Shown one piece after another: positions 1-64,000 of a stretch of 64,000 nucleotides of DNA. This stretch comes from Pleurocapsa sp. PCC 7319 (lineage in GTDB: Bacteria > Cyanobacteriota > Cyanobacteriia > Cyanobacteriales > Xenococcaceae): NCBI RefSeq assembly GCF_000332195.1, contig NZ_KB235922.1:1946211-2010210 (forward strand). The letters are read 5' to 3'. Below the pieces are notes generated by a model. It saw only the letters and a program-made list of their open reading frames with translations. It ran no database searches and had not been told where the DNA came from. How positions within the stretch are numbered: the stretch's first letter is position 1; each line of letters opens with the position of its first letter. The translations under genes and the position numbers were made by a program.

Positions 1-184
1 GGAACCAGCTGCTGCTCCAGCACCTACACCACAACCGGCACCACAACCGGCACCGCAACCCAGTCCCGAACCTGAACCATTGCCATCATTACGGGATCGG
101 TTACAAAATATTCCACTTCCCGATCGCAAGCCCTCAGAATTGAAAGATATTCCTTTGCCTGATAAGCCAAATTTCAAAAAATAA
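1..184 (+). CDS. C-terminal end of an unknown Pro/Ala/Gln-rich protein (partial)
   Basis: An open frame enters from the left edge (first full codon at base 2) and stops with TAA at 182-184, leaving about 60 residues. It begins with a low-complexity stretch alternating Pro, Ala, Gln and Thr (three PQPA-type units), then a tail with two copies of an I-P-L-P-D motif separated by charged residues, ending NFKK. Such a tail is typical of disordered linkers or C-termini of cell-envelope proteins, but the domain that would name the protein lies outside the window. Function is unknown. Confidence 0.6.
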   Translation, partial: EPAAAPAPTPQPAPQPAPQPSPEPEPLPSLRDRLQNIPLPDRKPSELKDIPLPDKPNFKK

Positions 185-379
185 CATATCCCAGAAGTAA
201 TATGGGTTAATTAAAAATAGAATAATACGCTTAATAGCTTTTAGCTTTTAGCTAATGAGGTTCATTCCTGTAAATAAGGTAAGTATCACACGCTTCTGAA
301 AAACTCATTACTCATTACCCATTACTTGCTCCTAAAGATACTAGCGCGCAACCTCAGCCTTTAATTTTGGACAAGCCGA

Positions 380-1510
380 TCATTCTGACCACAAGCGTCG
401 GCGTTTTTTACCCTTTAAGCGTTGATGAGTATCTCTAAGCAAAGTTGGGATATTTAATTGTTCTGGACAGCGTGGCAAACAATCACCACAGTCAGTACAA
501 CGATTACCTTTTTTCCCTGGAAACCAATGTCCCGCGTTTTCCAACATTCCATAACGGTATTGACCATAATCCTGCATTTCGTAAGCCACAGTCAAGTTAC
601 GTAGTCTTAGGATTTCAGGGATATTAATTGATTCAGGACAGGGCAGACACCGATAGCACTGGGAACAGAGATCCGTAGTCAAACTAGTCTCTAAATGCTG
701 TTTAAGCCGTTTACAGACCTCTTTTTCCGATGTGGTGAGGGGGTAATCAGCATCAGCTACTTGGAGCGGAGTAGTTAATTCATCAGGATTTGCGGCACCA
801 ATACTGAGAGTAGTAATACGGCGATCGCTTAATAAAAAACGATAGTTTAATTCTAAGGGGGTAAAGGGAAAACTCAGTTCTACTAGCTTTGCTGGAGGAG
901 TATATAATCTACCTCCCTTATCAGCAGGAGAAATAATAAATATTCCTAAGTCTTTCTCTTGTGCTAGAGCGATCGCGGGATGGTTGCGCTGAAAAAAATA
1001 ATAATAATGTAGGTTAACAAATTCAAATAAATCTGTCTTAATTGCTGCCAAAATCAAATCGAGGCTACCATGAGTCGAAAAACCTAAATGTTTGATTTTC
1101 CCTTGTTTAATCGCAGTTTGTATTGCCGATAAACAACCATCAGGATTTGTAACCCAATTTAAATGTTCCCAGGTATTAATGCCATGAAGTGCCAAACAGT
1201 CAATGTATTCTACTTGCAGTCTGCTTAGAGACTGGTCGATCCACTGGCTCATTTGCTGCGGATCAGGAGTGGGAGATAATTTTGTAGTGAGATGAATTTG
1301 CTGCCGAGGTATGGCTAAGTCTTGTAATGCTTGTCCCAAATAATTTTCACTCTGACCATATCCTCTGGCAGTTTCCAGATGATTAATCCCCAAAGCGATC
1401 GCCTGCTCAATTGTTTGGCGGTTGGTTTGGGGAGAAGCCAAGCAACGCATTGTCCCCAGGGAAAATACTGATAAATTAAGATCGGTTTTACCAAATCGTC
1501 GCTGGCGCAT
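380..1510 (-). CDS. Aldo/keto reductase with C-terminal 4Fe-4S ferredoxin region
   Basis: A 376-aa soluble oxidoreductase. Residues 1-265 form an aldo/keto reductase barrel with the start RRFGKT and the family's Tyr (Y51), Lys (K78) and His (H109); the usual catalytic Asp is Glu (E46 in HLETARGYG). The C-terminal 100 residues carry two cysteine clusters, C282/C285/C288/C291 and C338/C341/C344/C348, each able to hold a 4Fe-4S centre. This architecture defines the ferredoxin-tailed 'predicted oxidoreductase' branch of the AKR family; the substrate is not known. It stands alone, with about 100 bp to the next gene. Confidence 0.9.
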   Translation of the reverse strand: MRQRRFGKTDLNLSVFSLGTMRCLASPQTNRQTIEQAIALGINHLETARGYGQSENYLGQALQDLAIPRQQIHLTTKLSPTPDPQQMSQWIDQSLSRLQVEYIDCLALHGINTWEHLNWVTNPDGCLSAIQTAIKQGKIKHLGFSTHGSLDLILAAIKTDLFEFVNLHYYYFFQRNHPAIALAQEKDLGIFIISPADKGGRLYTPPAKLVELSFPFTPLELNYRFLLSDRRITTLSIGAANPDELTTPLQVADADYPLTTSEKEVCKRLKQHLETSLTTDLCSQCYRCLPCPESINIPEILRLRNLTVAYEMQDYGQYRYGMLENAGHWFPGKKGNRCTDCGDCLPRCPEQLNIPTLLRDTHQRLKGKKRRRLWSE

Positions 1511-1613
1511 TACTACTGTTTATAGAATTAGATACTAGATACTTAAATCAGTATTTCATAACCTCAAAAATTACCAAGCATTTGTCCCTGATACTCAATT
1601 ATTGGGAATTGTC

Positions 1614-2114
1614 TTAATGTTGCTCTTTATAGCCGCTTTTCTTAATTAGCTGTTCAGGGCTTAGGCGAGAAACAAACTCTCTAAATGCTTTTCTTTCAGC
1701 ATCATCAGCATCAGTGTCCACAGGAATTGAAGCATCAGCAACAACTTCTTCTAGTACCCAAATAGGACTGTCGGTACGCAAAGCGATCGCCACGGCATCA
1801 CTGGGACGACAATCGATTTCCTTCTTAACTCCTTTATGATTAATACAAAGCACTGCATAGAAAATATCATTGGTTAGAGCATGAATAATAATTCGCTCTA
1901 GTTTAATATTGCAGTCGTCAAAAATATTGGCAATTAAGTCATGAGTCAGAGGTCGCGAGGGACGATGTCCTTCCAGAGCTTTAATAATCGCTTCAGCTTG
2001 GTCTTGTCCAATAAAAATTGGTAACGCCCTACGTTCTGAACTATCCTTGAGTAAAATCATCGGACTACGACTAGCTGCATTTAAGACAATGCCTGCAACT
2101 TTCATTTCAATCAT
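1614..2114 (-). CDS. DUF151 / bifunctional nuclease family protein
   Basis: A 166-aa soluble protein starting MIEMKVAGI. The first 130 residues match the bifunctional nuclease (BFN, DUF151) fold: I-F-I-G-Q-D-Q-A-E-A-I at about 33-43, and the conserved CRPSDAVAIALR segment near residue 102 that marks this family. Homologues are common single-copy genes in cyanobacteria, and plant relatives have been described with RNase and DNase activity; activity here is inferred only. A 255-bp gap separates it from the divergent ribE gene. Confidence 0.85.
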   Translation of the reverse strand: MIEMKVAGIVLNAASRSPMILLKDSSERRALPIFIGQDQAEAIIKALEGHRPSRPLTHDLIANIFDDCNIKLERIIIHALTNDIFYAVLCINHKGVKKEIDCRPSDAVAIALRTDSPIWVLEEVVADASIPVDTDADDAERKAFREFVSRLSPEQLIKKSGYKEQH

Positions 2115-2369
2115 GGGTTTGGCCTCTGAAGTAAATAAGATTGGCAGGAGTAAAGAGCGATAGATAACAATAAATTTTAAGATCTATATATATCTATCTT
2201 AAATTAAAATATGTTTTGAATATCTTTCAACCATGTTTAGGCAGAAAAACTAAAATGGAGTTGTTCTAAATGTTACTGTTAATCACAGTATGCCTCAGTT
2301 TTTTTACTGTTGCCTTTACTATTCAGAAAAAAATAATAGTTAAATTATTAAGCCTTCAAAAATACAATA

Positions 2370-3056
2370 ATGTTTACAGGTTTAGTACAATCTTTAGGAT
2401 CTATTGAGGCTTATACTCAAAATTCCTTTCAAATTTCATTAATAAGAGAACAGTCTGCGGTAGTAATGTCAGATTTGGCTATTGGTGATAGCGTTGCCGT
2501 AGATGGAGTATGTTTAACCGTAGAAGCGATTTTAGAGAGAGGTTTTGTAGCTACTGCTTCCCCTGAAACTCTTGAGAAAACAACTTTGGGCGACCGCGAT
2601 CGCGCTGCTAAATACGTCAACTTGGAAACTTCACTGCGTATGGGAAGTAAAATTGGGGGACACTTTGTGACAGGACATATAGATGGTGTTGGCTGTTTGC
2701 TGGAATCGATTTCTACTGCTACATCCTGGGAGATTCGTTTTGGCATACCAACCGGAATGTCCGAACAGTGGCATCGAGTTGGTCGATATTTAGTATCTAA
2801 GGGGAGTATTGCCGTTAACGGTATTAGTCTGACCATTGCTGATTGCGCTGCTGATGGTAGTTGGTTTACTGCTGCTGTAATTCCTCATACCTATGCTGAA
2901 ACTAATCTTAGTTACCTTCAAGCAGGACATTTGGTTAATCTGGAAAGCGATATCTTAGGCAAGTATGTCGATCAGCTAATTGCTCATCGTTTACCAACAA
3001 ACTCGCAACCAGAAGCTATTAGTTTGTCTTTTTTAGCTGAACATGGGTATGGGTAA
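2370..3056 (+). CDS. ribE: Riboflavin synthase, alpha subunit
   Basis: A 228-aa enzyme that dismutates two 6,7-dimethyl-8-ribityllumazine molecules to riboflavin, the last step of vitamin B2 synthesis. It has the invariant N-terminus MFTGLV and two tandem lumazine-binding repeats (about 1-97 and 98-200). Each repeat has the expected S-x-A-V-(D/N)-G-(V/I)-(C/S)-L-T core: GDSVAVDGVCLTV at about 40-52 and KGSIAVNGISLTI at about 144-156. Length is normal for the family. No FMN-riboswitch-like conserved blocks are visible in the 255-bp leader. Other rib genes are not nearby. Confidence 0.95.
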   Translation: MFTGLVQSLGSIEAYTQNSFQISLIREQSAVVMSDLAIGDSVAVDGVCLTVEAILERGFVATASPETLEKTTLGDRDRAAKYVNLETSLRMGSKIGGHFVTGHIDGVGCLLESISTATSWEIRFGIPTGMSEQWHRVGRYLVSKGSIAVNGISLTIADCAADGSWFTAAVIPHTYAETNLSYLQAGHLVNLESDILGKYVDQLIAHRLPTNSQPEAISLSFLAEHGYG

Positions 3057-3084
3057 TAAGTAATGAGTAATGAGTAATGAGTAA
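3057..3084 (+). repeat. Tandem TAATGAG-type heptamer repeat
   Basis: About four copies of the 7-bp unit TAATGAG / TAATAAG follow the ribE stop codon directly. The same unit appears in degenerate form at about 300-330, 36487-36520 and 51146-51170. This is a short tandemly repeated repetitive sequence of the kind common between cyanobacterial genes. Confidence 0.7.
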
Positions 3085-3092
3085 TTTTCAAT

Positions 3093-3254
3093 ATGTCAGG
3101 AAATAAGTCAGAGAAAAAAGTTAAACATAAATCTTGTTATCAGTGCGAGGGTAAAGGCTATATAGAGATTAGAGACTGTGCGGGGGAGATACAACGCACT
3201 GAAACTTGTTCCTTTTGTGAGGGTAAAGGTTATAGGATTTCTCGTACTGGTTAG
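3093..3254 (+). CDS. Small protein (53 aa) with two DnaJ-type CxxCxGxG zinc-finger motifs
   Basis: An ATG at 3093 opens a 53-codon frame ending TAG at 3252-3254. The peptide has a Lys-rich start and two near-identical motifs, CYQCEGKGY (C15/C18) and CSFCEGKGY (C39/C42), the CxxCxGxG signature of the DnaJ central domain. One pair of such motifs would bind a single zinc ion. It lies 36 bp after ribE on the same strand, separated by a TAATGAG heptamer run. The motif symmetry makes a chance frame very unlikely. A stand-alone DnaJ-finger protein may help disulfide or cofactor handling, but no function is established. Confidence 0.75.
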   Translation: MSGNKSEKKVKHKSCYQCEGKGYIEIRDCAGEIQRTETCSFCEGKGYRISRTG

Positions 3255-3579
3255 GATGTAAGTTAGTTAAGATTAGTTCGGAGTTCGGAATTCGAAGTTT
3301 GGAGTTCGGAGTTCGGAGTTCGAAGTTCGGAGTTCGGAGTTCGGAGTTCGAAGTTTGGAGTTCGAAAAATTTTGTATCTCTTCTCTAACAAGAGCTAATA
3401 GCTAAGTAGCTCCACCTAATAAAACGTTTAATAGAACAGTAAAAAAATTGAAAATGATTCTCCCTAATCCCTAACCCCTATCACCTAACCCCGATCTTAA
3501 CCATTCCGTATTTAATAAAGTGGATCTACTTATTGGTTAATTAAAGATAAAACAGCTCTATAGTAATCGATTGCCAAAA
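3255..3579. repeat. Gene-free stretch rich in GGAGTTCG-type tandem repeats
   Basis: From about 3278 to 3366 the sequence is a degenerate tandem array of a 7-bp unit, GAGTTCG with variants GAATTCG and AAGTTCG (roughly a dozen units). A second low-complexity run of CCTAA/CCCTA units follows at about 3466-3495. Related GGAGTT units recur at 5630-5676, 9352-9388 and 51217-51228. I see no gene, promoter or RNA in this stretch. Confidence 0.7.
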
Positions 3580-3747
3580 TTAAAGCTGAAAGAAGTTATT
3601 ATTTTCGATATTATCCTCTGTCGGAGTCGTGTTTTCACCATTGGTGTTTTTGACTAGACAAGTTGGGATGATACATGAATCCGCACTTTCAGCGACGAAA
3701 GAAGCAAGGTACGGAGCTTCAATTTTGACATTATTGATTCTATTCAT
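3580..3747 (-). CDS. Possible small peptide (55 aa) with a Cys pair and Thr/Glu/Asn-rich tail
   Basis: A minus-strand frame from an ATG at 3745-3747 encodes 55 residues: MNRINNVKIEAPYLASFV, then a Cys pair (SCIIPTC) and an Asn/Thr/Glu-rich tail ending FFQL. The frame stays open upstream to 3945 through a repeat element, so the start is uncertain. The A-P-Y-L-A-S-F segment loosely recalls the P-F-F-A-R-F leader helix of microviridin-type peptides, but no ATP-grasp ligase is present in the window. There is no clear Shine-Dalgarno sequence. It may be a small peptide gene, a gene remnant, or a chance frame. Confidence 0.3.
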   Translation of the reverse strand: MNRINNVKIEAPYLASFVAESADSCIIPTCLVKNTNGENTTPTEDNIENNNFFQL

Positions 3748-3812
3748 CCCAGAATGCTGCTCACGAAAATATACAACTTTCTCTTTACTGTTGAATCTAA
3801 GATTGATAACCA

Positions 3813-3925
3813 GCGATTGCGGAGCCTGGACGGAGTCCAATCGCCTTTGGCGGTGGGCGGAGCTCAATCGCGGAGTCTGGACGAAGCACAATCGATCCTG
3901 CCGCTGCGCTTCGTGCAATCGCCCA
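3813..3925. repeat. Composite HIP1-type interspersed repeat (copy A)
   Basis: Bases 3813-3844 match a 32-bp element found exactly at 12086-12117 and, inverted, at 42746-42777, with two mismatches. The element joins a GCGAT(T/C)GC end to CCTGGACGGAGTCC and CAATCGC. Bases 3838-3871 continue into a second unit (TTTGGCGGTGGGCGGAGC) that is the reverse complement of the copy at 48834-48868 with a few mismatches. A third CAATCG-ended unit runs to about 3920. The block is open in several frames and sits just before the likely start of the membrane protein at 3931. Confidence 0.8.
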
Positions 3926-3930
3926 CAGGA

Positions 3931-5637
3931 ATGTGGCAAAGTCAATCGTTTTTTTGGTTAGGTCTGAGTTTGATTTTTGCAGTGATTTATAGTTTTTTGG
4001 CACTGCAAAAAGCTTTTAGTGGCGAATATATCATTCAAGATGATGCTAGACAGCACGTCTTTTGGATGAGCCGTTTTATGGATTCAGAACTATTTCCTGA
4101 CGATCTTATCGCCAACTACTTTCAGTCGATCGCTCCCTGGGGATATAAGAATTTATACCGTATTTTTGCCAGTTTCGGTCTTGATCCCTTGGTATTTAAC
4201 AGGATTTTACCAGGGATCATTAGTTTAGTGATGACGGGCTATTGTTTTGCAGTCACTCTAGAACTTTTACCAATTCCCTTTGCTGGATTTATTGCGGCTC
4301 TAATGTTGAATCAAAATCTTTGGATGCAGGATGGTTTGATATCGGGAACAGCTAAAGCGTTTATCTATCCGATTTTTTTGGCTTTTCTCTATTATTGGTT
4401 ACGGCGATCGCTGGTAGGAGTTTGTTTAACTATTCTGCTTTTATCTTGGTTTTATCCTTCTTTAGTATTAATTAGTGCAGGAGTTTTATTTCTGCAACTG
4501 TGGCGTATTCAAGGATATTTTCTTCGTCTTCAAGTTAACAAAAATATATATTTATTGAGTTGCATTGGTTTGGTGGTAGCTTTTATAGCACTCCTGCCCT
4601 ATGTAGTGGCAATCTCTGAATATGGTCCCACCATTACCCTCGAACAAGCTAGAAATTTACCAGAATTTACAGCGGGAGGAAGAGTAAGTTTTTTTTACGA
4701 TCACGATCCTTGGGAGTTTTGGTTTAATGCTAGTAGGAGTGGAGTAAAATTACCTTCGGCACTGATACCGCCTTTGGCTTATGGGGGTTTATTGTTACCG
4801 TTGTTATTAAAATTTCCCAGGCAATTTCCACTCAGCCAAAAAGTAAATCCTAAAATTACTTATTTAGCAAATTTACTATTAGTTTCATTCACACTTTTTT
4901 TTATTGCTCATGCATTGTTATTTAAGCTACATCTCCCCAGTCGCTATACTCAGCATTCTCTAAAAATAATCATTATTCTTGCAGCAAGTATCGCTCTAGT
5001 TTTAATCATAGAGGCTTTGTTAAGTTGGGCAAAAAACAGCCAAAGTTTTTATCGATTTAAATCAGCAATTTCTCTAATGATTACTTGCTTAGCCATAATT
5101 ATATTAGTTGGCTATCCAGCTAGTCTCAAGAATTTTATTCATACTGGGTATCAAGTTGGCACACATCCCGAACTATACAAATTTTTTCAACAACAACCTA
5201 AAAATACCTTAATTGCTTCTTTAACAGCAGAAGCAGATTCTCTACCCAGCTTTACCCAACGCTCTATTCTAGTTAGTAGAGAATATGCCATCCCTTATCA
5301 TTGGGGTTACTATCAAGCTTTTAGGAAGCGCGTCATCGATCTGATTGAGGCTCAATACTCTACAGATTTGAAAATTGTTCAAGATCTAATAGACCGTTAT
5401 GGTGTCGATTATTGGCTAATTGAACAATCTAGTTTTACTCCCGAATACTTAGAACAAAATAGGTGGCTTATCGATCATCAACAAGTAACCCAAAAAGCAA
5501 TTCTAGATTTAAAAGCAGGAAAAATACCTGTTATTAATCGTTTACAAGATAGCTGTTCAGTATTCAGAGATCAACAATATACCGTAATCTCTAGTCAATG
5601 CATCAAAACAAGTTTTACAAGTGGCACTCGGAGTTAA
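3931..5637 (+). CDS. Polytopic membrane protein of unknown function
   Basis: A protein of 568 aa from the start preferred here. It has about ten to twelve hydrophobic segments, beginning FFWLGLSLIFAVIYSFLAL, and a large non-membrane C-terminal region (about residues 400-568) containing R-E-Y-A-I-P-Y-H-W. The conserved-looking loop QDDARQHVFW after the first helix recalls the acidic first loop of GT-C glycosyltransferases, but I cannot assign a family. The frame is open back to an ATG at 3754, adding 59 residues. Most of those are translated interspersed repeat, so ATG 3931, preceded by CAGGA, is chosen. The gene converges on the CHASE2 gene across a hairpin. Confidence 0.75.
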   Translation: MWQSQSFFWLGLSLIFAVIYSFLALQKAFSGEYIIQDDARQHVFWMSRFMDSELFPDDLIANYFQSIAPWGYKNLYRIFASFGLDPLVFNRILPGIISLVMTGYCFAVTLELLPIPFAGFIAALMLNQNLWMQDGLISGTAKAFIYPIFLAFLYYWLRRSLVGVCLTILLLSWFYPSLVLISAGVLFLQLWRIQGYFLRLQVNKNIYLLSCIGLVVAFIALLPYVVAISEYGPTITLEQARNLPEFTAGGRVSFFYDHDPWEFWFNASRSGVKLPSALIPPLAYGGLLLPLLLKFPRQFPLSQKVNPKITYLANLLLVSFTLFFIAHALLFKLHLPSRYTQHSLKIIIILAASIALVLIIEALLSWAKNSQSFYRFKSAISLMITCLAIIILVGYPASLKNFIHTGYQVGTHPELYKFFQQQPKNTLIASLTAEADSLPSFTQRSILVSREYAIPYHWGYYQAFRKRVIDLIEAQYSTDLKIVQDLIDRYGVDYWLIEQSSFTPEYLEQNRWLIDHQQVTQKAILDLKAGKIPVINRLQDSCSVFRDQQYTVISSQCIKTSFTSGTRS

Positions 5638-5656
5638 TTCCTAACTTCTAACTCCG
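5629..5656. terminator. Hairpin at convergent gene ends
   Basis: CGGAGTTA (5629-5636) pairs with TAACTCCG (5649-5656), with a 12-nt loop. It overlaps the stop codon of the upstream gene and lies 18 bp before the end of the convergent CHASE2 gene. It is built from GGAGTT repeat units and has no strong T-tract, so termination activity is only inferred. Confidence 0.4.
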
Positions 5657-5673
5657 AATTCCCAACTCCGAAC

Positions 5674-8205
5674 TCATGCTGACCACTTGGTATTTTCAGC
5701 AAACAACTTAGTAGCATCTTCTTTGGGTAAAGGTTTGGCAAAGAAATAACCCTGACCGTATTCACAGTTAAAGCCTTGTAAAATTTCTTTTTCAGATTCT
5801 GTTTCAATCCCTTCCGCAATCACATCCATACCTAGCTTATGGGCCAAGATGACTATGGTGCTGACAATCTCTCGAGTTTTAACTCCTTGACTCATATTAA
5901 CTACAAAAGAACGGTCTATTTTCAGAGTATCAGTCGGAAATCGATGTAAATAGCTAAAAGAAGAAAATCCGGTGCCAAAATCGTCTAGGCTAATTTTGAT
6001 ATTTAATTCTTTTAACTGATTTAGCAGAACAATTGTACTTTCTACATCGTTCATTACCATGCTTTCGGTAATCTCTAACTTCAAATTGCTTGGATCTAAT
6101 CCTGTAGTGTTCAAAGCCTCTTGAATTTGTGCTACCAAATCAGGTTGAGTAAACTGTCTGCTAGAGAGATTAACACTCATCATTACTGATTCTGCTTGAG
6201 GGAATTCTGTTTTCCACTCCTGCATCTGACCACATGCAGTTTCTAAAATCCATTTTCCCATCGGGACAATCAAGCCTGTTTCTTCCGCAACGGGAATAAA
6301 AGCACCAGGGGAGATAAATCCTCTAGTAGGAGATTGCCAACGTACCAAGGCCTCAAAACCAGATAACATTCCGGTGGTAAATGAAATGATTGGCTGATAA
6401 TAGAGTTCAAATTCTTGATTGATAATGGCTTGATTTAAATCTGCCTCTAATTGCAGCCGTTTAAATGCCTGTTCATGCATCTTAGTAGCAAATACTTCAT
6501 GTCGGCTTTTTCCCGATGCCTTAGCCTTAAACATAGCCGTTTGGGAAGAGTGTAATAGTTCTTCTGGTTGAAAATCTTCTCCTACCCGGTTAAGAGCCAA
6601 ACCAATACTGGCAGAAGTGAAAACGTCTTGTTCCCTGAGCTTAAAAGGGATCTTTAATTCCCGCTCTAATTTTTCGGCTACTATAATTGCTTCTGCGGTA
6701 TTTTCCGTGGTTTTAAAGGCGATCGCAAATTCATCTGCCCCGACTCTGGCAAGAATCGCTTTGGAGTCTAGATGTGCTTGTAAACGTTGAGCCGTAGCTA
6801 TTAAGATGCGATCGCCAGCTTGATATCCCAAACCATCATTAATTAACTTAAATCGATCTAAATCTAGACAGAGAATAGCGATCAAACCGCGAGACTTAGA
6901 GCGATTTCTTTGTTTTAATTCTTTAAGTTGTTTTGCGAACAAGGTACGGTTAGGTAGCCCAGTCAAAGAATCGTAAAAGAGATTATAGAGAGATTTATAA
7001 CCCAAAACACTAGCCATTGTAACAGCAAGGGTGAGTGCAGCAGGGATAGATGGAATCCAGCCCCCGAAAGAGAAAGTAGCAAAGCAAATTACTCCTAGAC
7101 CTACAATGCTAGCTATTCCCGCAGTCACAATTAAGAGTGGCTCTCTCAATCTCCAGGCGATCGCCGCTCCCCATAATGACCAACTCCAAATCCAAAAACC
7201 TTCAATCAACTCAGGCCAAAACCAGAATAATCGAGCGCCATCTAAAGTCACATTTAAAATTTGACTGACCATCTGAGCCTGAGCTACTACCCCGGGCATA
7301 AATGTTTGGGAGCCTCGATAAGGAGTGGGTAATATATCCTTTATACTTGGTGCACTAGTGCCAATTAAAACAATTTTGTCTTTAATTAAGTTGGGAGCGA
7401 CTTGTCCTGTTAAAACTTCTGTAAGAGTTACCCTTTGGGCAATATTAGGAGAGCGATAGTTAACCAAAATCTGCCAACCAGCAGTCTCAGAAGTCTCTAT
7501 TTGATAACCGCCAGAATTTGCCTGAAGATCGGGAAAAACTACTTCTCCAATTTGCAGAGAATTATCATTTACTTGAAATTGAAGATTACGATCTTCCAAA
7601 TACTTCAAACTTAACCTCAGAGAAAAGGAATATAGTTCTTGATCTTTTCCTTCACCAAACTTGACGTACATTAGATTGCGGCGCAACACATCATCAATAT
7701 CTAAAACTATGTCGTTGAAACCGATCTGTTCTTGAGATACTCCCGGAGGTGCAGAGACACTATTCTCTCCATCTCCCAACAATTGGATCACAACTACATT
7801 ATCTTTTTGTAGTTCTTGTCTTAGAGTTTCTGTACCGGGAGGATAAGGAACTTCCCGATAAAGATCAAAACCAATTACTTTAGGCTGATGCTGTTGTAAT
7901 TTTTCTAGTAACAGAGCAGTTGTTTCATCAGTAATAGGCCAACTATTTTGCTGTTCGATATCTTTATCCGTAATTTCTACTACTAGTAATCTCGGATCTT
8001 TTTCCTCTTGACTGTGCAAATTAACCATCCAATCATAAGCAATTAACTCCAAAAATTGCAGACCACCAAACCGTCTAACAGTAATGACAATAGATGTAAT
8101 AAAAATAGTTAGTAATACCAAGGATAAAGTATATGTACTGATACTTTTTTTACTTGTTTTCGAATTTAAAATTTTAGCAACTATTCTAATTAGTTTAAGT
8201 GTCAT
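5674..8205 (-). CDS. CHASE2 sensor with GGDEF and EAL domains (cyclic-di-GMP turnover)
   Basis: An 843-aa membrane signalling protein. An N-terminal membrane segment (about 27-45) is followed by an extracytoplasmic CHASE2 sensor domain (about 50-320), three further membrane segments (about 327-405), a GGDEF domain (about 410-570) and an EAL domain (about 585-835). The cyclase signature is GADEF (489-493) rather than GGDEF, so cyclase activity is plausible but weakened. The EAL domain looks complete: EALVRW at 618, the LEITES motif, DDFGTGFSS, KIDRSFV and the AEGIET loop. It probably makes or mainly degrades cyclic-di-GMP in response to an outside cue. It is divergent from the DUF928 gene, a neighbour often seen with CHASE2 and CHAT genes in cyanobacteria. 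Confidence 0.92.
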   Translation of the reverse strand: MTLKLIRIVAKILNSKTSKKSISTYTLSLVLLTIFITSIVITVRRFGGLQFLELIAYDWMVNLHSQEEKDPRLLVVEITDKDIEQQNSWPITDETTALLLEKLQQHQPKVIGFDLYREVPYPPGTETLRQELQKDNVVVIQLLGDGENSVSAPPGVSQEQIGFNDIVLDIDDVLRRNLMYVKFGEGKDQELYSFSLRLSLKYLEDRNLQFQVNDNSLQIGEVVFPDLQANSGGYQIETSETAGWQILVNYRSPNIAQRVTLTEVLTGQVAPNLIKDKIVLIGTSAPSIKDILPTPYRGSQTFMPGVVAQAQMVSQILNVTLDGARLFWFWPELIEGFWIWSWSLWGAAIAWRLREPLLIVTAGIASIVGLGVICFATFSFGGWIPSIPAALTLAVTMASVLGYKSLYNLFYDSLTGLPNRTLFAKQLKELKQRNRSKSRGLIAILCLDLDRFKLINDGLGYQAGDRILIATAQRLQAHLDSKAILARVGADEFAIAFKTTENTAEAIIVAEKLERELKIPFKLREQDVFTSASIGLALNRVGEDFQPEELLHSSQTAMFKAKASGKSRHEVFATKMHEQAFKRLQLEADLNQAIINQEFELYYQPIISFTTGMLSGFEALVRWQSPTRGFISPGAFIPVAEETGLIVPMGKWILETACGQMQEWKTEFPQAESVMMSVNLSSRQFTQPDLVAQIQEALNTTGLDPSNLKLEITESMVMNDVESTIVLLNQLKELNIKISLDDFGTGFSSFSYLHRFPTDTLKIDRSFVVNMSQGVKTREIVSTIVILAHKLGMDVIAEGIETESEKEILQGFNCEYGQGYFFAKPLPKEDATKLFAENTKWSA

Positions 8206-8445
8206 TAGACAGTACTATCTCTAAGAATCAAATGAATGATAACAGAAAAACAAAATATCAGCTAAGTACTAATACTAGTATAAAAGTAATAATTTTGAAG
8301 TCAAAACTTGTGTTTTTGACAAAATAAAGTATTAAGCTAATTGTAATTTATATACAAATATATGGACATTTCTTGTTTGATTAAACTAAGATATTTATAT
8401 ACATTTTTAATACACACTATTCAATATTTTATAACCTATAAAGCT

Positions 8446-9207
8446 ATGAAAAATATTAAATCTATATCGGCAAAAAGAACTGGTTTTTATGGCACATTAA
8501 TTGCTCTTAACTGTATGCTTTTAGGTTTAGCTCATCCTGCTACAGCCGAAAAACCAACAGAAGAAAGTCAAGCAGCTAATCCTAATTATGGTTTGCCCAC
8601 TCATCGTCGAGACGGTGGAAGCAGAAATGGCAATAGCTGTGTAGCAGATGCGGAGAATGACAGTTTAGTTGCTCTAATTCCCGAAAAGACTTTAGGCTTC
8701 AATGCTTCTACTTCACCTAAACTATTCTTTTACGTACCACCAGTCAGCAACCAGAAAACTCTGGAATTTGTACTTCGTAATGAACAAGATGAGCTACTAT
8801 ATGAAGCCTTTTTGACTACCGAAGGTCAAGGAATCATGAGTGTTGAAGTTCCTGCCGACATTTATTCCCAACAATTAGAAACAGAGCAAAATTATCATTG
8901 GTATTTATCCATGATTTGCAATCCTCAACAGCGATCGCGCGATATTGTAGTTGAGGGTTGGATGCGCCAGGAAGCTATTGATATGAATGCTAAACAGGAA
9001 CTAGATTCTGCTGACACGTTAGAAAAAGCTGAACTCTATAATCAACATGGCTTCTGGTATGACGCTGTATCTGTGTTAGCTGAAGGTCATAATTCTAATG
9101 AAGAACAGCCTATGATTCAAGACAAATGGTCTGAATTGTTGCAGTCAGTTGGTCTGGCAGATCTGGCTTCTGAACCTTTTATCGAAAGTGAGCTGGTTCA
9201 AAATTAG
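8446..9207 (+). CDS. DUF928 family secreted protein
   Basis: A 253-aa protein from ATG 8446 (MKNIKSIS). The in-frame ATG at 8362 would add 28 residues ahead of the signal peptide and is less likely. Residues 1-34 are a signal peptide (FYGTLIALNCMLLGLAHPATA). The mature part has the DUF928 pattern: GLPTHRRDGGSR with the motif N-x-C-V, L-V-A-L-I-P-E near 66, F-Y-V-P-P, and a Y-H-W-Y-L-S-M-I-C-N segment giving a likely Cys pair. DUF928 proteins accompany CHAT, CHASE2 and two-partner secretion genes in cyanobacteria, as here; their function is unknown. Export to periplasm or surface is inferred. Confidence 0.85.
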   Translation: MKNIKSISAKRTGFYGTLIALNCMLLGLAHPATAEKPTEESQAANPNYGLPTHRRDGGSRNGNSCVADAENDSLVALIPEKTLGFNASTSPKLFFYVPPVSNQKTLEFVLRNEQDELLYEAFLTTEGQGIMSVEVPADIYSQQLETEQNYHWYLSMICNPQQRSRDIVVEGWMRQEAIDMNAKQELDSADTLEKAELYNQHGFWYDAVSVLAEGHNSNEEQPMIQDKWSELLQSVGLADLASEPFIESELVQN

Positions 9208-9570
9208 AGCAAGTTAATCTAATTTTGAGAGTTCTTGTCAGAATACATGATTATAGTAGGGGCGAATGGTCATTCGCCCCTACAGATTTTTTAGGCGTAA
9301 ATTCCAAGGAGAGAGAAATAATCAATCTAGTGCTGCGTCAACTAATTAACGTGAGTTCGAAATTCGGAATTCGGAGTTAGGAGTTATGTTTTTCTTGACG
9401 AAAAAATCAGGACTTTAGAGATCTAGAAATTAGAAAGTTGCGAAATATTTAAGCTTTTTTCGCTTCGTCGAACTCAAGTTAATTAATAATAGATATATTT
9501 TTACAGTTAAAAGCTATCCTTTAACCTTTTCCCCTTTCCCTTTACCCGTCAATTTTTAATTGACAAAATA
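9208..9570. other. Gene-free convergent region with repeats
   Basis: 363 bp between the convergent DUF928 and CHAT genes. It holds a GTAGGGGCG hairpin repeat at 9256-9283 (listed separately), a GAGTTCG/GAATTCGG heptamer-type run at 9352-9388, and a pyrimidine-rich run of TTTCCC units at about 9518-9550. No coding frame, RNA gene or promoter is evident. Confidence 0.6.
9256..9283. terminator. GTAGGGGCG hairpin repeat, likely terminator (copy 1)
   Basis: GTAGGGGCGAAT and ATTCGCCCCTAC form a perfect 12-bp stem with a 4-nt loop, followed by AGATTTTTT on the + strand. This is a good intrinsic terminator 48 bp after the DUF928 gene. Three related copies occur at 14564, 51286 and 63556. Confidence 0.75.
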
Positions 9571-12195
9571 CTAGAGCCAATTGCCTAGCATCACAAAAGG
9601 AGACCAATAGTAGGGATGGCGAAACTGAGGAGAGTTGATTAAGTTTATTTGAGCTTGACGTAATGCTTCTGCTTTATTTCTTTTATCCTGAGTTTGGGTA
9701 ATATTCTGATAAAAATTATTCATAGTCAACGCGGTAGATTCGTCGTATACAGCCCAGAGTGTAGCCAAAGTAGTTCTCGCTCCCGCTCGAACCGACATAC
9801 CTGCCAATCCTAAAGCAGCACGATTATCACCCCTAGCAGTTTCGCATGCACTAAGAATCAACAATTCGATCGCCTGTTGTCTATTATTGGAGTCACTACT
9901 GTCTAATAGCTCCTCTAATTCGCCAATATTAATCTCGCTATCCCAGGTGAGCAGGAAAGTATCTTCTAAATTGGAGCTAAATTGACCATGGGTAGCAATA
10001 TGTACAATAGGATATTGGGCGGTTTGAATTTTTGCTTCTAAACTCTTTTTAGTGAATTGATCGTCTCGCAAGACAACGCTATCAGTTTGATTTTGAATAT
10101 CTATTAGTTCTTGATTGACATACTCTAAGGAAGCAAAGCCTCGTCGCTGTTGAGTAATACCTGCTGCTAAAGTCTTTAATTCCACTTCTTCTAGGGGTTG
10201 AGGAGCCAGTAATTGTAAACCAGGAGTCAGTGCTACATTATATTGTTCAATCAAGTATTGTTCGCCATCATGAAGAGTAGCAAAGGGAATGTTGCGGAAA
10301 GCACCATCAGGAACAAATACTAAGGTTTTGATGTTATATTGTGCCAGTTCTGATAAAGCAGGACGAATTAAAAGACTGTAGAGTTTTTGGGCTGGGGCGA
10401 AAAATTGACGGCGACTCCTAATCTGTAGAGTTTGACGTAGTTCATCAATTACAGGATCTAATTCTGCTTGAGGAATAGCTTGGGAATAATGGCGGAGGGA
10501 CTTATCAGGCAAACTGATGATTACTTCTAAGCGATCGCGTAAAATAATCGGATAAACTACCGCAGCCTGGCGATCTATTTCCTCGATAGCCTTAGGGGTC
10601 GCATCGAGACAAGCCTCGCGAAAAAAGTTATTCAGTTCTGCCAGTTGCAAAGATTCAATGGTATTTCTGGCTTGCAATAAATTATCTTGACTTACTGGTT
10701 GATTATTTTCTGGGCTTAGTAATAGACTAACTAACTCACGATAAACAGGTTCAATACTTTCGCGGAAAGAAAACTGTACATCTGTATTAGTAACAACCAA
10801 ATCACCCCGCAGAGATTCTAAAGCGTTTACAGCTTCCGTATAAGATGCGATCGCTCCTGGTTGATTTCCTTGGTTCTTGAGTAATCGTCCTAATTGCCAT
10901 TGCCACTGATAAGTAAGATCGGAATTGTTAATCACCTGGGCAACTTGAACAGCTTGTTGAGTATATTTGCGTCCTAAAGATAGTTGCTGCTGTTCTTCGT
11001 AGAGATGTCCTAGCATCCCCACTGCATAGGATTCTGCTTGGGGATCTTCAAGTTGACGTGCTTGCTCAATTGAGGTTTTTAATAGCTCTTTAGTTTGAGC
11101 CAAATATTTATTGTCGGTGGTATGATTAGCTAGCTCAATTATATGTTTGGCTAAATTAACACGAGCATAGATTAATCTTCGGCTAGAAGTAGGAGAAAGA
11201 GCAACCAGATTAGTTTGAATTTCTGACAGCAAATTACTAGCCGGTTGCCATTGCTCAGTGGAGATTAATAAGCCTAATTGATTTAATTGAGCTTCAGTCT
11301 TCAGTAGAGGTTGAGAAGTAGTAGAGGCAGCCTGTTGATAAAAAGTAGTTGCCTGAGTTGGATTTGCTAAAGCAAGAGCCGTATTACCCAAACTAAAGAG
11401 AGTTGTACTGCTTTCTTCCGATAGATTTAGCTTTTGGGAAAGAAGTAAACTTTGATTTAAGATCTCTTGAGCAGCTTGCAAATCTCCAGTAACTTGTAAG
11501 GCAATTCCCAAACTACGCAAGCCTGTAATCTTTAAAGTCGGATCGGATAGTTGGTCGAATTTGTTGGCAATTTGCTGCAGTGATTTTTGAGCACGACGAT
11601 ACAGTCCTAAACTCTGCCATGCTTGGGCTTGATTAATTTCAACTCCAAAGGCACCTACTTCATCTCCAGCCTGTTGATAAATCTTAGTTGCCTGTTGCCA
11701 ACTTGCCAAAGCTGCTTCCGGTTGACCCATCCCTAACTTTATTCTGCCAAGGGTATTGAGAGTTTGAGCTTTGATCTTTAAGCTATCAGGATCTGATTCA
11801 TGCTCTTGAAGTATTTCCAAGCTTTGAGCAAGATATTTCTCTGCTACCTGCCATTCTCCTAACTTATGACTTGTTAAAGCCAGATAATTTAGAGTTTGAG
11901 CTTGAGCGAGATTATTTTCTTGAGCTTGAGATTCTTTATATACTTCTTGCCATAAGGTTTTTGCTTCAGTGTACCTTCCAGCTTGATATGCCAGGCGACC
12001 TTGCACAAGTAAATTTCCTTCAGATTGCGTTGCTTTTATAATTTCTGCTGAAGCTAAAGTTGGCTCAATCAATATTGGCGTAGAAGCGATCGCGAAGCCT
12101 GGACGGAGTCCAATCGCACTGAGGGGAAGTAATAAACCGCAGAGATACGGACTAATCGACTGAAATGTTCTCTTAATTCTCACGTTAGTCAACAT
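9571..12195 (-). CDS. CHAT-domain caspase-like protein with TPR repeats, secreted
   Basis: An 874-aa protein. An N-terminal signal peptide (about 1-38) is followed by a long tetratricopeptide-repeat region (about 60-480, repeating Leu/Ala-rich helical pairs) and a C-terminal CHAT domain (about 560-874). The caspase-like dyad is intact: His736 in IATHGQF and Cys784 in LLILSACETARGD, followed by GLAGMSVRAGA and LWAVYDEST. CHAT proteins are caspase-related peptidases or peptidase-like scaffolds; this one is predicted to act outside the cytoplasm. A 32-bp interspersed repeat is translated in frame inside the signal peptide (SAIGLRPGFAIAS). It neighbours C39 exporter and TPS genes, the common setting of cyanobacterial secreted CHAT proteins. 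Confidence 0.9.
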   Translation of the reverse strand: MLTNVRIKRTFQSISPYLCGLLLPLSAIGLRPGFAIASTPILIEPTLASAEIIKATQSEGNLLVQGRLAYQAGRYTEAKTLWQEVYKESQAQENNLAQAQTLNYLALTSHKLGEWQVAEKYLAQSLEILQEHESDPDSLKIKAQTLNTLGRIKLGMGQPEAALASWQQATKIYQQAGDEVGAFGVEINQAQAWQSLGLYRRAQKSLQQIANKFDQLSDPTLKITGLRSLGIALQVTGDLQAAQEILNQSLLLSQKLNLSEESSTTLFSLGNTALALANPTQATTFYQQAASTTSQPLLKTEAQLNQLGLLISTEQWQPASNLLSEIQTNLVALSPTSSRRLIYARVNLAKHIIELANHTTDNKYLAQTKELLKTSIEQARQLEDPQAESYAVGMLGHLYEEQQQLSLGRKYTQQAVQVAQVINNSDLTYQWQWQLGRLLKNQGNQPGAIASYTEAVNALESLRGDLVVTNTDVQFSFRESIEPVYRELVSLLLSPENNQPVSQDNLLQARNTIESLQLAELNNFFREACLDATPKAIEEIDRQAAVVYPIILRDRLEVIISLPDKSLRHYSQAIPQAELDPVIDELRQTLQIRSRRQFFAPAQKLYSLLIRPALSELAQYNIKTLVFVPDGAFRNIPFATLHDGEQYLIEQYNVALTPGLQLLAPQPLEEVELKTLAAGITQQRRGFASLEYVNQELIDIQNQTDSVVLRDDQFTKKSLEAKIQTAQYPIVHIATHGQFSSNLEDTFLLTWDSEINIGELEELLDSSDSNNRQQAIELLILSACETARGDNRAALGLAGMSVRAGARTTLATLWAVYDESTALTMNNFYQNITQTQDKRNKAEALRQAQINLINSPQFRHPYYWSPFVMLGNWL
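12086..12117 (+). repeat. HIP1-type interspersed repeat (copy B), inside the CHAT coding frame
   Basis: A 32-bp element starting GCGATCGCGAAGCC and ending GTCCAATCGC. It is identical to the reverse complement of 42746-42777. It is read on the minus strand as residues SAIGLRPGFAIAS in the signal peptide of the CHAT protein, and its frame is preserved. Confidence 0.85.
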
Positions 12196-12383
12196 AGTAT
12201 TCAGATTATTAATGAAACCTCGAGCGACAACAGAAATTAGTTTGGCTCCAAGAGCATCAGGAAACCAGCGTAATCAGAATTACATTTATTATTCCCAAAA
12301 TTTAAGTTAAAAAATCATCTTGTCAAAATGCCCTTTGTTGCTCATTATGAGGTTGATAAAGCTGCCGATATTTTAGATAATCT

Positions 12384-14525
12384 ATGTCCTATAAATGCGT
12401 GCTGCAACACAATGAAGAAGATTGTGGGGCTGCTTGTCTTGCCACTATTGCCAAACACTACGGTCGTAATTTTAGCCTCAGTCATATGCGACAGGTAGTG
12501 GGAACTGGGCAGTTAGGCACAACTATGTTCGGCTTGCGAAGGGGTGCAGAAGCAATTCAGTTTAATGCCTATCCCGTTCGTGCTACGGATGAATTATTAG
12601 AACAACTCGATCAAGCCCCTTTACCAGCTATTATTCATTGGAAAGGCTATCATTGGGTAATTTTACACGGTCAAAAGGGCAAAAAATATGTAGTAGCAGA
12701 TCCCGCAGTAGGTGTTCGTTATTTAACTCTGACTGAATTAAAAGAAGATTGGAGTAATGGCGTAATGCTGTTACTAGAGCCTCAGGAAGACTTTTTTAAG
12801 CAACCTGATGATCGAGTAGAGGGATTGTGGCAGTTTTTTACAAGATTACGCCCCTACCGTTGGATTTTGCTAGAAGCATTATCGCTGAATTTGGTAGTAG
12901 GATTGCTATTTTTGGCGACACCAATTTTGATGCAAATTCTCACTGACGATGTCTTGGTTAGGGGAGATAATCAACTTTTAGTCAGAGTGGCGATCGCCAT
13001 AGCAGTTATGAATCTAATTGCCAGTGGTTTGGAATTTGTTCAGGCTAATCTGATTGCTCATTTTGGTCAACGTTTGGAGTTGGGTATCGCCCTAGAATTT
13101 GGTCGTCAAATTTTGCGTTTACCATTGGATTACTATGAAACTCATCGCAGTAACGAAGTAATTAGCCGTCTGCGAGATATTCGGCATCTAAATCAACTTT
13201 TGGCACAAGTATTACTGGAGCTGCCTGTTTTATTTTTTACTGGAATTGTGTCTCTAGGGTTAATGCTGCTTTATAGTAGTCGACTCACCATAGTTGTGCT
13301 GGCGATCGCACTTTGTATGTCCATCTCGACAATTCTTTTTTTGCCAATTCTGCGACAAAAAACCCGCTCTCTAATTGTTACTGATGCCGAAAACCAAGGA
13401 CTGTTATTAGAATCTTTCAAAGGTGCATTGACTTTCAAGGCGATCAACGCGGCACCTCAAGCTTGGGAAGAATTACAAAATCGTTTTGTACGCTTCTCTA
13501 GTTTGAATTTTGGTACTATTCAAATTGGCATTATTAATCTCGTCTCTTCCCGTTTATTTGCCAATTTAGGAACTGTGGCAGTGCTTTGGTATGGCGGTAC
13601 TCTAGTGATTGCATCAAAATTGAGTGTTGGTCAATTAGTGGCGTTTCATAGTTTAAACCGTAATTTAATTATATTAATTATCTATGTAGTCAGTTGGGTG
13701 GAGGAGTTTACCAGGGTTAAAACTGCTGCCGAGCGATTGACTGAGGTAATTAATGCAAGTCCAGAAACCAAAGATAATCTGCGTAAGCACTGGGTAGATC
13801 TTCCAGGAGATGAGGATATTATTTGCTCCAACCTCAATTTTTATCATCCTGGTAATGACAATCTATTCAGTGATTTTTTTCTTACTATCCCTGGTGGTAA
13901 AGTTACTTCCATTATTGGGCGATCGGGTTGTGGTAAGAGTACTTTAGTTAAATTAATTGCCAGATTATACAATTTTAATTCTGGTAATATTCGCTATGGA
14001 AACTATAACCAGCAAGACCTCGATTTAGAATGTCTGCGAACCCAGGTGGTATTGGTTCCCCAAGAAGCTTATTTCTGGAGTCGTAGCATAGTCGATAATT
14101 TTCGTTGGAGTGTTCCTTTTGTCAGTTTTGAGCAGATCGTTCAAGCTTGTTGTATTGCTGGGGCAGACGAATTCATTAGTCAAATGCCCAATAAATACGA
14201 CTCGATCTTAGGTGAGTTTGGAGCGAACATTTCTGGAGGGCAAAAACAAAGATTAGCCCTAGCCAGAGCGATCGCGAACGATCCTCCGGTACTGATTCTC
14301 GATGAATCTACTTCTGCTCTAGATCCCATGACAGAGGCTCAAGTATTAAGGCAAATTTTAGAATTTCGACAAGGAAAAACTACCATCATCATTTCCCATC
14401 GTCCCCGCGTAATTATCAAATCGGATTGGATTGTGTTGCTAGAGCAAGGAAAGTTAGAACTGGATGGTACTCCAGAAGAACTGAGGAAGATTACTGGAGA
14501 ACATCAGGAATTTTTAAATCCTTAA
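12384..14525 (+). CDS. C39-peptidase-domain ABC exporter for double-glycine peptides
   Basis: A 713-aa protein. Its N-terminal peptidase C39 domain (about 1-135) has a complete catalytic set: Q8, C14 in EEDCGAACL, H90 in GYHWVIL and D106 in VADPAVG. An ABC exporter membrane domain of six helices (about 155-435) follows, then an ATPase domain (about 475-710) with Walker A GRSGCGKST, signature ISGGQKQRLALARAI and Walker B PVLILDEST. Such transporters cut off leaders after Gly-Gly and export the peptide. A 36-aa GG peptide is encoded at 18586 and an HlyD adaptor at 14681, making a likely cognate set, although the adaptor gene is convergent rather than co-transcribed. The start has no strong ribosome-binding site. 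Confidence 0.92.
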   Translation: MSYKCVLQHNEEDCGAACLATIAKHYGRNFSLSHMRQVVGTGQLGTTMFGLRRGAEAIQFNAYPVRATDELLEQLDQAPLPAIIHWKGYHWVILHGQKGKKYVVADPAVGVRYLTLTELKEDWSNGVMLLLEPQEDFFKQPDDRVEGLWQFFTRLRPYRWILLEALSLNLVVGLLFLATPILMQILTDDVLVRGDNQLLVRVAIAIAVMNLIASGLEFVQANLIAHFGQRLELGIALEFGRQILRLPLDYYETHRSNEVISRLRDIRHLNQLLAQVLLELPVLFFTGIVSLGLMLLYSSRLTIVVLAIALCMSISTILFLPILRQKTRSLIVTDAENQGLLLESFKGALTFKAINAAPQAWEELQNRFVRFSSLNFGTIQIGIINLVSSRLFANLGTVAVLWYGGTLVIASKLSVGQLVAFHSLNRNLIILIIYVVSWVEEFTRVKTAAERLTEVINASPETKDNLRKHWVDLPGDEDIICSNLNFYHPGNDNLFSDFFLTIPGGKVTSIIGRSGCGKSTLVKLIARLYNFNSGNIRYGNYNQQDLDLECLRTQVVLVPQEAYFWSRSIVDNFRWSVPFVSFEQIVQACCIAGADEFISQMPNKYDSILGEFGANISGGQKQRLALARAIANDPPVLILDESTSALDPMTEAQVLRQILEFRQGKTTIIISHRPRVIIKSDWIVLLEQGKLELDGTPEELRKITGEHQEFLNP

Positions 14526-14563
14526 CACAGTCTAAATTATTCCAAATAGTTCAGATAATTCTC

Positions 14564-14592
14564 GTAAGGGCGAACGGCTGTTCGCCCCTAAC
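14564..14592. terminator. GTAGGGGCG hairpin repeat between convergent genes (copy 2)
   Basis: GTAAGGGCGAAC and GTTCGCCCCTAAC form a nearly perfect stem with a short loop, 39 bp after the ABC exporter and 89 bp before the end of the convergent HlyD gene. No T-tract follows. It probably limits read-through both ways. Confidence 0.55.
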
Positions 14593-14680
14593 AACAAGAC
14601 ATCTTACCTAAAAACTAAAATGATCTAAAGTGACTGTAATCAAAACAATAACAATCAACAAAGCGATCGCCTTATCGGAA

Positions 14681-15670
14681 TTATAAGTCGGTAAGTATCC
14701 TGGCTTTGCGAAGCATAAAAGTGAGGACAGTTTCTTCATGAGTAATAATTTCTGTTCTACCTTCCATACCTGTCTGAATCTGACACTGCTTGGTTGCCGA
14801 ATTCAGAACTAAATTACTGGGTTTGATGGTCACTTCATAACTGAAATTATGGCTATTATTGACTCCATCTTTAGTCTTCATGGAATCTGGAGAAACGCTA
14901 CTGACAGTTCCAGATAAAACACCATAATCGGGATGGGGACAAGCAGAAACTTTCGTCAAAGCTTGTTGTCCCACTTTTAGCTTGCTAATATCCTCAGGAG
15001 CAACCCAAGCTTTTATTTTTAGGGACGTATTACTCGGAGCTATGTGAGCAAGTATGTCTCCTGCCTGCACCACTTGATTATCGTTACGAAGATGGAGTTC
15101 TTGAATGGTTCCTGCTATGGGACTGCGAATAATAGTATCTTTTAGTTTAGTTTCTATTTGTTCTAATTCTTGTCGGTTGTGGTGGAGATTATTCGTAATT
15201 TCTGCTTTTTGGTGATTTAGTTGCTCTTTTTCAGCAATAACTTTTTGCTCTACTGACTTAATCTGCTCATTAATTCTGGCTAATTGGGTAGTTTCTCGAT
15301 CAATACTGCCTTTTAACTGCTTTATTTGAATCAATAGCTCCGAATTGTCCAGAGAAGCAATGATCTCTCCTTGTTTTACTATCTGATTGCTGGTGACTTG
15401 GATGTTTTTAACTTTGCCTGATATTGCTGACTGAGCGATGCGTATTTCTCCCACAGGACGTATTCTACTGGGAGCTTTGACCATTGCTCGGTAAGGTGTT
15501 GTAGCAGCAAGACCTATTACTATGCCAACAGTGGTAGCAAGAAATAAACCACCTAAAATTAGCCATCTACTGATAGGTGGGAGGAAATCGCTAGGTAAAG
15601 AAGAAGGCAAATACTCTGGATGAAGATGATATTTAATATTTCCTTCGGAATTGTCAGCTAACTTCGACAC
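14681..15670 (-). CDS. HlyD-family membrane fusion (periplasmic adaptor) protein
   Basis: A 329-aa adaptor. A short cytoplasmic N-terminus is followed by one membrane helix (about 35-57), a biotinyl-lipoyl-like first half (SAISGKVKNIQVTSNQIVKQ, ASLDNSE), a coiled coil (about 112-180) and a second half with RSPIAGTIQ. A beta-barrel part follows with the EITHEETVLTFMLRKA end. It would link an inner-membrane ABC exporter to an outer-membrane channel; the C39 exporter next door is the obvious partner. It starts with GTG at 15668-15670, inside the last 13 bases of the tpsA gene, so translational coupling to tpsA is likely. No TolC-type channel gene is in the window. Confidence 0.88.
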   Translation of the reverse strand: MSKLADNSEGNIKYHLHPEYLPSSLPSDFLPPISRWLILGGLFLATTVGIVIGLAATTPYRAMVKAPSRIRPVGEIRIAQSAISGKVKNIQVTSNQIVKQGEIIASLDNSELLIQIKQLKGSIDRETTQLARINEQIKSVEQKVIAEKEQLNHQKAEITNNLHHNRQELEQIETKLKDTIIRSPIAGTIQELHLRNDNQVVQAGDILAHIAPSNTSLKIKAWVAPEDISKLKVGQQALTKVSACPHPDYGVLSGTVSSVSPDSMKTKDGVNNSHNFSYEVTIKPSNLVLNSATKQCQIQTGMEGRTEIITHEETVLTFMLRKARILTDL

Positions 15671-18345
15671 TGATTAAATAATTCCCCGTAATCTCGATTA
15701 TTGGATTGAGGGATATAGCTCAATAATTCTACATTGCCTTTATTATTAATATTCCAGGCTTTAGCTTCAATAATCTTATCATTTGCCGTAACATCCGATT
15801 CTCTAGCTAGGGATGGGGCATTAGCAAAATTACGTAAATCTTCCCATACCGACTCTCCCCGCAGGCTTTGACTGGGGTTATCGGCTAATCCTCCCTTACC
15901 TGTTGCAGCAAAAGTATCATTACTCTTTCCTAAACACTGTCCTGCAATGAGGGAAGTAGGATCGACAATCTTTTCAGGTAATTCCAGCAAGCCAATTTGA
16001 TTATCGGTATCGGGGCTATTTATTTCCACTACACCATCCAAGCCAAATTCCGAACTAGCAGTAATTTCACTATCCAAAGACTGCAAGATTACCTCAGTAT
16101 CGATGTTAATGTTTCCGCCATCTCCTTGAATAGCGTTAGCTCGAATTGCACTGTCATCTCTGACGATAATAAATTTGCTATCAATTGTCACATCGCCACC
16201 CCCGCCATTACCATTAAAGACGCTGGTACTGAGTTCGCTATCGTTGTCCAGAAGAGTAGAATTAGCAATCAAAGTAATATCGCCTCCACCTGTTTGAGTT
16301 GAATTAGCAGAGATTTTTCCTTGATTGGCATTAAGGCTATCGACCCTAATCTCAATATTTCCCGCTTGCCCTGCGCCATCGCTATCAACAGAAACTTGAC
16401 TCTGATTATTGAGGTTGAATTGATCGCCTGTGATATTGATATTGCCCCCATCAGCATTACCTCTGGTATCGGCAATAATCTCGCTATTATTATTTAAAGC
16501 AATGTCTCCGGCGATGTTTAAATTAATGTTGCCACCACCACCATCGTTAGTGGAAGCAGTAATACTGCTAGGAAATTCAGAGTTTGTACTGCTCATTTCA
16601 AGAGAATTTGCCTTGATATTGATACTCCCCGCTGATCCCTGCCCTGGTTCGCCATCTCCCCGACTAAAAAAGTTACTAACGCTAATGGTTGCACCATCTT
16701 GAATGGATAACTTATTAATATCTAGGTTAAGGTTGCCCCCTGCTCCTGTACCGAGAAGGGCACTGCCATAAATACCGCTTGCCCCTAATTCATCTCCACC
16801 AGACAGTTCAATCTGATCTGCTGTAATTCTTAAGTTACCTGCATTACCAGAACCACGAGTACCGACAAATATTTGTGCGCCATCAAGAATTTTTAAGGAA
16901 TTGGTCTCGATAGTTAAATCTCCCCCTTTCCCTTCGGCCTCAGAAGAAGTGAACAATCCACTGATACCTAATTCTGAAGTACCAGTTAATTCAATTTCTT
17001 TCGCCTTAATGATTACACTTCCTGCATTTCCCTCGCCAAAGGTAGTAGCGTTAACTTGTGCTCCATCAGCAATTAGCAAGCTATCTGCTTCAATTAATAT
17101 ATTTCCTCCTTTGCCAGTAAGAAAGATATCTGGTTGAGCGAATAAACCACTAAAAAAGTCGCCGTATTCGGATTCACCTATTACCTTGATATCCTGAGCA
17201 CGAATGTTCATCTGACCAGCATTTCCCAGTCCAAAAGTATTGACATTAACTTGTCCTCCGCCTTTCAGTAACAAACTACCAGCTTCAATTAGAACATCGC
17301 CCCCATCCTCTGTAGCATCGAAAAGGACATTACTCCATATTGAACTTGGAAGATTGATGTCCGGGTCTGTACCAATTATATTGACGTCATTGGCAGTAAT
17401 ATGAGTTAAACTACCTGGGGTATTGCCCTCAGTTTCGGCGAAAATTGCTGAGCCATCAGTTAGGTTTACCACACTAGCTTGAATTTGAATATTGCCACTA
17501 CCTTTTCCACTAACATTAATAGAAGCGGAATTAGTTAAATCAATGTTGCCACCTAATTCACTATAGGCAAAATTCCATCCTAGGTCGCCAGGAATAAGCT
17601 CAACTGTTCCTGCCTCACCTATACTAATTAATTCAAGATTGCCCTCTGGTGCTGTTAAATTCCCCCCTTCTAGCAAAATATTTTTGCCAGCTAAACCCAG
17701 AGTTTGATTTGGTGCGACCTCTAACCCAGAGTTGCGTTCAAATCGATCTACTGTAAAAGTATCAAAGTCAAAAAAAGCGTTGTGACCAGAGCCTTTGACA
17801 GTAACATCGCCACTATTAGTACCATATTGCAAACCTATAGGGATATTAACTGTTAGTAGAGGAGGAGCTTGAGGATTGATCGCACTAAACTCACTTCCAT
17901 CAGTGAACTTAATACTATTTGCCGTACCAGCAATAAAAGATCCACCTAGATCTAAGGTCGCATTTTCCCCAAAAACAATCCCACTGGGATTAATCAAAAA
18001 TAAATTTGCTGTCCCATTAGCTTTAATTAAGCCATCAATATTAGAAATGCCCCCTCCCGTAATTCTACTGAGAATATTTTGTATATTGATGGCATTATCA
18101 AAAAACGCTGTATTTCCAGTAGTTAAAGAGAATTCACTAAAGCTATGAAATAAATTGCTGCCAACGCTAGTTCCCCCCGTAATCTCCATAATGCCTTCAT
18201 TAGTTGTAACTATCGAGTTTTGGGGCAAAGTATTGTCGGGAACTATTTGCCCTAAAGCTTCACCATACAACAAATATGAAGCTATGAAGAAGATGGAAGT
18301 AAAGCAAAAGAAATACTTATTATTGCTAGCTAGTGAGGAATTCAT
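15658..18345 (-). CDS. Two-partner secretion exoprotein TpsA (filamentous haemagglutinin domain)
   Basis: An 895-aa protein from the ATG at 18343-18345 (MNSSLASNNKYFF). The frame extends 58 residues further, but that extension would bury the signal peptide (FCFTSIFFIASYLLYGEALG, ending about 34). The mature N-terminus is a TPS haemagglutinin activity domain with SLTTGNTAFFDN and the motif NLFLINPSGIVFGENA. The body is a long Gly/Asn-rich beta-helix of roughly 20-residue rungs (LLKGGGQVNVNTFG, LLIADGAQVNATTFG, LKILDGAQIFVGTRG). Two Cys flank the C-terminal region (GQCLGKS and FNQCRS). It should cross the outer membrane through the TpsB protein encoded at 19342. It is divergent from the GG peptide gene. 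Confidence 0.9.
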   Translation of the reverse strand: MNSSLASNNKYFFCFTSIFFIASYLLYGEALGQIVPDNTLPQNSIVTTNEGIMEITGGTSVGSNLFHSFSEFSLTTGNTAFFDNAINIQNILSRITGGGISNIDGLIKANGTANLFLINPSGIVFGENATLDLGGSFIAGTANSIKFTDGSEFSAINPQAPPLLTVNIPIGLQYGTNSGDVTVKGSGHNAFFDFDTFTVDRFERNSGLEVAPNQTLGLAGKNILLEGGNLTAPEGNLELISIGEAGTVELIPGDLGWNFAYSELGGNIDLTNSASINVSGKGSGNIQIQASVVNLTDGSAIFAETEGNTPGSLTHITANDVNIIGTDPDINLPSSIWSNVLFDATEDGGDVLIEAGSLLLKGGGQVNVNTFGLGNAGQMNIRAQDIKVIGESEYGDFFSGLFAQPDIFLTGKGGNILIEADSLLIADGAQVNATTFGEGNAGSVIIKAKEIELTGTSELGISGLFTSSEAEGKGGDLTIETNSLKILDGAQIFVGTRGSGNAGNLRITADQIELSGGDELGASGIYGSALLGTGAGGNLNLDINKLSIQDGATISVSNFFSRGDGEPGQGSAGSINIKANSLEMSSTNSEFPSSITASTNDGGGGNINLNIAGDIALNNNSEIIADTRGNADGGNINITGDQFNLNNQSQVSVDSDGAGQAGNIEIRVDSLNANQGKISANSTQTGGGDITLIANSTLLDNDSELSTSVFNGNGGGGDVTIDSKFIIVRDDSAIRANAIQGDGGNINIDTEVILQSLDSEITASSEFGLDGVVEINSPDTDNQIGLLELPEKIVDPTSLIAGQCLGKSNDTFAATGKGGLADNPSQSLRGESVWEDLRNFANAPSLARESDVTANDKIIEAKAWNINNKGNVELLSYIPQSNNRDYGELFNQCRS

Positions 18346-18585
18346 TTTGGTGAAATTGTCTCTAAAAACTGGATTAAGCCTATTGTTCCCCAAACTAATA
18401 AGAAACTTGCAATATACAAGTATGATGCAGCCTTCTACGTAGTTTTCGCTATCTCCTAAGTAATAAGAGCCGAAAAAATATGTAGATTTTGTAAATTCAG
18501 CAAAAATACGTAGGTGCAATCTCTAATCTTTGTATATACTTACGTATAGTCAAGCTTAATTAAGATATTAGAGGAAGTAAGTATT

Positions 18586-18696
18586 ATGAATAAAAAAGAC
18601 AAAAAACAAACCCAAAACAACCCTCTTTTTGTTCCTTTAACTGCAAAAGAGCAGCAGCAGCTTTCTGGTGGTGGAAGACGTTCCGGTGGTGGCTAG
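18586..18696 (+). CDS. Short double-glycine leader peptide (36 aa), candidate C39 exporter substrate
   Basis: An ATG at 18586, preceded by a strong Shine-Dalgarno (AGAGGAAG, 18570-18577), opens a 36-codon frame ending TAG at 18694-18696. The Lys/Gln-rich start leads to NPLFVPLTAKEQQQLSGG. The hydrophobic/acidic spacing before L-S-G-G fits a class II bacteriocin-type leader (L18, E22, L26, G28, G29). Cleavage after Gly29 would release only seven residues, GRRSGGG. A C39 exporter with an intact active site lies 4 kb away, and an intrinsic-type terminator follows. A function as secreted peptide or signal is inferred; no bacteriocin activity can be claimed. Confidence 0.7.
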   Translation: MNKKDKKQTQNNPLFVPLTAKEQQQLSGGGRRSGGG

Positions 18697-18754
18697 GTCG
18701 TGTAAACAACTAGCTCTAAAACAAACTAAACAAATTGATTTAAGTTTAGATTTA

Positions 18755-18810
18755 TTGACGGCTCGATTTTTCTCAGTAGAAAAGTCAAGTCTTTTTTTTG
18801 CTTTTTTTCT
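18755..18810 (+). terminator. Likely intrinsic terminator after the GG peptide
   Basis: TTGAC (18755-18759) pairs with GTCAA (18784-18788), and TTTTCT (18768-18773) with AGAAAA (18778-18783). Together they form a bulged hairpin, followed by two long T-runs (18791-18798 and 18802-18808). It lies 59 bp after the peptide stop codon. Confidence 0.5.
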
Positions 18811-19057
18811 TTACAAGCTCATTCTTACTGCCAATAGCTCAGTTAAACCCAACTATATTCATTAAATCAAAGATAATTTTGACAATCAGTTATTTTTACA
18901 CGCTCCAGAGTAAGTAATCTTCAGCATTGGCGATCGCTCTCTACAGATTGGTTCATAATCGATTAATGATAGGTAAATTATTTCTCCGTGTCTCCCCATC
19001 TCAGTGTCAACTTCAACCCATCAACTAAAAGTTGACAGACCACTAATACTCCTCATT

Positions 19058-19191
19058 GTTAGCCCTGGTGACGGAGAAGATACTATTGTTGATTTTGATT
19101 TGGGACGCGATCGCCTTGGTTTAGCGGGAGATCTGGAATTTGACGATCTGACTTTTTAATCCTCTAAAAATTTGAGGTGGGTTTAGTAGCT
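19058..19191 (+). pseudogene. Relic of the C-terminal RTX region, duplicated from the 21412 gene
   Basis: Bases 19058-19156 are nearly identical to 24367-24465, the end of the RTX gene. They translate as [20 protein letters not shown] and on to DDLTF before TAA at 19157-19159. After a deletion the next bases, CCTCTAAAAATTTGAG, match the sequence around and after the RTX gene stop (24555 onward). There is no start codon and no upstream portion, so it is the scar of a lost or rearranged second copy. Confidence 0.85.
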
Positions 19192-19341
19192 CTAAATCAC
19201 CTACAGATGTAGAAAGATAATAATAAATTATTAAAAACATTATTATATTTAGTATAATTAATACTATTGCTAGTAATGTTATTCATTTAACATTTTTGGG
19301 CTTTCTATAAGTGTGCCTCTCACTAAGCATAGTTATAGAGT

Positions 19342-21159
19342 ATGTTGACTCCAAATATTTTTTGGCAACAGTTAGAATTAAATCAACTCAGCAAAGTTGA
19401 TTTAAAGGTTGATATACATAGATATCTATCTTCCCCCTCAATTTCTTGGCTAGCTTTAGCATTAGTATTCACAGGGGTACAGCCGTTAAATGCTGAGGAA
19501 GTAGGTTTAATCAAAACAGCTGAACATAAAGATAGTTCCCATCATTACTCAGAGCTGTTAACTAAATCTCTACCCATACCTAAAACAAAAACTCAAGAAC
19601 GAGGCAATAACCAGCAAAAATCTTTGAGTACTCCGGCTCATCAGGACTCAATTATTGCTCAAAACTCTGATGATATTCCTGAAGAAATTGTGGTTAAAAA
19701 TTTTGAGGTGGTTGGCAGTAGTGTTTTTAGTAGAGAAGAGCTAGTTGCAAAAATTAAACCTTATCGTAATCGTCCTCTAACTTTACCAGAGCTATTTCAA
19801 GTTAAAAGTGTGATCACTAAACTTTACACCGATCGAGGATATGTCAATTCTGGTGCATATATACCTCCCCAGGAACTTGATGATGGTACAGTCAAGATCG
19901 CCGTTTTGGAAGGTCAATTAGAAGAAATTAACGTCTCAGGAACCAAACATCTCTCCCCAAAATATATCTCCTCTCGTCTTGAGGCTGCTGCGGGAAAGCC
20001 CTTGAATGTTGACTCTTTATTGTCTGCTCTACAGTTATTACGGCTTAATCCTCTAATTGATAATATTTCGGCAGAATTATCGGCAGGTATTCGTCCTGGA
20101 ACAAGCTTACTCGATATTGAAATTAAAGAGGCAGATGTTTTTAATATTTCCACTAGTCTTAATAACAATAGATCGCCTAGCGTCGGCAGTAATCAGCGTT
20201 CTGTCGGTTTAAATCACGGTAATTTATTCGGGTTTGGAGATCAATTTAGCTTTAACTATACCAATACCGAAGGCAGCAATAGTTTTGATTTTGCCTATGC
20301 TCTGCCTGTAAACACCAAAAATGGCACGATTAAAGCAGCTTACAGTAGTAATGATAATGATGTGATCGAAGAACCCTTTACCCCTCTCGATATTGAATCT
20401 AAATCACGCTATTATGAGTTAAGTTTTCGTCAGCCTCTAATACTCAAACCAAATCAAGAATTTTCTATCGGCTTGAGTCTCTCCCATACTGATAGCGAAT
20501 CTTTTCTTCTTGATGACACATTTCCTTTATCTCGTGGTGCCGATGAAAATGGAGAAACTAGAATTAGTGCCATCAGGTTATTTCAAGAATTTGTTAATCG
20601 AAATGATAAACAGGTATTAGCATTTCGTTCTCAATTCAGTATTGGGGTGGATGCTCTCAATGCAACCATCAATGATGATCAGCCTGACAGTACTTTTTTT
20701 GCTTGGCGAGGACAAAGCCAATGGGTAAGAGAGCTAGATGAAGATCTTTTATTGCTTTTACGGGGAGATGCTCAATTATCAGGTGGAAGTTTAGTCTCTT
20801 TAGAACAGTTCCGGATTGGCGGAGTTAGTAGTGCTAGAGGTTATCGTCAGGATTTGAGTTTGGGAGATAATGGACTATTTGCCTCGGCAGAGTTACGAAT
20901 CCCGATTCTCAGATTGAGAAAAATTGATGGCTTAGTCCAAATTGCCCCTTTCATTGATATTGGCACAGTCTGGAACAATGATGAGGTTGAGATTGCCAAT
21001 ACGACTCTTCCTTCCTTAGGAGTAGGCTTGAATTTCGCTACGGGAACTAATTTTAATGCTCGTTTAGATTGGGGGATTCCTATAGTAAATATCGACAATG
21101 AGGGTGATTCTCTTCAAGAAGATGGGATTTACTTTTCCATCGATTACAACTTCTTCTAG
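19342..21159 (+). CDS. TpsB outer-membrane transporter (ShlB/FhaC/HecB family)
   Basis: A 605-aa Omp85-type transporter for TpsA exoproteins. An N-terminal export region (hydrophobic segment about 31-49, ending NAEE) is followed by a linker, two POTRA domains (about 117-275, e.g. VVKNFEVVGSSVFSREEL and INVSGTKHLSPKYI) and a 16-strand barrel to the C-terminus. The lid-loop signature VRGY is present as ARGY (498-501), and the protein ends with aromatic residues (YFSIDYNFF), as outer-membrane barrels do. Its partner TpsA is encoded 1 kb away on the opposite strand. The stop codon overlaps a 37-bp direct repeat shared with 25815. Confidence 0.92.
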   Translation: MLTPNIFWQQLELNQLSKVDLKVDIHRYLSSPSISWLALALVFTGVQPLNAEEVGLIKTAEHKDSSHHYSELLTKSLPIPKTKTQERGNNQQKSLSTPAHQDSIIAQNSDDIPEEIVVKNFEVVGSSVFSREELVAKIKPYRNRPLTLPELFQVKSVITKLYTDRGYVNSGAYIPPQELDDGTVKIAVLEGQLEEINVSGTKHLSPKYISSRLEAAAGKPLNVDSLLSALQLLRLNPLIDNISAELSAGIRPGTSLLDIEIKEADVFNISTSLNNNRSPSVGSNQRSVGLNHGNLFGFGDQFSFNYTNTEGSNSFDFAYALPVNTKNGTIKAAYSSNDNDVIEEPFTPLDIESKSRYYELSFRQPLILKPNQEFSIGLSLSHTDSESFLLDDTFPLSRGADENGETRISAIRLFQEFVNRNDKQVLAFRSQFSIGVDALNATINDDQPDSTFFAWRGQSQWVRELDEDLLLLLRGDAQLSGGSLVSLEQFRIGGVSSARGYRQDLSLGDNGLFASAELRIPILRLRKIDGLVQIAPFIDIGTVWNNDEVEIANTTLPSLGVGLNFATGTNFNARLDWGIPIVNIDNEGDSLQEDGIYFSIDYNFF

Positions 21160-21194
21160 TAGGTCATCGCAAAATAAATAATGCTTAACTTAGC
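21158..21194 (+). repeat. 37-bp direct repeat, left copy
   Basis: Begins AGTAGGTCATCGCAAAATAA and ends TTAACTTAGC. It matches 25815-25851 with about four mismatches, in the same orientation. The two copies enclose the ELWxxDGT-RTX gene and the TIGR03032 gene. This copy starts within the tpsB stop codon. Confidence 0.7.
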
Positions 21195-21411
21195 TAGGCA
21201 TCAGACAAACTCTACCTGTCTTGGTTAGAGCATTAATTTCTGCTATTGAACATACCGTAGCATAGTAAAATTTTATTAGAGTGATTTTGAGCGGTTTAAA
21301 TGAGTGTAGGTTGTTGTTTTTCAAACAAACAATACAAACGACCTTATTTGGTGTGAATTATTAGATTAACAACAATTTATTAATTGATTGCTAGCAATCA
21401 AATTAAAGCTG

Positions 21412-24400
21412 ATGGAAAACAATTTAAGTCAAGTTGTATTAGTTAAAGATATTCGTCCTGGTGCTAATAATTACGGTTATGTCTATAGTTCTTCTCCCTC
21501 TAATCTAACTGAGTTCAACGATCAGCTATATTTCACCGCCAATGATGGTGACAATGGTGATGAACTTTGGGTCAGCGATGGTACCACCGAGGGAACTCAA
21601 TTGGTTGCCGATATTCACCCTGGTAGTAGTGATTACGGCAATGCTTATGGCTCTTATATCAGTAATTTTACTGAGTTCAGCGATAAATTATATTTCACCG
21701 CCAATGATGGCGAAAATGGTTTTGAGTTATGGGTCAGTGATGGTACCACCGAGGGAACTCAATTATTAGTCGATATTCGTACTGGGACTAGCAACTACGG
21801 TTATTATGGTTCTTTTCCGAGTAGCTTCACTGAGTTCAATGACAAGCTATATTTTACTGCCAATGACGGCGAAAATGGCAATGAACTCTGGGTAACCGAC
21901 GGTACAACTAGTGGTACCCAATTAGTTGCCGATATTCGCCCTGGAACTAGTGATTACGGTGATGCTTATAGTTCCTTTATCAGTTACTTGACCGAGTTCA
22001 ATGACAAGCTATATTTTACCGCCAATGATGGTGACAATGGTGATGAACTTTGGGTCAGCGATGGTACCACCGAGGGAACTCAATTGGTTGCCGATATTCA
22101 CCCTGGTAGTAGTAATTATGATTATGCTTATGGTTCCTATGCCAGTAATTTTGCCGAGTTCAACGATAAATTATATTTCACGGCCAATAATGGCGAAAAT
22201 GGTAATGAACTCTGGGTAACCGATGGCTCCACCGAAGGAACTCAATTGCTGGTTGATATCAATCCTGGTAGTAGTGATTACGGTGACGCTTATAGTTCCT
22301 ATGCCAGTAACTTTATCGAGTTCAACGATCAGCTATATTTCACGGCTAATGATGGTGACAATGGCAATGAACTCTGGGTAACCGATGGCTCCACCGAAGA
22401 AACTCAATTAGTTACTGATATCCGCCCTGGTAGCAGTAGTTCCTATGCCAGTAATTTTATTGAGTTCAACGATAAATTATATTTCACGGCTAATGATGGT
22501 GACAATGGCAATGAACTCTGGGTAACCGATGGCTCCACCGAGGGCACTCAATTGCTGGTCGACATTAATCCTGGAACTAGTAATTACGGCTATGCTTATA
22601 GTTCCTATGCCAGTAATTTTATTGAGTTCAACGATAAATTATATTTCACGGCTAATGATGGTGACAATGGCAACGAACTCTGGGTCAGCGATGGCACCAC
22701 CGAGGGCACTCAATTAGTTACTGATATCCGCCCTGGTAGCAGTAATAACAGCTATATTTATAGTTCTTCTCCTAATAATTTGACGGAGTTCAACGGCCAG
22801 CTATATTTCACCGCCAATGATGGTGACAATGGCAACGAGCTCTGGGTCAGTGATGGCACCTCTGAGGGCACTCAATTACTGGTCGACATTCGTCCAGGTA
22901 GTAGTGATTATGGTTATATCTACGGTTCCTATGCCAGTGATTTTATTGAGTTCAACGAGCAGTTATATTTCACGGCTGATGATGGTGAAAATGGTAGAGA
23001 ACTCTGGGTCAGTGATGGCACCTCTGAGGGCACTCAATTGCTGGTCGACATTCGTCCAGGTAGTAGTGATTACGGTTATAATTATGGTTCTGTCCCCGAT
23101 GATTTGACGGAGTTCAACGATCAGCTATATTTCACGGCTAATGATGGCGAAAACGGTAGAGAACTCTGGGTCAGCGATGGCACCTCTGAGGGCACTCAAT
23201 TGCTGGTCGACATTAATCCTGGTAGTAGTGATTACGGTTATAATTATGGTTCCTATGCCCGTAACTTAACAGAGTTTAACGAGCAGCTGTATTTTACGGC
23301 CAATGATGGTGACAATGGCAATGAACTTTGGGTTAGCGATGGCACCTCTGAGGGCACTCAACTGCTGGTCGATATTAATCCTGGTAGTAGTGATTACGGT
23401 TATAATTATGGTTCCTATGCCCGTAACTTGACAGAGTTCAACGAGCAGTTATATTTCACAGCTGATGATGGTGAACATGGTAACGAACTCTGGGTCAGCG
23501 ATGGCACTACCGAGGGCACTCAACTGCTGGTCGACATTCGTCCAGGTAGTAGTGATTACGGTTATAACTATAGTTCTTCTCCTGATAATTTGACAGAGTT
23601 CAACGGCCAGCTATATTTCACGGCCCATGATGGTGAACATGGTAATGAACTCTGGGTCAGCGATGGCACTACCGAGGGGACCCAACTGCTGGTCGACATT
23701 CGCCCTGGTAGTAATGATTACGGTTATAACTATAGTTCTTCTCCTGATAATTTGACAGAGTTCAACGGCCAGCTATATTTCACAGCTGATGATGGTGAAA
23801 ATGGTAACGAACTCTGGGTCAGCGATGGCACCACCGAGGGCACTCAACTGCTGGTCGACATTCGTCCAGGTAGTAGTAGTTACGGCAATGCTTATGGCTC
23901 CTATGCTAGTAGCTTTGCCGAGTTCAACGGTAAGCTATATTTCACGGCCAATGATGGTGAAAATGGTAACGAACTCTGGGTCAGCGATGGCACCACCGAA
24001 GGGACTCAATTAGTTGCTGATATCCGCCCTGGTAGTAGTGATAACAGTTATGCTTATAGTTCTTATCCCAGCAATTTAACCATTACTGATGATGAATTAT
24101 TTTTTAGTGCGAATGATGGTGAAAATGGTGATGAGCTGTTTAAGTTAACCGTTGATGATTCACCTACTGTTATTAGTGGTACTAATCGCCCTGATAATCT
24201 TGTGGGGACGAATGGTGCAGACGAAATTGAAGGCTTAAAGGGTCAAGATACCCTTGATGGTAGTGCTGGTAATGATACTCTCCTTGGCGGCAATGGCAAA
24301 GATAAGCTAGTTGGTGGTACTGGCGATGATATTTTAACTGGCGGGGCTGGAAAAGATATCTTTGTTGTTAGCCCTGGTGATGGAGAAGATACTATTGTTG

Positions 24401-24561
24401 ATTTTGAGTTGGGACGCGATCGCCTTGGTTTAGCTGGAGATCTGGAATTTAACGATCTGACTTTTTCTGGAAATACAATTCAAACAGGTGATGAACTATT
24501 AGCAACTCTGAATGGTTTGAATACTGAAGACCTCACGGTTCATGACTTTTTGGGCCTCTAA
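21412..24561 (+). CDS. Giant ELWxxDGT-repeat protein with C-terminal RTX calcium-binding repeats
   Basis: A 1049-aa protein from ATG 21412 ([14 protein letters not shown]); an in-frame TTG at 21388 is a less likely start. Seventeen tandem repeats of 54 residues (162 bp; one of 53, one of 48, the last divergent) fill about residues 8-920. Consensus landmarks are [29 protein letters not shown] and [13 protein letters not shown]. The tail (about 925-1049) has RTX nonapeptides ([24 protein letters not shown]) and [11 protein letters not shown], a type I secretion-style C-terminus. There is no N-terminal signal peptide, consistent with type I export. It is probably a surface or secreted adhesin-like protein. 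Repeats are nearly identical at DNA level, so copy number may vary. Confidence 0.9.
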
Positions 24562-24621
24562 AAATTTGAGTAGCTTTAAATCAACTTCAGTCTTTAAACT
24601 TTCAATAGATTTAATTTTTGA

Positions 24622-25710
24622 ATGATGATTCAACCTGCAACTAAAGCTGATACTAATGCCCAACAAGAGGGGATACGGGAAGTCCGTTATGAGTACAGTA
24701 ATAATTTGGTTAACATTCTCAATCGCCTCAATATTTCCTTGTTTTTCTCGACATATCAAGCAGGTAAACTGGGAGTCGTAACGGTTAAAAACACTTCTCT
24801 CAATATTAGTTTCCATAACTTTGAGCGAGCGATGGGTATGGCAATCAGTCTTACTCAAATGGCAGTGGGGGGCAAAGACTGGATTTATTTTCTGAAAAAT
24901 GACTCGAATTTAGCTCCTCAAATTGAACCACCTGGTAGTTATGATGCTTGTTTTTTGACTAGAGGCGCGCAATATACGGGAGATATTTCAATTCACGATT
25001 TAGCTTGGGGGAGTCAAGAATTATGGATGGTTAATACGCGGTTTTCCTGTCTTTGTACTTTGTCTAATAACTATAACTTTTTACCGCAATGGCGACCATC
25101 TTTTATTAGCGCGATCGCCCCAGAAGATCGTTGTCATCTTAACGGTTTAGCGATGGTTAATGGAATGCCGAAATACGTTACTGTCTTGGGTCAAACTGAT
25201 AGTCCTGGAGGTTGGCGAGACAATAAAGCTAGTGGCGGTTGTATTTTGGAAGTTCCTAGTAGCAAACTAATTACTGACGGTTTATCGATGCCCCATTCTC
25301 CTAGAGTGTTTCAAAATCTTTTGTGGGTACTCAATTCGGGATATGGGGAAATTGCAACAGTAAATCTAGCTTCTGGCAAACAGGAAAAAATTGTCTCCTT
25401 ACCTGGCTACACTCGTGGACTAGCATTGTTGGGTCAGTATGCTTTTGTTGGTTTATCCAAGATTCGAGAAACAGCTATTTTTGGCAATTTACCGATCTGC
25501 GATCGCTTTAAAGAATTAAAATGTGGAATTTATATCGTAGACTTACAGACACGACAGATAATTAGTTGTTTGGAATTTCAAGAAGGCATTGATGAAATTT
25601 TTGATGTTCAGATTTCTCAATGTTCTTCAGCAATGATTTCTGGTCCTTATGTTGTAACTGATGGTGCGAATCAAATATGGTCTTTACCAGCTAGTAGTAG
25701 ATCAATTTAG
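24622..25710 (+). CDS. TIGR03032 / DUF4915 family protein
   Basis: A 362-aa protein without signal peptide or membrane helices. It matches the TIGR03032 family: the early segment LFFSTYQAGKLGVV, FERAMGMAIS, the D-x-x-W-G-S-Q-E-L-W-M-V-N-T-R-F-S-C-L block, and PQWRPSFISAIAPEDRCHLNG followed by T-D-S-P-G-G-W-R. The family is thought to fold as a beta-propeller and its function is not known. It lies 60 bp after the ELWxxDGT-RTX gene on the same strand, probably in one transcript, and the pair is bracketed by direct repeats. The role may be linked to making or modifying that surface protein (inference). Confidence 0.85.
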   Translation: MMIQPATKADTNAQQEGIREVRYEYSNNLVNILNRLNISLFFSTYQAGKLGVVTVKNTSLNISFHNFERAMGMAISLTQMAVGGKDWIYFLKNDSNLAPQIEPPGSYDACFLTRGAQYTGDISIHDLAWGSQELWMVNTRFSCLCTLSNNYNFLPQWRPSFISAIAPEDRCHLNGLAMVNGMPKYVTVLGQTDSPGGWRDNKASGGCILEVPSSKLITDGLSMPHSPRVFQNLLWVLNSGYGEIATVNLASGKQEKIVSLPGYTRGLALLGQYAFVGLSKIRETAIFGNLPICDRFKELKCGIYIVDLQTRQIISCLEFQEGIDEIFDVQISQCSSAMISGPYVVTDGANQIWSLPASSRSI

Positions 25711-25814
25711 CGTGCCATAAATGTAAAATGACAAGAATTTATTTTCAATAAGTATTATCGTCTTTTTCTGAATTCCGAACTTTTTAGCATCCATAATTTC
25801 AAAATTGGCAAATT

Positions 25815-25851
25815 AGTAGGTCATCGCCAAATAAATAATATTTAACTTAGG
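25815..25851 (+). repeat. 37-bp direct repeat, right copy
   Basis: Begins AGTAGGTCATCGCCAAATAA and ends TTAACTTAGG. It is the partner of 21158-21194 in direct orientation and sits about 60 bp upstream of ackA, so it could also hold part of the ackA promoter. Confidence 0.7.
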
Positions 25852-25908
25852 CTTTACCGAGATTGTTTAATCTAAGAGGTAAAGATTATCTAATCTATAA
25901 TAATCATC

Positions 25909-27108
25909 ATGATCGTCTTAGTACTTAATGCTGGTTCTAGTAGTCAGAAAAGCTGCCTTTACATTTTAGACGATTTCATTCCAGATACTCCCCCAGAACC
26001 TTTATGGGAGGCTCATCTAGATTGGACAGTGACTCAAGAGGGGGGAATTCTGACTGTAAAAAGCAATGATATTAAACAGCAAATAGAAGTTAAACAAAGG
26101 GAGACTGCTTTAAAAGTTCTCTTGAATACTTTAATTACAGAAGAAACTAAGGTATTAGAAAGTCTTGAGCAGATCGATGTGGTTGGTCATCGAGTAGTAC
26201 ATGGTGGAGCAAAATATAATCAAGCTACTGTAATTACCCCTGAAGTCAAGCAAGCGATCGCTGATCTAATTCCCCTCGCTCCTAACCATAACCCTGCCCA
26301 TTTAGCGGGAATAAATACTATCGAAGAAATCTTACCCCAAGTACCCCAAGTTGCAGTTTTTGATACGGCTTTTCATACCACAATTCCCCCACAGGCAAAA
26401 GTATATCCTTTACCCTATGAATACTATGAACAAGGGGTTCAGCGTTATGGGTTTCACGGTATTAGTCACCAATATTGTGCCAAGCGTACTGCCCAAGTTT
26501 TACAAAAACCCCTAAAATCCCTCAAAATTGTTTCTTGTCACTTAGGTAATGGTTGTTCTTTGGCTGCCATTAAAGATGGAATCTGTATTGCTACAACTAT
26601 GGGTTTTACACCCTTAGAAGGTTTAATGATGGGAACTCGCTGCGGCTCAATCGATCCTCAAATTCCTCTTTATCTGATGCAAAAATATGACTTGGATGTA
26701 GAGAAAGTAAGCCAAATACTTAATCAAGAATCAGGTTTTAAAGGAGTTTCTGGTATCTCTGCGGATCTCAGAGCCATTTTAAAGGCGATCGCCAGTGGTA
26801 ATCAACAAGCACAACTGGCTTTTAATATTTATCTTCATCGTCTCAGAAATGCTATTGGTGCCATGGTTGCGAGTCTTAATGGTTTAGATGTCTTGGTTTT
26901 TACGGCTGGAGTAGGGGAAAATTCCAGTATTGTTCGCGAAAAAACCTGTGCTGGTTTGACTTATCTAGGATTGCAATTAGATTTAGCTAAAAATAATACT
27001 TTCTCCGTAGATGATAATATTGCGGCTAAAAATTCCTCAGTACAAGTATTGGTAATTCATACTCAAGAAGATTGGGAGATCGCTATTCAAGCATCAATGC
27101 AAGTTTGA
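25909..27108 (+). CDS. ackA: Acetate kinase
   Basis: A 399-aa enzyme that interconverts acetate plus ATP and acetyl phosphate plus ADP. It carries the ASKHA-fold motifs of the family: NAGSSSQKS at the start, GHRVVHGG near residue 92, F-D-T-A-F-H near 146, YGFHGISHQYC near 180, HLGNGCS near 207, and GFTPLEGLMMGTRCGSIDP near 228. Length is normal. No pta gene is adjacent. It probably serves acetate overflow or fermentative ATP formation in the dark. Confidence 0.96.
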   Translation: MIVLVLNAGSSSQKSCLYILDDFIPDTPPEPLWEAHLDWTVTQEGGILTVKSNDIKQQIEVKQRETALKVLLNTLITEETKVLESLEQIDVVGHRVVHGGAKYNQATVITPEVKQAIADLIPLAPNHNPAHLAGINTIEEILPQVPQVAVFDTAFHTTIPPQAKVYPLPYEYYEQGVQRYGFHGISHQYCAKRTAQVLQKPLKSLKIVSCHLGNGCSLAAIKDGICIATTMGFTPLEGLMMGTRCGSIDPQIPLYLMQKYDLDVEKVSQILNQESGFKGVSGISADLRAILKAIASGNQQAQLAFNIYLHRLRNAIGAMVASLNGLDVLVFTAGVGENSSIVREKTCAGLTYLGLQLDLAKNNTFSVDDNIAAKNSSVQVLVIHTQEDWEIAIQASMQV

Positions 27109-27131
27109 AACAGCAATTGCACAAAAAACAC

Positions 27132-28019
27132 TTAATCGAATCGAGAATGTCTACTTGGTCGCATTTTTGAGCCATACATCCGAGTATAGACTTGGGTGAA
27201 TTCCGCACCTAACAAAATAATTTGAGCTGAATAGTATACCCAGGCAAGAAACACAATCAAAGAGCCTGCTGCACCATAAGCTGAACCCAAACTTCCTGTA
27301 CTGAGATAAAGACCTAATAGGAATTTACCAAATAGAAATAATAAGGCTGTAATTATTGAGCCTACTAAGACATCTTTCCAGGCAATTTTGACATCTGGAA
27401 CATATTTAAACATCAAACCAAAAACAAAAGTCATCAGACTCAAAGACAAAATAAAATCTAAGTTTTCCCACAAAAGTGTTGAACCTGGCAAAAAGTCTAA
27501 TTGGTATTTACTCACAGCAGAGACAACTGTACTCAAAATTAAAGATAGTACTACCAAAAATCCGATCACCAGTACCATTAAAAACGAAGATATACGTTTG
27601 CGAATAAATGGCTTAATTCCCTGTCCTGGATGAGGTTTAACGTTCCAGACAGTATTCAAAGCATCTTGCAGTTGAGCAAACATTCCTGAAGCCCCAATAA
27701 ACAGCACTCCAATACTAATTAAAGAAGCAATTCCTCTGATTTTAGGCTGGCTAATATTGTTGAGTGCCAGCAGAATTGGTTTGACCCCATCTTCTCCGAC
27801 TAAGGCAGTTAACTGTTGGGTAATTTCTTCTTGAGCCGCTTCTTGTCCAAAAAATTTCCCCGCAATCGCGATCGCAATTACTAGTAAAGGTGAAATAGAA
27901 AAGACTGTGTAATAGGCTAAAGCAGCAGCGATACGAGATGCCTTGTCCTTTTGCCACTCATTAAATGTTTCTTGGAGCAATCGTCCGATTTTACGTAAAT
28001 TCATTGATTTCAGTTTCAT
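27132..28019 (-). CDS. YihY / virulence factor BrkB family membrane protein
   Basis: A 295-aa inner-membrane protein with six hydrophobic segments. It has the family core: W-x-x-D-K-A-S-R-I-A-A-A-L-A-Y-Y-T-V-F-S near residues 19-42, L-Q-D-A-L-N-T-V-W near 116, and SLGSAYGAAGSLIVFLAWVYY near 243. Its physiological role is unsettled; the old RNase BN assignment was withdrawn. It is convergent with ackA, with only 23 bp between the ends and no clear terminator. Confidence 0.9.
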   Translation of the reverse strand: MKLKSMNLRKIGRLLQETFNEWQKDKASRIAAALAYYTVFSISPLLVIAIAIAGKFFGQEAAQEEITQQLTALVGEDGVKPILLALNNISQPKIRGIASLISIGVLFIGASGMFAQLQDALNTVWNVKPHPGQGIKPFIRKRISSFLMVLVIGFLVVLSLILSTVVSAVSKYQLDFLPGSTLLWENLDFILSLSLMTFVFGLMFKYVPDVKIAWKDVLVGSIITALLFLFGKFLLGLYLSTGSLGSAYGAAGSLIVFLAWVYYSAQIILLGAEFTQVYTRMYGSKMRPSRHSRFD

Positions 28020-28218
28020 TTAGCTCAAGTTTTTCTGCGTAAATTCAGATCAAAGCTCTTAGCAGTTGGTATTACCTATTTGATCACTTTTGTGAAGGAA
28101 ATATCTATTCAAATCTTATTTATATCAAGATTTAGTTAATTTGCTGTCAGCAATATGACTTAGGTAAAATCACGCAATAACATGGATGTACGTAATATAT
28201 TTCTGGCATCGATTATAA

Positions 28219-28986
28219 ATGAATTTTAAAAATAGAATTTTCAGTACTTTTGTTATTAGTGTTTTATTCTGTTTATCAACAAAAACCACTCTTGTAAAGA
28301 GTGAAACTAATGATAATCTAAAAATCAATCAGGCTAAATTGTCTGAGGTTAATCAGAATTTTGCTTTTGCTCAAGCTATCACTCATCGAGTTCTAGGCTC
28401 CAGGATAGTCACTCAGTTTGCTCCCAAAAATAGTCAAGGTGAAAATATTGACTTAAATCAGCTAGCGTCTAGTTTAGGTTACGATCATTTTAATTGGGTG
28501 AGCTATGTGGAAAAAGACCCCTACGGCATTACTAATCAAGCAGGACAGCAATTATCTACACCTTACAACGATCCTCCCAGGGGTGGATATCACTACGATC
28601 CGGCAGATGATCTTCCCTTTTATTGGGATCTGGTTGATTGCGATCGCTGCAAGCAACGTCATCATTTTCAAAACCCTAATAATTTAGGACAATTTGAGCT
28701 AGTTTTTGTCGATGCTCCAGCAGATTACCGTCTTCAACCTGGAGAATCGATTGAATTTATTACCAATTTAGTTGGGGTCAAAAATTACGATGTACAGCAG
28801 CCAGAAGCTACATGGGATGTACTTCATACTTTTCGCTGGAAACTAACTAACATTCGACCTAACCATAGTCAAGTTTCCCTAATTTCTACCAATGTCGATC
28901 TTACTCAATTCTCACCCTTATTGCTCTCTACTATGAAGGATGATGGTGCATTATTACCCTCTTCAGCTCAAATATCGCAATTTTAA
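28219..28986 (+). CDS. Secreted protein of unknown function
   Basis: A 255-aa protein with a signal peptide (IFSTFVISVLFCLSTKTTL, about 6-24, then VKS). The mature part has no family I recognise. It contains YHYDPADDLPFYWDL near residue 123, a Cys pair in DCDRC (about 140-144), and a beta-rich C-terminal half that includes L-Q-P-G-E-S-I-E-F near 175. It begins the exopolysaccharide cluster and is followed after 27 bp by the hexapeptide acyltransferase gene on the same strand, so the two are probably co-transcribed. Confidence 0.6.
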   Translation: MNFKNRIFSTFVISVLFCLSTKTTLVKSETNDNLKINQAKLSEVNQNFAFAQAITHRVLGSRIVTQFAPKNSQGENIDLNQLASSLGYDHFNWVSYVEKDPYGITNQAGQQLSTPYNDPPRGGYHYDPADDLPFYWDLVDCDRCKQRHHFQNPNNLGQFELVFVDAPADYRLQPGESIEFITNLVGVKNYDVQQPEATWDVLHTFRWKLTNIRPNHSQVSLISTNVDLTQFSPLLLSTMKDDGALLPSSAQISQF

Positions 28987-29013
28987 TAAATATAAATATA
29001 TTATTAGCTTATT

Positions 29014-29595
29014 ATGATCGTTAAACTAGAAATAACCACAAGCTACGATGAAGCAGATCTTGTTAGCTTAGGACTTTGGCAACAAATCAAAGAAGACTGG
29101 ATTGCTCACGGACGTGATTGGACTAAGCCAGGTTTTCAAGCTGTCGCCATTCATCGTTTCGGAGTATGGAGAATGATGATTAAACCTAAACTGCTGCGAG
29201 CCCTATTTAGTATGCTCTATCGGGCTTTATATCGCAGAGTTCGCAATGTCTATGGAATTGAATTGCCATATACAGTCAAGCTTGGTCGCCGTGTGATCTT
29301 TGAACATCAGAGTGGCATTGTTATTCATGGTAACTGTTCGATTGGCGACGATAGTATTATCCGTCAAGGAGTAACTTTAGGAAATCGTCACCTAGATCGT
29401 TCAGATGATGCACCACAATTGGGTACGAAAATCAATATCGGTGCGGGAGCAAAAATTTTTGGCAATGTCACGATTGGTAATGGTGCTAATGTTGGTGCTA
29501 ATGCTGTAGTTTTATGTGACGTGCCAGCAGGAGCAACGGCAGTTGGTGTACCTGCTAGAGTTATTAGCAGTAAAAATCCTGAAAATAATCTCTGA
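29014..29595 (+). CDS. Serine acetyltransferase-like hexapeptide-repeat acyltransferase
   Basis: A 193-aa left-handed beta-helix protein. An alpha-helical N-terminus (about 1-85) is followed by hexapeptide repeats (I-V-I-H-G-N, SIGDDSIIRQGVTLGN, INIGAGAKIFGNVTIGNGANVGANAVV) and a V-P-A-G-A-T-A-V-G-V-P-A-R-V end, as in CysE/EpsC-type enzymes. A true CysE has a longer N-terminal domain. The setting among polysaccharide genes suggests acetylation of a sugar or lipid-linked intermediate. Confidence 0.85.
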   Translation: MIVKLEITTSYDEADLVSLGLWQQIKEDWIAHGRDWTKPGFQAVAIHRFGVWRMMIKPKLLRALFSMLYRALYRRVRNVYGIELPYTVKLGRRVIFEHQSGIVIHGNCSIGDDSIIRQGVTLGNRHLDRSDDAPQLGTKINIGAGAKIFGNVTIGNGANVGANAVVLCDVPAGATAVGVPARVISSKNPENNL

Positions 29596-29657
29596 ATTAG
29601 CCCCAAAATATTTGCATCATACTTGTTATTAAAGAAAACTTGGTTTTCCTCAGGATC

Positions 29658-29692
29658 GCGATTGTGCTCCACGCACCAGCGAAGCTGATCGC
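29658..29692 (+). repeat. HIP1-type interspersed repeat (copy E, divergent)
   Basis: GCGATTGTGCTCCACGCACC followed by AGCGAAGCTGATCGC. It aligns over its full 35 bp with the copy at 48834-48868 with roughly ten differences. It lies between the acyltransferase and the next glycosyltransferase gene. Confidence 0.5.
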
Positions 29693-29828
29693 TGATAATA
29701 ATTTTGCTCTCTACTGATTGTAAATGTGATTGTAAATGATTGGTTTGATATGATTTCAGGGCAACATAAATGTATAGCTTTTATAATCTTCCATTTTGTA
29801 TAGGGTAATTAACTAGAACAACAATTTT

Positions 29829-30854
29829 ATGAAAGCAAAGCTGGAATTGGAAAGTGAGCCAAAAATCATTAAACAGCTGGGATTAGTTGTCATTGGACGA
29901 AACGAAGGAGAATTACTTCGCCAATGTCTGCGTTCCGTTGTGGGAAAAGTAGCCAATATTGTTTATGTTGATTCTGGTTCGACAGACAACAGTGTAAAGA
30001 CAGCTCAGTCTTTAGGAATAGATGTAGTTGAGCTTGATATGTCCCAACCTTTTACAGCAGCTCGTGCTAGGAATATCGGATTTTCTACTCTAATGCAAAA
30101 AGAGCCACAGCTCGAACTAGTTCAGTTTGTAGATGGAGATTGCGAAGTAGTAGCCAAATGGTTAGTAACTGCCCAAGCAAAATTTGCCGCACAATCAAAC
30201 CTTGCTGTTGTCTGTGGTCGTCGTCGGGAGAGGTTTCCGGAAAAATCTATTTATAATTTATTATGCGACATTGAATGGAATACTCCTACAGGAGAAGTTA
30301 AAGCCTGTGGTGGTGATTCCATGATTCGCGTAACAGCTTTTCAACAAGTACAAGGCTTTAATCCTACCTTGATAGCTGGAGAAGAACCAGAATTATGTGT
30401 GCGATTGCGTCAACAAGGATGGAAAATCCTGCGCATAGATGCAGAGATGACTTTACATGATGCAAACATAACTAAGTTTAGACAATGGTGGCAAAGATCT
30501 GTAAGAGCTGGCTATGCCTACGCTGAAGGTTCTTGGTTATATGGTAGCAGTCCAGAACGACACTGGATTAAAGAAAGCAAAAGTATCTGGTTTTGGGGGT
30601 TAATCTTACCTATATTGACCTTGGGAACAATCTTACCCAGCAAAGGTTGGAGTTTTTTGCTGCTATTTGGCTATTTACTAATGACATACAAAATTTATTG
30701 CTCGCTGAAACAACGAAAATATAATCTAAAGGATTCTATTGCATACGCTACTTTTTGTGTAATAAGTAAATTTCCTCAAGTGCAAGGTCAGATTAAGTAT
30801 CATCTCTATAGAAGACTAGGGCGAAAAATCAATCTGATCGAATATAAAAGTTAA
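29829..30854 (+). CDS. Glycosyltransferase family 2
   Basis: A 341-aa GT-A fold enzyme: LVVIGRNEGELLRQCL at the start, YVDSGSTDNSV (about 50-60), and a metal-binding D-G-D (FVDGDCE, about 99-105). W-N-T-P-T-G-E-V-K-A-C-G-G-D-S-M-I-R and GEEPELCVRLRQQGW follow. One or two C-terminal hydrophobic segments (about 255-290) anchor it to the membrane. It probably adds a sugar to a lipid-linked repeat unit. Acceptor and donor cannot be read from sequence. Confidence 0.9.
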   Translation: MKAKLELESEPKIIKQLGLVVIGRNEGELLRQCLRSVVGKVANIVYVDSGSTDNSVKTAQSLGIDVVELDMSQPFTAARARNIGFSTLMQKEPQLELVQFVDGDCEVVAKWLVTAQAKFAAQSNLAVVCGRRRERFPEKSIYNLLCDIEWNTPTGEVKACGGDSMIRVTAFQQVQGFNPTLIAGEEPELCVRLRQQGWKILRIDAEMTLHDANITKFRQWWQRSVRAGYAYAEGSWLYGSSPERHWIKESKSIWFWGLILPILTLGTILPSKGWSFLLLFGYLLMTYKIYCSLKQRKYNLKDSIAYATFCVISKFPQVQGQIKYHLYRRLGRKINLIEYKS

Positions 30855-31175
30855 GTCATTTTTAAAGAAATACGCTCAAGAGGTAAATTTAAACAACTGA
30901 ATCGCTCAAATGACTGCTAATCTTGAGTTTCACACAATTTCTAATTGCTCTTGACTTTTTTCTAATTTCCTTAACTTGTGACTAATGTTAGGAAACAGGT
31001 TAGCGATCGCTCTAGCTTGACCCGTACAAGGTTCAAATACTAGGTAGTCCTAAAAAGGAAAGGATGAACACACAGGTAAAGAAGCATTGTAATTGGGAAA
31101 ACTCCCTATCCTTGGTTCAAGTTTTTTTGACAATTTCTTGATGACATTGAATCTTTTTCACACGTCTCAATAAGA
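30855..31175. other. Gene-free convergent region
   Basis: 321 bp between convergent glycosyltransferase genes. It contains one HIP1 octamer (about 31003-31010) and mixed AT-rich sequence. I see no coding frame, hairpin with T-tract, or repeat copy. Confidence 0.5.
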
Positions 31176-32189
31176 TTACGAGGTTTTAGGAGGATTAAAT
31201 TTACCTCCTCTGATGAAAAAACTATTGCGAAGAAAGTCAATTAATAACTTCGGTGGATCTTCATATGGCTTTCTTTGAATTACTCGACGTAACTGCCACA
31301 ATACATAACTAGAAGCCCAAGTGTGATCGGCCAGAGCAGTATATAGCCAACCATAGTTTTTGAGAAAATATCGCCGCCTTGAATCAAACAAATACTGTGG
31401 CAAACGTTTAGAAGGACATTTTGTATTATTGAGACCTGAACTTTGTCCAACCAAATGAACAACTCGACTTTGAGGTACATACCAACAGCTCCAGCCAGCT
31501 CTCTTTGCTTGTAAGCAAAAGTCCATTTCTTCAGAGTACATGAAATAACCTTCATCCATTAAGCCTATCTGCTCAAACACTTCACGACGGATAATCATGC
31601 TAGCTCCCGCAACCCAATTAGTTTGACATTTATCTTTGGGTACTGGCGGTGCAACTACCCATTTTGACAGTAACTTAGTAACTATGCCGAGATGCAAACC
31701 AGAATCCAGCTCACTTAGCAAGCTAGGAAAACGAAAAGCTGACCTCTGGGGCGTACCATCAGGATCTTCTAAACGACTGCCAGCAATTCCCACCTGTGGA
31801 TGTCGATTCATAAAGTCTACTAATATATCGATCGCATTAGGGCGAACGATCGTGTCTGGATTGAGCAATAAAAAGTATGAGGGAGGATTATTTGACTTTA
31901 ATACTGAACGGATCGCAGCATTATTACCAAAGGCGAAGCCACCGTTATGTTGTAGCGGCATTACTGATGCCCAGTTGTTCCATCCCTCAGTTTCAATCGC
32001 AGCTTGAATTCTGGCAACTGAGACGTCTCCAGAAGCATTGTCGGTAACGACGACACTTGTACCTGCTAGCGATCGCACTTCATCTACTAGGGAGCGCAAG
32101 CAATCGATAGTTAGCTCAGGTGTCCGATAGTTAACAATAACAATTATTAAAGAGTTGGCATCATTCTGCTTCATTGTATAAGACATCAA
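31176..32189 (-). CDS. Glycosyltransferase family 2 (rhamnosyltransferase-like)
   Basis: A 337-aa enzyme with IVIVNYRTPELTIDCLRSL, VVTDNASGD (about 46-54), NGGFAFGNNAAIR (about 82-94), the metal site N-P-D-T (LLLNPDTIVRPNA), and the acceptor-side block GASMIIRREVFEQIGLMDEGYFMYSEEMDFCLQA. This combination is typical of WbbL/RfbF-like rhamnosyltransferases and related GT2 enzymes. It is the most 3' gene of a minus-strand run (37882 down to 31176) that builds polysaccharide. Confidence 0.9.
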   Translation of the reverse strand: MMSYTMKQNDANSLIIVIVNYRTPELTIDCLRSLVDEVRSLAGTSVVVTDNASGDVSVARIQAAIETEGWNNWASVMPLQHNGGFAFGNNAAIRSVLKSNNPPSYFLLLNPDTIVRPNAIDILVDFMNRHPQVGIAGSRLEDPDGTPQRSAFRFPSLLSELDSGLHLGIVTKLLSKWVVAPPVPKDKCQTNWVAGASMIIRREVFEQIGLMDEGYFMYSEEMDFCLQAKRAGWSCWYVPQSRVVHLVGQSSGLNNTKCPSKRLPQYLFDSRRRYFLKNYGWLYTALADHTWASSYVLWQLRRVIQRKPYEDPPKLLIDFLRNSFFIRGGKFNPPKTS

Positions 32190-32264
32190 GGTATTACCAT
32201 GTAAAATAAGTAAATTATTGAATCCTAATTATTTTTTAGAGACTAAAATTTTCACAATTCAAAA

Positions 32265-33500
32265 TTAAGGTAGGTGTTCTTTAATCAATTTACTTCGCTG
32301 ACGGAAAACTGTTTCATCATTAAATCTGTTCCCGTTTTTGCTAGCTTCCTTAATTAGTTGAGATAAGCGTAGTCGATCTTTTGACAAGCTAGCGATAAGT
32401 TCTCCCAATTGCCTCCAGTCTTTAGTAGGCACTAACATACCACCACCAAAGTCTTGAATAAGCTCTTCAGCATATTTACTTCGGTAGCCAATAATAGGTG
32501 TTCCACAAACTAGAGCTTCGATTAAACAGCGTGGAGATTCTGGAGTGACGTGAGAAAAGAGCATAAGATGAGATTCCTTTATTCTTTTAAGCAACTTATC
32601 CCGGTATTGTTCAAATCCAAGCAGCTCAATATAAGAATTGAGATTTAAATTGGCAATCATTACCTTCATTTGTGCTAACAAAATCCCTGAACCAATCCAA
32701 GTAGCGTGGAAGTCTGCTTCTAAATCCCTAGCTTTTCCTATTGCTCTAACCCAGTCCAGAGGAGCTTTCATTGGATCTATCCGTCCTACATAACAGATGC
32801 GGATTTTCTGACCGCTAGTAACAGACTGGATTTTTTCAGCAAGTTCTATATCGCTTATACAGTCGGATTCCTTGGTATGGATGTCGTGAATTAGATAGTT
32901 ATTTTGGCAAAAAGGACTATATGCAGAAAAACAATCATCTCCATGCCAAAGACCAAGAGAGCAATTTTGAATAATCCACTTGTGGTATCTAGCCATTAAA
33001 GCCGCCATGACCCCAGTCTTAATTCGTGTTTGTAGTTTTGCCCTCCTGGTTAGGTTCAGTATGACTTCATGTTCGACACGATCGGTATGGATGGCATAGG
33101 CTCGGCACTGTTTATGAGCTTCCAGCGCTGCAACCGCTGCCCAGTCACCAAACAAGCCCCCAATTGCAAATTGAAGATAGCGACAACGAGAAATTAACTC
33201 TGCTAGAGAAGCACGCACTGAAATGTAGCAGGAAATAAATTTTAATGGTGAGTAAGCCCAAGGCAATGGAAGCAGTTCAAATCGATTAGGAGTAGCTAGT
33301 GAAGATGTATTTCGCCAAGTCGTCGTTGCATCTTGTGCCGCTAATGACTCAGGAATGACTGGTGCAGCTACAATAACTGACTCGAAATTATTGGCCCATT
33401 GCTCTAAGCCATTACAAGCTTGGGATTCAAAAAATAGTTTATTTCCTTGGACTCGAAAAGGCACAGGCAAAACGAGTAACATATCTTTGTGTTTCATCAA
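32265..33500 (-). CDS. Glycosyltransferase, GT4-like (GT-B fold)
   Basis: A 411-aa protein. The C-terminal half has the GT4 pattern: RICYVGRIDPMKAPLDWVRA (about 233-252), the ESPRCLIEALVCGTPIIGY donor-site helix with its Glu residues (about 338-356), and GGMLVPTKDWRQL. The N-terminal half is divergent. It would transfer an activated sugar with retention of configuration. It lies 75 bp upstream of the GT2 gene within the minus-strand polysaccharide run. Confidence 0.85.
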   Translation of the reverse strand: MMKHKDMLLVLPVPFRVQGNKLFFESQACNGLEQWANNFESVIVAAPVIPESLAAQDATTTWRNTSSLATPNRFELLPLPWAYSPLKFISCYISVRASLAELISRCRYLQFAIGGLFGDWAAVAALEAHKQCRAYAIHTDRVEHEVILNLTRRAKLQTRIKTGVMAALMARYHKWIIQNCSLGLWHGDDCFSAYSPFCQNNYLIHDIHTKESDCISDIELAEKIQSVTSGQKIRICYVGRIDPMKAPLDWVRAIGKARDLEADFHATWIGSGILLAQMKVMIANLNLNSYIELLGFEQYRDKLLKRIKESHLMLFSHVTPESPRCLIEALVCGTPIIGYRSKYAEELIQDFGGGMLVPTKDWRQLGELIASLSKDRLRLSQLIKEASKNGNRFNDETVFRQRSKLIKEHLP

Positions 33501-33586
33501 TTCTTCATCTCACGGGAATTCAGGAAAGCTTGATAACTGGAGAGGTATATCTGTTTTAAGAACAATAAAACATCAATTCAGTATGA

Positions 33587-35002
33587 TTATGTTGAATCGG
33601 AATAACCCCTAATCAAAGTTGGAGAAAGACGATCAACTTCCCTTAAACTATTAAAGTTCTGCCTGCTTAACACTAATCCCGCTATTCCTCCAGATGCGAG
33701 GGTAAAGACTGGATTAAACTGATTATTTAATGTGCAGTCAAGCATATATAAAGTTGTAATCGTTGCTAGCATTGCTGCTGGTGCAACTTTAGGATTAAAC
33801 CAAGAACTGGCTGGATAACCCAACCAAAAGAAACTCAATGCAGGTAATAATGAGGAGCTAAATATGGCAATCAGACCTACACTACCATTGATTCCAAAAG
33901 CGAGAATCCACAAGCTATCTGTAATAGTAGTATCTTTTAATTCTCCTTGGTAGTTAAACTCAAAAACACGGTTACGATCCCATCCTCCCCAACCAAATAT
34001 CATTTTTTGGCGAGCCTTTTCTCCCAATACCTCTTCATTATCTAATCTAAACTCTAGTGACTGCGCTCTATTTGGTCCCACTATATTTCCAGCAATAGAG
34101 ACAACTCGATCCGATCGCTCTCCAGTTAAAGCCCCAGTTGCTCCCAAAAATATATAGGAGGATATCATCACTATCAAAACTAACAGAGGTATAGCTGTTC
34201 GGAACCACTTGGCAACAAACAAAATAACTACTCCCAATAAAAGATATAAATATGCACCAGTGGATTTGACTAACAAAAATGTAATCAGCAAAACTAGTAC
34301 ACACCAGGCTATATGAAAGACATAATTGAAGCCGCCAGTTTTCTTGATGATATTGGCTTGCCATAACCAAATACCAATTAACGTTGCAGCCATCATCCAC
34401 ATCCCCACACTCAAACCATGTTCCATAAAGACATTGGGTCTAAAGCCGCCATAACGAATTGATTGAGTAAACTCTTCAATACCGTGATAGCCATAAATTA
34501 TGTTGTGCAGTTGGGGGCTAATGGCAACTTCGAGCAGACACAAAGGAACATATATTAATCCACCAAGAAAAATACCAATTACTAATTGGCGCATTCCAGT
34601 AAGGTTATTGAGATATATTCGACCTAGAAAATAAGGTACTCCGTAGATAACTAAAGTTCCTAAAGATGCCGATAAACCGTCGTAAATACCTAGACCATTA
34701 GTAATTGATGAAGCAAAAGGACAAAGGCACCAAACTATCATTGGCAGATCTAACCAGCCAAATTTATACAGTCGAAGGCGTTGTCGATCGCATAGGCAAG
34801 TAGCTAACAAAACACTGTAGCAAGCAGCAGATAAAGTCGTATAGTCGGGAATTAAGGGTAGAGGAAATTCTACCAACTGTGGCAAAAATAGCGCTCCCCC
34901 AATAAAGCTGATAACCACCGCTTTTTGTGAGGAAAAACGATGAAATAGATAGATTACAAATGGTGTCCAGGCGATCGTAACAAGTTGTGCTTGAGGTGTC
35001 AT
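33587..35002 (-). CDS. O-antigen ligase/polymerase-like membrane protein (Wzy-like)
   Basis: A 471-aa protein with about ten to twelve membrane helices and a large periplasmic loop between about 195 and 370. Landmarks are YHGIEEFTQSIRYGGFRPNVFMEHGLSVG (about 170-200) and KSTGAYLYLLLG (about 245-256), a pattern seen in O-antigen polymerases and ligases: R-x-x-G-x-x-x-N-x-x-x followed by S-x-G. It most likely polymerises the repeat units flipped by the neighbouring transporter. Assignment is by topology and context plus these weak motifs. Confidence 0.75.
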   Translation of the reverse strand: MTPQAQLVTIAWTPFVIYLFHRFSSQKAVVISFIGGALFLPQLVEFPLPLIPDYTTLSAACYSVLLATCLCDRQRLRLYKFGWLDLPMIVWCLCPFASSITNGLGIYDGLSASLGTLVIYGVPYFLGRIYLNNLTGMRQLVIGIFLGGLIYVPLCLLEVAISPQLHNIIYGYHGIEEFTQSIRYGGFRPNVFMEHGLSVGMWMMAATLIGIWLWQANIIKKTGGFNYVFHIAWCVLVLLITFLLVKSTGAYLYLLLGVVILFVAKWFRTAIPLLVLIVMISSYIFLGATGALTGERSDRVVSIAGNIVGPNRAQSLEFRLDNEEVLGEKARQKMIFGWGGWDRNRVFEFNYQGELKDTTITDSLWILAFGINGSVGLIAIFSSSLLPALSFFWLGYPASSWFNPKVAPAAMLATITTLYMLDCTLNNQFNPVFTLASGGIAGLVLSRQNFNSLREVDRLSPTLIRGYSDST

Positions 35003-35068
35003 AGCTAGAGATCAAATTGGTGAGGTTTTCTGATGAATGTTGCTAGTTTTTAGCGTTGATTAAAGTTG

Positions 35069-36415
35069 TTATAAAATTCCGTCAATCGGTAATCCAAAGC
35101 CCAACCAATAACGTCCTGTTAAAAATAAAGTTAGTAACCCAATCAGTAATAGGGTTGCCTGAAGATCCTGTAAAATTACTGTCAGCTTTTCTCGCCAAAG
35201 ACCATAAGAAACCACTGCATAAAAAGGAAGATCGTTTAAAGCGATGACAATCAACGTTCCCAAAACCCCAATTTGAGAGAAAGCTAAAGGTAATCCGATT
35301 AACATATATGTGAATTTAACAATATGTCCAAAAGCCAAATAACTGGGATTGCCAATCACTAGTAATGCTCGATCAATGGTTACGGATAACATTACAGGCC
35401 AAAGTCCTAACGCCAATATGGGTAACATCCAAGCAGCTTGAATAAACCGCTCATCGTAGAGTTGAATAATTAGCAAATCTCCAAAGGTAACTAAGAGAGT
35501 CAAGAAGAGGGCTTGCCCAATGAGAATAAACTTTCGTTTTTTGATAATTTTGGCTCTCAGACTTTTACGTGGTAAATCTGCGTATTGAGCAATGACTGGA
35601 AAGATGACATTATTACTAACATTTTGAATCACTTGCTCTGGTAAACTGGCAAAGGTAAACGCTACGGAATAAACCCCCAGCATACTAAAGGAGAAAAGCT
35701 TCCCTAAAATCAGTCGATCTGCTTGTGAAGCTAAAAATGTCATGGCAGTGGACAAAAATATCCATCTACCAAAGGTAGCTATTTCGCTGATAATCTCTTT
35801 ATTCCAGGCAAAACGATTGGGTTTTCCTGAATTTAAGCGATGACTCCAGAATAATTGGCTCAAGGCTGACACAAAAGTGCCGCCTATTAAAGCCCAGATC
35901 GTCGGACTAAGCCAAGCCCAAACCAGCATAACTGTTAAAGAGATAATCTGCGTTCCCATCTCAAACAGGGTTAACTTGCCAATTTCCATATGGCGGCTAA
36001 AGCTAGCCAGACTGGTAGAAGTAAAGCCCCAAATAACAGAAGTAAAACCAACTAATGGAATCAGCCATAAAAGTCTTGGGTCTTCATAAAATTGAGCAAC
36101 TGGAAAAGCAATTAAAATACAACACAGCCAAATGCCGAAACCACGTATTACTTGTATTGTCCAAGCAGTATTCAGAAAAACAGGATCGTCTCCACGCTGA
36201 TGGCGAACAATACTGGGTTCAATGCCGATATCTGAAAACAATTCTAGGCCAGTGATAAATACATGAACTAAAGCCATCAGCCCAAAAAGCTCAGGTACTA
36301 ACAGACGAGTTAAAATCAGATTACCGCCCAATCGTATACTTTGACTTGCTCCATGACCAACAATGGTCCAAATCGTTCCGTGAATAGCTTTCTTTTTGAG
36401 AGTACCTGATGACAT
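35069..36415 (-). CDS. Polysaccharide flippase (Wzx / MATE-like, MOP superfamily)
   Basis: A 448-aa protein with 12-14 helices. It starts like lipopolysaccharide flippases (KKKAIHGTIWTIVGHGASQSIRLGGNLILTRLLVPELFGLMAL) and contains DIGIEPSIVRHQ and the MTFLASQADRLILGKLFS segment typical of Wzx-type exporters. It would flip lipid-linked repeat units across the inner membrane for the O-antigen polymerase-like protein encoded 66 bp downstream. Confidence 0.92.
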   Translation of the reverse strand: MSSGTLKKKAIHGTIWTIVGHGASQSIRLGGNLILTRLLVPELFGLMALVHVFITGLELFSDIGIEPSIVRHQRGDDPVFLNTAWTIQVIRGFGIWLCCILIAFPVAQFYEDPRLLWLIPLVGFTSVIWGFTSTSLASFSRHMEIGKLTLFEMGTQIISLTVMLVWAWLSPTIWALIGGTFVSALSQLFWSHRLNSGKPNRFAWNKEIISEIATFGRWIFLSTAMTFLASQADRLILGKLFSFSMLGVYSVAFTFASLPEQVIQNVSNNVIFPVIAQYADLPRKSLRAKIIKKRKFILIGQALFLTLLVTFGDLLIIQLYDERFIQAAWMLPILALGLWPVMLSVTIDRALLVIGNPSYLAFGHIVKFTYMLIGLPLAFSQIGVLGTLIVIALNDLPFYAVVSYGLWREKLTVILQDLQATLLLIGLLTLFLTGRYWLGFGLPIDGIL

Positions 36416-36607
36416 AAATATTTGGTCGAAAAAAATTGAATGTTTATGATAGGTGAGCGAAATTTACGGTAGCCAAAATTTTAATTGTCGTTACTCGTTA
36501 CTTTTTACTCGTTACTCAAAGCGTCTCTATTATTTAACTCCCACACCTTTTTTCGTTCACCCGTTTATGATCTGCTCAGTTTGCGATTATTAACTGTCAG
36601 TTACAAA

Positions 36608-37882
36608 TTACTGAATAGTGCTGGGGTGAACTTCTTTGAGTAACCTATTGTCTAGATTTACTATTTGTGAACTAGTCTTACTTTTCGATTCTCTAAACAG
36701 AGCAATTAATTTTTTAGCTTCCACAGAAATATTGTGCTGCTGGATAATTTTCTCTCGTCCCTGCTGACTCATATGCTCTAGCTCATTGACTGGCAGGCGT
36801 AAAACAGTTCTCATCGTCGAGGCTAAATCTTCTACAGAACCTGCTGATACTAACCATCCACAACTTTCGTGTTCGATTAATTCGGGAATGCCGGCTATAT
36901 AAGTACCAATAACTGGACGACCTAAAGCCAAGGCTTCCATCATGACTACTGGTAATCCCTCGGCAAAACTAGCTAAGACCATTGCTCGTGAATTGAGAAT
37001 ATATTGGCTAACTTGAGAATTAGTAACCCAGCCAGTGATTTCAACCTGATTTTCTAATTCAAGCTCCGCTATGGCATGTTCAACTTGAGGTCGAAAGTCT
37101 CCATCTCCTACGAAAGTTAGCTTAAACTCCAGTCCTTCCCGAGCTAGTTGACTAGCTGCTTCTAATAAAATCAACTGACCTTTCTGCTCATTTAATCTCC
37201 CCACACAAACTAACTGGGAATTATCTGGTATGGGAGTGAGCTGGTGTTTTAAAAACAGTTCATCTAAACCACAATGAACCACATGAATTTTTGACCAGTA
37301 GGCGCGATCGCACCAACGGTAAAGCTGACTTTTACAATATGAACTAATTGCGGCGACGAAAGTTGCCCGTTTAATTTTTTCTGCAAGAGATAAAATAATT
37401 GCCCGATCAATCTCTTCCGGTCCATGAACGGTAAAACTATAGGTAGGACCCCCTAATTCATGACATAGCATCGCTACTGTCGTGGGATTAAAAGCAAAGT
37501 GAGCATGAATATGAGATATGGCTGAAGCTTTGACCCAACCCAATAAAACACAGGCTTCTGCTAGATAAGCCAGGTGAATTAATAAACCTCGATCTTGCCC
37601 CCAACCAATCTTCATCGTTAACCACAAAGTAGCCAGAAAACGTATGGGTCTAGTAATGGCAACTAGAATTAAATTAACTAATAAGTTAATTACACCAGCT
37701 TCTAAAATAAATCTAGTTTTCTCCAGTTCACGTTTATCCGCTTCATCAACTAATTCGGCAGCACAAGAACGAATTGCATATCGAACTACTTGAATTCCTT
37801 CTGCTTCTAATGCGGCAATCTCTCGCCTGATAAAACTATGACTTACCTTAGGGTATTGACTAATTAAATAAGCAATTTTCAT
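36608..37882 (-). CDS. Glycosyltransferase family 4 (exopolysaccharide type)
   Basis: A 424-aa GT-B enzyme starting MKIAYLISQYPKVSHSFIRREI. It has H-I-H-A-H-F-A (about 127-133), SFTVHGPEEI (about 150-159), LVCVGRLNEQKGQLILLEA (about 223-241), and the donor-site block SFAEGLPVVMMEALALGRPVIGT (about 311-333). This matches the exopolysaccharide/colanic-acid GT4 branch. It is the first gene of the minus-strand run and is divergent from the PqqD-tailed glycosyltransferase across 594 bp. Confidence 0.92.
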   Translation of the reverse strand: MKIAYLISQYPKVSHSFIRREIAALEAEGIQVVRYAIRSCAAELVDEADKRELEKTRFILEAGVINLLVNLILVAITRPIRFLATLWLTMKIGWGQDRGLLIHLAYLAEACVLLGWVKASAISHIHAHFAFNPTTVAMLCHELGGPTYSFTVHGPEEIDRAIILSLAEKIKRATFVAAISSYCKSQLYRWCDRAYWSKIHVVHCGLDELFLKHQLTPIPDNSQLVCVGRLNEQKGQLILLEAASQLAREGLEFKLTFVGDGDFRPQVEHAIAELELENQVEITGWVTNSQVSQYILNSRAMVLASFAEGLPVVMMEALALGRPVIGTYIAGIPELIEHESCGWLVSAGSVEDLASTMRTVLRLPVNELEHMSQQGREKIIQQHNISVEAKKLIALFRESKSKTSSQIVNLDNRLLKEVHPSTIQ

Positions 37883-38476
37883 AATATTTTTCTTGATTAT
37901 TATTCAAATTCATCGTGTCGTTCGCATGGTTTTCAAACACTACAAAATTAATTGATCATGTGAATTATAGGCTGTACTCTTATTTCAAAAGCAAGCCAAT
38001 TAAAAAAGTTCTTGATCGATTTAAATACACTTTTTTTTATTGTAAAAAATAAATATCTTTCATAAAAGTAAGCTTTGTATTTCAAATTTTATTCTTCAAG
38101 AAAGAGAATAAATACTATAGAAGAACAAAAAGACAAACCACTTTATAAAAGTACTTTTTTTGGTCTCAAATTAAATATTTTTTATAAAAAATAGAGACAT
38201 ATTATTTATTATCTAACTTAGTTATAACACTTAAAAATACAACAACCAGAATGTAAATATAAATATTTCATCAATCTAAGAATAAATAATTTAAAGATAT
38301 TATTAAGGGCAAATATCAGATATTGACGTGGTTATACTTAAGCTTTAGAGTACGATTATAAGCAAAAGTACTATGTTTATTTGTTATTACTTATTCGATT
38401 TATATTCAACGAGAATAACTTATTGGATATAAATTAAGTTTTCTTCAATTAGCAAGATAGTGAACCAAGGACCAAA
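37883..38476. promoter_or_regulatory. Long AT-rich divergent intergenic region
   Basis: 594 bp between divergent exopolysaccharide genes, with very high AT content and long A/T runs around 38030-38240. No frame of useful length exists. The region must hold the promoters of both directions; the composition suggests an intrinsically curved, nucleoid-protein-bound control region, which is inference. The + strand gene has an AAGGA ribosome-binding site just before its start. Confidence 0.45.
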
Positions 38477-39985
38477 ATGTTTATAGATGTATTGGTAACA
38501 ATTTTTAGAGATGTTATCTTTTTGATGTCAATTTTTACTCTAAGTCAAATTATTATTCTTTTTACTGAATGTTTTTTGGCGTTATTACCTAATAATAATG
38601 AGTTGAAAGAGCAAAATAAGTTAATTAGACCGAGGATGGCGATCTTGGTGCCTGCTCATAATGAAGAAACAGTGATTGTCAGAACTTTGAAAGCATTGCT
38701 GCCACAATTGACTCATCAAGATCGGTTAATAGTAATTGCGGATAATTGTAATGATAAAACAGCAGAGTTATCTCGAAAGTTAGGGGTAACTGTAATCGAA
38801 AGAAACGATTCTCTAAATCTTGGTAAAGGTTATGCCTTGGATTATGGTCTTCGTTATATTCAGTTAAATCCTCCGCAAATAGTGGCAATCGTTGATGCTG
38901 ACTGTATTGTTCAACCAGATGCGATCGATCAAATTGCTTTGGAAGTAATGAGAACCAAGCAACCAGTTCAAGCTGTTTATTTAATGGAGCAACCAGCTAC
39001 ATCAAATCCTCATAATTTGCTCTCTGCACTGGCATTTAAAATTAAAAATTTAGTTCGTCCTCAAGGCTTATACCAGCTTAACTTGCCCTGTTTATTAACA
39101 GGTACAGGCATGGCTTTTCCCTGGTCAGTAATTTCTCAAGTGTCTTTAGATAGTAGCAACCTTGTCGAAGATATGCAATTGAGTATAGACTTGGCTCTTG
39201 CAGGAAAACCCCCAAGATTTTGTCCCCAGGCTCAAGTCAGGGGAATTTTGCCTCAAAAAGAGCAATCCGCTCATAGTCAGAAAAAAAGATGGACCCATGG
39301 GCATTTAAAAACTATTTTTTCTCAATGCCCCAGATTGCTTAAACAGTCGGTTGTTCAAAGACGTTGGGATTTACTGGCGATCGCTTTAGATTTATTTGTC
39401 TTACCTTTATCTTTACTAGTAATGATCTGGCTTATAGCCATGACTGGAGGACTAGTGATAGGAATCCTGCAGGGAGAATGGAGAATTCCTATTTTATCGA
39501 CAATATCAGGAGTTCTCTTATTTATTTCTCTTATCGGAGCTTGGATCAAGTTTGCTCGTAATGATGCACCACTTAAAACCTTGCTCACCATACCTTGGTA
39601 TCTGTTTAGAAAACAACTGCCAGTATATCTAGCCTTTATTTTTAACCGTCAGCAGCAATGGGTAAAAACTGAAAGAGATGAAATTGCCGAGCCAATATTC
39701 TCTCTATCATCCCAAGTATCAGCAGCCCCAGAACAGATCTCCGCTGAAATTGCCAGTGGTGCAATTATTTTTCACACCCAATCTGGTTCATATTTTAGTT
39801 TGAACGAAATAGGAACATTTATCTGGAGGCTGATTCAAGAGCCGCAATCGATCACAGATATTCGTGACACTATTATCCAAGAATACTCGGTCACTCCTGA
39901 AGTATGTTTGCGCGATCTATTAACAATTTTAGAGCAGCTAGCTAAAAAGGAATTAATTGAAATTAGTAACGAGTCTATTGCTTGA
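38477..39985 (+). CDS. Processive-type GT2 glycosyltransferase fused to a C-terminal PqqD/RRE-like domain
   Basis: A 502-aa membrane protein. An N-terminal helix (about 12-37) precedes a GT2 domain (about 50-290) with LVPAHNEE, the D-A-D metal site (140-142), E-D (231-232) and QKKRW (268-272). These are the D, DxD, ED and QxxRW signature of processive enzymes such as cellulose or poly-GlcNAc synthases. Further helices lie at about 300-385. The last domain (about 418-498) reads as PqqD-like: G-A-I-I-F-H-T, G-S-Y-F-S-L-N-E-I-G-T-F-I-W, then an acidic helical half ending L-A-K-K-E-L-I-E-I. PqqD-type domains are leader-binding elements in peptide-modification pathways, and a small peptide gene follows directly. 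Confidence 0.88.
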   Translation: MFIDVLVTIFRDVIFLMSIFTLSQIIILFTECFLALLPNNNELKEQNKLIRPRMAILVPAHNEETVIVRTLKALLPQLTHQDRLIVIADNCNDKTAELSRKLGVTVIERNDSLNLGKGYALDYGLRYIQLNPPQIVAIVDADCIVQPDAIDQIALEVMRTKQPVQAVYLMEQPATSNPHNLLSALAFKIKNLVRPQGLYQLNLPCLLTGTGMAFPWSVISQVSLDSSNLVEDMQLSIDLALAGKPPRFCPQAQVRGILPQKEQSAHSQKKRWTHGHLKTIFSQCPRLLKQSVVQRRWDLLAIALDLFVLPLSLLVMIWLIAMTGGLVIGILQGEWRIPILSTISGVLLFISLIGAWIKFARNDAPLKTLLTIPWYLFRKQLPVYLAFIFNRQQQWVKTERDEIAEPIFSLSSQVSAAPEQISAEIASGAIIFHTQSGSYFSLNEIGTFIWRLIQEPQSITDIRDTIIQEYSVTPEVCLRDLLTILEQLAKKELIEISNESIA

Positions 39986-40100
39986 TTTATCTAATAAATA
40001 CAAAATCATTTAACGAGAATTGCCTACTTAAAATAACATTTAGTTTATTTGTAAATATTTCTGTTTTTTATGATATTAAAAATTTAATTTTAAAATAGCT

Positions 40101-40110
40101 TAAGGAGACG
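40101..40110 (+). promoter_or_regulatory. Strong ribosome-binding site of the 58-aa peptide gene
   Basis: TAAGGAGACG, with a perfect AAGGAG core, lies seven to twelve bases before the ATG at 40117. Few genes in this window have so good a site, which supports translation of the short frame. Confidence 0.7.
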
Positions 40111-40116
40111 AATTAT

Positions 40117-40293
40117 ATGCAATCGGTTAAGAAAAAATATTTTCCACCTCAACTTGAAGAATTAAAAGATTTTACTGAAAATCATCAGCTCAATAAGATT
40201 ATTACATCTCAAAATTACGATAGAGAAAAGGTGGAAAAACTATTGCGCTCGAAAAATAATCTAGCTAATTATCTCTCTTTTTTACATAGCTAA
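40117..40293 (+). CDS. Small peptide (58 aa) with YxxPxL leader-type motif
   Basis: An untracked 58-codon frame with a strong ribosome-binding site, 131 bp after the PqqD-tailed glycosyltransferase. The N-terminus MQSVKKKYFPPQLEELKDFT contains Y8-x-x-P11-x-L13, the motif by which lasso-peptide and related leaders bind PqqD-like recognition elements, and F19/T20 sit near where such leaders carry a conserved Thr. The rest is helical and charged (NKIITSQNYDREKVEKLLRS) and ends NLANYLSFLHS. No lasso cyclase or leader protease is in the window. It may be a modified peptide, or a small partner of the glycosyltransferase. Confidence 0.65.
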   Translation: MQSVKKKYFPPQLEELKDFTENHQLNKIITSQNYDREKVEKLLRSKNNLANYLSFLHS

Positions 40294-40511
40294 TATATGT
40301 TTAAAATAAATAACATTTTGTGATTTTTTTATAAAAAATCTGTTATACATTGCTTATCAAAAAAGCCTTATAAAAAATATAGTATTAATTCATTTTGATA
40401 ATTAAATCTCGATCTTTGTCTTTTGTACTAATCAAAGAACACTTAATTTATCAACTGGTAACTATTTTTAAATATCTTGAAAATTATATAGAGAAAATCT
40501 AAAAATCGAAA

Positions 40512-42683
40512 ATGCAAAAGTCACTAATCGATTCCGAACAAAATTTACTCCTTCCTGCTCAACAAGAGTTGAATATTATTTCTATCTTGAGAACTATTAA
40601 GCGAAATGTAGTGCCAATTGCTGGTATTACAGCATTAGCTACAGCCATAGCTTGGTACAGTAATCGCCTACCTACCTATACTGGTAATTTTCAACTGTTG
40701 GTCGAACCTGTAAGTTCAGAAGGTATACTTACTGCACCTAGTACCCTAACTGGTTCTAGTCAACAAGTAGATTTAAGACAATTAGAAATGGACTATTCGA
40801 CGATTATTGCTCTTCTCAAGAGTCCAGGAATGTTGTCTTCTATTGTTCAGGAAATTCAAACTCAGTATCCAAAACTTAGTTTGGAAAAACTCAAAGATAA
40901 ATTAGCAATTGAACGTCTCGGTTCCAGTCCGATTGAGCAAACGAAAATTATTCAAGTTAATTATCAAAATTCAGATCCAGAACTAGTACAGTTAATTTTA
41001 GAAGAAACTGCTAAAAAATATTTAAGTTACTCCCTTGAGGAGCGGAAAACTCGTATTGGTCAGGGAGTTGAATTTATTGAACAACAATTGCCTGATTTAT
41101 ACAATCGAGTAAATAGATTACAGGCAAATCTACAAAATTTACAGGAACAAAATCAGTTAATCGATCCTCAATCTAAGGGAAATAATTTATTAGAACAAAT
41201 TCGTAAACTCAAAACACAGAAATTTGAAACTCAAAACCAACTGAATAAACTCAAAACCCTGAAAGAAAGCTTACAACGGCAATTAAAAGTCAACCCAGAT
41301 GAAGCAATTGCCATCACGACTTTGAGTGAAGATCCTAACTATAAATCGCTACTGGAAAAATATAAAAATGTAGAAAGTGAAATTGCCATTAATTCGGTAC
41401 TTTATCAAGTTAATAGCCCTAATATCCAAAGACTAGAGGTAAAACGTCAGAATTTACTAGACTTGTTAGCTCAAGAAAGAAGGCGAATTTTGCTAGGGAG
41501 TTCTCCAACTGGAGGTAGTATTCCTCTTTTGTTGAACTCGCAAAATTCAATTCTCTCGAAAATGACTCAGGAACTAGTTGAGACAATCAATCAAATTAAG
41601 CAGTTGGAGGTGCAGAATAATTCTTTATCTAGGACTATCAATGAGTTTGAGTGGGAAGCAAGGAAGATTCCCCAAATAGCTCGCCAATATACCCAGCTTC
41701 AGCAAGAGTTAGAAATCGCTAATCGAACTCTTCAACAACTTCTGACTCAGAAAGATACTTTGAGTGTGGAATTAGCCCAAAGCCAGGTTCCTTGGGAGAT
41801 AGTGTCTAAACCTCAACTGAAGATGGATGAGAAAGGGAATCCTCAGCCAATTCCCATGAATTCAGAGAAAAAGTTATTAGCCGCCCTAATAGGCGGTTTA
41901 CTGGCGGGAATAGTTGCAACTGCATTTTTAGAAAAATCTCACAATGTTTTCTATACTGCCGAAGATATTGAAGAAACCACGAAGCTACCATTATTGGGCA
42001 ATATTACCTGGAATGATTCACCCGAACGGTTGCCTAACGCTACCAACTCTGGACTCCTAGTTAAGTATGAAGATAGTAACCATAATCCTGAATCTATTTT
42101 TGAGTCTTTCAGAACCCTTTATACTAATCTTCGGTTTCGCTTTACTGAACCACCGATACGTTCATTAGTCCTTTCTTCTGCTATAGAGGATGATGAGCAA
42201 CCGACAATTGCTTGGAATCTGGCTGATACCGCAGCAGCTACAGGTCAAAAAGTACTATTGGTAGATGCCACTTTTTCTCATCCCCAACTTCAAGTTAAGT
42301 CTTACTCAGCTAATAAAGTAGGATTGAGCGAGCTATTAACTAATCAAACTGATTTGAACCAAGTTATTCAGCCCTCTTCTCATAGAGACAATCTTTTTAT
42401 TTTGGCTTCTGGGCAAATACCCGCAGATTCTTCAAAACTATTATCATCAAATCAAATGCAACAACTAATTGAAGAATTTCGGCAATCATTTGATTTAATC
42501 ATTTATAATACATCACCTATTTTGGAAAGTATGGATAGTGTTTTTCTGGCTACCCATACAGATGGGATTTTAATGACAGCAGCGATTAACAAAACTAAAA
42601 AATCTTTATTTACCCAGGCTTTAAATCAGGTTAACAATTTTAATCTCAAGTTGTTGGGGATAATTTCTACGCAGATACTTTAA
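40512..42683 (+). CDS. Wzz/Wzc-like polysaccharide co-polymerase with degenerate tyrosine-kinase domain
   Basis: A 723-aa protein: Wzz domain with a first helix at about 36-52, a long periplasmic coiled coil (about 190-430) including a G-rich-type lipid-chain-length segment, a second helix (about 452-470), and a cytoplasmic BY-kinase-like domain (about 520-723). The kinase is degenerate: the Walker A loop expected at SSxxPGEGKST reads SSAIEDDEQPT, Walker A' is VLLVDATFSHP, and the Walker B Asp is lost (LIIYNTSP). There is no C-terminal Tyr cluster. It probably controls chain length or export for the cluster without kinase activity. Confidence 0.88.
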   Translation: MQKSLIDSEQNLLLPAQQELNIISILRTIKRNVVPIAGITALATAIAWYSNRLPTYTGNFQLLVEPVSSEGILTAPSTLTGSSQQVDLRQLEMDYSTIIALLKSPGMLSSIVQEIQTQYPKLSLEKLKDKLAIERLGSSPIEQTKIIQVNYQNSDPELVQLILEETAKKYLSYSLEERKTRIGQGVEFIEQQLPDLYNRVNRLQANLQNLQEQNQLIDPQSKGNNLLEQIRKLKTQKFETQNQLNKLKTLKESLQRQLKVNPDEAIAITTLSEDPNYKSLLEKYKNVESEIAINSVLYQVNSPNIQRLEVKRQNLLDLLAQERRRILLGSSPTGGSIPLLLNSQNSILSKMTQELVETINQIKQLEVQNNSLSRTINEFEWEARKIPQIARQYTQLQQELEIANRTLQQLLTQKDTLSVELAQSQVPWEIVSKPQLKMDEKGNPQPIPMNSEKKLLAALIGGLLAGIVATAFLEKSHNVFYTAEDIEETTKLPLLGNITWNDSPERLPNATNSGLLVKYEDSNHNPESIFESFRTLYTNLRFRFTEPPIRSLVLSSAIEDDEQPTIAWNLADTAAATGQKVLLVDATFSHPQLQVKSYSANKVGLSELLTNQTDLNQVIQPSSHRDNLFILASGQIPADSSKLLSSNQMQQLIEEFRQSFDLIIYNTSPILESMDSVFLATHTDGILMTAAINKTKKSLFTQALNQVNNFNLKLLGIISTQIL

Positions 42684-42745
42684 TCTCAAATATTTGAAAT
42701 AACAGAGGCGATCGCTCGATAGGGCTTCAGTTCACCGCCCTCAGG

Positions 42746-42777
42746 GCGATTGGACTCCGTCCAGGCTTCGCGATCGC
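42746..42777 (-). repeat. HIP1-type interspersed repeat (copy C), between convergent genes
   Basis: The 32-bp element is exactly the reverse complement of copy B at 12086-12117. It lies between the convergent Wzc-like and lpdA genes. It has little self-complementarity beyond its GCGAT ends, so a terminator role is doubtful. Confidence 0.85.
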
Positions 42778-42790
42778 TTCCCTGAATTAA

Positions 42791-44230
42791 TTAAACACCT
42801 ACTACCTGAGCGCGTTTATAGGCTTCGTCGAGAACTTCCGACAGAGTTGGATGAGTATGGATATTAAAAGAGAGGTTTTGTACAGATTCTTTTTTGGCGA
42901 TCGCATTAGCCGCCTCTTGAATTAAATCGGAGGCATGGATACCAATAATATGTACTCCCAATAATTCTCCCGTATCCTGACGATAAATTACCTTAGCAAT
43001 ACCTTCAGTTTCACCTTCTGCTAATGCTTTAGAATTACCTTTATAAAAAGATTTAACTGCAGATACTTTAAACCCTTCTTGTTCGCCTAATTCCTTAGCT
43101 TGAGCTTCAGTTAAACCAACATAGCTAATTTCGGGATGGGTGAAAGCAGCAGCGGGAATAGAACGATAATTGACTTCCTTGTCTTGTCCACACATATTTT
43201 CGACAGCTACCACACCTTGTCCAGAAGCAGCATGAGCCAGCATCATTTTACCAGTAGCATCTCCCACTGCCCAGAGATGAGGCACGGGTTTACCGTCGCG
43301 CAATACTTGCATCTTATCGTTGACAGGAATGAAACCTCGTCGATCTAGTTCAATGGCTAAGGTTTCTAGACCAAGTTTTTTGGTAGCGGGAATACGTCCT
43401 GTGGCTACTAAACAGGCATCTACTTCTAAAACTTCCACCACTTCTTTAGTCTTGGCATCAGTTAGTTCAATCGTTACAGGGGAGCCAGGAGTAATTTTTG
43501 TAGCGAAGACACCCTTATAAGTTTCAATATCACGTTTATCGAGTAAAACTTTTTTAGCGATTTTAGCAATGTCGGGATCGAAGCCAGGCATCAAAGTATC
43601 TAAGGCTTCGATCATAGTTACTTCGCAACCCAAGGCAGTATAGACATCAGAAAACTCTAAGCCAATGTAACCACTACCAATAATCGCGATCCAATCAGGG
43701 AGAGATTCTAACTTAACCGCATCATCGCTAGTAAAAACAGTTTTGCCATCAATTTCTATGCCTCTGGGGACAAAGGGAACAGAACCAGGACAAAGCATGA
43801 TCTCTTTGGCAGTAATAGTTTTTTCCCCATCATCACTGCTGACTTTAACTTTTTGGGTTCCAGCAAGTTCACCCCAGCCACGAATAATATCTACTTTAAG
43901 ACGTTTGAGACTGTTGGTTAAATCTCCTTGAATTTTATTTACTAGATTAGTTGCATGGTCAGCGATCGCAATACGATCAAATTGGACTCCTCCTAGTTGA
44001 ATACCCATGTCTTGTAAATGATGAGCATCACTAAACTCTCTTACTCTACCTGAAGCAGCCAATAAAGCTTTAGAGGGAATACAGCCACGATTAACGCAAG
44101 TTCCCCCCATATCTCCAGCTTCAATAATTGCCGTTTTCAGACCGTTTTTAACCGCGTGTAATGCTGCACCATGTCCACCAACACCCGCACCAATAATAAT
44201 TAAATCGTAATCAAAGTCGCTCATTGCCAT
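42791..44230 (-). CDS. lpdA: Dihydrolipoyl dehydrogenase
   Basis: A 479-aa FAD enzyme (E3 of 2-oxoacid dehydrogenases and the glycine cleavage system). It has the FAD-binding GAGVGG (14-19), the redox disulfide [13 protein letters not shown] (C45/C50), the NAD site [14 protein letters not shown], the second FAD motif [15 protein letters not shown], and the C-terminal His-Glu pair in H-T-H-P-T-L-S-E-V. Length and motifs are those of the plastid/cyanobacterial LpdA group. It is convergent with the Wzc-like gene. Confidence 0.96.
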
Positions 44231-44443
44231 TTCTTCTATAATTGCTGCAATCCTTTATTTTGACATACTCACTGCCCTACCCTGCTACGCTTTGGACGGC
44301 GATTCTGAGAACAGTCAAAATACTCGTTATTTGAAGTTACTGCAAACGCACGCTCTTCAACTATCATCCATGAGCGATCGCACTGCAATCAAACTGAATT
44401 CCAATTTCTCCTAGTTGAACTATATAGCTGTTTAGAAAGAAAT

Positions 44444-44468
44444 ATACTGAAATTAGTAATTTCAGTAT
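44444..44468. repeat. 11-bp-arm inverted repeat
   Basis: ATACTGAAATT (44444-44454) and AATTTCAGTAT (44458-44468) are perfect inverted repeats around AGT. The perfect symmetry and compact size fit a dimeric regulator site as well as a hairpin. No T-tract follows. Confidence 0.6.
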
Positions 44469-44620
44469 TATTACTTATTTAAGAAATTCTTTATGCTTAA
44501 ATGTAAGTTAAAACACTTATTTTTTTTTTCAAAGAAGATAATGTAGTTACCAAGTATTTTTACTTAATTCAACTGTTTTTTTGCTCTGTAACCAATACTA
44601 AATATACCTGAAACTTTAAC

Positions 44621-44656
44621 CTCAAGCTAATGTAATGTAAATTACATTAGCTTGAG
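44621..44656. promoter_or_regulatory. 16-bp-arm perfect palindrome upstream of the 44718 gene
   Basis: CTCAAGCTAATGTAAT and ATTACATTAGCTTGAG flank GTAA, a perfect 36-bp inverted repeat 61 bp before the ATG at 44718. It is not followed by Ts, so it is not a standard terminator. It may be an operator, a transcript 5' hairpin affecting expression, or an insertion remnant. Confidence 0.6.
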
Positions 44657-44717
44657 ACAACAAAATCAACCACTTGTCTCCTTTTTACTTAGCTCTTTAT
44701 ACCAATAATTAACAGTA

Positions 44718-45461
44718 ATGAAAGATATCTTGGCTCTAATCGAAGAAAAACAACAAATATATTCTCAGTTACCTTTGTTTGAATTTTTGCAAGATAAAAG
44801 TATACATCCTGCAAAAAGATTGGCTTTTGCTCCCTACGCTGCACCGTTTATCATGAGTTTTTCCGATTTATGTAAATATGTTCTGCGTCAGGAGCCGACT
44901 AACGACAAAATTCAAACAATATTAAATCAGCATACTTATGAAGATGATTTTCATTGGCAATGGTTTTTAGAAGATCTAGAGAAGTTAGGTTTTAATTATT
45001 CCTTACAGTTGAATGATTCTTTGAGATTTTTGTGGAGTGAAGAAACTAAAGCTTCACGATTTCTAACTCATGAACTTTACAAATATATTGTTCAATCCGA
45101 AGCCATAGAAAAGTTAATAATTATGGAAGCAATGGAAGCTGCTGCTGATACTTTTTTATCTTTTACTGAACAAATTACTGACGAATTGCAATTGATTACC
45201 AACCAAGAATACCAGTATTTTGGTAGTGATCATCATGATTCTGAGAAAAATCATAATACTCGCTCCGATGAAGTGAGAACGTTTATTGAAAATATACATC
45301 TTTCGGCAGAAACTCGACAAAAAAGTATTGATTTGGTTGAAAAAGTATTTGAACTATTTACTCAATGGGCTTATAAGCTTTTAAGTTATGCTCAAGATGA
45401 TCAAGTATCGCAATCGTTAGATCTAAAGCTAGATCGGGAACAGATACTAGAAACAGTGTAA
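44718..45461 (+). CDS. Haem-oxygenase-like fold protein (possible non-haem diiron type)
   Basis: A 247-aa all-helical soluble protein. The spacing of acidic and His residues (Y-E-D-D-F-H-W-Q-W-F near 72-81, E-A-M-E-A-A-A-D-T-F near 140-149, and Y-F-G-S-D-H-H-D-S-E near 168-177) resembles haem-oxygenase-like diiron oxidases and 'iron-containing redox enzyme' proteins. I cannot assign a substrate. It stands alone between a palindrome-bearing leader and a hairpin terminator. Confidence 0.6.
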   Translation: MKDILALIEEKQQIYSQLPLFEFLQDKSIHPAKRLAFAPYAAPFIMSFSDLCKYVLRQEPTNDKIQTILNQHTYEDDFHWQWFLEDLEKLGFNYSLQLNDSLRFLWSEETKASRFLTHELYKYIVQSEAIEKLIIMEAMEAAADTFLSFTEQITDELQLITNQEYQYFGSDHHDSEKNHNTRSDEVRTFIENIHLSAETRQKSIDLVEKVFELFTQWAYKLLSYAQDDQVSQSLDLKLDREQILETV

Positions 45462-45472
45462 GCAGTCTTCTA

Positions 45473-45501
45473 GTAAGGGTTGGGTATCTTCCAACTCTTA
45501 C
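45473..45501. terminator. Hairpin between convergent genes
   Basis: GTAAGGGTTGG (45473-45483) and CCAACTCTTAC (45491-45501) pair over 11 bp with one G-T step and a 7-nt loop. It is 12 bp after the 44718 gene and 20 bp before the end of the convergent kinase gene. There is a short T-run at 45512-45515 on the + strand. Confidence 0.6.
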
Positions 45502-45520
45502 CAATGTGTCGTTTTGATCC

Positions 45521-48500
45521 TTAAATTCTACTCTTATAATCTAACTCATCAAAGAAAATTTCAATTTTAGTACCGTTAGTCTTATCAAGTTTAATTTCAC
45601 CTTCAAGTTGTTCGACTAGAGTACAAACTAATTCTAGTCCTAAAGAGTCACTATTATATAGATCTTTATCATCTGCAAAGCCCACACCATCATCCTGGAT
45701 TGTAAGTACTTTCTGTCCTTCTAGATTTTGTTTTAAACTCAACCAAATATTACCACTATCGCGATCGCAAAACCCATGTTCCAGGGCATTAGAAACTAAT
45801 TCATTTATAATCAAACCACAAGGGTTGGCAGTTTCAATGTTTAGCTCCATATCCTCGATATCAACCACAAAATTAATGTTTCTTTCTTTACATCCTTGGG
45901 AATAAGTAAGATTGTCGAGTAAGGAATTCACGTATTGAGCGAAATTTATTCTATCTAGTGAAGTAGTACCATAAAGATGTTGGTGTACTAATGCCATTGA
46001 TGTAATCCGGCTTTGACAGTTTTCCAGTAGTTTTATTATTTCTGGATCTTCAACATAGCTACTTTGAAATTCTAAAAGACTAGAAACTACAAATAAATTA
46101 TTTTTGACTCGATGATGTATTTCCTTGAGTAAAATTTCTTTTTGTTTTAAAGATTTTTTCACCGAGGCATGGTCTTCCAGATTTTTATACAGACGAGCAT
46201 TCTCAATGGAAATTGAAACTTGAGACAGTAAAACTTTTAATACTTCTAATTTCTCAGGTGTAAAAGCCCCACTAATTAGCTTATTTTCTAGATAAATCAT
46301 TCCCTGCAATTGATTTTTATAAATCATGGGGCAACCTAGAATAGATTCTGGTTGATATTCGATGATATAAGGATCATTAGTAAACATTCCTTCTTTGCTA
46401 GCCCGATCTAAAATAACTGTGCTGCGGCTACTTTGAATATAGTTAAAGATAGTGTGTGGCAAGTCTAGATATTCTGCTACAGGAATATAAGGAAGATCGA
46501 CATTTTTTTCTGGAATCATCGTTGCCGCAGCAGCTACAATCCAGGATGAATTCTGTTGTAAAAATAAGATACTTTTCTGCGCTCCCGCATTTTCCATAAC
46601 TATTTCCATCATTTTAGATAGCAAATTATCCAAAATGATTTCTGAAGAAATAGCCTGAGAGGCTTTAATTACTGAAAATAAATCTAATGTTGCCAGACTT
46701 TCTGACTGGCTATCGATTTGAACCGAATCAGAAGAAGCCGAAGAATTGTCTTTGGAGGTTTTCTCCAGGGGAGGAGGCAATGTCGAGAGAGAGAGCATCT
46801 CCAAAGCTTCGATTGGAGGCGACCTCCAACTGTCTTGATCCGTTTTTCCCAGCCAGTGCGCTGCGGAGATGTAATCCGTTATGGGAATACGAGTTAATAA
46901 TTCAGAATATTTTGCTTCCAAATCTCTTACTTTAGTTAGAGCTCCCCAACGCCAATATCCATAATAGGCATCAGTCAAATAATACCCAGCTATTTTAGTT
47001 TTACCTTGTGATAAATAAAACTCTCCTGCTAATTCTTCTGCTAATGCAGCTTCGTGAGTATATCCTGACTTGCCTGCTTCTGTAATTGCCTTATCATAAT
47101 GCTCGATTGCTTGCTCATTTTTACCTAAGACTCTAGCCATCTCGGCTGCTATTAGCTCGTATTTGTGTAGATTATTCTCTGGAGCATGGACAGCCCATTG
47201 GCGAATTAGTTGTTGATAAGATATTATTTCTTGCAAATCGGTTAATTCAATGCTTAATTTATCACGATGTATTGCCAACATAGCTAAAGAACAATAAAAA
47301 TGATATACAGAAAAGCCCATTCTCCCTACTGCGGCTTCTAAGTATTGTTTTCCTTTACGACCATGTTCAATTGCCTGTGGAAAATCCTTAAGGAAATAGT
47401 AGAGAATCATTTTAGCGAGATAGAAAGCAAACAGTGACATAGCATCATTAGCTTCTAGCCACAAGGGTAGCATTTTTGATTCATTAAAACTTTCGCCAAT
47501 TAATAGCAACTTGTCTTCCGCTAGTCCTTGCAAATTGAGATTGAGTTGTCGCCAAATTCGAGCATAATTAAACTGAAAATCCTGTTTAAAATTTTGGATT
47601 ATACTGATTTGGTTGAAGGATTTTTTATCAGCTGAGGGCAAAGGCTCTCCCGCAAAAAAAAGATAGGCACAGTAATTTGTAGCATGAAAGCAAGCGTGCT
47701 CGACATCACCTACTTCTATTCCCTCTTGAATTCCCTTTAAAAAAGGGTCTAAAGTAGAAATCGCTGGTTCTCGCCAATGGCGAATCATATTGTTAAAAAT
47801 AAAATCTACTTTAGGTTTAATTTCTCTAACATCAAATTGTTCTTGAAGCTTTAGGGCTAGTTTGCCCAATTGATATCCAGCATCAATATTTCCCTTAGCA
47901 CATAACAGCAAACCATAAAGAGCATAGGCAACAGGAGAGAGTCGAGAGTTGCCATAATGTAGACAAAGGTCGACCATTGTTAAGGCTGCTAAGGGAAACA
48001 ATTGAGGCTTGACAATATAAATAGGAGGAATAATAGTCGCCAAGATTTCCAACGCTGCCTTACTATAGTCATCAGCCATTTCAGGAAGATTTTTGAAGGA
48101 TTCAATGCGTTCAGGAAGTGTACGCGGAGAGTAATCGCTTTCAAAATTAAGGAGAGCTTGAAGATCTTGAGCTTGTTTGGGATCATCTGGTAGAGGTATT
48201 TTTAGTAGACTCAGAACTTGCCACCCTGTATCTACAGCCAATTGCATCTGGTTTTGAGCAATATAGGCATGAATCCTTATTTTATGAACTCTGACTTTTT
48301 CTAGTACCGATCTAGCTTGAATCAGAATAGTATTTCCTAACTGTTCAGCACGCTCAAAATTAGTTTGCATATATTGCACTTCTAAGGCTTGTAAATAGAC
48401 TTTTAACGTTAAATCGTAATTATCTTCCCAACTAGATGGAGAAAGTAATTCTAATGCAGTATCCAAATAATTAGCTGCTAATTCATAGGCATTTGCAGTC

Positions 48501-50758
48501 TTGGCTTTTTTTCCGGCAAGTAAGTTTAATTTTCCCAGACGATTGGTAAACGAATCTTCGGTGATTAAATCCCTCCCGATATTAAGATGATTCACGAGAT
48601 TAAAGATTTTTTCCTCGATCTCTGTTGGACTAGTCTGCTCAAGCAAAAATTGACCAATTTGAAGATGAATACGTTTTTTTTCTGCTTCGTTAAGTAGTGA
48701 ATAAGCAGCTTGTTGAACGCGATCGTGTAAAAATTTATAAGTTGGGTTTGGTTGCTTTTGAACTTGCAGAATAATTCCAGCTTGAAGGAGATTTGCCAAT
48801 TCTTGATTTATTTCAGCTTGACTGTGGTTTCGGGCGATTGCGCTCCGCCCACCGCCAGAGGCGATCGCTAAAATTGCTAAATCAAATTGATTGCCAATGC
48901 AAGCAGCAAATTTTAATACCTCTTGAGATGCTTGAGGCAGTTTTTCGATATTTCTAACGACTAATTCCAGTACATTAAAATTACTAATTGGAGTAGACTG
49001 AATTTCCTCAAGCTGCCATTGCCAACTCCAACTACTAAAATTAAAAGTTAAAAGTTTTTCGGCGTGGAGAGTTTGCAGCAATTGATTCAGAAAAAAAGGA
49101 TTGCCACGGGTGCGATCAAAAAGCAACTCAGCCAAAGGGCAAGATTGTTCTGGTTGGCAATGTAAAGTATCTACAAGTAACTGGTTAATATCATCACAAG
49201 TCAGAGGTTGCAGGGCAATATTACTAATACGAGTATTTTGCTGTATCTTCTCAATAGTTTGTATCAAGGGATGAGTAGAGTTAACTTCATCATCCCGATA
49301 TGCTCCAATTATGAGCAGATATTGGCTATTTGAATTGCTTAATAGAAGCTCAATTAGTTTTAGAGAAGCTGAATCTGCCCACTGTAAATCGTCCAGAAAC
49401 ATAACCAGAGGATGTTCTTGCTGGGCGAAAATTCTAACAAACTTTTCAAATACGGTATTAAAGCGATTTTGATTTTCTTTGGTGGGTAATTTAATTACAT
49501 CTGGTTGAGAACCAATAATTAGCTCTAGTTCAGGTATTATATCCGTAATCACCTTGCCATTTTTGCCAACTACGGATAGTATTTTTTCTTGCCAGACTTT
49601 GATATTGTCTGTATTTTCAGTTAATAACTGTCGGATTAAACTCCGAAATGCCTGAATTATTGCTTCATAAGGTATATTTCTTTTTAATTGCTCAAACTTG
49701 CCAGTAAGGAAAAAATCTTTCTGTTTAACGATTGGTTTGGTGACTTCACAAATCACCGAAGTCTTACCCATCCCTGAACTACCACTGACCAAAATTATTT
49801 CTGTTGCCCCAGAATAAACTCTGTCTAAGGATGAGACGAGAGTATCTATTGCAGATGAACGACCATAAAGTTTCTGAGGAATTACAAATTGGCTGCGTCG
49901 GTCTATTGTTCCTAGGTCAAATGGTTTAATTTTGCCATGATGCTGATACTGAATTTGACAGATTTCTAAATCGGCTTTAATTCCGTTGGCACTCTGATAT
50001 CTATCCTCGGGATTTTTCGCCAGGAGTTTCATTACGATAGATGAGATAGTTTCGTCTATGTCTGGATTTAGTTGATGAGGAGAATCTGGTGTTTGAGCAA
50101 GATGACAGTGCATTAACTGTAATGAATCTTCAGCCTGACAAGGGAGTTTCCCAGTCAGTATTTGATAGAAAATAACCCCTAAGGAATATAAGTCAGTGCG
50201 GTAGTCCAGAGGGAGATTCATGCGCCCAGTTTGCTCTGGAGAAATGTAAGCAATGTTTGTAGCTTCTAATTGCTGAGAGTTGGGATTTTCTTTGACAACA
50301 TTAGTGGCAATATCGAAATTAGTAATTTTTACTTCTAGAGTTTCTGGATTAATCAGGATACTAGAAGGTTGGAGATTTTTGTGAATTATCTGATTTTGAT
50401 GTAGCTCTTGGATAATTGTTACTAATTGAATGGCAATAGTTAAAAAATCACTCTGTAAAGGTTTTTTGAGTTCCAGAAACTGATCTAGAAATTCTCCAGC
50501 AAAGTCTTCTAAAATCAGAGCCAAACTGTTGTTGTATTTTTGCAGTCTATAAGGTTTGATAATTCCTGTTAAATTCAAGTTTTGCAGTATTTGGTACTCA
50601 TTTTTCAACCAAGTTACTGATTTTAAATTTGAAAGCTGTGGAGGGATAGTTTTGAGTAGTACATCAATTCTATCTGACTGTCGAGTTGCTCGATAAATAT
50701 GATAGTGAGAATCATCATAAAATTTTTCGCTGATTTTATAATCGTCAAATATATTCAT
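45521..50758 (-). CDS. Pseudokinase - AAA ATPase - GAF - histidine kinase giant signalling protein
   Basis: A 1745-aa protein with the architecture of HstK-type cyanobacterial kinases. Order: Ser/Thr-kinase-like domain (1-265), AAA/STAND ATPase (about 295-620; Walker A GSSGMGKTS at 326-334, Walker B LVMFLDDLQWAD), a long TPR-like helical region (about 640-1330), GAF domain (about 1390-1535), HisKA_2 phosphoacceptor (LLKEIHHRVKNNLFV) and a C-terminal HATPase (INELVSNALEHG, DDGVGF, LGLELV). The kinase-like domain has lost its catalytic residues: the HRD loop reads HKN (126-128) and DFG reads NFD (147-149). Histidine kinase motifs are intact. An interspersed repeat is translated at about 631-642. 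No response regulator is adjacent. Confidence 0.9.
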   Translation of the reverse strand: MNIFDDYKISEKFYDDSHYHIYRATRQSDRIDVLLKTIPPQLSNLKSVTWLKNEYQILQNLNLTGIIKPYRLQKYNNSLALILEDFAGEFLDQFLELKKPLQSDFLTIAIQLVTIIQELHQNQIIHKNLQPSSILINPETLEVKITNFDIATNVVKENPNSQQLEATNIAYISPEQTGRMNLPLDYRTDLYSLGVIFYQILTGKLPCQAEDSLQLMHCHLAQTPDSPHQLNPDIDETISSIVMKLLAKNPEDRYQSANGIKADLEICQIQYQHHGKIKPFDLGTIDRRSQFVIPQKLYGRSSAIDTLVSSLDRVYSGATEIILVSGSSGMGKTSVICEVTKPIVKQKDFFLTGKFEQLKRNIPYEAIIQAFRSLIRQLLTENTDNIKVWQEKILSVVGKNGKVITDIIPELELIIGSQPDVIKLPTKENQNRFNTVFEKFVRIFAQQEHPLVMFLDDLQWADSASLKLIELLLSNSNSQYLLIIGAYRDDEVNSTHPLIQTIEKIQQNTRISNIALQPLTCDDINQLLVDTLHCQPEQSCPLAELLFDRTRGNPFFLNQLLQTLHAEKLLTFNFSSWSWQWQLEEIQSTPISNFNVLELVVRNIEKLPQASQEVLKFAACIGNQFDLAILAIASGGGRSAIARNHSQAEINQELANLLQAGIILQVQKQPNPTYKFLHDRVQQAAYSLLNEAEKKRIHLQIGQFLLEQTSPTEIEEKIFNLVNHLNIGRDLITEDSFTNRLGKLNLLAGKKAKTANAYELAANYLDTALELLSPSSWEDNYDLTLKVYLQALEVQYMQTNFERAEQLGNTILIQARSVLEKVRVHKIRIHAYIAQNQMQLAVDTGWQVLSLLKIPLPDDPKQAQDLQALLNFESDYSPRTLPERIESFKNLPEMADDYSKAALEILATIIPPIYIVKPQLFPLAALTMVDLCLHYGNSRLSPVAYALYGLLLCAKGNIDAGYQLGKLALKLQEQFDVREIKPKVDFIFNNMIRHWREPAISTLDPFLKGIQEGIEVGDVEHACFHATNYCAYLFFAGEPLPSADKKSFNQISIIQNFKQDFQFNYARIWRQLNLNLQGLAEDKLLLIGESFNESKMLPLWLEANDAMSLFAFYLAKMILYYFLKDFPQAIEHGRKGKQYLEAAVGRMGFSVYHFYCSLAMLAIHRDKLSIELTDLQEIISYQQLIRQWAVHAPENNLHKYELIAAEMARVLGKNEQAIEHYDKAITEAGKSGYTHEAALAEELAGEFYLSQGKTKIAGYYLTDAYYGYWRWGALTKVRDLEAKYSELLTRIPITDYISAAHWLGKTDQDSWRSPPIEALEMLSLSTLPPPLEKTSKDNSSASSDSVQIDSQSESLATLDLFSVIKASQAISSEIILDNLLSKMMEIVMENAGAQKSILFLQQNSSWIVAAAATMIPEKNVDLPYIPVAEYLDLPHTIFNYIQSSRSTVILDRASKEGMFTNDPYIIEYQPESILGCPMIYKNQLQGMIYLENKLISGAFTPEKLEVLKVLLSQVSISIENARLYKNLEDHASVKKSLKQKEILLKEIHHRVKNNLFVVSSLLEFQSSYVEDPEIIKLLENCQSRITSMALVHQHLYGTTSLDRINFAQYVNSLLDNLTYSQGCKERNINFVVDIEDMELNIETANPCGLIINELVSNALEHGFCDRDSGNIWLSLKQNLEGQKVLTIQDDGVGFADDKDLYNSDSLGLELVCTLVEQLEGEIKLDKTNGTKIEIFFDELDYKSRI
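48834..48868 (-). repeat. HIP1-type interspersed repeat (copy D), inside the giant kinase frame
   Basis: A 35-bp element starting GCGATTGCGCTCCGCCCACC and ending GCGATCGC. Its reverse complement resembles 3838-3871 with a few mismatches. Read on the minus strand it gives the low-complexity insert SGGGRSAIARN between the ATPase and helical regions, keeping the frame open. Confidence 0.8.
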
Positions 50759-51201
50759 CCTGAAGCTTTATTTATCTATTTAAAGGCAATAAAATTATTT
50801 TTTTATAAGCAACATTTGAAAGAGTTCTTTTTGATTAGAGGTACAGATTATTAATCGTGTAAAAATATTAAAACCCTGTTGCCCATTACCAATTAGATAA
50901 CTTGTACAGGGTTTAGGGTTTAAATCCTCTAACCAGGAGTTGCCATATTAGATTAGAGAAGAAAAAATAATTAATTATTTTATAGCTTTATATTATTCAG
51001 ATGTCTTCAGTATTATTAACTGTAAAAATCAACTGGAGTTAGAATTAAATCTTCTGTTAACTGAAAAGAGTGAAACTAACAACTTAGCGATCGCTACTAT
51101 AGCCGTACAAAGTTACGTTAAGACAAGTTTATTTGATTGCTCGTAAGTAATGAGTAACGAGTAATGAGTGTCCTAATAAAAGTTCGTATTGCTATAAACT
51201 A

Positions 51202-51240
51202 AAAACCTTCACAACTGGAGTTCGGAGTCGTGAAGGTTTT
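51202..51240. terminator. Hairpin with 11-bp arms
   Basis: AAAACCTTCAC (51202-51212) and GTGAAGGTTTT (51230-51240) pair perfectly around a GGAGTTCGGAG repeat unit. The A-rich start gives a U-tail on the minus strand and the TTTT end gives one on the + strand, so it could terminate transcription in either direction. Confidence 0.5.
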
Positions 51241-51285
51241 GAGAAGTTATACCGTTTTAAATTTAAAAGACAACAGATCGTTTGT

Positions 51286-51313
51286 GTAGGGGCGCATGGC
51301 AATGCGCCCTTAC
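51286..51313. repeat. GTAGGGGCG hairpin repeat (copy 3)
   Basis: GTAGGGGCGCAT and ATGCGCCCTTAC form a 12-bp stem with one weak position and a 4-nt loop. It lies about 150 bp downstream of fbaA, beyond that gene's own terminator. Confidence 0.65.
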
Positions 51314-51372
51314 GATCAATGTGTAGTCAAAGCTATTCAATTTGGTATTAATTTAGTCTATTTCGGTAGCCT

Positions 51373-51403
51373 AAAAAAAACGAGTAGTTTATAGCAACCA
51401 CTC
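51373..51403 (-). terminator. Intrinsic terminator of fbaA
   Basis: On the minus strand GAGTGGTT and AACTACTC form an 8-bp stem (one mismatch) around GCTATA, followed by G and eight Ts (51373-51380). This is a standard Rho-independent terminator about 58 bp after the fbaA stop codon. Confidence 0.75.
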
Positions 51404-51460
51404 ATTTAATCTGAGATTATTAATCTGAGATTATATTTAAATTATCAACTGCTCAAGGTT

Positions 51461-52540
51461 TTAGACAGAAACTGCTTTCTTCGAGCTAGTAGACAATTCA
51501 CCTTTAGCATATTTAGCAGCGAAATCATCCAAGGAAACCTGCTTGATTTTACCAGCATTGCCAGCAGTACCAAAAGCTTCATAGCGTCTAAGACATACAG
51601 TTTTCATGTATGCGATAGAAGGCTTCAAGAAATGGCGGGGGTCAAAGTTAGAAGGATCTTTAGCCGCTGCCTCACGAATAGCAGCAGTGATTGCCAAGCG
51701 ATTGTCAGTATCGATGTTGACTTTACGAACACCACTCTTGATACCTTTTTGGATTTCTTCTACTGGTACACCATAAGTTTCAGGAATTTTACCACCGTTC
51801 GCATTAATGATATCAATCCATTCTTGAGGCACAGAGGAAGAGCCGTGCATTACCAAGTGAACATTGGGTAAACGACGGTGAATCTCTTCAATTCTGCTGA
51901 TGGCTAAAATTTCACCTGTAGGCTTGCGAGTAAATTTATAAGCGCCGTGGCTAGTACCAATAGCTACTGCTAAAGCATCAACTTGAGTACGTTCTACAAA
52001 TTCGACTGCTTCATCGGGATCGGTTAGTAGTTGGTCTTTACTTAACGTACCTTCAAAACCATGCCCATCTTCTGCTTCACCTTGTCCAGTCTCTAGAGAA
52101 CCTAAACAACCAAGTTCACCTTCAACACTAGCTCCAACAGAATGAGCTACTTTAACTACTTCAGCTGTTACATTAACGTTATATTCAAAACTAGCAGGGG
52201 TTTTGGCATCTGCTTCTAAAGAACCATCCATCATAACGCTAGTAAAACCATTGCGTATGGCAGAATAGCACGTTGCAGGACTATTACCATGGTCTTGGTG
52301 CATAGCAATCGGAATATGAGGATAGCTTTCTGCTGCTGCTAAAACTAGGTGGCGTAGAAAATTTTCTCCTGCATATTTACGTGCGCCGCGAGAAGCCTGA
52401 AGAATCACGGGGCTATCTGCCTCATTAGCAGCTTCCATAATGGAGATAATTTGCTCCATATTGTTAACGTTGTATGCTGGGATACCATAATCATTTTCGG
52501 CAGCGTGCTCTAAAAGCAGACGCATGGGTACGAGCGCCAT
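51461..52540 (-). CDS. fbaA: Class II fructose-bisphosphate aldolase
   Basis: A 359-aa zinc enzyme that cleaves and forms fructose-1,6-bisphosphate and, in cyanobacteria, sedoheptulose-1,7-bisphosphate in the Calvin cycle. It starts [30 protein letters not shown], has the zinc/substrate segment [36 protein letters not shown], and N-I-D-T-D-N-R. Length is typical of the Calvin-cycle type. A good ribosome-binding site (AAGGAG, nine bases before ATG) and a strong terminator suggest high expression as a single gene. Confidence 0.96.
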
Positions 52541-52743
52541 ATATATTCTCCTTGATTTATAGTCTTGTCAAATAGTAAGTTTTTAAGAAAGTTAAACTTC
52601 TTACTTGTCAATCTTAAGATATTTTTTACATCTCGACTCAATTAATTTGCTATTTCTGTCTAATATTCTAATAATGATTGGGCTTTTTAATAAGTTTTGA
52701 GGACAAAAATGAATTTTTGAGAAAAATAAAGTTTCGGGAAAAA

Positions 52744-53448
52744 TCATAGCTTTTGATTATTCTTGAGCAGATGAATATCTTGAATGCAGATGGAATTGTC
52801 TTCCTTAATCGAGATAACCCCCTGACGACGTAATTTACCCATTAATCTGGTTACTGTAACTCTAGTTGAGCCGATCGCACTACCGATTTGAGCATGTGTG
52901 AGGGTGTAAGGTAAGCAGTAACCCTGCTTGTCGCTGTCGCCGAACTCTTCAATCAGTAAGCTCAAAAAACTTGTCAGGCGGTCTATAGTTCTTCTTTGAC
53001 CCAAAGCACTAAGCCACAGAAGCTTCCGTTGATGTTGATAGCGAAAAGCCTCATAGATTTCCAGGCGAAAATCAGGCCAATCCTCTAAGTCATTCCAATA
53101 AAGCCAAACTACATGAGTGTGATCTAGATGGGCATAAGCTTGAAGACCAAAAGAGGACTGAGACACAATTTCAAATGGTTTACCAGCATCAACGAAGCCC
53201 AAAAAAGCTTCTTCAATTTGTTCGGGGGAATCTGGTTCCGATATTAATTTGGTTTCAGGGTGATTTTGAGCTTCTCCAACCAAACGGACTAACCCCTGAT
53301 TAACGAGGTAGATTAATTGTGGACGAGCGGGAATTTGTTCGTCTTTGCGAAAAATGCGATCGCGATAATGTGTTTGTGCCCAGTCAATAATATTTTGCCA
53401 GGTCAAACCAGAGCGAGATGCCTCGGACGAGTTATCAGAAAATTGCAT
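52744..53448 (-). CDS. Crp/Fnr-family transcription regulator
   Basis: A 234-aa protein with a divergent cyclic-nucleotide-binding-like fold (about 30-140) and a C-terminal winged helix (about 165-225). The recognition region is HAQIGSAIGSTRVTVTRLMGKLRRQGVI, very like NtcA and other cyanobacterial Crp members. The sensory half lacks the obvious cAMP phosphate-binding R-E-G-D-x-x-G-E-x-x-F motif, so the ligand is unknown. It is divergent from the DALR protein gene with only 43 bp between starts, so it may control that gene and itself. Confidence 0.85.
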   Translation of the reverse strand: MQFSDNSSEASRSGLTWQNIIDWAQTHYRDRIFRKDEQIPARPQLIYLVNQGLVRLVGEAQNHPETKLISEPDSPEQIEEAFLGFVDAGKPFEIVSQSSFGLQAYAHLDHTHVVWLYWNDLEDWPDFRLEIYEAFRYQHQRKLLWLSALGQRRTIDRLTSFLSLLIEEFGDSDKQGYCLPYTLTHAQIGSAIGSTRVTVTRLMGKLRRQGVISIKEDNSICIQDIHLLKNNQKL

Positions 53449-53491
53449 ATTTTAGAGGCAAAATAGGATACCGATGCATATTTGATTTTAC

Positions 53492-54499
53492 ATGGATAAC
53501 AATGTATCAAAAAATACTTTTTTCGATAAGTTTTTTAAACTTCGATTTACTGAAGAAAAATCAACTATTTCTATCAAGAATTTATTAAAAAGAGATTTAC
53601 TCCAATCTGTTGATGTATATCGACAACAAAAAAATCTCAATCTCGATCTTGAGTTTATTTATACTATCCTTGAGCGCAAAATCATTCTTTTACATTCTTC
53701 TCGGAGGAAATTGTCATCGAAAAACAAGAGTCACCCAGTTTTATCTAAATTACAATTGGCACCAATTATATATAGTTGTTCTATTGCTTTTTTTTTAACT
53801 CGATACTCTTCCTTATCATCACAAATAATTGCTAAAAATTTGGTAAGTTTGTTGGCTTTAAATGAGAATCATACTACTTCAGAATCTAATCTCCAATTGC
53901 TGATTGAGATAGCTGAACCTGGTTGGATCAATTTCTATTTGGAGTCCACTGCTATAGCTAAATGGTTAGAGAAATTACCGAGCTTACTGGAAACATTGTC
54001 AGCAAAAGATTACAGTGGTACCGCAACTTGGACGATGGATAATAAACTACCCAAAAACGCCCCAAATTATTTTCCTCTGCAGTATATCCATGCTCGGTAT
54101 TGTTCTTTATTGTGTTTGGGAGCCAGAGAAAAATTAATCACTCTCCAAAATGATGATTTTCACAAAGTAGTTTGGCATTTAGAGCAACCCAAATCAATAT
54201 CTTGGTTAGATAAAGCAGAAAATTTATGGCTAACTCATGCAGCAGAATATGACTTGTTACGTCAGTTACTGATAGTCACCGACTCTTTTGCCGGTGAAAT
54301 AACAAACTGGTATAAGTTGGCTCTTAATTTAAGCGAAACGATGACTATTTTCGAGGCTGAATGTCGCTTTTTAGGAGATATTAAACGTACCATGCCACAA
54401 AAAGCGATCGCCCGTTTAGGGTTAATTGCCTTAGCTCAATATTGGCTACAGAGAATACTAGTTGAGAAATTGAATATTGCCGCACCGGCAGAATTATAA
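53492..54499 (+). CDS. DALR anticodon-binding domain protein
   Basis: A 335-aa mostly helical protein. The C-terminal about 130 residues resemble the DALR anticodon-binding domain of arginyl-tRNA synthetases: H-A-R-Y-C-S-L near residue 203, A-E-C-R-F-L and R-L-G-L-I-A-L-A-Q-Y-W-L-Q near 300. There is no HIGH or KMSKS catalytic motif. Stand-alone DALR proteins of this size recur in cyanobacteria with unknown function. It ends before a hairpin terminator shared with the convergent sugar kinase. Confidence 0.7.
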   Translation: MDNNVSKNTFFDKFFKLRFTEEKSTISIKNLLKRDLLQSVDVYRQQKNLNLDLEFIYTILERKIILLHSSRRKLSSKNKSHPVLSKLQLAPIIYSCSIAFFLTRYSSLSSQIIAKNLVSLLALNENHTTSESNLQLLIEIAEPGWINFYLESTAIAKWLEKLPSLLETLSAKDYSGTATWTMDNKLPKNAPNYFPLQYIHARYCSLLCLGAREKLITLQNDDFHKVVWHLEQPKSISWLDKAENLWLTHAAEYDLLRQLLIVTDSFAGEITNWYKLALNLSETMTIFEAECRFLGDIKRTMPQKAIARLGLIALAQYWLQRILVEKLNIAAPAEL

Positions 54500-54600
54500 A
54501 ACTCTTAGCTATACATCATAATTAGTCAACTAGTCAACAAAAATTGACAAACCCAAATACCTTGATTAGAATTGCTAGCGTGTGAGGAGAGAACAAAATT

Positions 54601-54639
54601 AGAGAGTCAGGACGAAACACGGCAAGTCTCTGACTCTCT
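54601..54639. terminator. Bidirectional hairpin terminator
   Basis: AGAGAGTCAG (54601-54610) and CTGACTCTCT (54630-54639) form a perfect 10-bp stem between convergent genes. TTAATATTTT follows on the + strand and AATTTT on the minus strand. Confidence 0.65.
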
Positions 54640-54657
54640 TAATATTTTGATGATTTT

Positions 54658-55656
54658 CTAACACAAATTTTGTTGTAGGAAAGATGCAACTTCGGCAGAA
54701 CTAGGTTGAGCAGCGATCGCACCAGGTTTAGTAGTAGTTAGTCCCCCGACTGCACAGGCATATCGAATAATCTCCTGAGCCAATTGAGGATCTTGCAGCT
54801 TTTGCGTACTATGCTGACATAATTGGTGAATCAAGCCAGCTAAAAAAGCATCCCCCGCACCAGTAGTATCTTTTACCGACACTTTCATCGGCTCAACTGT
54901 GCCTTCATTATCGCTCAGACAGTAGCTAACTTGAGCATCACCGTTACTGACAATAACTCCCTCAACAGAACCAAGACGGTAAGAAATTGCTCCTGCATCG
55001 GTAGTATCAAACAGCCACTGGGCTTCTTCCTCTGCTAACTTGAGAAAATCTACATACTGCCACAGCTGATTAATTAGTGGTAAGACTTCCTCCTCATTGC
55101 GCCAAAACATCGGTCGCCAGTTGACATCCAGAACTATCTTCAGATGATATTCGTCAGCTAGCTCTAGAGCTCGAAAAACGGCTGCTCTACTTTGAGGATA
55201 GGCTAGCTCTAGAGTTCCCAAAACTAAATACTCGGCTTCTAAAAATAATTCTGGAGGTAGATGTTGAGCTTGAAGATAAGCATCTGCAAATTGATCTGCT
55301 CTCTTATCGCCAAAACCGGCGAAAGTGCGATCTCCGCTGATGCTCCGGGTGACATATACTTGCCTGGTGGGAACTTGGCTATTGTATTGTATGCCAGCAA
55401 TATTGACTCCGACAGATTGTAGTAGTTGAACTAGTTCATGACCTCGAACATCTTTGCCTACACAGCCAATAAACGCCGAGGAAGTTCCTAGCTTAACTAA
55501 AGCACAGGCAACATTGGCAGGTGCTCCTCCTGGATAGGGAGTCCAAGATGTAATTTCCGATGCAGACTTTCCCAATTCATTAGCGAGACAATCAAACAAC
55601 ACCTCCCCCAAACAAATAACTCTGGCAGGGGGTTGGGCGATCGCTTTAGTATTCAA
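54658..55656 (-). CDS. PfkB-family carbohydrate kinase (fructokinase-like)
   Basis: A 332-aa ribokinase-fold enzyme. It has the N-terminal CLGEVLFDCLA segment, the GGAPANVACAL motif (about 49-59), and the C-terminal ATP-site signature DTTGAGDAFLAGLI (about 262-275) with its catalytic Asp. This pattern is common to fructokinases and other PfkB sugar kinases. The closest guess is fructose to fructose-6-phosphate; substrate cannot be fixed from sequence alone. Confidence 0.9.
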   Translation of the reverse strand: MNTKAIAQPPARVICLGEVLFDCLANELGKSASEITSWTPYPGGAPANVACALVKLGTSSAFIGCVGKDVRGHELVQLLQSVGVNIAGIQYNSQVPTRQVYVTRSISGDRTFAGFGDKRADQFADAYLQAQHLPPELFLEAEYLVLGTLELAYPQSRAAVFRALELADEYHLKIVLDVNWRPMFWRNEEEVLPLINQLWQYVDFLKLAEEEAQWLFDTTDAGAISYRLGSVEGVIVSNGDAQVSYCLSDNEGTVEPMKVSVKDTTGAGDAFLAGLIHQLCQHSTQKLQDPQLAQEIIRYACAVGGLTTTKPGAIAAQPSSAEVASFLQQNLC

Positions 55657-55798
55657 TTTGTTTCCTCAATCCATACCAACTTTCTTTGCTATTTTTCAGG
55701 TTATCGTTTCCTGAAAACAATAGTATTTAGAAAGGTTTAAGTTTTTTACAGTCTGCACTTGTATATTTATTGAGGAAAGTAACGTTTTGCTGCTAAAT

Positions 55799-56248
55799 CT
55801 AAAGTTCCCCACGAATTTCCTCGACTACTCCATCTCGCAAAACAACTTCTACATTTAGTTTTTTGACTAAGTTATCTCCTTTTTCCAATCGAAAGAAGCT
55901 TTCCATTTGAGCTTGAATAACTTCATTATTTAGCTCTAATAACTGTATTTGTTGCAGCTGCTGTAACAATTGATTTTTCTTTTCCAGCATTTCGGCTTTT
56001 TTTTGACTTACCTGCCCTTGGATATTTTCAGTTTGTTTTTTTACCTGTGGGCCAGCGGGGTCTTTTGCCTGTTTAGTAATCTCTTCAATGGTTCTTTTTC
56101 CTTGCATTTCTAGCTGCTGCATTTGCTTATCGATCTGAGCAACCTGTTTTTGAAGTTGTTGAGACACTTCTTCTTTCCATTGAGCCGTAACAATGGCCTT
56201 AACAGTTACTGGACGTTTTAAAAGCAAGCTAGCGTTTGAGTAATCCAT
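55799..56248 (-). CDS. YlqD family protein
   Basis: A 149-aa soluble protein with a short beta N-terminus (LLLKRPVTVKAIVT), a long Gln/Lys/Glu-rich coiled coil (about 25-115) and a compact end (LEKGDNLVKKLNVEVVLRDGVVEEIRGEL), as in YlqD proteins of Bacillus and cyanobacteria. The function of the family is unknown. It is a single gene preceded by a 170-bp AT-rich gap. Confidence 0.8.
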   Translation of the reverse strand: MDYSNASLLLKRPVTVKAIVTAQWKEEVSQQLQKQVAQIDKQMQQLEMQGKRTIEEITKQAKDPAGPQVKKQTENIQGQVSQKKAEMLEKKNQLLQQLQQIQLLELNNEVIQAQMESFFRLEKGDNLVKKLNVEVVLRDGVVEEIRGEL

Positions 56249-56418
56249 GATCTCGGCTCCTTCATTAATTCTAGGGTCTAATTGCAGCTTAAAAATTACA
56301 AGCTATTTCTAGTCAGACTAGATTACTTCCTGAATTTTTAATCTTTTTAGTTTTAGCTTAAAAAACTGATTTTGGAAGAAAAATATTTGACTTTAAAAAA
56401 TTAAATAGTCTCCAGCTT

Positions 56419-58347
56419 TCAGTCAGCGAACATTTCCTTAATTAGATTTTGATACTTTTCTCTAACTATCGGACGCTTAATTTTGAAAGTTTGGGTCATC
56501 ATACCATTAGCCTGGGAGAAGGGTTGCGGGATCAGACGAAAGTTAGTAATACGGTCATCTGCACGGTAGCCAGGACGGTTTTTCACTTCACGATTTAACT
56601 CATCACGATATAAATCGGCAATCGCTTTATGATTAAGACTACTCTGGGCGATTTCTTCGGGAGAGCTATCTTGACTGGGTAGCTTAAGATCGAGATTTTG
56701 CTCTGTAATCCACAGTTGCAAGGTTTCTAAGTTAGGAACAATTAATGCCCCAAGAGATCGCTGATCTTGCCCTACCAACATCATTTGGTCAATATATATA
56801 CTTCGGACACAAGCATCTTCAATGGGCTGAGGTTCAATATTTTCCCCATTGGTTAACACAATCGTATCTTTAGCTCGTCCTGTCAGCACTAAATCATTTT
56901 CAGGCGTAACAAAACCCAAGTCCCCACTATCAAACCAACCTTCGGGATCAATTGCCTTGGCTGTAGCTTCAGGATTTTTATAGTAGCCCTGCATCACCTG
57001 AGTACCTCGGATTAAGACTAATCCTCGTTGTCCCTGGGGAAGTTCTTGGCGGGTTTGGGGATCGACAATTTTAATTTCGGTTTCTGGTAAAGGTTGACCT
57101 GCCGAACCTCGAATATTGTGCTTAGGTGTGCGAGCATTAGTGATGGGTGAAGTTTCAGTTAGTCCATAGCCAACAAAGACGTCAACGCCGATGGTTTCAT
57201 AAAAATCATCGAGATACTTAGCTAGAGAACCACCGCCACTGCAAACTGCCTTGATATTGCCTACTCCCTCACGAATTTTACGATATACCAATTTATCTGC
57301 TAGGGCATGGAGAGGATAAAGACTTCCTGCTTTTAAGTCGGCTAGCGATCGCTGTATCGAAGAAGCATCAAAATGTTCTAGGCTAGTATCATTAGCAATC
57401 CGTTTTGCCATGATGTAGCGTTCTGACTGCTTGAGAAACAACTTCACTAACTTTTGTTGGGACTCAGATTGTTCACCCAACAGCTTTTGCACTCCATCAT
57501 AAAGAGATTCCCAGAGGCGAGGCACACCAACCATGTAAGTAGGTCGGAATTCTTTCAAATCCTGTTTAAAAAAACGAATATTAGTATAAATTTGAGTACC
57601 ACCGTGGGCTAAGAAAAAATATTCCGCAGCTCGTTCGTAGGAATGCCAACTAGGGAGAATCGAAAGTAAAACATCCCCCGGCTCAGGTTGAAAGACAGTT
57701 TTAACGTAATTTACTTGATGTAAGAGATTACCATGACTTAACATCACTCCTTTTGGTCGCCCCGTAGTCCCAGAAGTATAAAGTAATGTTGCCAGGGTAT
57801 CTTTATACTGCTGAACTGGCTGCAATGAATTATTAGCACCTAATTCCATCAATTGTGGAAAATTAATAGTTTTAATAGACTGTTCTTCAGCAGGTACTTC
57901 ATCACTCAAGAGAACAATCAGTTGAATGGGCAAATCTGCTAATTGAGGATCTAATTTAGCTAAAGTTTTTAAATTTTCAACTACAAGACTGGTACTATCG
58001 CTATGCTCCAAAATGTAGGCTAGTTCTTGCTGCTCAGCTCCCGAAGAACGTACCACATCTACCCCTCCAGCAGTCATAATTCCTTGATCGGCAATAAACC
58101 AACGAGGACTATTATCGGCAAACAGAGCAACTTTATCTTGGGGCTTGATCCCTAAAATTTGTAATCCAGCAGCAAATTGTTGAATTTGAGTCAATAAATC
58201 TTGATAAGTAATTACTACTTCTGGTTTAGCGTGGGGATCTTTTAAAGCAATGGTATCACCAAACTTATCGGCAGCGATCTGCCACACTTCAGGTAGTGAC
58301 TCAAGAGTAATATAGTCAAAAGTAATCGCTTGAGATGCTGTATTCAT
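56419..58347 (-). CDS. Long-chain acyl-activating enzyme (acyl-CoA / acyl-ACP synthetase)
   Basis: A 642-aa ANL-superfamily adenylating enzyme. It has the P-loop motif L-L-Y-T-S-G-T-T-G-R-P-K-G-V-M (about 188-202), L-P-S-W-H-S-Y-E-R, G-G-S-L-A-K-Y-L, V-G-Y-G-L-T-E-T-S-P (about 395-404), and the GWFDSGDLG and LTGRAKDTIVLTNGENIEP core motifs. Cyanobacteria normally carry one such gene, an acyl-ACP synthetase that recycles free fatty acids to acyl-ACP; that specific role is inferred. Confidence 0.92.
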   Translation of the reverse strand: MNTASQAITFDYITLESLPEVWQIAADKFGDTIALKDPHAKPEVVITYQDLLTQIQQFAAGLQILGIKPQDKVALFADNSPRWFIADQGIMTAGGVDVVRSSGAEQQELAYILEHSDSTSLVVENLKTLAKLDPQLADLPIQLIVLLSDEVPAEEQSIKTINFPQLMELGANNSLQPVQQYKDTLATLLYTSGTTGRPKGVMLSHGNLLHQVNYVKTVFQPEPGDVLLSILPSWHSYERAAEYFFLAHGGTQIYTNIRFFKQDLKEFRPTYMVGVPRLWESLYDGVQKLLGEQSESQQKLVKLFLKQSERYIMAKRIANDTSLEHFDASSIQRSLADLKAGSLYPLHALADKLVYRKIREGVGNIKAVCSGGGSLAKYLDDFYETIGVDVFVGYGLTETSPITNARTPKHNIRGSAGQPLPETEIKIVDPQTRQELPQGQRGLVLIRGTQVMQGYYKNPEATAKAIDPEGWFDSGDLGFVTPENDLVLTGRAKDTIVLTNGENIEPQPIEDACVRSIYIDQMMLVGQDQRSLGALIVPNLETLQLWITEQNLDLKLPSQDSSPEEIAQSSLNHKAIADLYRDELNREVKNRPGYRADDRITNFRLIPQPFSQANGMMTQTFKIKRPIVREKYQNLIKEMFAD

Positions 58348-58586
58348 AATTATTTTACCTACCTATTTTCCCCAAGAATAAGTAAATGATAATCAGTTAT
58401 ACAGCAATACTCCACTACTAAGTGGGCAATTTAATATTTGTCATCCAGTCAAACCTAGAAAACATTCCCTAAAATTCGATGGCTGATAGCTGAAAGCTGA
58501 GAGCTAAAAACCGATTGACCAACAGCGTAGTATCTCAACTTATAAAAAATACCCAATTTTTTTAGCTTAGAGCTTAGAGCTTAGAG

Positions 58587-59363
58587 CTAATTGACCGTAT
58601 AGGTAATTTCTTCAACTTCGCCTGGTGCGCCTAAAATCTTTTGCTGTTCATTATTAAAACTGATTACTACCCCTCCTGCGTTTCCTGCCCGAATTGTCAC
58701 CTGTTTTTCACCTGTCCATTGACGCTGAGTACCTTTGGGGAGAGTCCCCTCAAAAGCCAGTTTCCCGTCAACCATAACTTTTAACCAGCAACGCTCTTGT
58801 AAATTAATTCCTACTATTACTGACTCAGAATTATTGGATTGAGAAACAAATTGGGGAGCCGATTCTGGCTGTTTTATTTGCGCAGTAGCTTCAGATTCCT
58901 GTACCTCAGAATTAGCAGTGGGATTTTCCTCGGGTACTTGATTGATAATTACGGGAGATTCTACTAGAGAGGTAATGATCTTGACTGAAACAACTATTAG
59001 CAAAATATATAGCAAGTAAAGATGAAGCGATCTTAATTGAAAATTAAGCCAATATCGGCGTTCAGTGTGGGATTTTGTAGTTTTTTCTGTCGCTTCAGTA
59101 TCTTTAGAAGATTGGAAAATAAATTCGATTCCTGTTGCACCAATCTCTTGAGCAAATTTTGCTACTAATGCTCGAATATAAAATGGTTCTGGTAATTCCT
59201 CGCTATTTCCCGATTCTATGGCTTTTAGTAGACGTTTAGTAATCCGGGTATTAGCTGATACTGTATCCAGAGAAATATTTTTAGCAGTACGAACCTGATT
59301 TAGTTTAAGACCTATTTCTACGAGCTGTTGTTGTTGAGCAGAATTTAAATTTTTATTATTCAT
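58587..59363 (-). CDS. RodZ-like protein: HTH_25, membrane helix, DUF4115
   Basis: A 258-aa single-pass membrane protein. The cytoplasmic N-terminus (about 10-80) is a RodZ-type helix-turn-helix (I-G-L-K-L-N-Q-V-R-T, SLDTVSANTRITKRLLKAIE, LPEPFYIRALVAKFAQ). A basic segment leads to one helix (about 113-131, LYLLYILLIVVSVKIITSL). The periplasmic part ends in a DUF4115 beta domain (LQERCWLKVMVDG, KQVTIRAGNAGGV). RodZ links MreB to cell-wall growth. Its ATG overlaps the end of the upstream pseudouridine synthase gene by 8 bp, so translation is coupled. Confidence 0.88.
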   Translation of the reverse strand: MNNKNLNSAQQQQLVEIGLKLNQVRTAKNISLDTVSANTRITKRLLKAIESGNSEELPEPFYIRALVAKFAQEIGATGIEFIFQSSKDTEATEKTTKSHTERRYWLNFQLRSLHLYLLYILLIVVSVKIITSLVESPVIINQVPEENPTANSEVQESEATAQIKQPESAPQFVSQSNNSESVIVGINLQERCWLKVMVDGKLAFEGTLPKGTQRQWTGEKQVTIRAGNAGGVVISFNNEQQKILGAPGEVEEITYTVN

Positions 59364-60156
59364 AAACTGCGTCCCCAGGTTGTGCAGCTAATTTAAAGGG
59401 TTTTAGATTAAAAGAGTTTTTGAGAAAGTTAATTTCCTTTTGCTCCAAATGTCTATAGTTGCCCTGGGGAAGTTCCAACTTGTTCATAGAATTTAAAGTT
59501 ATCGAACCAATTGCTGTACGATGCAGCTTCAGAACTTGATAACCCAGCCTTTGGGCCACACGACGTATTTGCCGATTTCTACCTTCAGTCAAAACTATTT
59601 CTATCGTCGTAGATTTAGTAGATTTATTAGTCTGAACTCTTCTAATTTTGGCAGGTAAAGTTTTTCTTTGGTCTAACATGACTCCTTGGCGCCACACAGT
59701 CAAATCTTTTTTAGATGGTGGACGATCTAATTCCACCAAATATGTTTTGGGTAAATGGTAACGGGGATGAGTTAAGCCAAGAGTTAAGTCACCATCATTT
59801 GTCAAAATTAAAGCACCACTAGAAGAAAAATCAAGTCTACCCACAGGATGAATTCCTGTTCCTTGTCTGAGGTTTTTAGGTAATAGATCGATTACAGTAG
59901 AGCGATTTTGGGGATCGGAACAGGTAGAAACCACCTCTGGAGGCTTGTTTAACAGTAAATAGATAGATTGAGGACGATTAGATGCTTTAATTTCTTTATC
60001 ATCTATATGCAGAACATCTACACGTAAATCGACTTTGTCTCCCAAACTAGCTGTTTGACCGTTAATCAGAACTCTTCCTGCTAAAATCATTTTTTCCGCT
60101 TTTCGTCGAGAAGCAATACCCCATTGAGATAAAACTTTTTGGACTCTTTCCGTCAT
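59356..60156 (-). CDS. rRNA pseudouridine synthase (RsuA/RluB/E/F family)
   Basis: A 266-aa enzyme. An N-terminal S4 RNA-binding domain (ERVQKVLSQWGIASRRKAEKMI, RVLINGQTA) is followed by a catalytic domain with the conserved GRLDFSSSGALILTNDGDL segment containing the nucleophilic Asp (about D104), HPRYHLPKTYLV, and EGRNRQIRR near 191. It isomerises a specific uridine in 16S or 23S rRNA; the RluB branch is most likely, but the site is not readable here. Confidence 0.92.
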   Translation of the reverse strand: MTERVQKVLSQWGIASRRKAEKMILAGRVLINGQTASLGDKVDLRVDVLHIDDKEIKASNRPQSIYLLLNKPPEVVSTCSDPQNRSTVIDLLPKNLRQGTGIHPVGRLDFSSSGALILTNDGDLTLGLTHPRYHLPKTYLVELDRPPSKKDLTVWRQGVMLDQRKTLPAKIRRVQTNKSTKSTTIEIVLTEGRNRQIRRVAQRLGYQVLKLHRTAIGSITLNSMNKLELPQGNYRHLEQKEINFLKNSFNLKPFKLAAQPGDAVYE

Positions 60157-60337
60157 CGAGAGATTTTCCTACCAGCAATGTAAATACTAATCTTACATAA
60201 AAGACTTAGCAAATCTCCCAAAGTTATTAGCTTATTCATATTCTGCCCAAAAAAAATGATAAAGTATCAGTCGACCAGAGAAAATTGTTATCTATTCCTA
60301 ACTCAATATTCCATCAGCGTAATTTGTAATATATCTG

Positions 60338-61027
60338 GTGATTAATAAGTTACTATCAACCGCAATCAAATTTTATTTGCGATCGCAGGTAACAAAAGCA
60401 GAAGATTTGCAAGTAAAAATTGTGGGCAAAAATCGTCAAATTCTTCAGGGCTATATCCCTCAAGTGCTTTTATGTTGTAATCGTGCAGTCTATCAAGGAC
60501 TTTTCTTACGCCAAATTGAAATTCACGGTATTAATATTAATTTTAATTTACCCGAAGTACTAAAAAAGAAACCGTTCAAACTCTTAGAGCCTATTATTGT
60601 AGACATTAAATTAGGATTGGATGCGGCGGATTTACAAGCTTCTTTGGATTCTCCTTTACTTCAAAGTGGACTAAGTGATCTTTGGCAAATTATTTTAGCT
60701 GCACAGCTAACAGACGCTAGAACGGAAAAAATAGTTGATTCAGTAATTGAGTGGCACAGTATTGCGATCGCTTCTGAAACTTTAAATCTAAGGGGAACAT
60801 ATCAAGATACAACGGGTAAAGTCAGAGAAATCAATTTATCCACAGGAATAGGGTTGACTAATGACCATACTCTTGATTTATCTCCTCTTAAAATTACTAG
60901 TGAATCAGTTAGTTCTGAATTAGGAGAACAATTAGAAATTGAATTGGGAACAGATGTCGCTATTGAACAATTAGTTATTGAATCAGAGCAAATGCTATGT
61001 TCTGGAAAAATAACGATTAATAGTTAA
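60338..61027 (+). CDS. DUF2993 family protein
   Basis: A 229-aa protein starting with GTG at 60338. It matches DUF2993 (LmeA-like): an amphipathic N-terminus (INKLLSTAIKFYLRSQV), then beta-rich repeats (LQVKIVGKNRQILQGYIPQVLLCCNRAVYQGL, LRQIEIHGININFN). In cyanobacteria these proteins are widespread and of unknown role; a lipid-binding TULIP-type fold has been suggested for relatives. No signal peptide is obvious. Confidence 0.82.
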   Translation: MINKLLSTAIKFYLRSQVTKAEDLQVKIVGKNRQILQGYIPQVLLCCNRAVYQGLFLRQIEIHGININFNLPEVLKKKPFKLLEPIIVDIKLGLDAADLQASLDSPLLQSGLSDLWQIILAAQLTDARTEKIVDSVIEWHSIAIASETLNLRGTYQDTTGKVREINLSTGIGLTNDHTLDLSPLKITSESVSSELGEQLEIELGTDVAIEQLVIESEQMLCSGKITINS

Positions 61028-61068
61028 ACTGTTTTACAGATAGCTATCAGCCAAAATCTACAGGCTGA

Positions 61069-61245
61069 AGTGACGGATATGTTAGATCAGTTGATATTTT
61101 TAGTAAAACAGTTGTTTTTGCAGTTTATACACAAGGTGACGCTGGTACAACTTATTTTTTGTTCAAGACGAAATTGACTGGTAAATCTAAGGGATTTTTC
61201 CAGGGCAACTATAACTGCAATTTAGCCAATAAGGGATCAAAATAA
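61069..61245 (+). pseudogene. Gene remnant without start codon
   Basis: A 58-codon open stretch between a TGA at 61066-61068 and TAA at 61243-61245 has no plausible start yet reads like real protein: YVRSVDIFSKTVVFAVYTQG, then DAGTTYFLFKTKLTGKSKGF and FQGNYNCNLANKGSK. The composition and the Gly/aromatic pattern suggest the truncated C-terminus of a formerly longer protein. The family is not recognised. Confidence 0.4.
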
Positions 61246-61265
61246 TTTGGTCAAGAAATCAATAA

Positions 61266-62483
61266 TTATCTTGATTCAAGTATAAAGACAGCAAAGTCTA
61301 TTGCTTGTTGTGGTGTGGAGATCTTTGATTCGATCTGAGCAATTTGAATTTCGGTGAGCAATGTGCCAATCACTGGAGATGGCTTTAGGTTTAATTTATG
61401 AATTAAGTCGTGACCTGTAACCAAAGGCTGAGGATGGGCAACTTGATCTGTAGGGTCAAGATAACGTTCAATCAAGGGATTGAAAATATCTTCTGCTACT
61501 CCTGTTGCGATCGCTCTAACGATTAATAATGGAAAAACGTCTTTAACTTCTAAGAACCAAAAATATTGCGATCGCAAACTCATCATGTTATTCATGGCTT
61601 GCAATTGCGGTAGATGTTTGACTGTTTTGGTTACTGCTTTAATTTGAGCGCGAGAGTATTTGAGTTGAGTTAACTCGGTTTCTGCCAAAGTAGGTTCTGA
61701 AGCGACTAAGGTTGCTAACTTGGCTAAGATGGATAAATTTGCCAGTTTCAAACCCGAATTGAGACAAAATTCCAGAGCATCTTCTACTGCTTCTAACTGC
61801 TCAATTTTCTCTTGATTAATATGGGGCAGCCAAAACTGTAATAAACCACACTCAATTGCTTCCACTAGCCATTTATTACTTTGCGGTGCAGCAAAAATAT
61901 AATTTAACTCTGCTTGAACTCTCTCAGCAGCAATTGTTTTTAATAAAAACGCGCGATCGCTAATGGCTTTTCTGGTCTGATCTTCAATCGTGAAATTTAG
62001 TTGAGCTGCCTGTCTAAATGCTCTGAGTAATCTTAAAGGATCTTCTTCCAAGTTGGCTGCAGAAACCATGCGTAAGATCCCCTGCTTGAGATCGGCTAAT
62101 CCTCCCAAAGGATCTACAAGTTGTTGTGATTGGATATTATAGGCGATCGCATTGATTGTAAAGTCTCTTCTTTGAAGATCTGTTTCCAGGCTTCCCCCTT
62201 CTTGGAGAGCCAGGTCTAGAGTTCCCTGGGGAAAAACGACCCTAGCAATCTCCCGCTCCCGATCTAAAATTACAAACCCAGCTTGATAGAGCTTAGCCAT
62301 TTTTTGAGCTGTTGCAATGGCTTTTTCGGGTAAAACAAAATCTAAATCTACAGGAATTTTGTAACGTTGCAATAAAGCATCGCGCACCGAGCCACCGACT
62401 AAATAAGCTGAGGTTGGCAAATTATTTACATCGCAGGGAAAATCTACAGCAGCCAAATATGATTTTATTTCTTCAACAGCCAT
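61266..62483 (-). CDS. cca: CCA tRNA nucleotidyltransferase / poly(A) polymerase family
   Basis: A 405-aa class II nucleotidyltransferase. The head has A-Y-L-V-G-G-S-V-R-D-A-L-L (about 27-39), the metal-binding D-L-D (47-49) and RRDFTINAIAYN (about 110-121). The neck has DPLRLLRAFRQAAQLNF (about 148-164) and E-R-V-Q-A-E-L. It adds or repairs the 3' CCA of tRNAs; cyanobacteria may split CCA and poly(A) functions, so exact specificity is open. Confidence 0.92.
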   Translation of the reverse strand: MAVEEIKSYLAAVDFPCDVNNLPTSAYLVGGSVRDALLQRYKIPVDLDFVLPEKAIATAQKMAKLYQAGFVILDREREIARVVFPQGTLDLALQEGGSLETDLQRRDFTINAIAYNIQSQQLVDPLGGLADLKQGILRMVSAANLEEDPLRLLRAFRQAAQLNFTIEDQTRKAISDRAFLLKTIAAERVQAELNYIFAAPQSNKWLVEAIECGLLQFWLPHINQEKIEQLEAVEDALEFCLNSGLKLANLSILAKLATLVASEPTLAETELTQLKYSRAQIKAVTKTVKHLPQLQAMNNMMSLRSQYFWFLEVKDVFPLLIVRAIATGVAEDIFNPLIERYLDPTDQVAHPQPLVTGHDLIHKLNLKPSPVIGTLLTEIQIAQIESKISTPQQAIDFAVFILESR

Positions 62484-62568
62484 TTAAATTTATATAAATT
62501 AATTTTTCAATCAGGTTGCCGTCTAAGCTAGATTAACAATTAAAGCATGAAGCCTAGCGAGAAAAACT

Positions 62569-62817
62569 ATGTGTATTTGCATTAACTGTAGTTATGTCGA
62601 TCGTTGCGAAACATACAATGCAGTGGAAACCCAGCATCAACAACCTCATTTAACTGAAAATCCAACTTTTGAACCAGTTGAACCCACAATTAACGTCAAT
62701 ATCCGCACCCAAGGCGAGACTATTGAAATGGAATGGGATGTAGTTGGCTGTCAAAGTTTTGTCGAGGAAATGGGTAGATGGTCAAAACTACGCCCTGGTG
62801 AAGCTGTTCCAACTTAA
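62569..62817 (+). CDS. ycf34: Ycf34 family protein
   Basis: An 82-aa soluble protein starting MCICINCSYVDRCETYNAVE, with Cys at 2, 4, 7 and 13, and ending with MEWDVVGCQSFVEEMGRWSKL. This is the Ycf34 pattern, a short protein confined to cyanobacteria and some algal plastids, for which iron-sulfur binding through the N-terminal cysteines has been reported. It supports a cyanobacterial origin of the window. It is divergent from the cca gene. Confidence 0.93.
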   Translation: MCICINCSYVDRCETYNAVETQHQQPHLTENPTFEPVEPTINVNIRTQGETIEMEWDVVGCQSFVEEMGRWSKLRPGEAVPT

Positions 62818-62914
62818 TACAATAACTACAGATTTATCTTTAGTGTAATAATTGACACCTCTGCCCAATTCACGTCAAGATAAGAGAGAACATTAATGTT
62901 TGTTAAGCCATTGA

Positions 62915-63544
62915 ATGTCACTTGAGCTGTTTACTTTAGATACTTTGCAAGAAGTCGCTCGCCTCTACGGTTACTGGGCGGTCTTCGTAGGAATTGCCTT
63001 GGAAAATACCGGGATTCCCTTACCTGGAGAAACCATTGTGATAGTTGGTGGTTTTTTAGCAGGTAGTGGTGAATTAAACTACGGACTAGTTTTGGCTACA
63101 GCGATCGCTGGTGCCGTTTTAGGCGATAGTTTTGGTTACTGGATTGGTAGAACTGGAGGCTGGCAGCTTTTAGTAAGAATTGGACGGATTTTTCGGATTC
63201 AAGAGCAACAGTTAGAACAGGCTAAAGACCGCTACAGTGAGAACGCGGTCAAAGCAGTGTTTTTTGGTCGTTTTATTACTATCTTAAGAATTTTTGCAGG
63301 TCCTCTGGCTGGCATTACCCGAATGCCCTATAAGCAGTTTTTACTATGTAATTTTGGTGGAGCAGCTGTCTGGGCAACTACGATTGTTAGCCTGTCTTAT
63401 TTCTTGGGTAAAGTTGTTGCTTTAGAGCAAATTGTTAGTTGGGTTGCTCAAGTTGGAGTAGGTGCCTTGCTACTAGTAATTGCGGTAGTATTGACTCCTA
63501 TTCTTTGGGAATATGGACAAAAGAAACTGCTCCAAAAAGATTAG
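62915..63544 (+). CDS. DedA family membrane protein
   Basis: A 209-aa integral membrane protein with the DedA/VTT (SNARE-associated) pattern: A-L-E-N-T-G-I-P-L-P-G-E-T (about 27-39), G-A-V-L-G-D-S-F-G-Y-W-I-G-R (about 66-79), F-F-G-R-F-I-T-I-L-R-I-F-A-G-P-L-A-G-I (about 109-127) and several hydrophobic helices. The Glu and double Arg of the family are present. DedA proteins act in lipid carrier flipping and membrane homeostasis. It lies 97 bp after ycf34 and is convergent with carB. Confidence 0.92.
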   Translation: MSLELFTLDTLQEVARLYGYWAVFVGIALENTGIPLPGETIVIVGGFLAGSGELNYGLVLATAIAGAVLGDSFGYWIGRTGGWQLLVRIGRIFRIQEQQLEQAKDRYSENAVKAVFFGRFITILRIFAGPLAGITRMPYKQFLLCNFGGAAVWATTIVSLSYFLGKVVALEQIVSWVAQVGVGALLLVIAVVLTPILWEYGQKKLLQKD

Positions 63545-63555
63545 TCCAAACTCTA

Positions 63556-63582
63556 GTCGGGCGAACTGCCCTTCGCCCCTAC
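63556..63582. repeat. GTAGGGGCG hairpin repeat (copy 4, degenerate)
   Basis: GTCGGGCGAA and TTCGCCCCTAC are the two arms, with imperfect pairing. It lies 12 bp after the DedA gene and 22 bp before the carB stop codon, again between convergent genes. Confidence 0.6.
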
Positions 63583-63603
63583 GAACGCCGAACTCTAATT
63601 AAA

Positions 63604-64000
63604 TCATTGAAGATATTCTTGCAGTGCTTTAACTTCTAAAGGTTCAGATTGCAATGAACGAATTGCTGCTACGGTAGCTTTGGCTCCAGCGATCGTCGTA
63701 ATAATCGGCAGTTTATAATCTAGTGCCATCCGTCGAATTAATTGAGCATCTGTTTGGGATTCTTCTCCAGTGGGAGTATTGATAATTAATTGAATTTCAT
63801 TGTTTTTGATAGAGTCTACTACATGAGGTCGACCTTCATGGAGTTTGAGTATTAGATCTACATCTTGAATGCCATTAGCTTGTAAGGCTTTTTGCGTTCC
63901 CGCAGTAGCAATTATTTTGAAGCCTAAATCAATAAAGTCTTGCACTACAGGTACGATTGCTTGCTTATCTCGTTCATTCATCGAGACAAACACTGTACCT
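63604..64000 (-). CDS. carB: Carbamoyl-phosphate synthase large subunit, C-terminal end (partial)
   Basis: About 132 residues from the right edge to the stop. The apparent first Met at 63993 is an internal GTG (Val) of the frame G-T-V-F-V-S-M-N-E-R-D-K, so the gene continues beyond the window. The segment is the methylglyoxal-synthase-like allosteric domain of CarB: G-F-K-I-I-A-T-A-G-T, L-K-L-H-E-G-R-P-H-V-V-D-S-I-K, I-I-N-T-P-T-G, and I-T-T-I-A-G-A-K-A-T. The whole enzyme makes carbamoyl phosphate for arginine and pyrimidines. Confidence 0.93.
   Translation of the reverse strand, partial: GTVFVSMNERDKQAIVPVVQDFIDLGFKIIATAGTQKALQANGIQDVDLILKLHEGRPHVVDSIKNNEIQLIINTPTGEESQTDAQLIRRMALDYKLPIITTIAGAKATVAAIRSLQSEPLEVKALQEYLQ

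What the first reader, a model, noticed from the sequence alone, without database searches (positions are those of the whole stretch)
38477..40293. PqqD/RRE-tailed glycosyltransferase followed by a YxxPxL leader-type peptide gene: candidate undescribed peptide-glycan system
The processive-type GT2 enzyme (DAD, ED, QxxRW all present) ends in a domain that reads as PqqD (FxLNEIGxxIW plus helical half). PqqD-like elements bind leaders of ribosomally made modified peptides. Directly downstream, behind an excellent AAGGAG site, is a 58-aa gene whose leader has Y8-x-x-P11-x-L13, the element bound by PqqD-like domains in lasso and related pathways. No lasso cyclase, B2 protease or radical-SAM enzyme is present; instead the pair sits in a Wzx/Wzy polysaccharide cluster. 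Possible meanings are a peptide glycosylated by the fused enzyme, a peptide primer or acceptor for the polysaccharide, or a small regulator of the glycosyltransferase. The motif match and fusion are seen; the joint function is inference.
Basis: partly seen in the sequence, partly recalled or inferred. Interest (0 to 1): 0.88.

Follow-up and report, generated by a model that had tools for sequence, protein, structure and literature searches.

The report
Lasso-type peptide grip on polysaccharide glycosyltransferase
A cyanobacterial sugar-polymer enzyme carries a peptide-gripping tail of the kind used to make lasso peptides, and the next gene encodes a small peptide with the matching handle, so a ribosomal peptide seems to have been wired into the making or control of a cell-surface polysaccharide; what the peptide does there is not yet known.

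Summary
The GT2 at 38477-39985 ends in a bona fide PqqD/RRE domain (Pfam 3.9e-18; TbiB1 of a lasso pathway 5.2e-13), and the 58-aa gene at 40117-40293 carries KKKY8xxP11xL13. Two other genomes of the genus hold the same pair; the peptide profile finds exactly these 3 of 291 genomes of the order. The tails form one clade (100/99). Two syntenic loci whose GT2 lacks the tail also lack the peptide and hold a pentapeptide-repeat gene there.

The tail keeps the YxxP-binding pocket. In 25 of 25 single-type cyanobacterial lasso-type loci one RRE residue matches the first leader residue (Y/D 16, W/E 7, F/Y 2); the fused pairs fit (Y/D, 3 of 3). The peptides lack the G(+9) and T(+15) of 33 accepted lasso-type precursors. 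So a lasso leader/RRE grip was moved onto a synechan-type EPS glycosyltransferase. Binding is very likely; whether the peptide is glycosylated or regulates the enzyme is open. RRE-glycosyltransferase fusions are mentioned in print, uncharacterised (PMC7470986, PMC12710340).

The parts
38477..39985 (+). GT2 glycosyltransferase with C-terminal PqqD/RRE tail, 502 aa
   Evidence: single ORF; Glyco_tranf_2_3 8e-22 at 52-275 and PqqD 3.9e-18 at 429-494; EpsU-like 2.8e-48 but far below that model's cut-off; 45% identical over residues 5-401 to a GT2 of Synechocystis pSYSM
39761..39958 (+). PqqD/RRE tail, residues 429-494; pocket residues include N443, Y470, D480
40102..40107 (+). AAGGAG ribosome-binding site of the peptide gene
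   Evidence: sequence
40117..40293 (+). 58-aa leader-type peptide, KKKYFPPQLEELK...; ligand of the RRE tail (inferred)
40138..40155 (+). codons of Y8-x-x-P11-x-L13, the RRE-binding motif
   Evidence: invariant in the three peptides
40512..42683 (+). Wzc-type chain-length determinant / tyrosine autokinase; follows the peptide in all three loci
   Evidence: TIGR01007 2.7e-33 over cut-off
36608..37882 (-). GT4 glycosyltransferase, divergent, same cluster
   Evidence: Pfam 1.5e-34
35069..36415 (-). Wzx-type flippase
   Evidence: Polysacc_synt_3 5.2e-47
33587..35002 (-). Wzy-type polymerase
   Evidence: Wzy_C 5.1e-07, 30.0 bits, just below cut-off
32265..33500 (-). GT4 glycosyltransferase
   Evidence: Pfam 1.1e-18
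31176..32189 (-). GT2 glycosyltransferase
   Evidence: Pfam 1.8e-10

Best explanation
A lasso-type leader/RRE pair was captured by an EPS glycosyltransferase. SHOWN by sequence: the GT2 of a synechan-like Wzx/Wzy cluster bears a C-terminal lasso-type RRE with the YxxP pocket; the next gene makes a short hydrophilic peptide whose N-terminus is a matching leader; in the five syntenic loci seen, tail and peptide are present together (3) or absent together (2); the peptide lacks the lasso-processing residues. INFERRED, very likely (about 0.88): in the cytosol the tail grips KKKYxxPxL of the peptide, as lasso RREs grip their leaders. INFERRED, most likely of several (about 0.42 for the whole chain): the gripped peptide is held with its Ser/Thr-containing C-terminal part at the cytosolic active site of the membrane-bound GT2, which puts sugar on it, giving a glycopeptide made inside an EPS locus.
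For: RRE. Pocket: at 12 leader-contact positions taken from PMC13381572 (passages) every letter of the fused tails also occurs among 36 stand-alone RREs, save one Val at the divider position in G008; N443 and D480 equal LppB N33 and D70, the two residues whose introduction strongly raised PbaB1's binding of a Tyr leader. Code: Y/D 16, W/E 7, F/Y 2 of 25 single-type loci, fused Y/D 3 of 3; on the tree the W label needs 7 changes, 4 forced by strong branches. Co-occurrence: all 3 fusions found have the peptide, and the peptide profile hits no other of 291 genomes; the two syntenic tail-less loci lack it. One origin of the tail. Topology: one hydrophobic stretch before and two after the catalytic domain, so the tail should lie on the cytosolic, catalytic side (inferred). 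Precedent: a nucleotidyltransferase (NTP_transf_5) with a C-terminal PqqD tail exists in the class (L212), and RREs are described as delivering substrate to the enzyme (PMC12710340, passages).
Against: No glycosylation shown. The GT body looks unchanged: the two full fused GTs share 5 private residues, within the 0-8 of the other printed pairs of like identity, and tail-less relatives sit in the same slot, so a new acceptor is not needed to explain the enzyme. The C-terminal parts of the peptides are poorly conserved; only S31 and L42 are invariant after K17. The residue that divides the pocket, Phe in three crystal RREs, is I/I/V here (and L or I in 32 of 36 stand-alone RREs). No leader peptidase or exporter gene was noticed beside the pair. 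Only three cases are known.
Confidence: 0.42

Rival explanations
1. Regulator or adaptor: the tail binds the peptide, which is not modified but switches the GT2 on or off or docks it to a partner (such as Wzc) in the EPS machine.
For: GT body not specialised; two tail-less relatives occupy the same slot with a pentapeptide-repeat protein in place of the peptide; peptide lies between GT2 and Wzc in all three loci; C-terminal half weakly constrained.
Against: RRE domains are described as delivering a precursor to its modifying enzyme (PMC12710340, PMC7470986, passages); I read no case of a purely regulatory one, though RREs are said to raise enzyme activity too.
Confidence: 0.35
2. Peptide primer or cap: the glycosylated peptide becomes the covalent start or end of the exported polysaccharide.
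For: Same cluster as Wzx/Wzy; 5, 5 and 4 S/T residues after residue 20 of the three peptides.
Against: Wzx/Wzy chains are built on a lipid carrier (recalled knowledge); nothing in sequence links the peptide to export; peptide has no membrane stretch.
Confidence: 0.06
3. Relic: a lasso precursor and its RRE were captured by chance and the grip has no present role.
For: Lasso clusters lie next to EPS genes elsewhere in the family (L058, L154), giving raw material.
Against: dN below dS, invariant KKKYxxPxL, pocket and residue match kept across three diverged genomes.
Confidence: 0.09
4. The peptide is a lasso (or other) precursor processed in trans by enzymes elsewhere in the genome.
For: The window's genome has a separate cluster with PqqD, B2 and an HPr-kinase-like protein (L063), and one divergent Asn-synthase-like 602-aa protein far from any PqqD found (L230).
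Against: That protein matches the lasso cyclase model with 53 bits against a cut-off of 525, while G003 and G008 show clear Asn synthases; the peptides lack the G(+9) and T(+15) of the 33 accepted precursors, and the penultimate leader Thr is a processing signal (PMC10368454, abstract).
Confidence: 0.06

Closest known systems
Lasso peptide precursor / discrete B1 RRE (e.g. TbiB1, cyanobacterial clusters here)
   Same: RRE family, pocket, [YWF]xxPxL leader, one-residue leader/RRE match
   Different: RRE fused to a membrane GT2; no B2, cyclase or exporter noticed beside it; peptide lacks G(+9), T(+15)
Linear polyphosphorylated peptides (LPP), PMC13381572 (passages read)
   Same: linear peptide with YxxP leader, RRE, set in polysaccharide loci; variable C-terminus
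   Different: LPP has a discrete RRE, SipW-like peptidase, HprK-like kinase, NTP transferase and transporter; Bacillota
RRE-glycosyltransferase fusions named in PMC7470986 (section 10) and PMC12710340 (passages)
   Same: RRE fused to a glycosyltransferase (PF00535 in the second paper)
   Different: no leader, locus, conservation or function given in what I read; figures S6/S7 not seen
Synechan cluster GT2 slr5056 (xssO by letter order, my inference) of Synechocystis, PMC8205485 (passages read)
   Same: GT2 body 45% identical; Wzx/Wzy cluster with GT4, flippase and sulfotransferase, as in G003
   Different: no RRE tail in the 45%-identical protein; no leader peptide annotated beside it; mutant forms blooms but little EPS

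Membership tests
PqqD / RRE domain | profile match over the whole domain | tested here: met
   PF05402 2-67 of 67, 3.9e-18, over cut-off
[quoted passage not shown]
   single-sequence model, pLDDT 65: two strands and three helices, but a helix where the first strand should be; Foldseek best hit 5sxy PqqD only at E 0.78; full-length model poor in the tail
PqqD / RRE domain | hydrophobic cleft for Y and L of the leader, Asp for the Tyr | tested here: met
   the divider Phe is I/I/V, Val not seen in the 36 others
Lasso peptide precursor | YxxPxL leader | tested here: met
Lasso peptide precursor | Gly at Y+9 and Thr at Y+15 | tested here: not met
   0 of 3 fused peptides against 33 of 33 accepted lasso-type precursors (6 of 39 kept ORFs set aside as not precursors)
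Lasso peptide cluster | B2 protease and Asn-synthase-like cyclase in the cluster | tested here: not met
   none noticed near the locus; elsewhere a B2 and one divergent Asn-synthase-like protein
LPP | discrete RRE, SipW-like peptidase, kinase, NTP transferase beside the precursor | tested here: not met
   RRE is fused; the others not noticed among the ORFs read
RRE-dependent RiPP | precursor modified after RRE-guided binding | not testable with these tools
   needs binding and mass spectrometry
Wzx/Wzy EPS cluster | flippase, polymerase, chain-length kinase, GTs | tested here: met
   Wzy just under cut-off

The most novel reading that the evidence does not exclude
A ribosomal peptide is guided by a lasso-type leader grip to an EPS glycosyltransferase and is glycosylated there, so that RiPP-style substrate recognition and polysaccharide assembly are one pathway (peptide-polysaccharide conjugate or glycopeptide signal).
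Probability: 0.4. Interest if true: 0.86.

Novelty: new variant of a known kind. Interest (0 to 1): 0.7.

Why it matters
RiPP genes often sit in capsular polysaccharide loci of Bacilli and their roles there are called unknown (PMC13381572, passages). Here the link is physical: the peptide-gripping domain is part of the EPS enzyme. That makes the question testable with two proteins. The leader/RRE residue match found on the way (Y with D, W with E, F with Y) fits the fused pairs and fitted the one precursor that my first filter had missed (L179); it may help to pair RREs with leaders from sequence.

Tried and rejected
Scan for more leader-bearing genes in the three genomes with a KKYxxPxL DNA pattern: 43 sites (17, 7, 19) against 10, 4, 2 for the reversed pattern, so an excess in G008; all 43 were looked at: only 4 have a start with a ribosome-binding-like site, the three known genes and one 21-aa frame (L219) with the motif at its very end, taken as chance. 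Promoter scan: 7 sites against a shuffled mean of 14.3; terminators 3 against 1.1, all on the - strand inside the GT gene. No notable RNA fold after the peptide. The search for related loci with the GT gave 7 distant GTs only. Plasmid records: 71 hold a match, none covers 80% of the query. Of the other long PqqD frames in the order and class surveys, six were scanned: PqqD-radical SAM, two PqqD-B2, NTP_transf_5-PqqD and two of unknown body, none a GT2 by Pfam; G364's frame holds masked bases and was left; frames of about 150-240 aa were not scanned. AlphaFold models were weak and carry no weight here. First RRE tree held a wrong fragment for G003; discarded, rebuilt. The fused GT bodies do not group as sisters (G003 with tail-less G001, 86/98), so loss, replacement or recombination happened; not resolved. 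Nearest lasso RREs of the fused clade: unresolved; two W-type RREs (99/97).

One is QueC; the other is a divergent Asn-synthase-like protein, so I no longer say that the genome shows no cyclase-like gene; the in-trans rival rises from 0.05 to 0.06 and the regulator goes from 0.36 to 0.35.

Full report
1. What is there. The GT2 gene 38477-39985 reads as one 502-aa frame. Pfam gives a GT2 domain at 52-275 and PqqD at 429-494 (3.9e-18); NCBIfam's best PqqD-side match is a lasso PqqD chaperone model, 2e-15, below its cut-off. Against solved structures the tail matches TbiB1 (5v1u, 5.2e-13), 9x90 (3.6e-9) and 9x8z (1.2e-3). I take 9x90 and 9x8z to be PbaB1 and LppB of PMC13381572: the residue numbers named in the passages read that fall inside the printed fragments land on the named letters at one constant offset (checked by eye). 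The 58-aa gene follows after 131 nt with AAGGAG at 40102-40107.

2. Relatives. Among 13 genomes of the genus and 27 of the family, own included, two others have the fused form: G003 (518 aa) and G008 (contig begins inside the gene, so its upstream side is unknown). Both are followed by a YxxPxL peptide (alignment: M1 K5 K6 K7 Y8 P11 L13 E15 K17 S31 L42 invariant) and then by Wzc. The peptide profile hits 3 of 291 genomes of the order, these three. Pairwise dN/dS over the gene is about 0.24-0.43, with dS near saturation. PqqD surveys: 146 of 388 genomes of the order and 85 of 388 of the class have a match at the chosen limits; the row list was cut; among the rows listed and the six other long frames scanned no further GT2 fusion was found. 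A profile of GT C-terminus plus tail, run on 388 genomes of the class, matched over its whole length only in G000 among the rows listed (list cut; G003 and G008 are not among its listed genomes). The searched sets are samples of larger groups.

3. A natural comparison. In G001 (contig C85) and G022 (C22, another genus) the same neighbourhood (divergent GT4, then GT2, one gene, Wzc) has a GT2 ending soon after QQxWIRTER[DE], without tail, and in place of the peptide a pentapeptide-repeat gene of 181 or 185 aa (Pfam). No small frame with the motif lies in those two intervals. So in five syntenic loci tail and peptide are both present or both absent. The three tails form one clade, 100/99, while the two full GT bodies do not pair.

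4. Does the tail still grip? Using the leader contacts reported in PMC13381572, I compared 12 positions in the 3 fused tails and 36 stand-alone RREs. The pocket is kept in character; the divider Phe of the crystal RREs is I/I/V here and mostly Leu in the stand-alone set. N443 is Asn as in 35 of 36; D480 is Asp as in 25 of 36 (E in 9, Y in 2). In that paper changing PbaB1 G42 to N and Q79 to D strongly raised its binding of a Tyr leader; the fused tails have N and D there. I then paired 28 stand-alone RREs with the leaders of their loci: Y with D in 15, W with E in 7, F with Y in 2, one locus with both W and Y precursors with D, and three loci without a precursor by the first filter. One of the three (L179, D) has a Y leader when the filter is relaxed; the other two (L168, L172) gave none. 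So 25 of 25 single-type loci agree (0 of 200000 shuffles reach this; shuffles ignore kinship). On a tree built without that column the W label needs 7 changes, 4 of them forced by strong branches, so the match arose repeatedly. The fused pairs agree: Y with D, 3 of 3. The comparison was made after the letters were known, so for the fused pairs it is a fit, not a prediction.

5. Not a lasso peptide. From 28 lasso-type loci I collected ORFs with an aromatic-xxP motif and a ribosome-binding-like site: 55 candidates, 16 dropped as inside longer ORFs, 39 kept. Of these 33 (from 25 loci, three of them near copies in one locus) have Gly at +9 and Thr at +15; the other 6 look like chance frames, one being the RRE itself. 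The fused peptides have Lys at +9 and no Thr at +15 (0 of 3). The penultimate leader Thr is described as a critical processing signal, with rare Ile/Val exceptions (PMC10368454, abstract); that +15 is that residue is my reading. The window's genome has a B2 gene on another contig and no full-length Asn-synthase match: two partial ones of 25.4 and 24.1 bits are a divergent Asn-synthase-like protein of 602 aa and QueC. G003 and G008, searched alike, show clear Asn synthases.

6. What the enzyme is. The GT body is 45% identical to WP_011153593.1 on Synechocystis pSYSM, which by the order of locus tags is slr5056, hence xssO in PMC8205485 (my inference from sll5042-60 = xssA-S); [quoted passage not shown] The G003 cluster has GT4, flippase and sulfotransferase genes by Pfam, and a polymerase by likeness to the window's (no Pfam match). 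One hydrophobic stretch before and two after the catalytic domain put the tail in the cytosol with the active site (inference).

7. Mechanism. The grip is well supported. Its use is not. Precedent favours presentation of a substrate; the unchanged GT body and the weakly kept C-terminal half favour a regulator or adaptor. I give 0.42 to glycosylation, 0.35 to regulation, the rest to primer, relic and in-trans processing.

8. Novelty. What I read of PMC7470986 (section 10 in full) and PMC12710340 (passages) names RRE-glycosyltransferase fusions without function or leader. PMC13381572 (passages) places lasso and LPP clusters in capsular polysaccharide loci and calls their roles unknown. The present locus is a new variant: the RRE is part of the EPS enzyme and has its own leader peptide without lasso-processing residues. 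Searches that showed no report of it: (open-licence library only; listings seen).

Noticed in passing
28 lasso-type loci among L058-L179: RRE residue equivalent to PbaB1 Q79 matches the first leader residue: D with Y, E with W, Y with F, 25 of 25 single-type loci, with several independent switches.
   Followed up: yes
G000:C4:262001-282000 (L063:7342-10090): Cluster in the window's own genome with PqqD, B2, an HPr-kinase-like protein, an ACP-like ORF and a 119-aa precursor with YxxPxI...G.....T leader, but no cyclase within the 20 kb read; possibly a linear lasso-like product.
   Followed up: partly
L230:963-2771 (G000:C7): Divergent Asn-synthase-like protein of 602 aa, next to an ORF with a faint kinase-like match, far from the PqqD genes found.
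   Followed up: partly
L058:1352-9920 (G003) and L154:2243-11169 (G017): Lasso cluster with Asn-synthase cyclase divergently adjacent to a Wzc gene in two genera of the family; F-type leaders and Tyr at RRE position 79.
   Followed up: partly
L212:3932-5518: NTP_transf_5 nucleotidyltransferase with a C-terminal PqqD tail: another RRE-tailed transferase.
   Followed up: partly
L210:2171-4120: 649-aa protein with N-terminal PqqD and no other Pfam match, next to a small GT2-like ORF (by eye), in another cyanobacterium.
   Followed up: no
L167:5741-7113: Four lasso-type precursors with long RGG repeats in place of an ordinary core, three of them near copies.
   Followed up: no
window 12384-14525: ABC transporter with N-terminal C39 peptidase, the kind that exports double-glycine leader peptides (recalled), about 24 kb from the finding; the 58-aa peptide has no double-glycine.
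   Followed up: no
window 15658-24561: TPS-domain protein and ShlB-type transporter (two-partner secretion) followed by a large ORF with RTX-type calcium-binding repeats.
   Followed up: no
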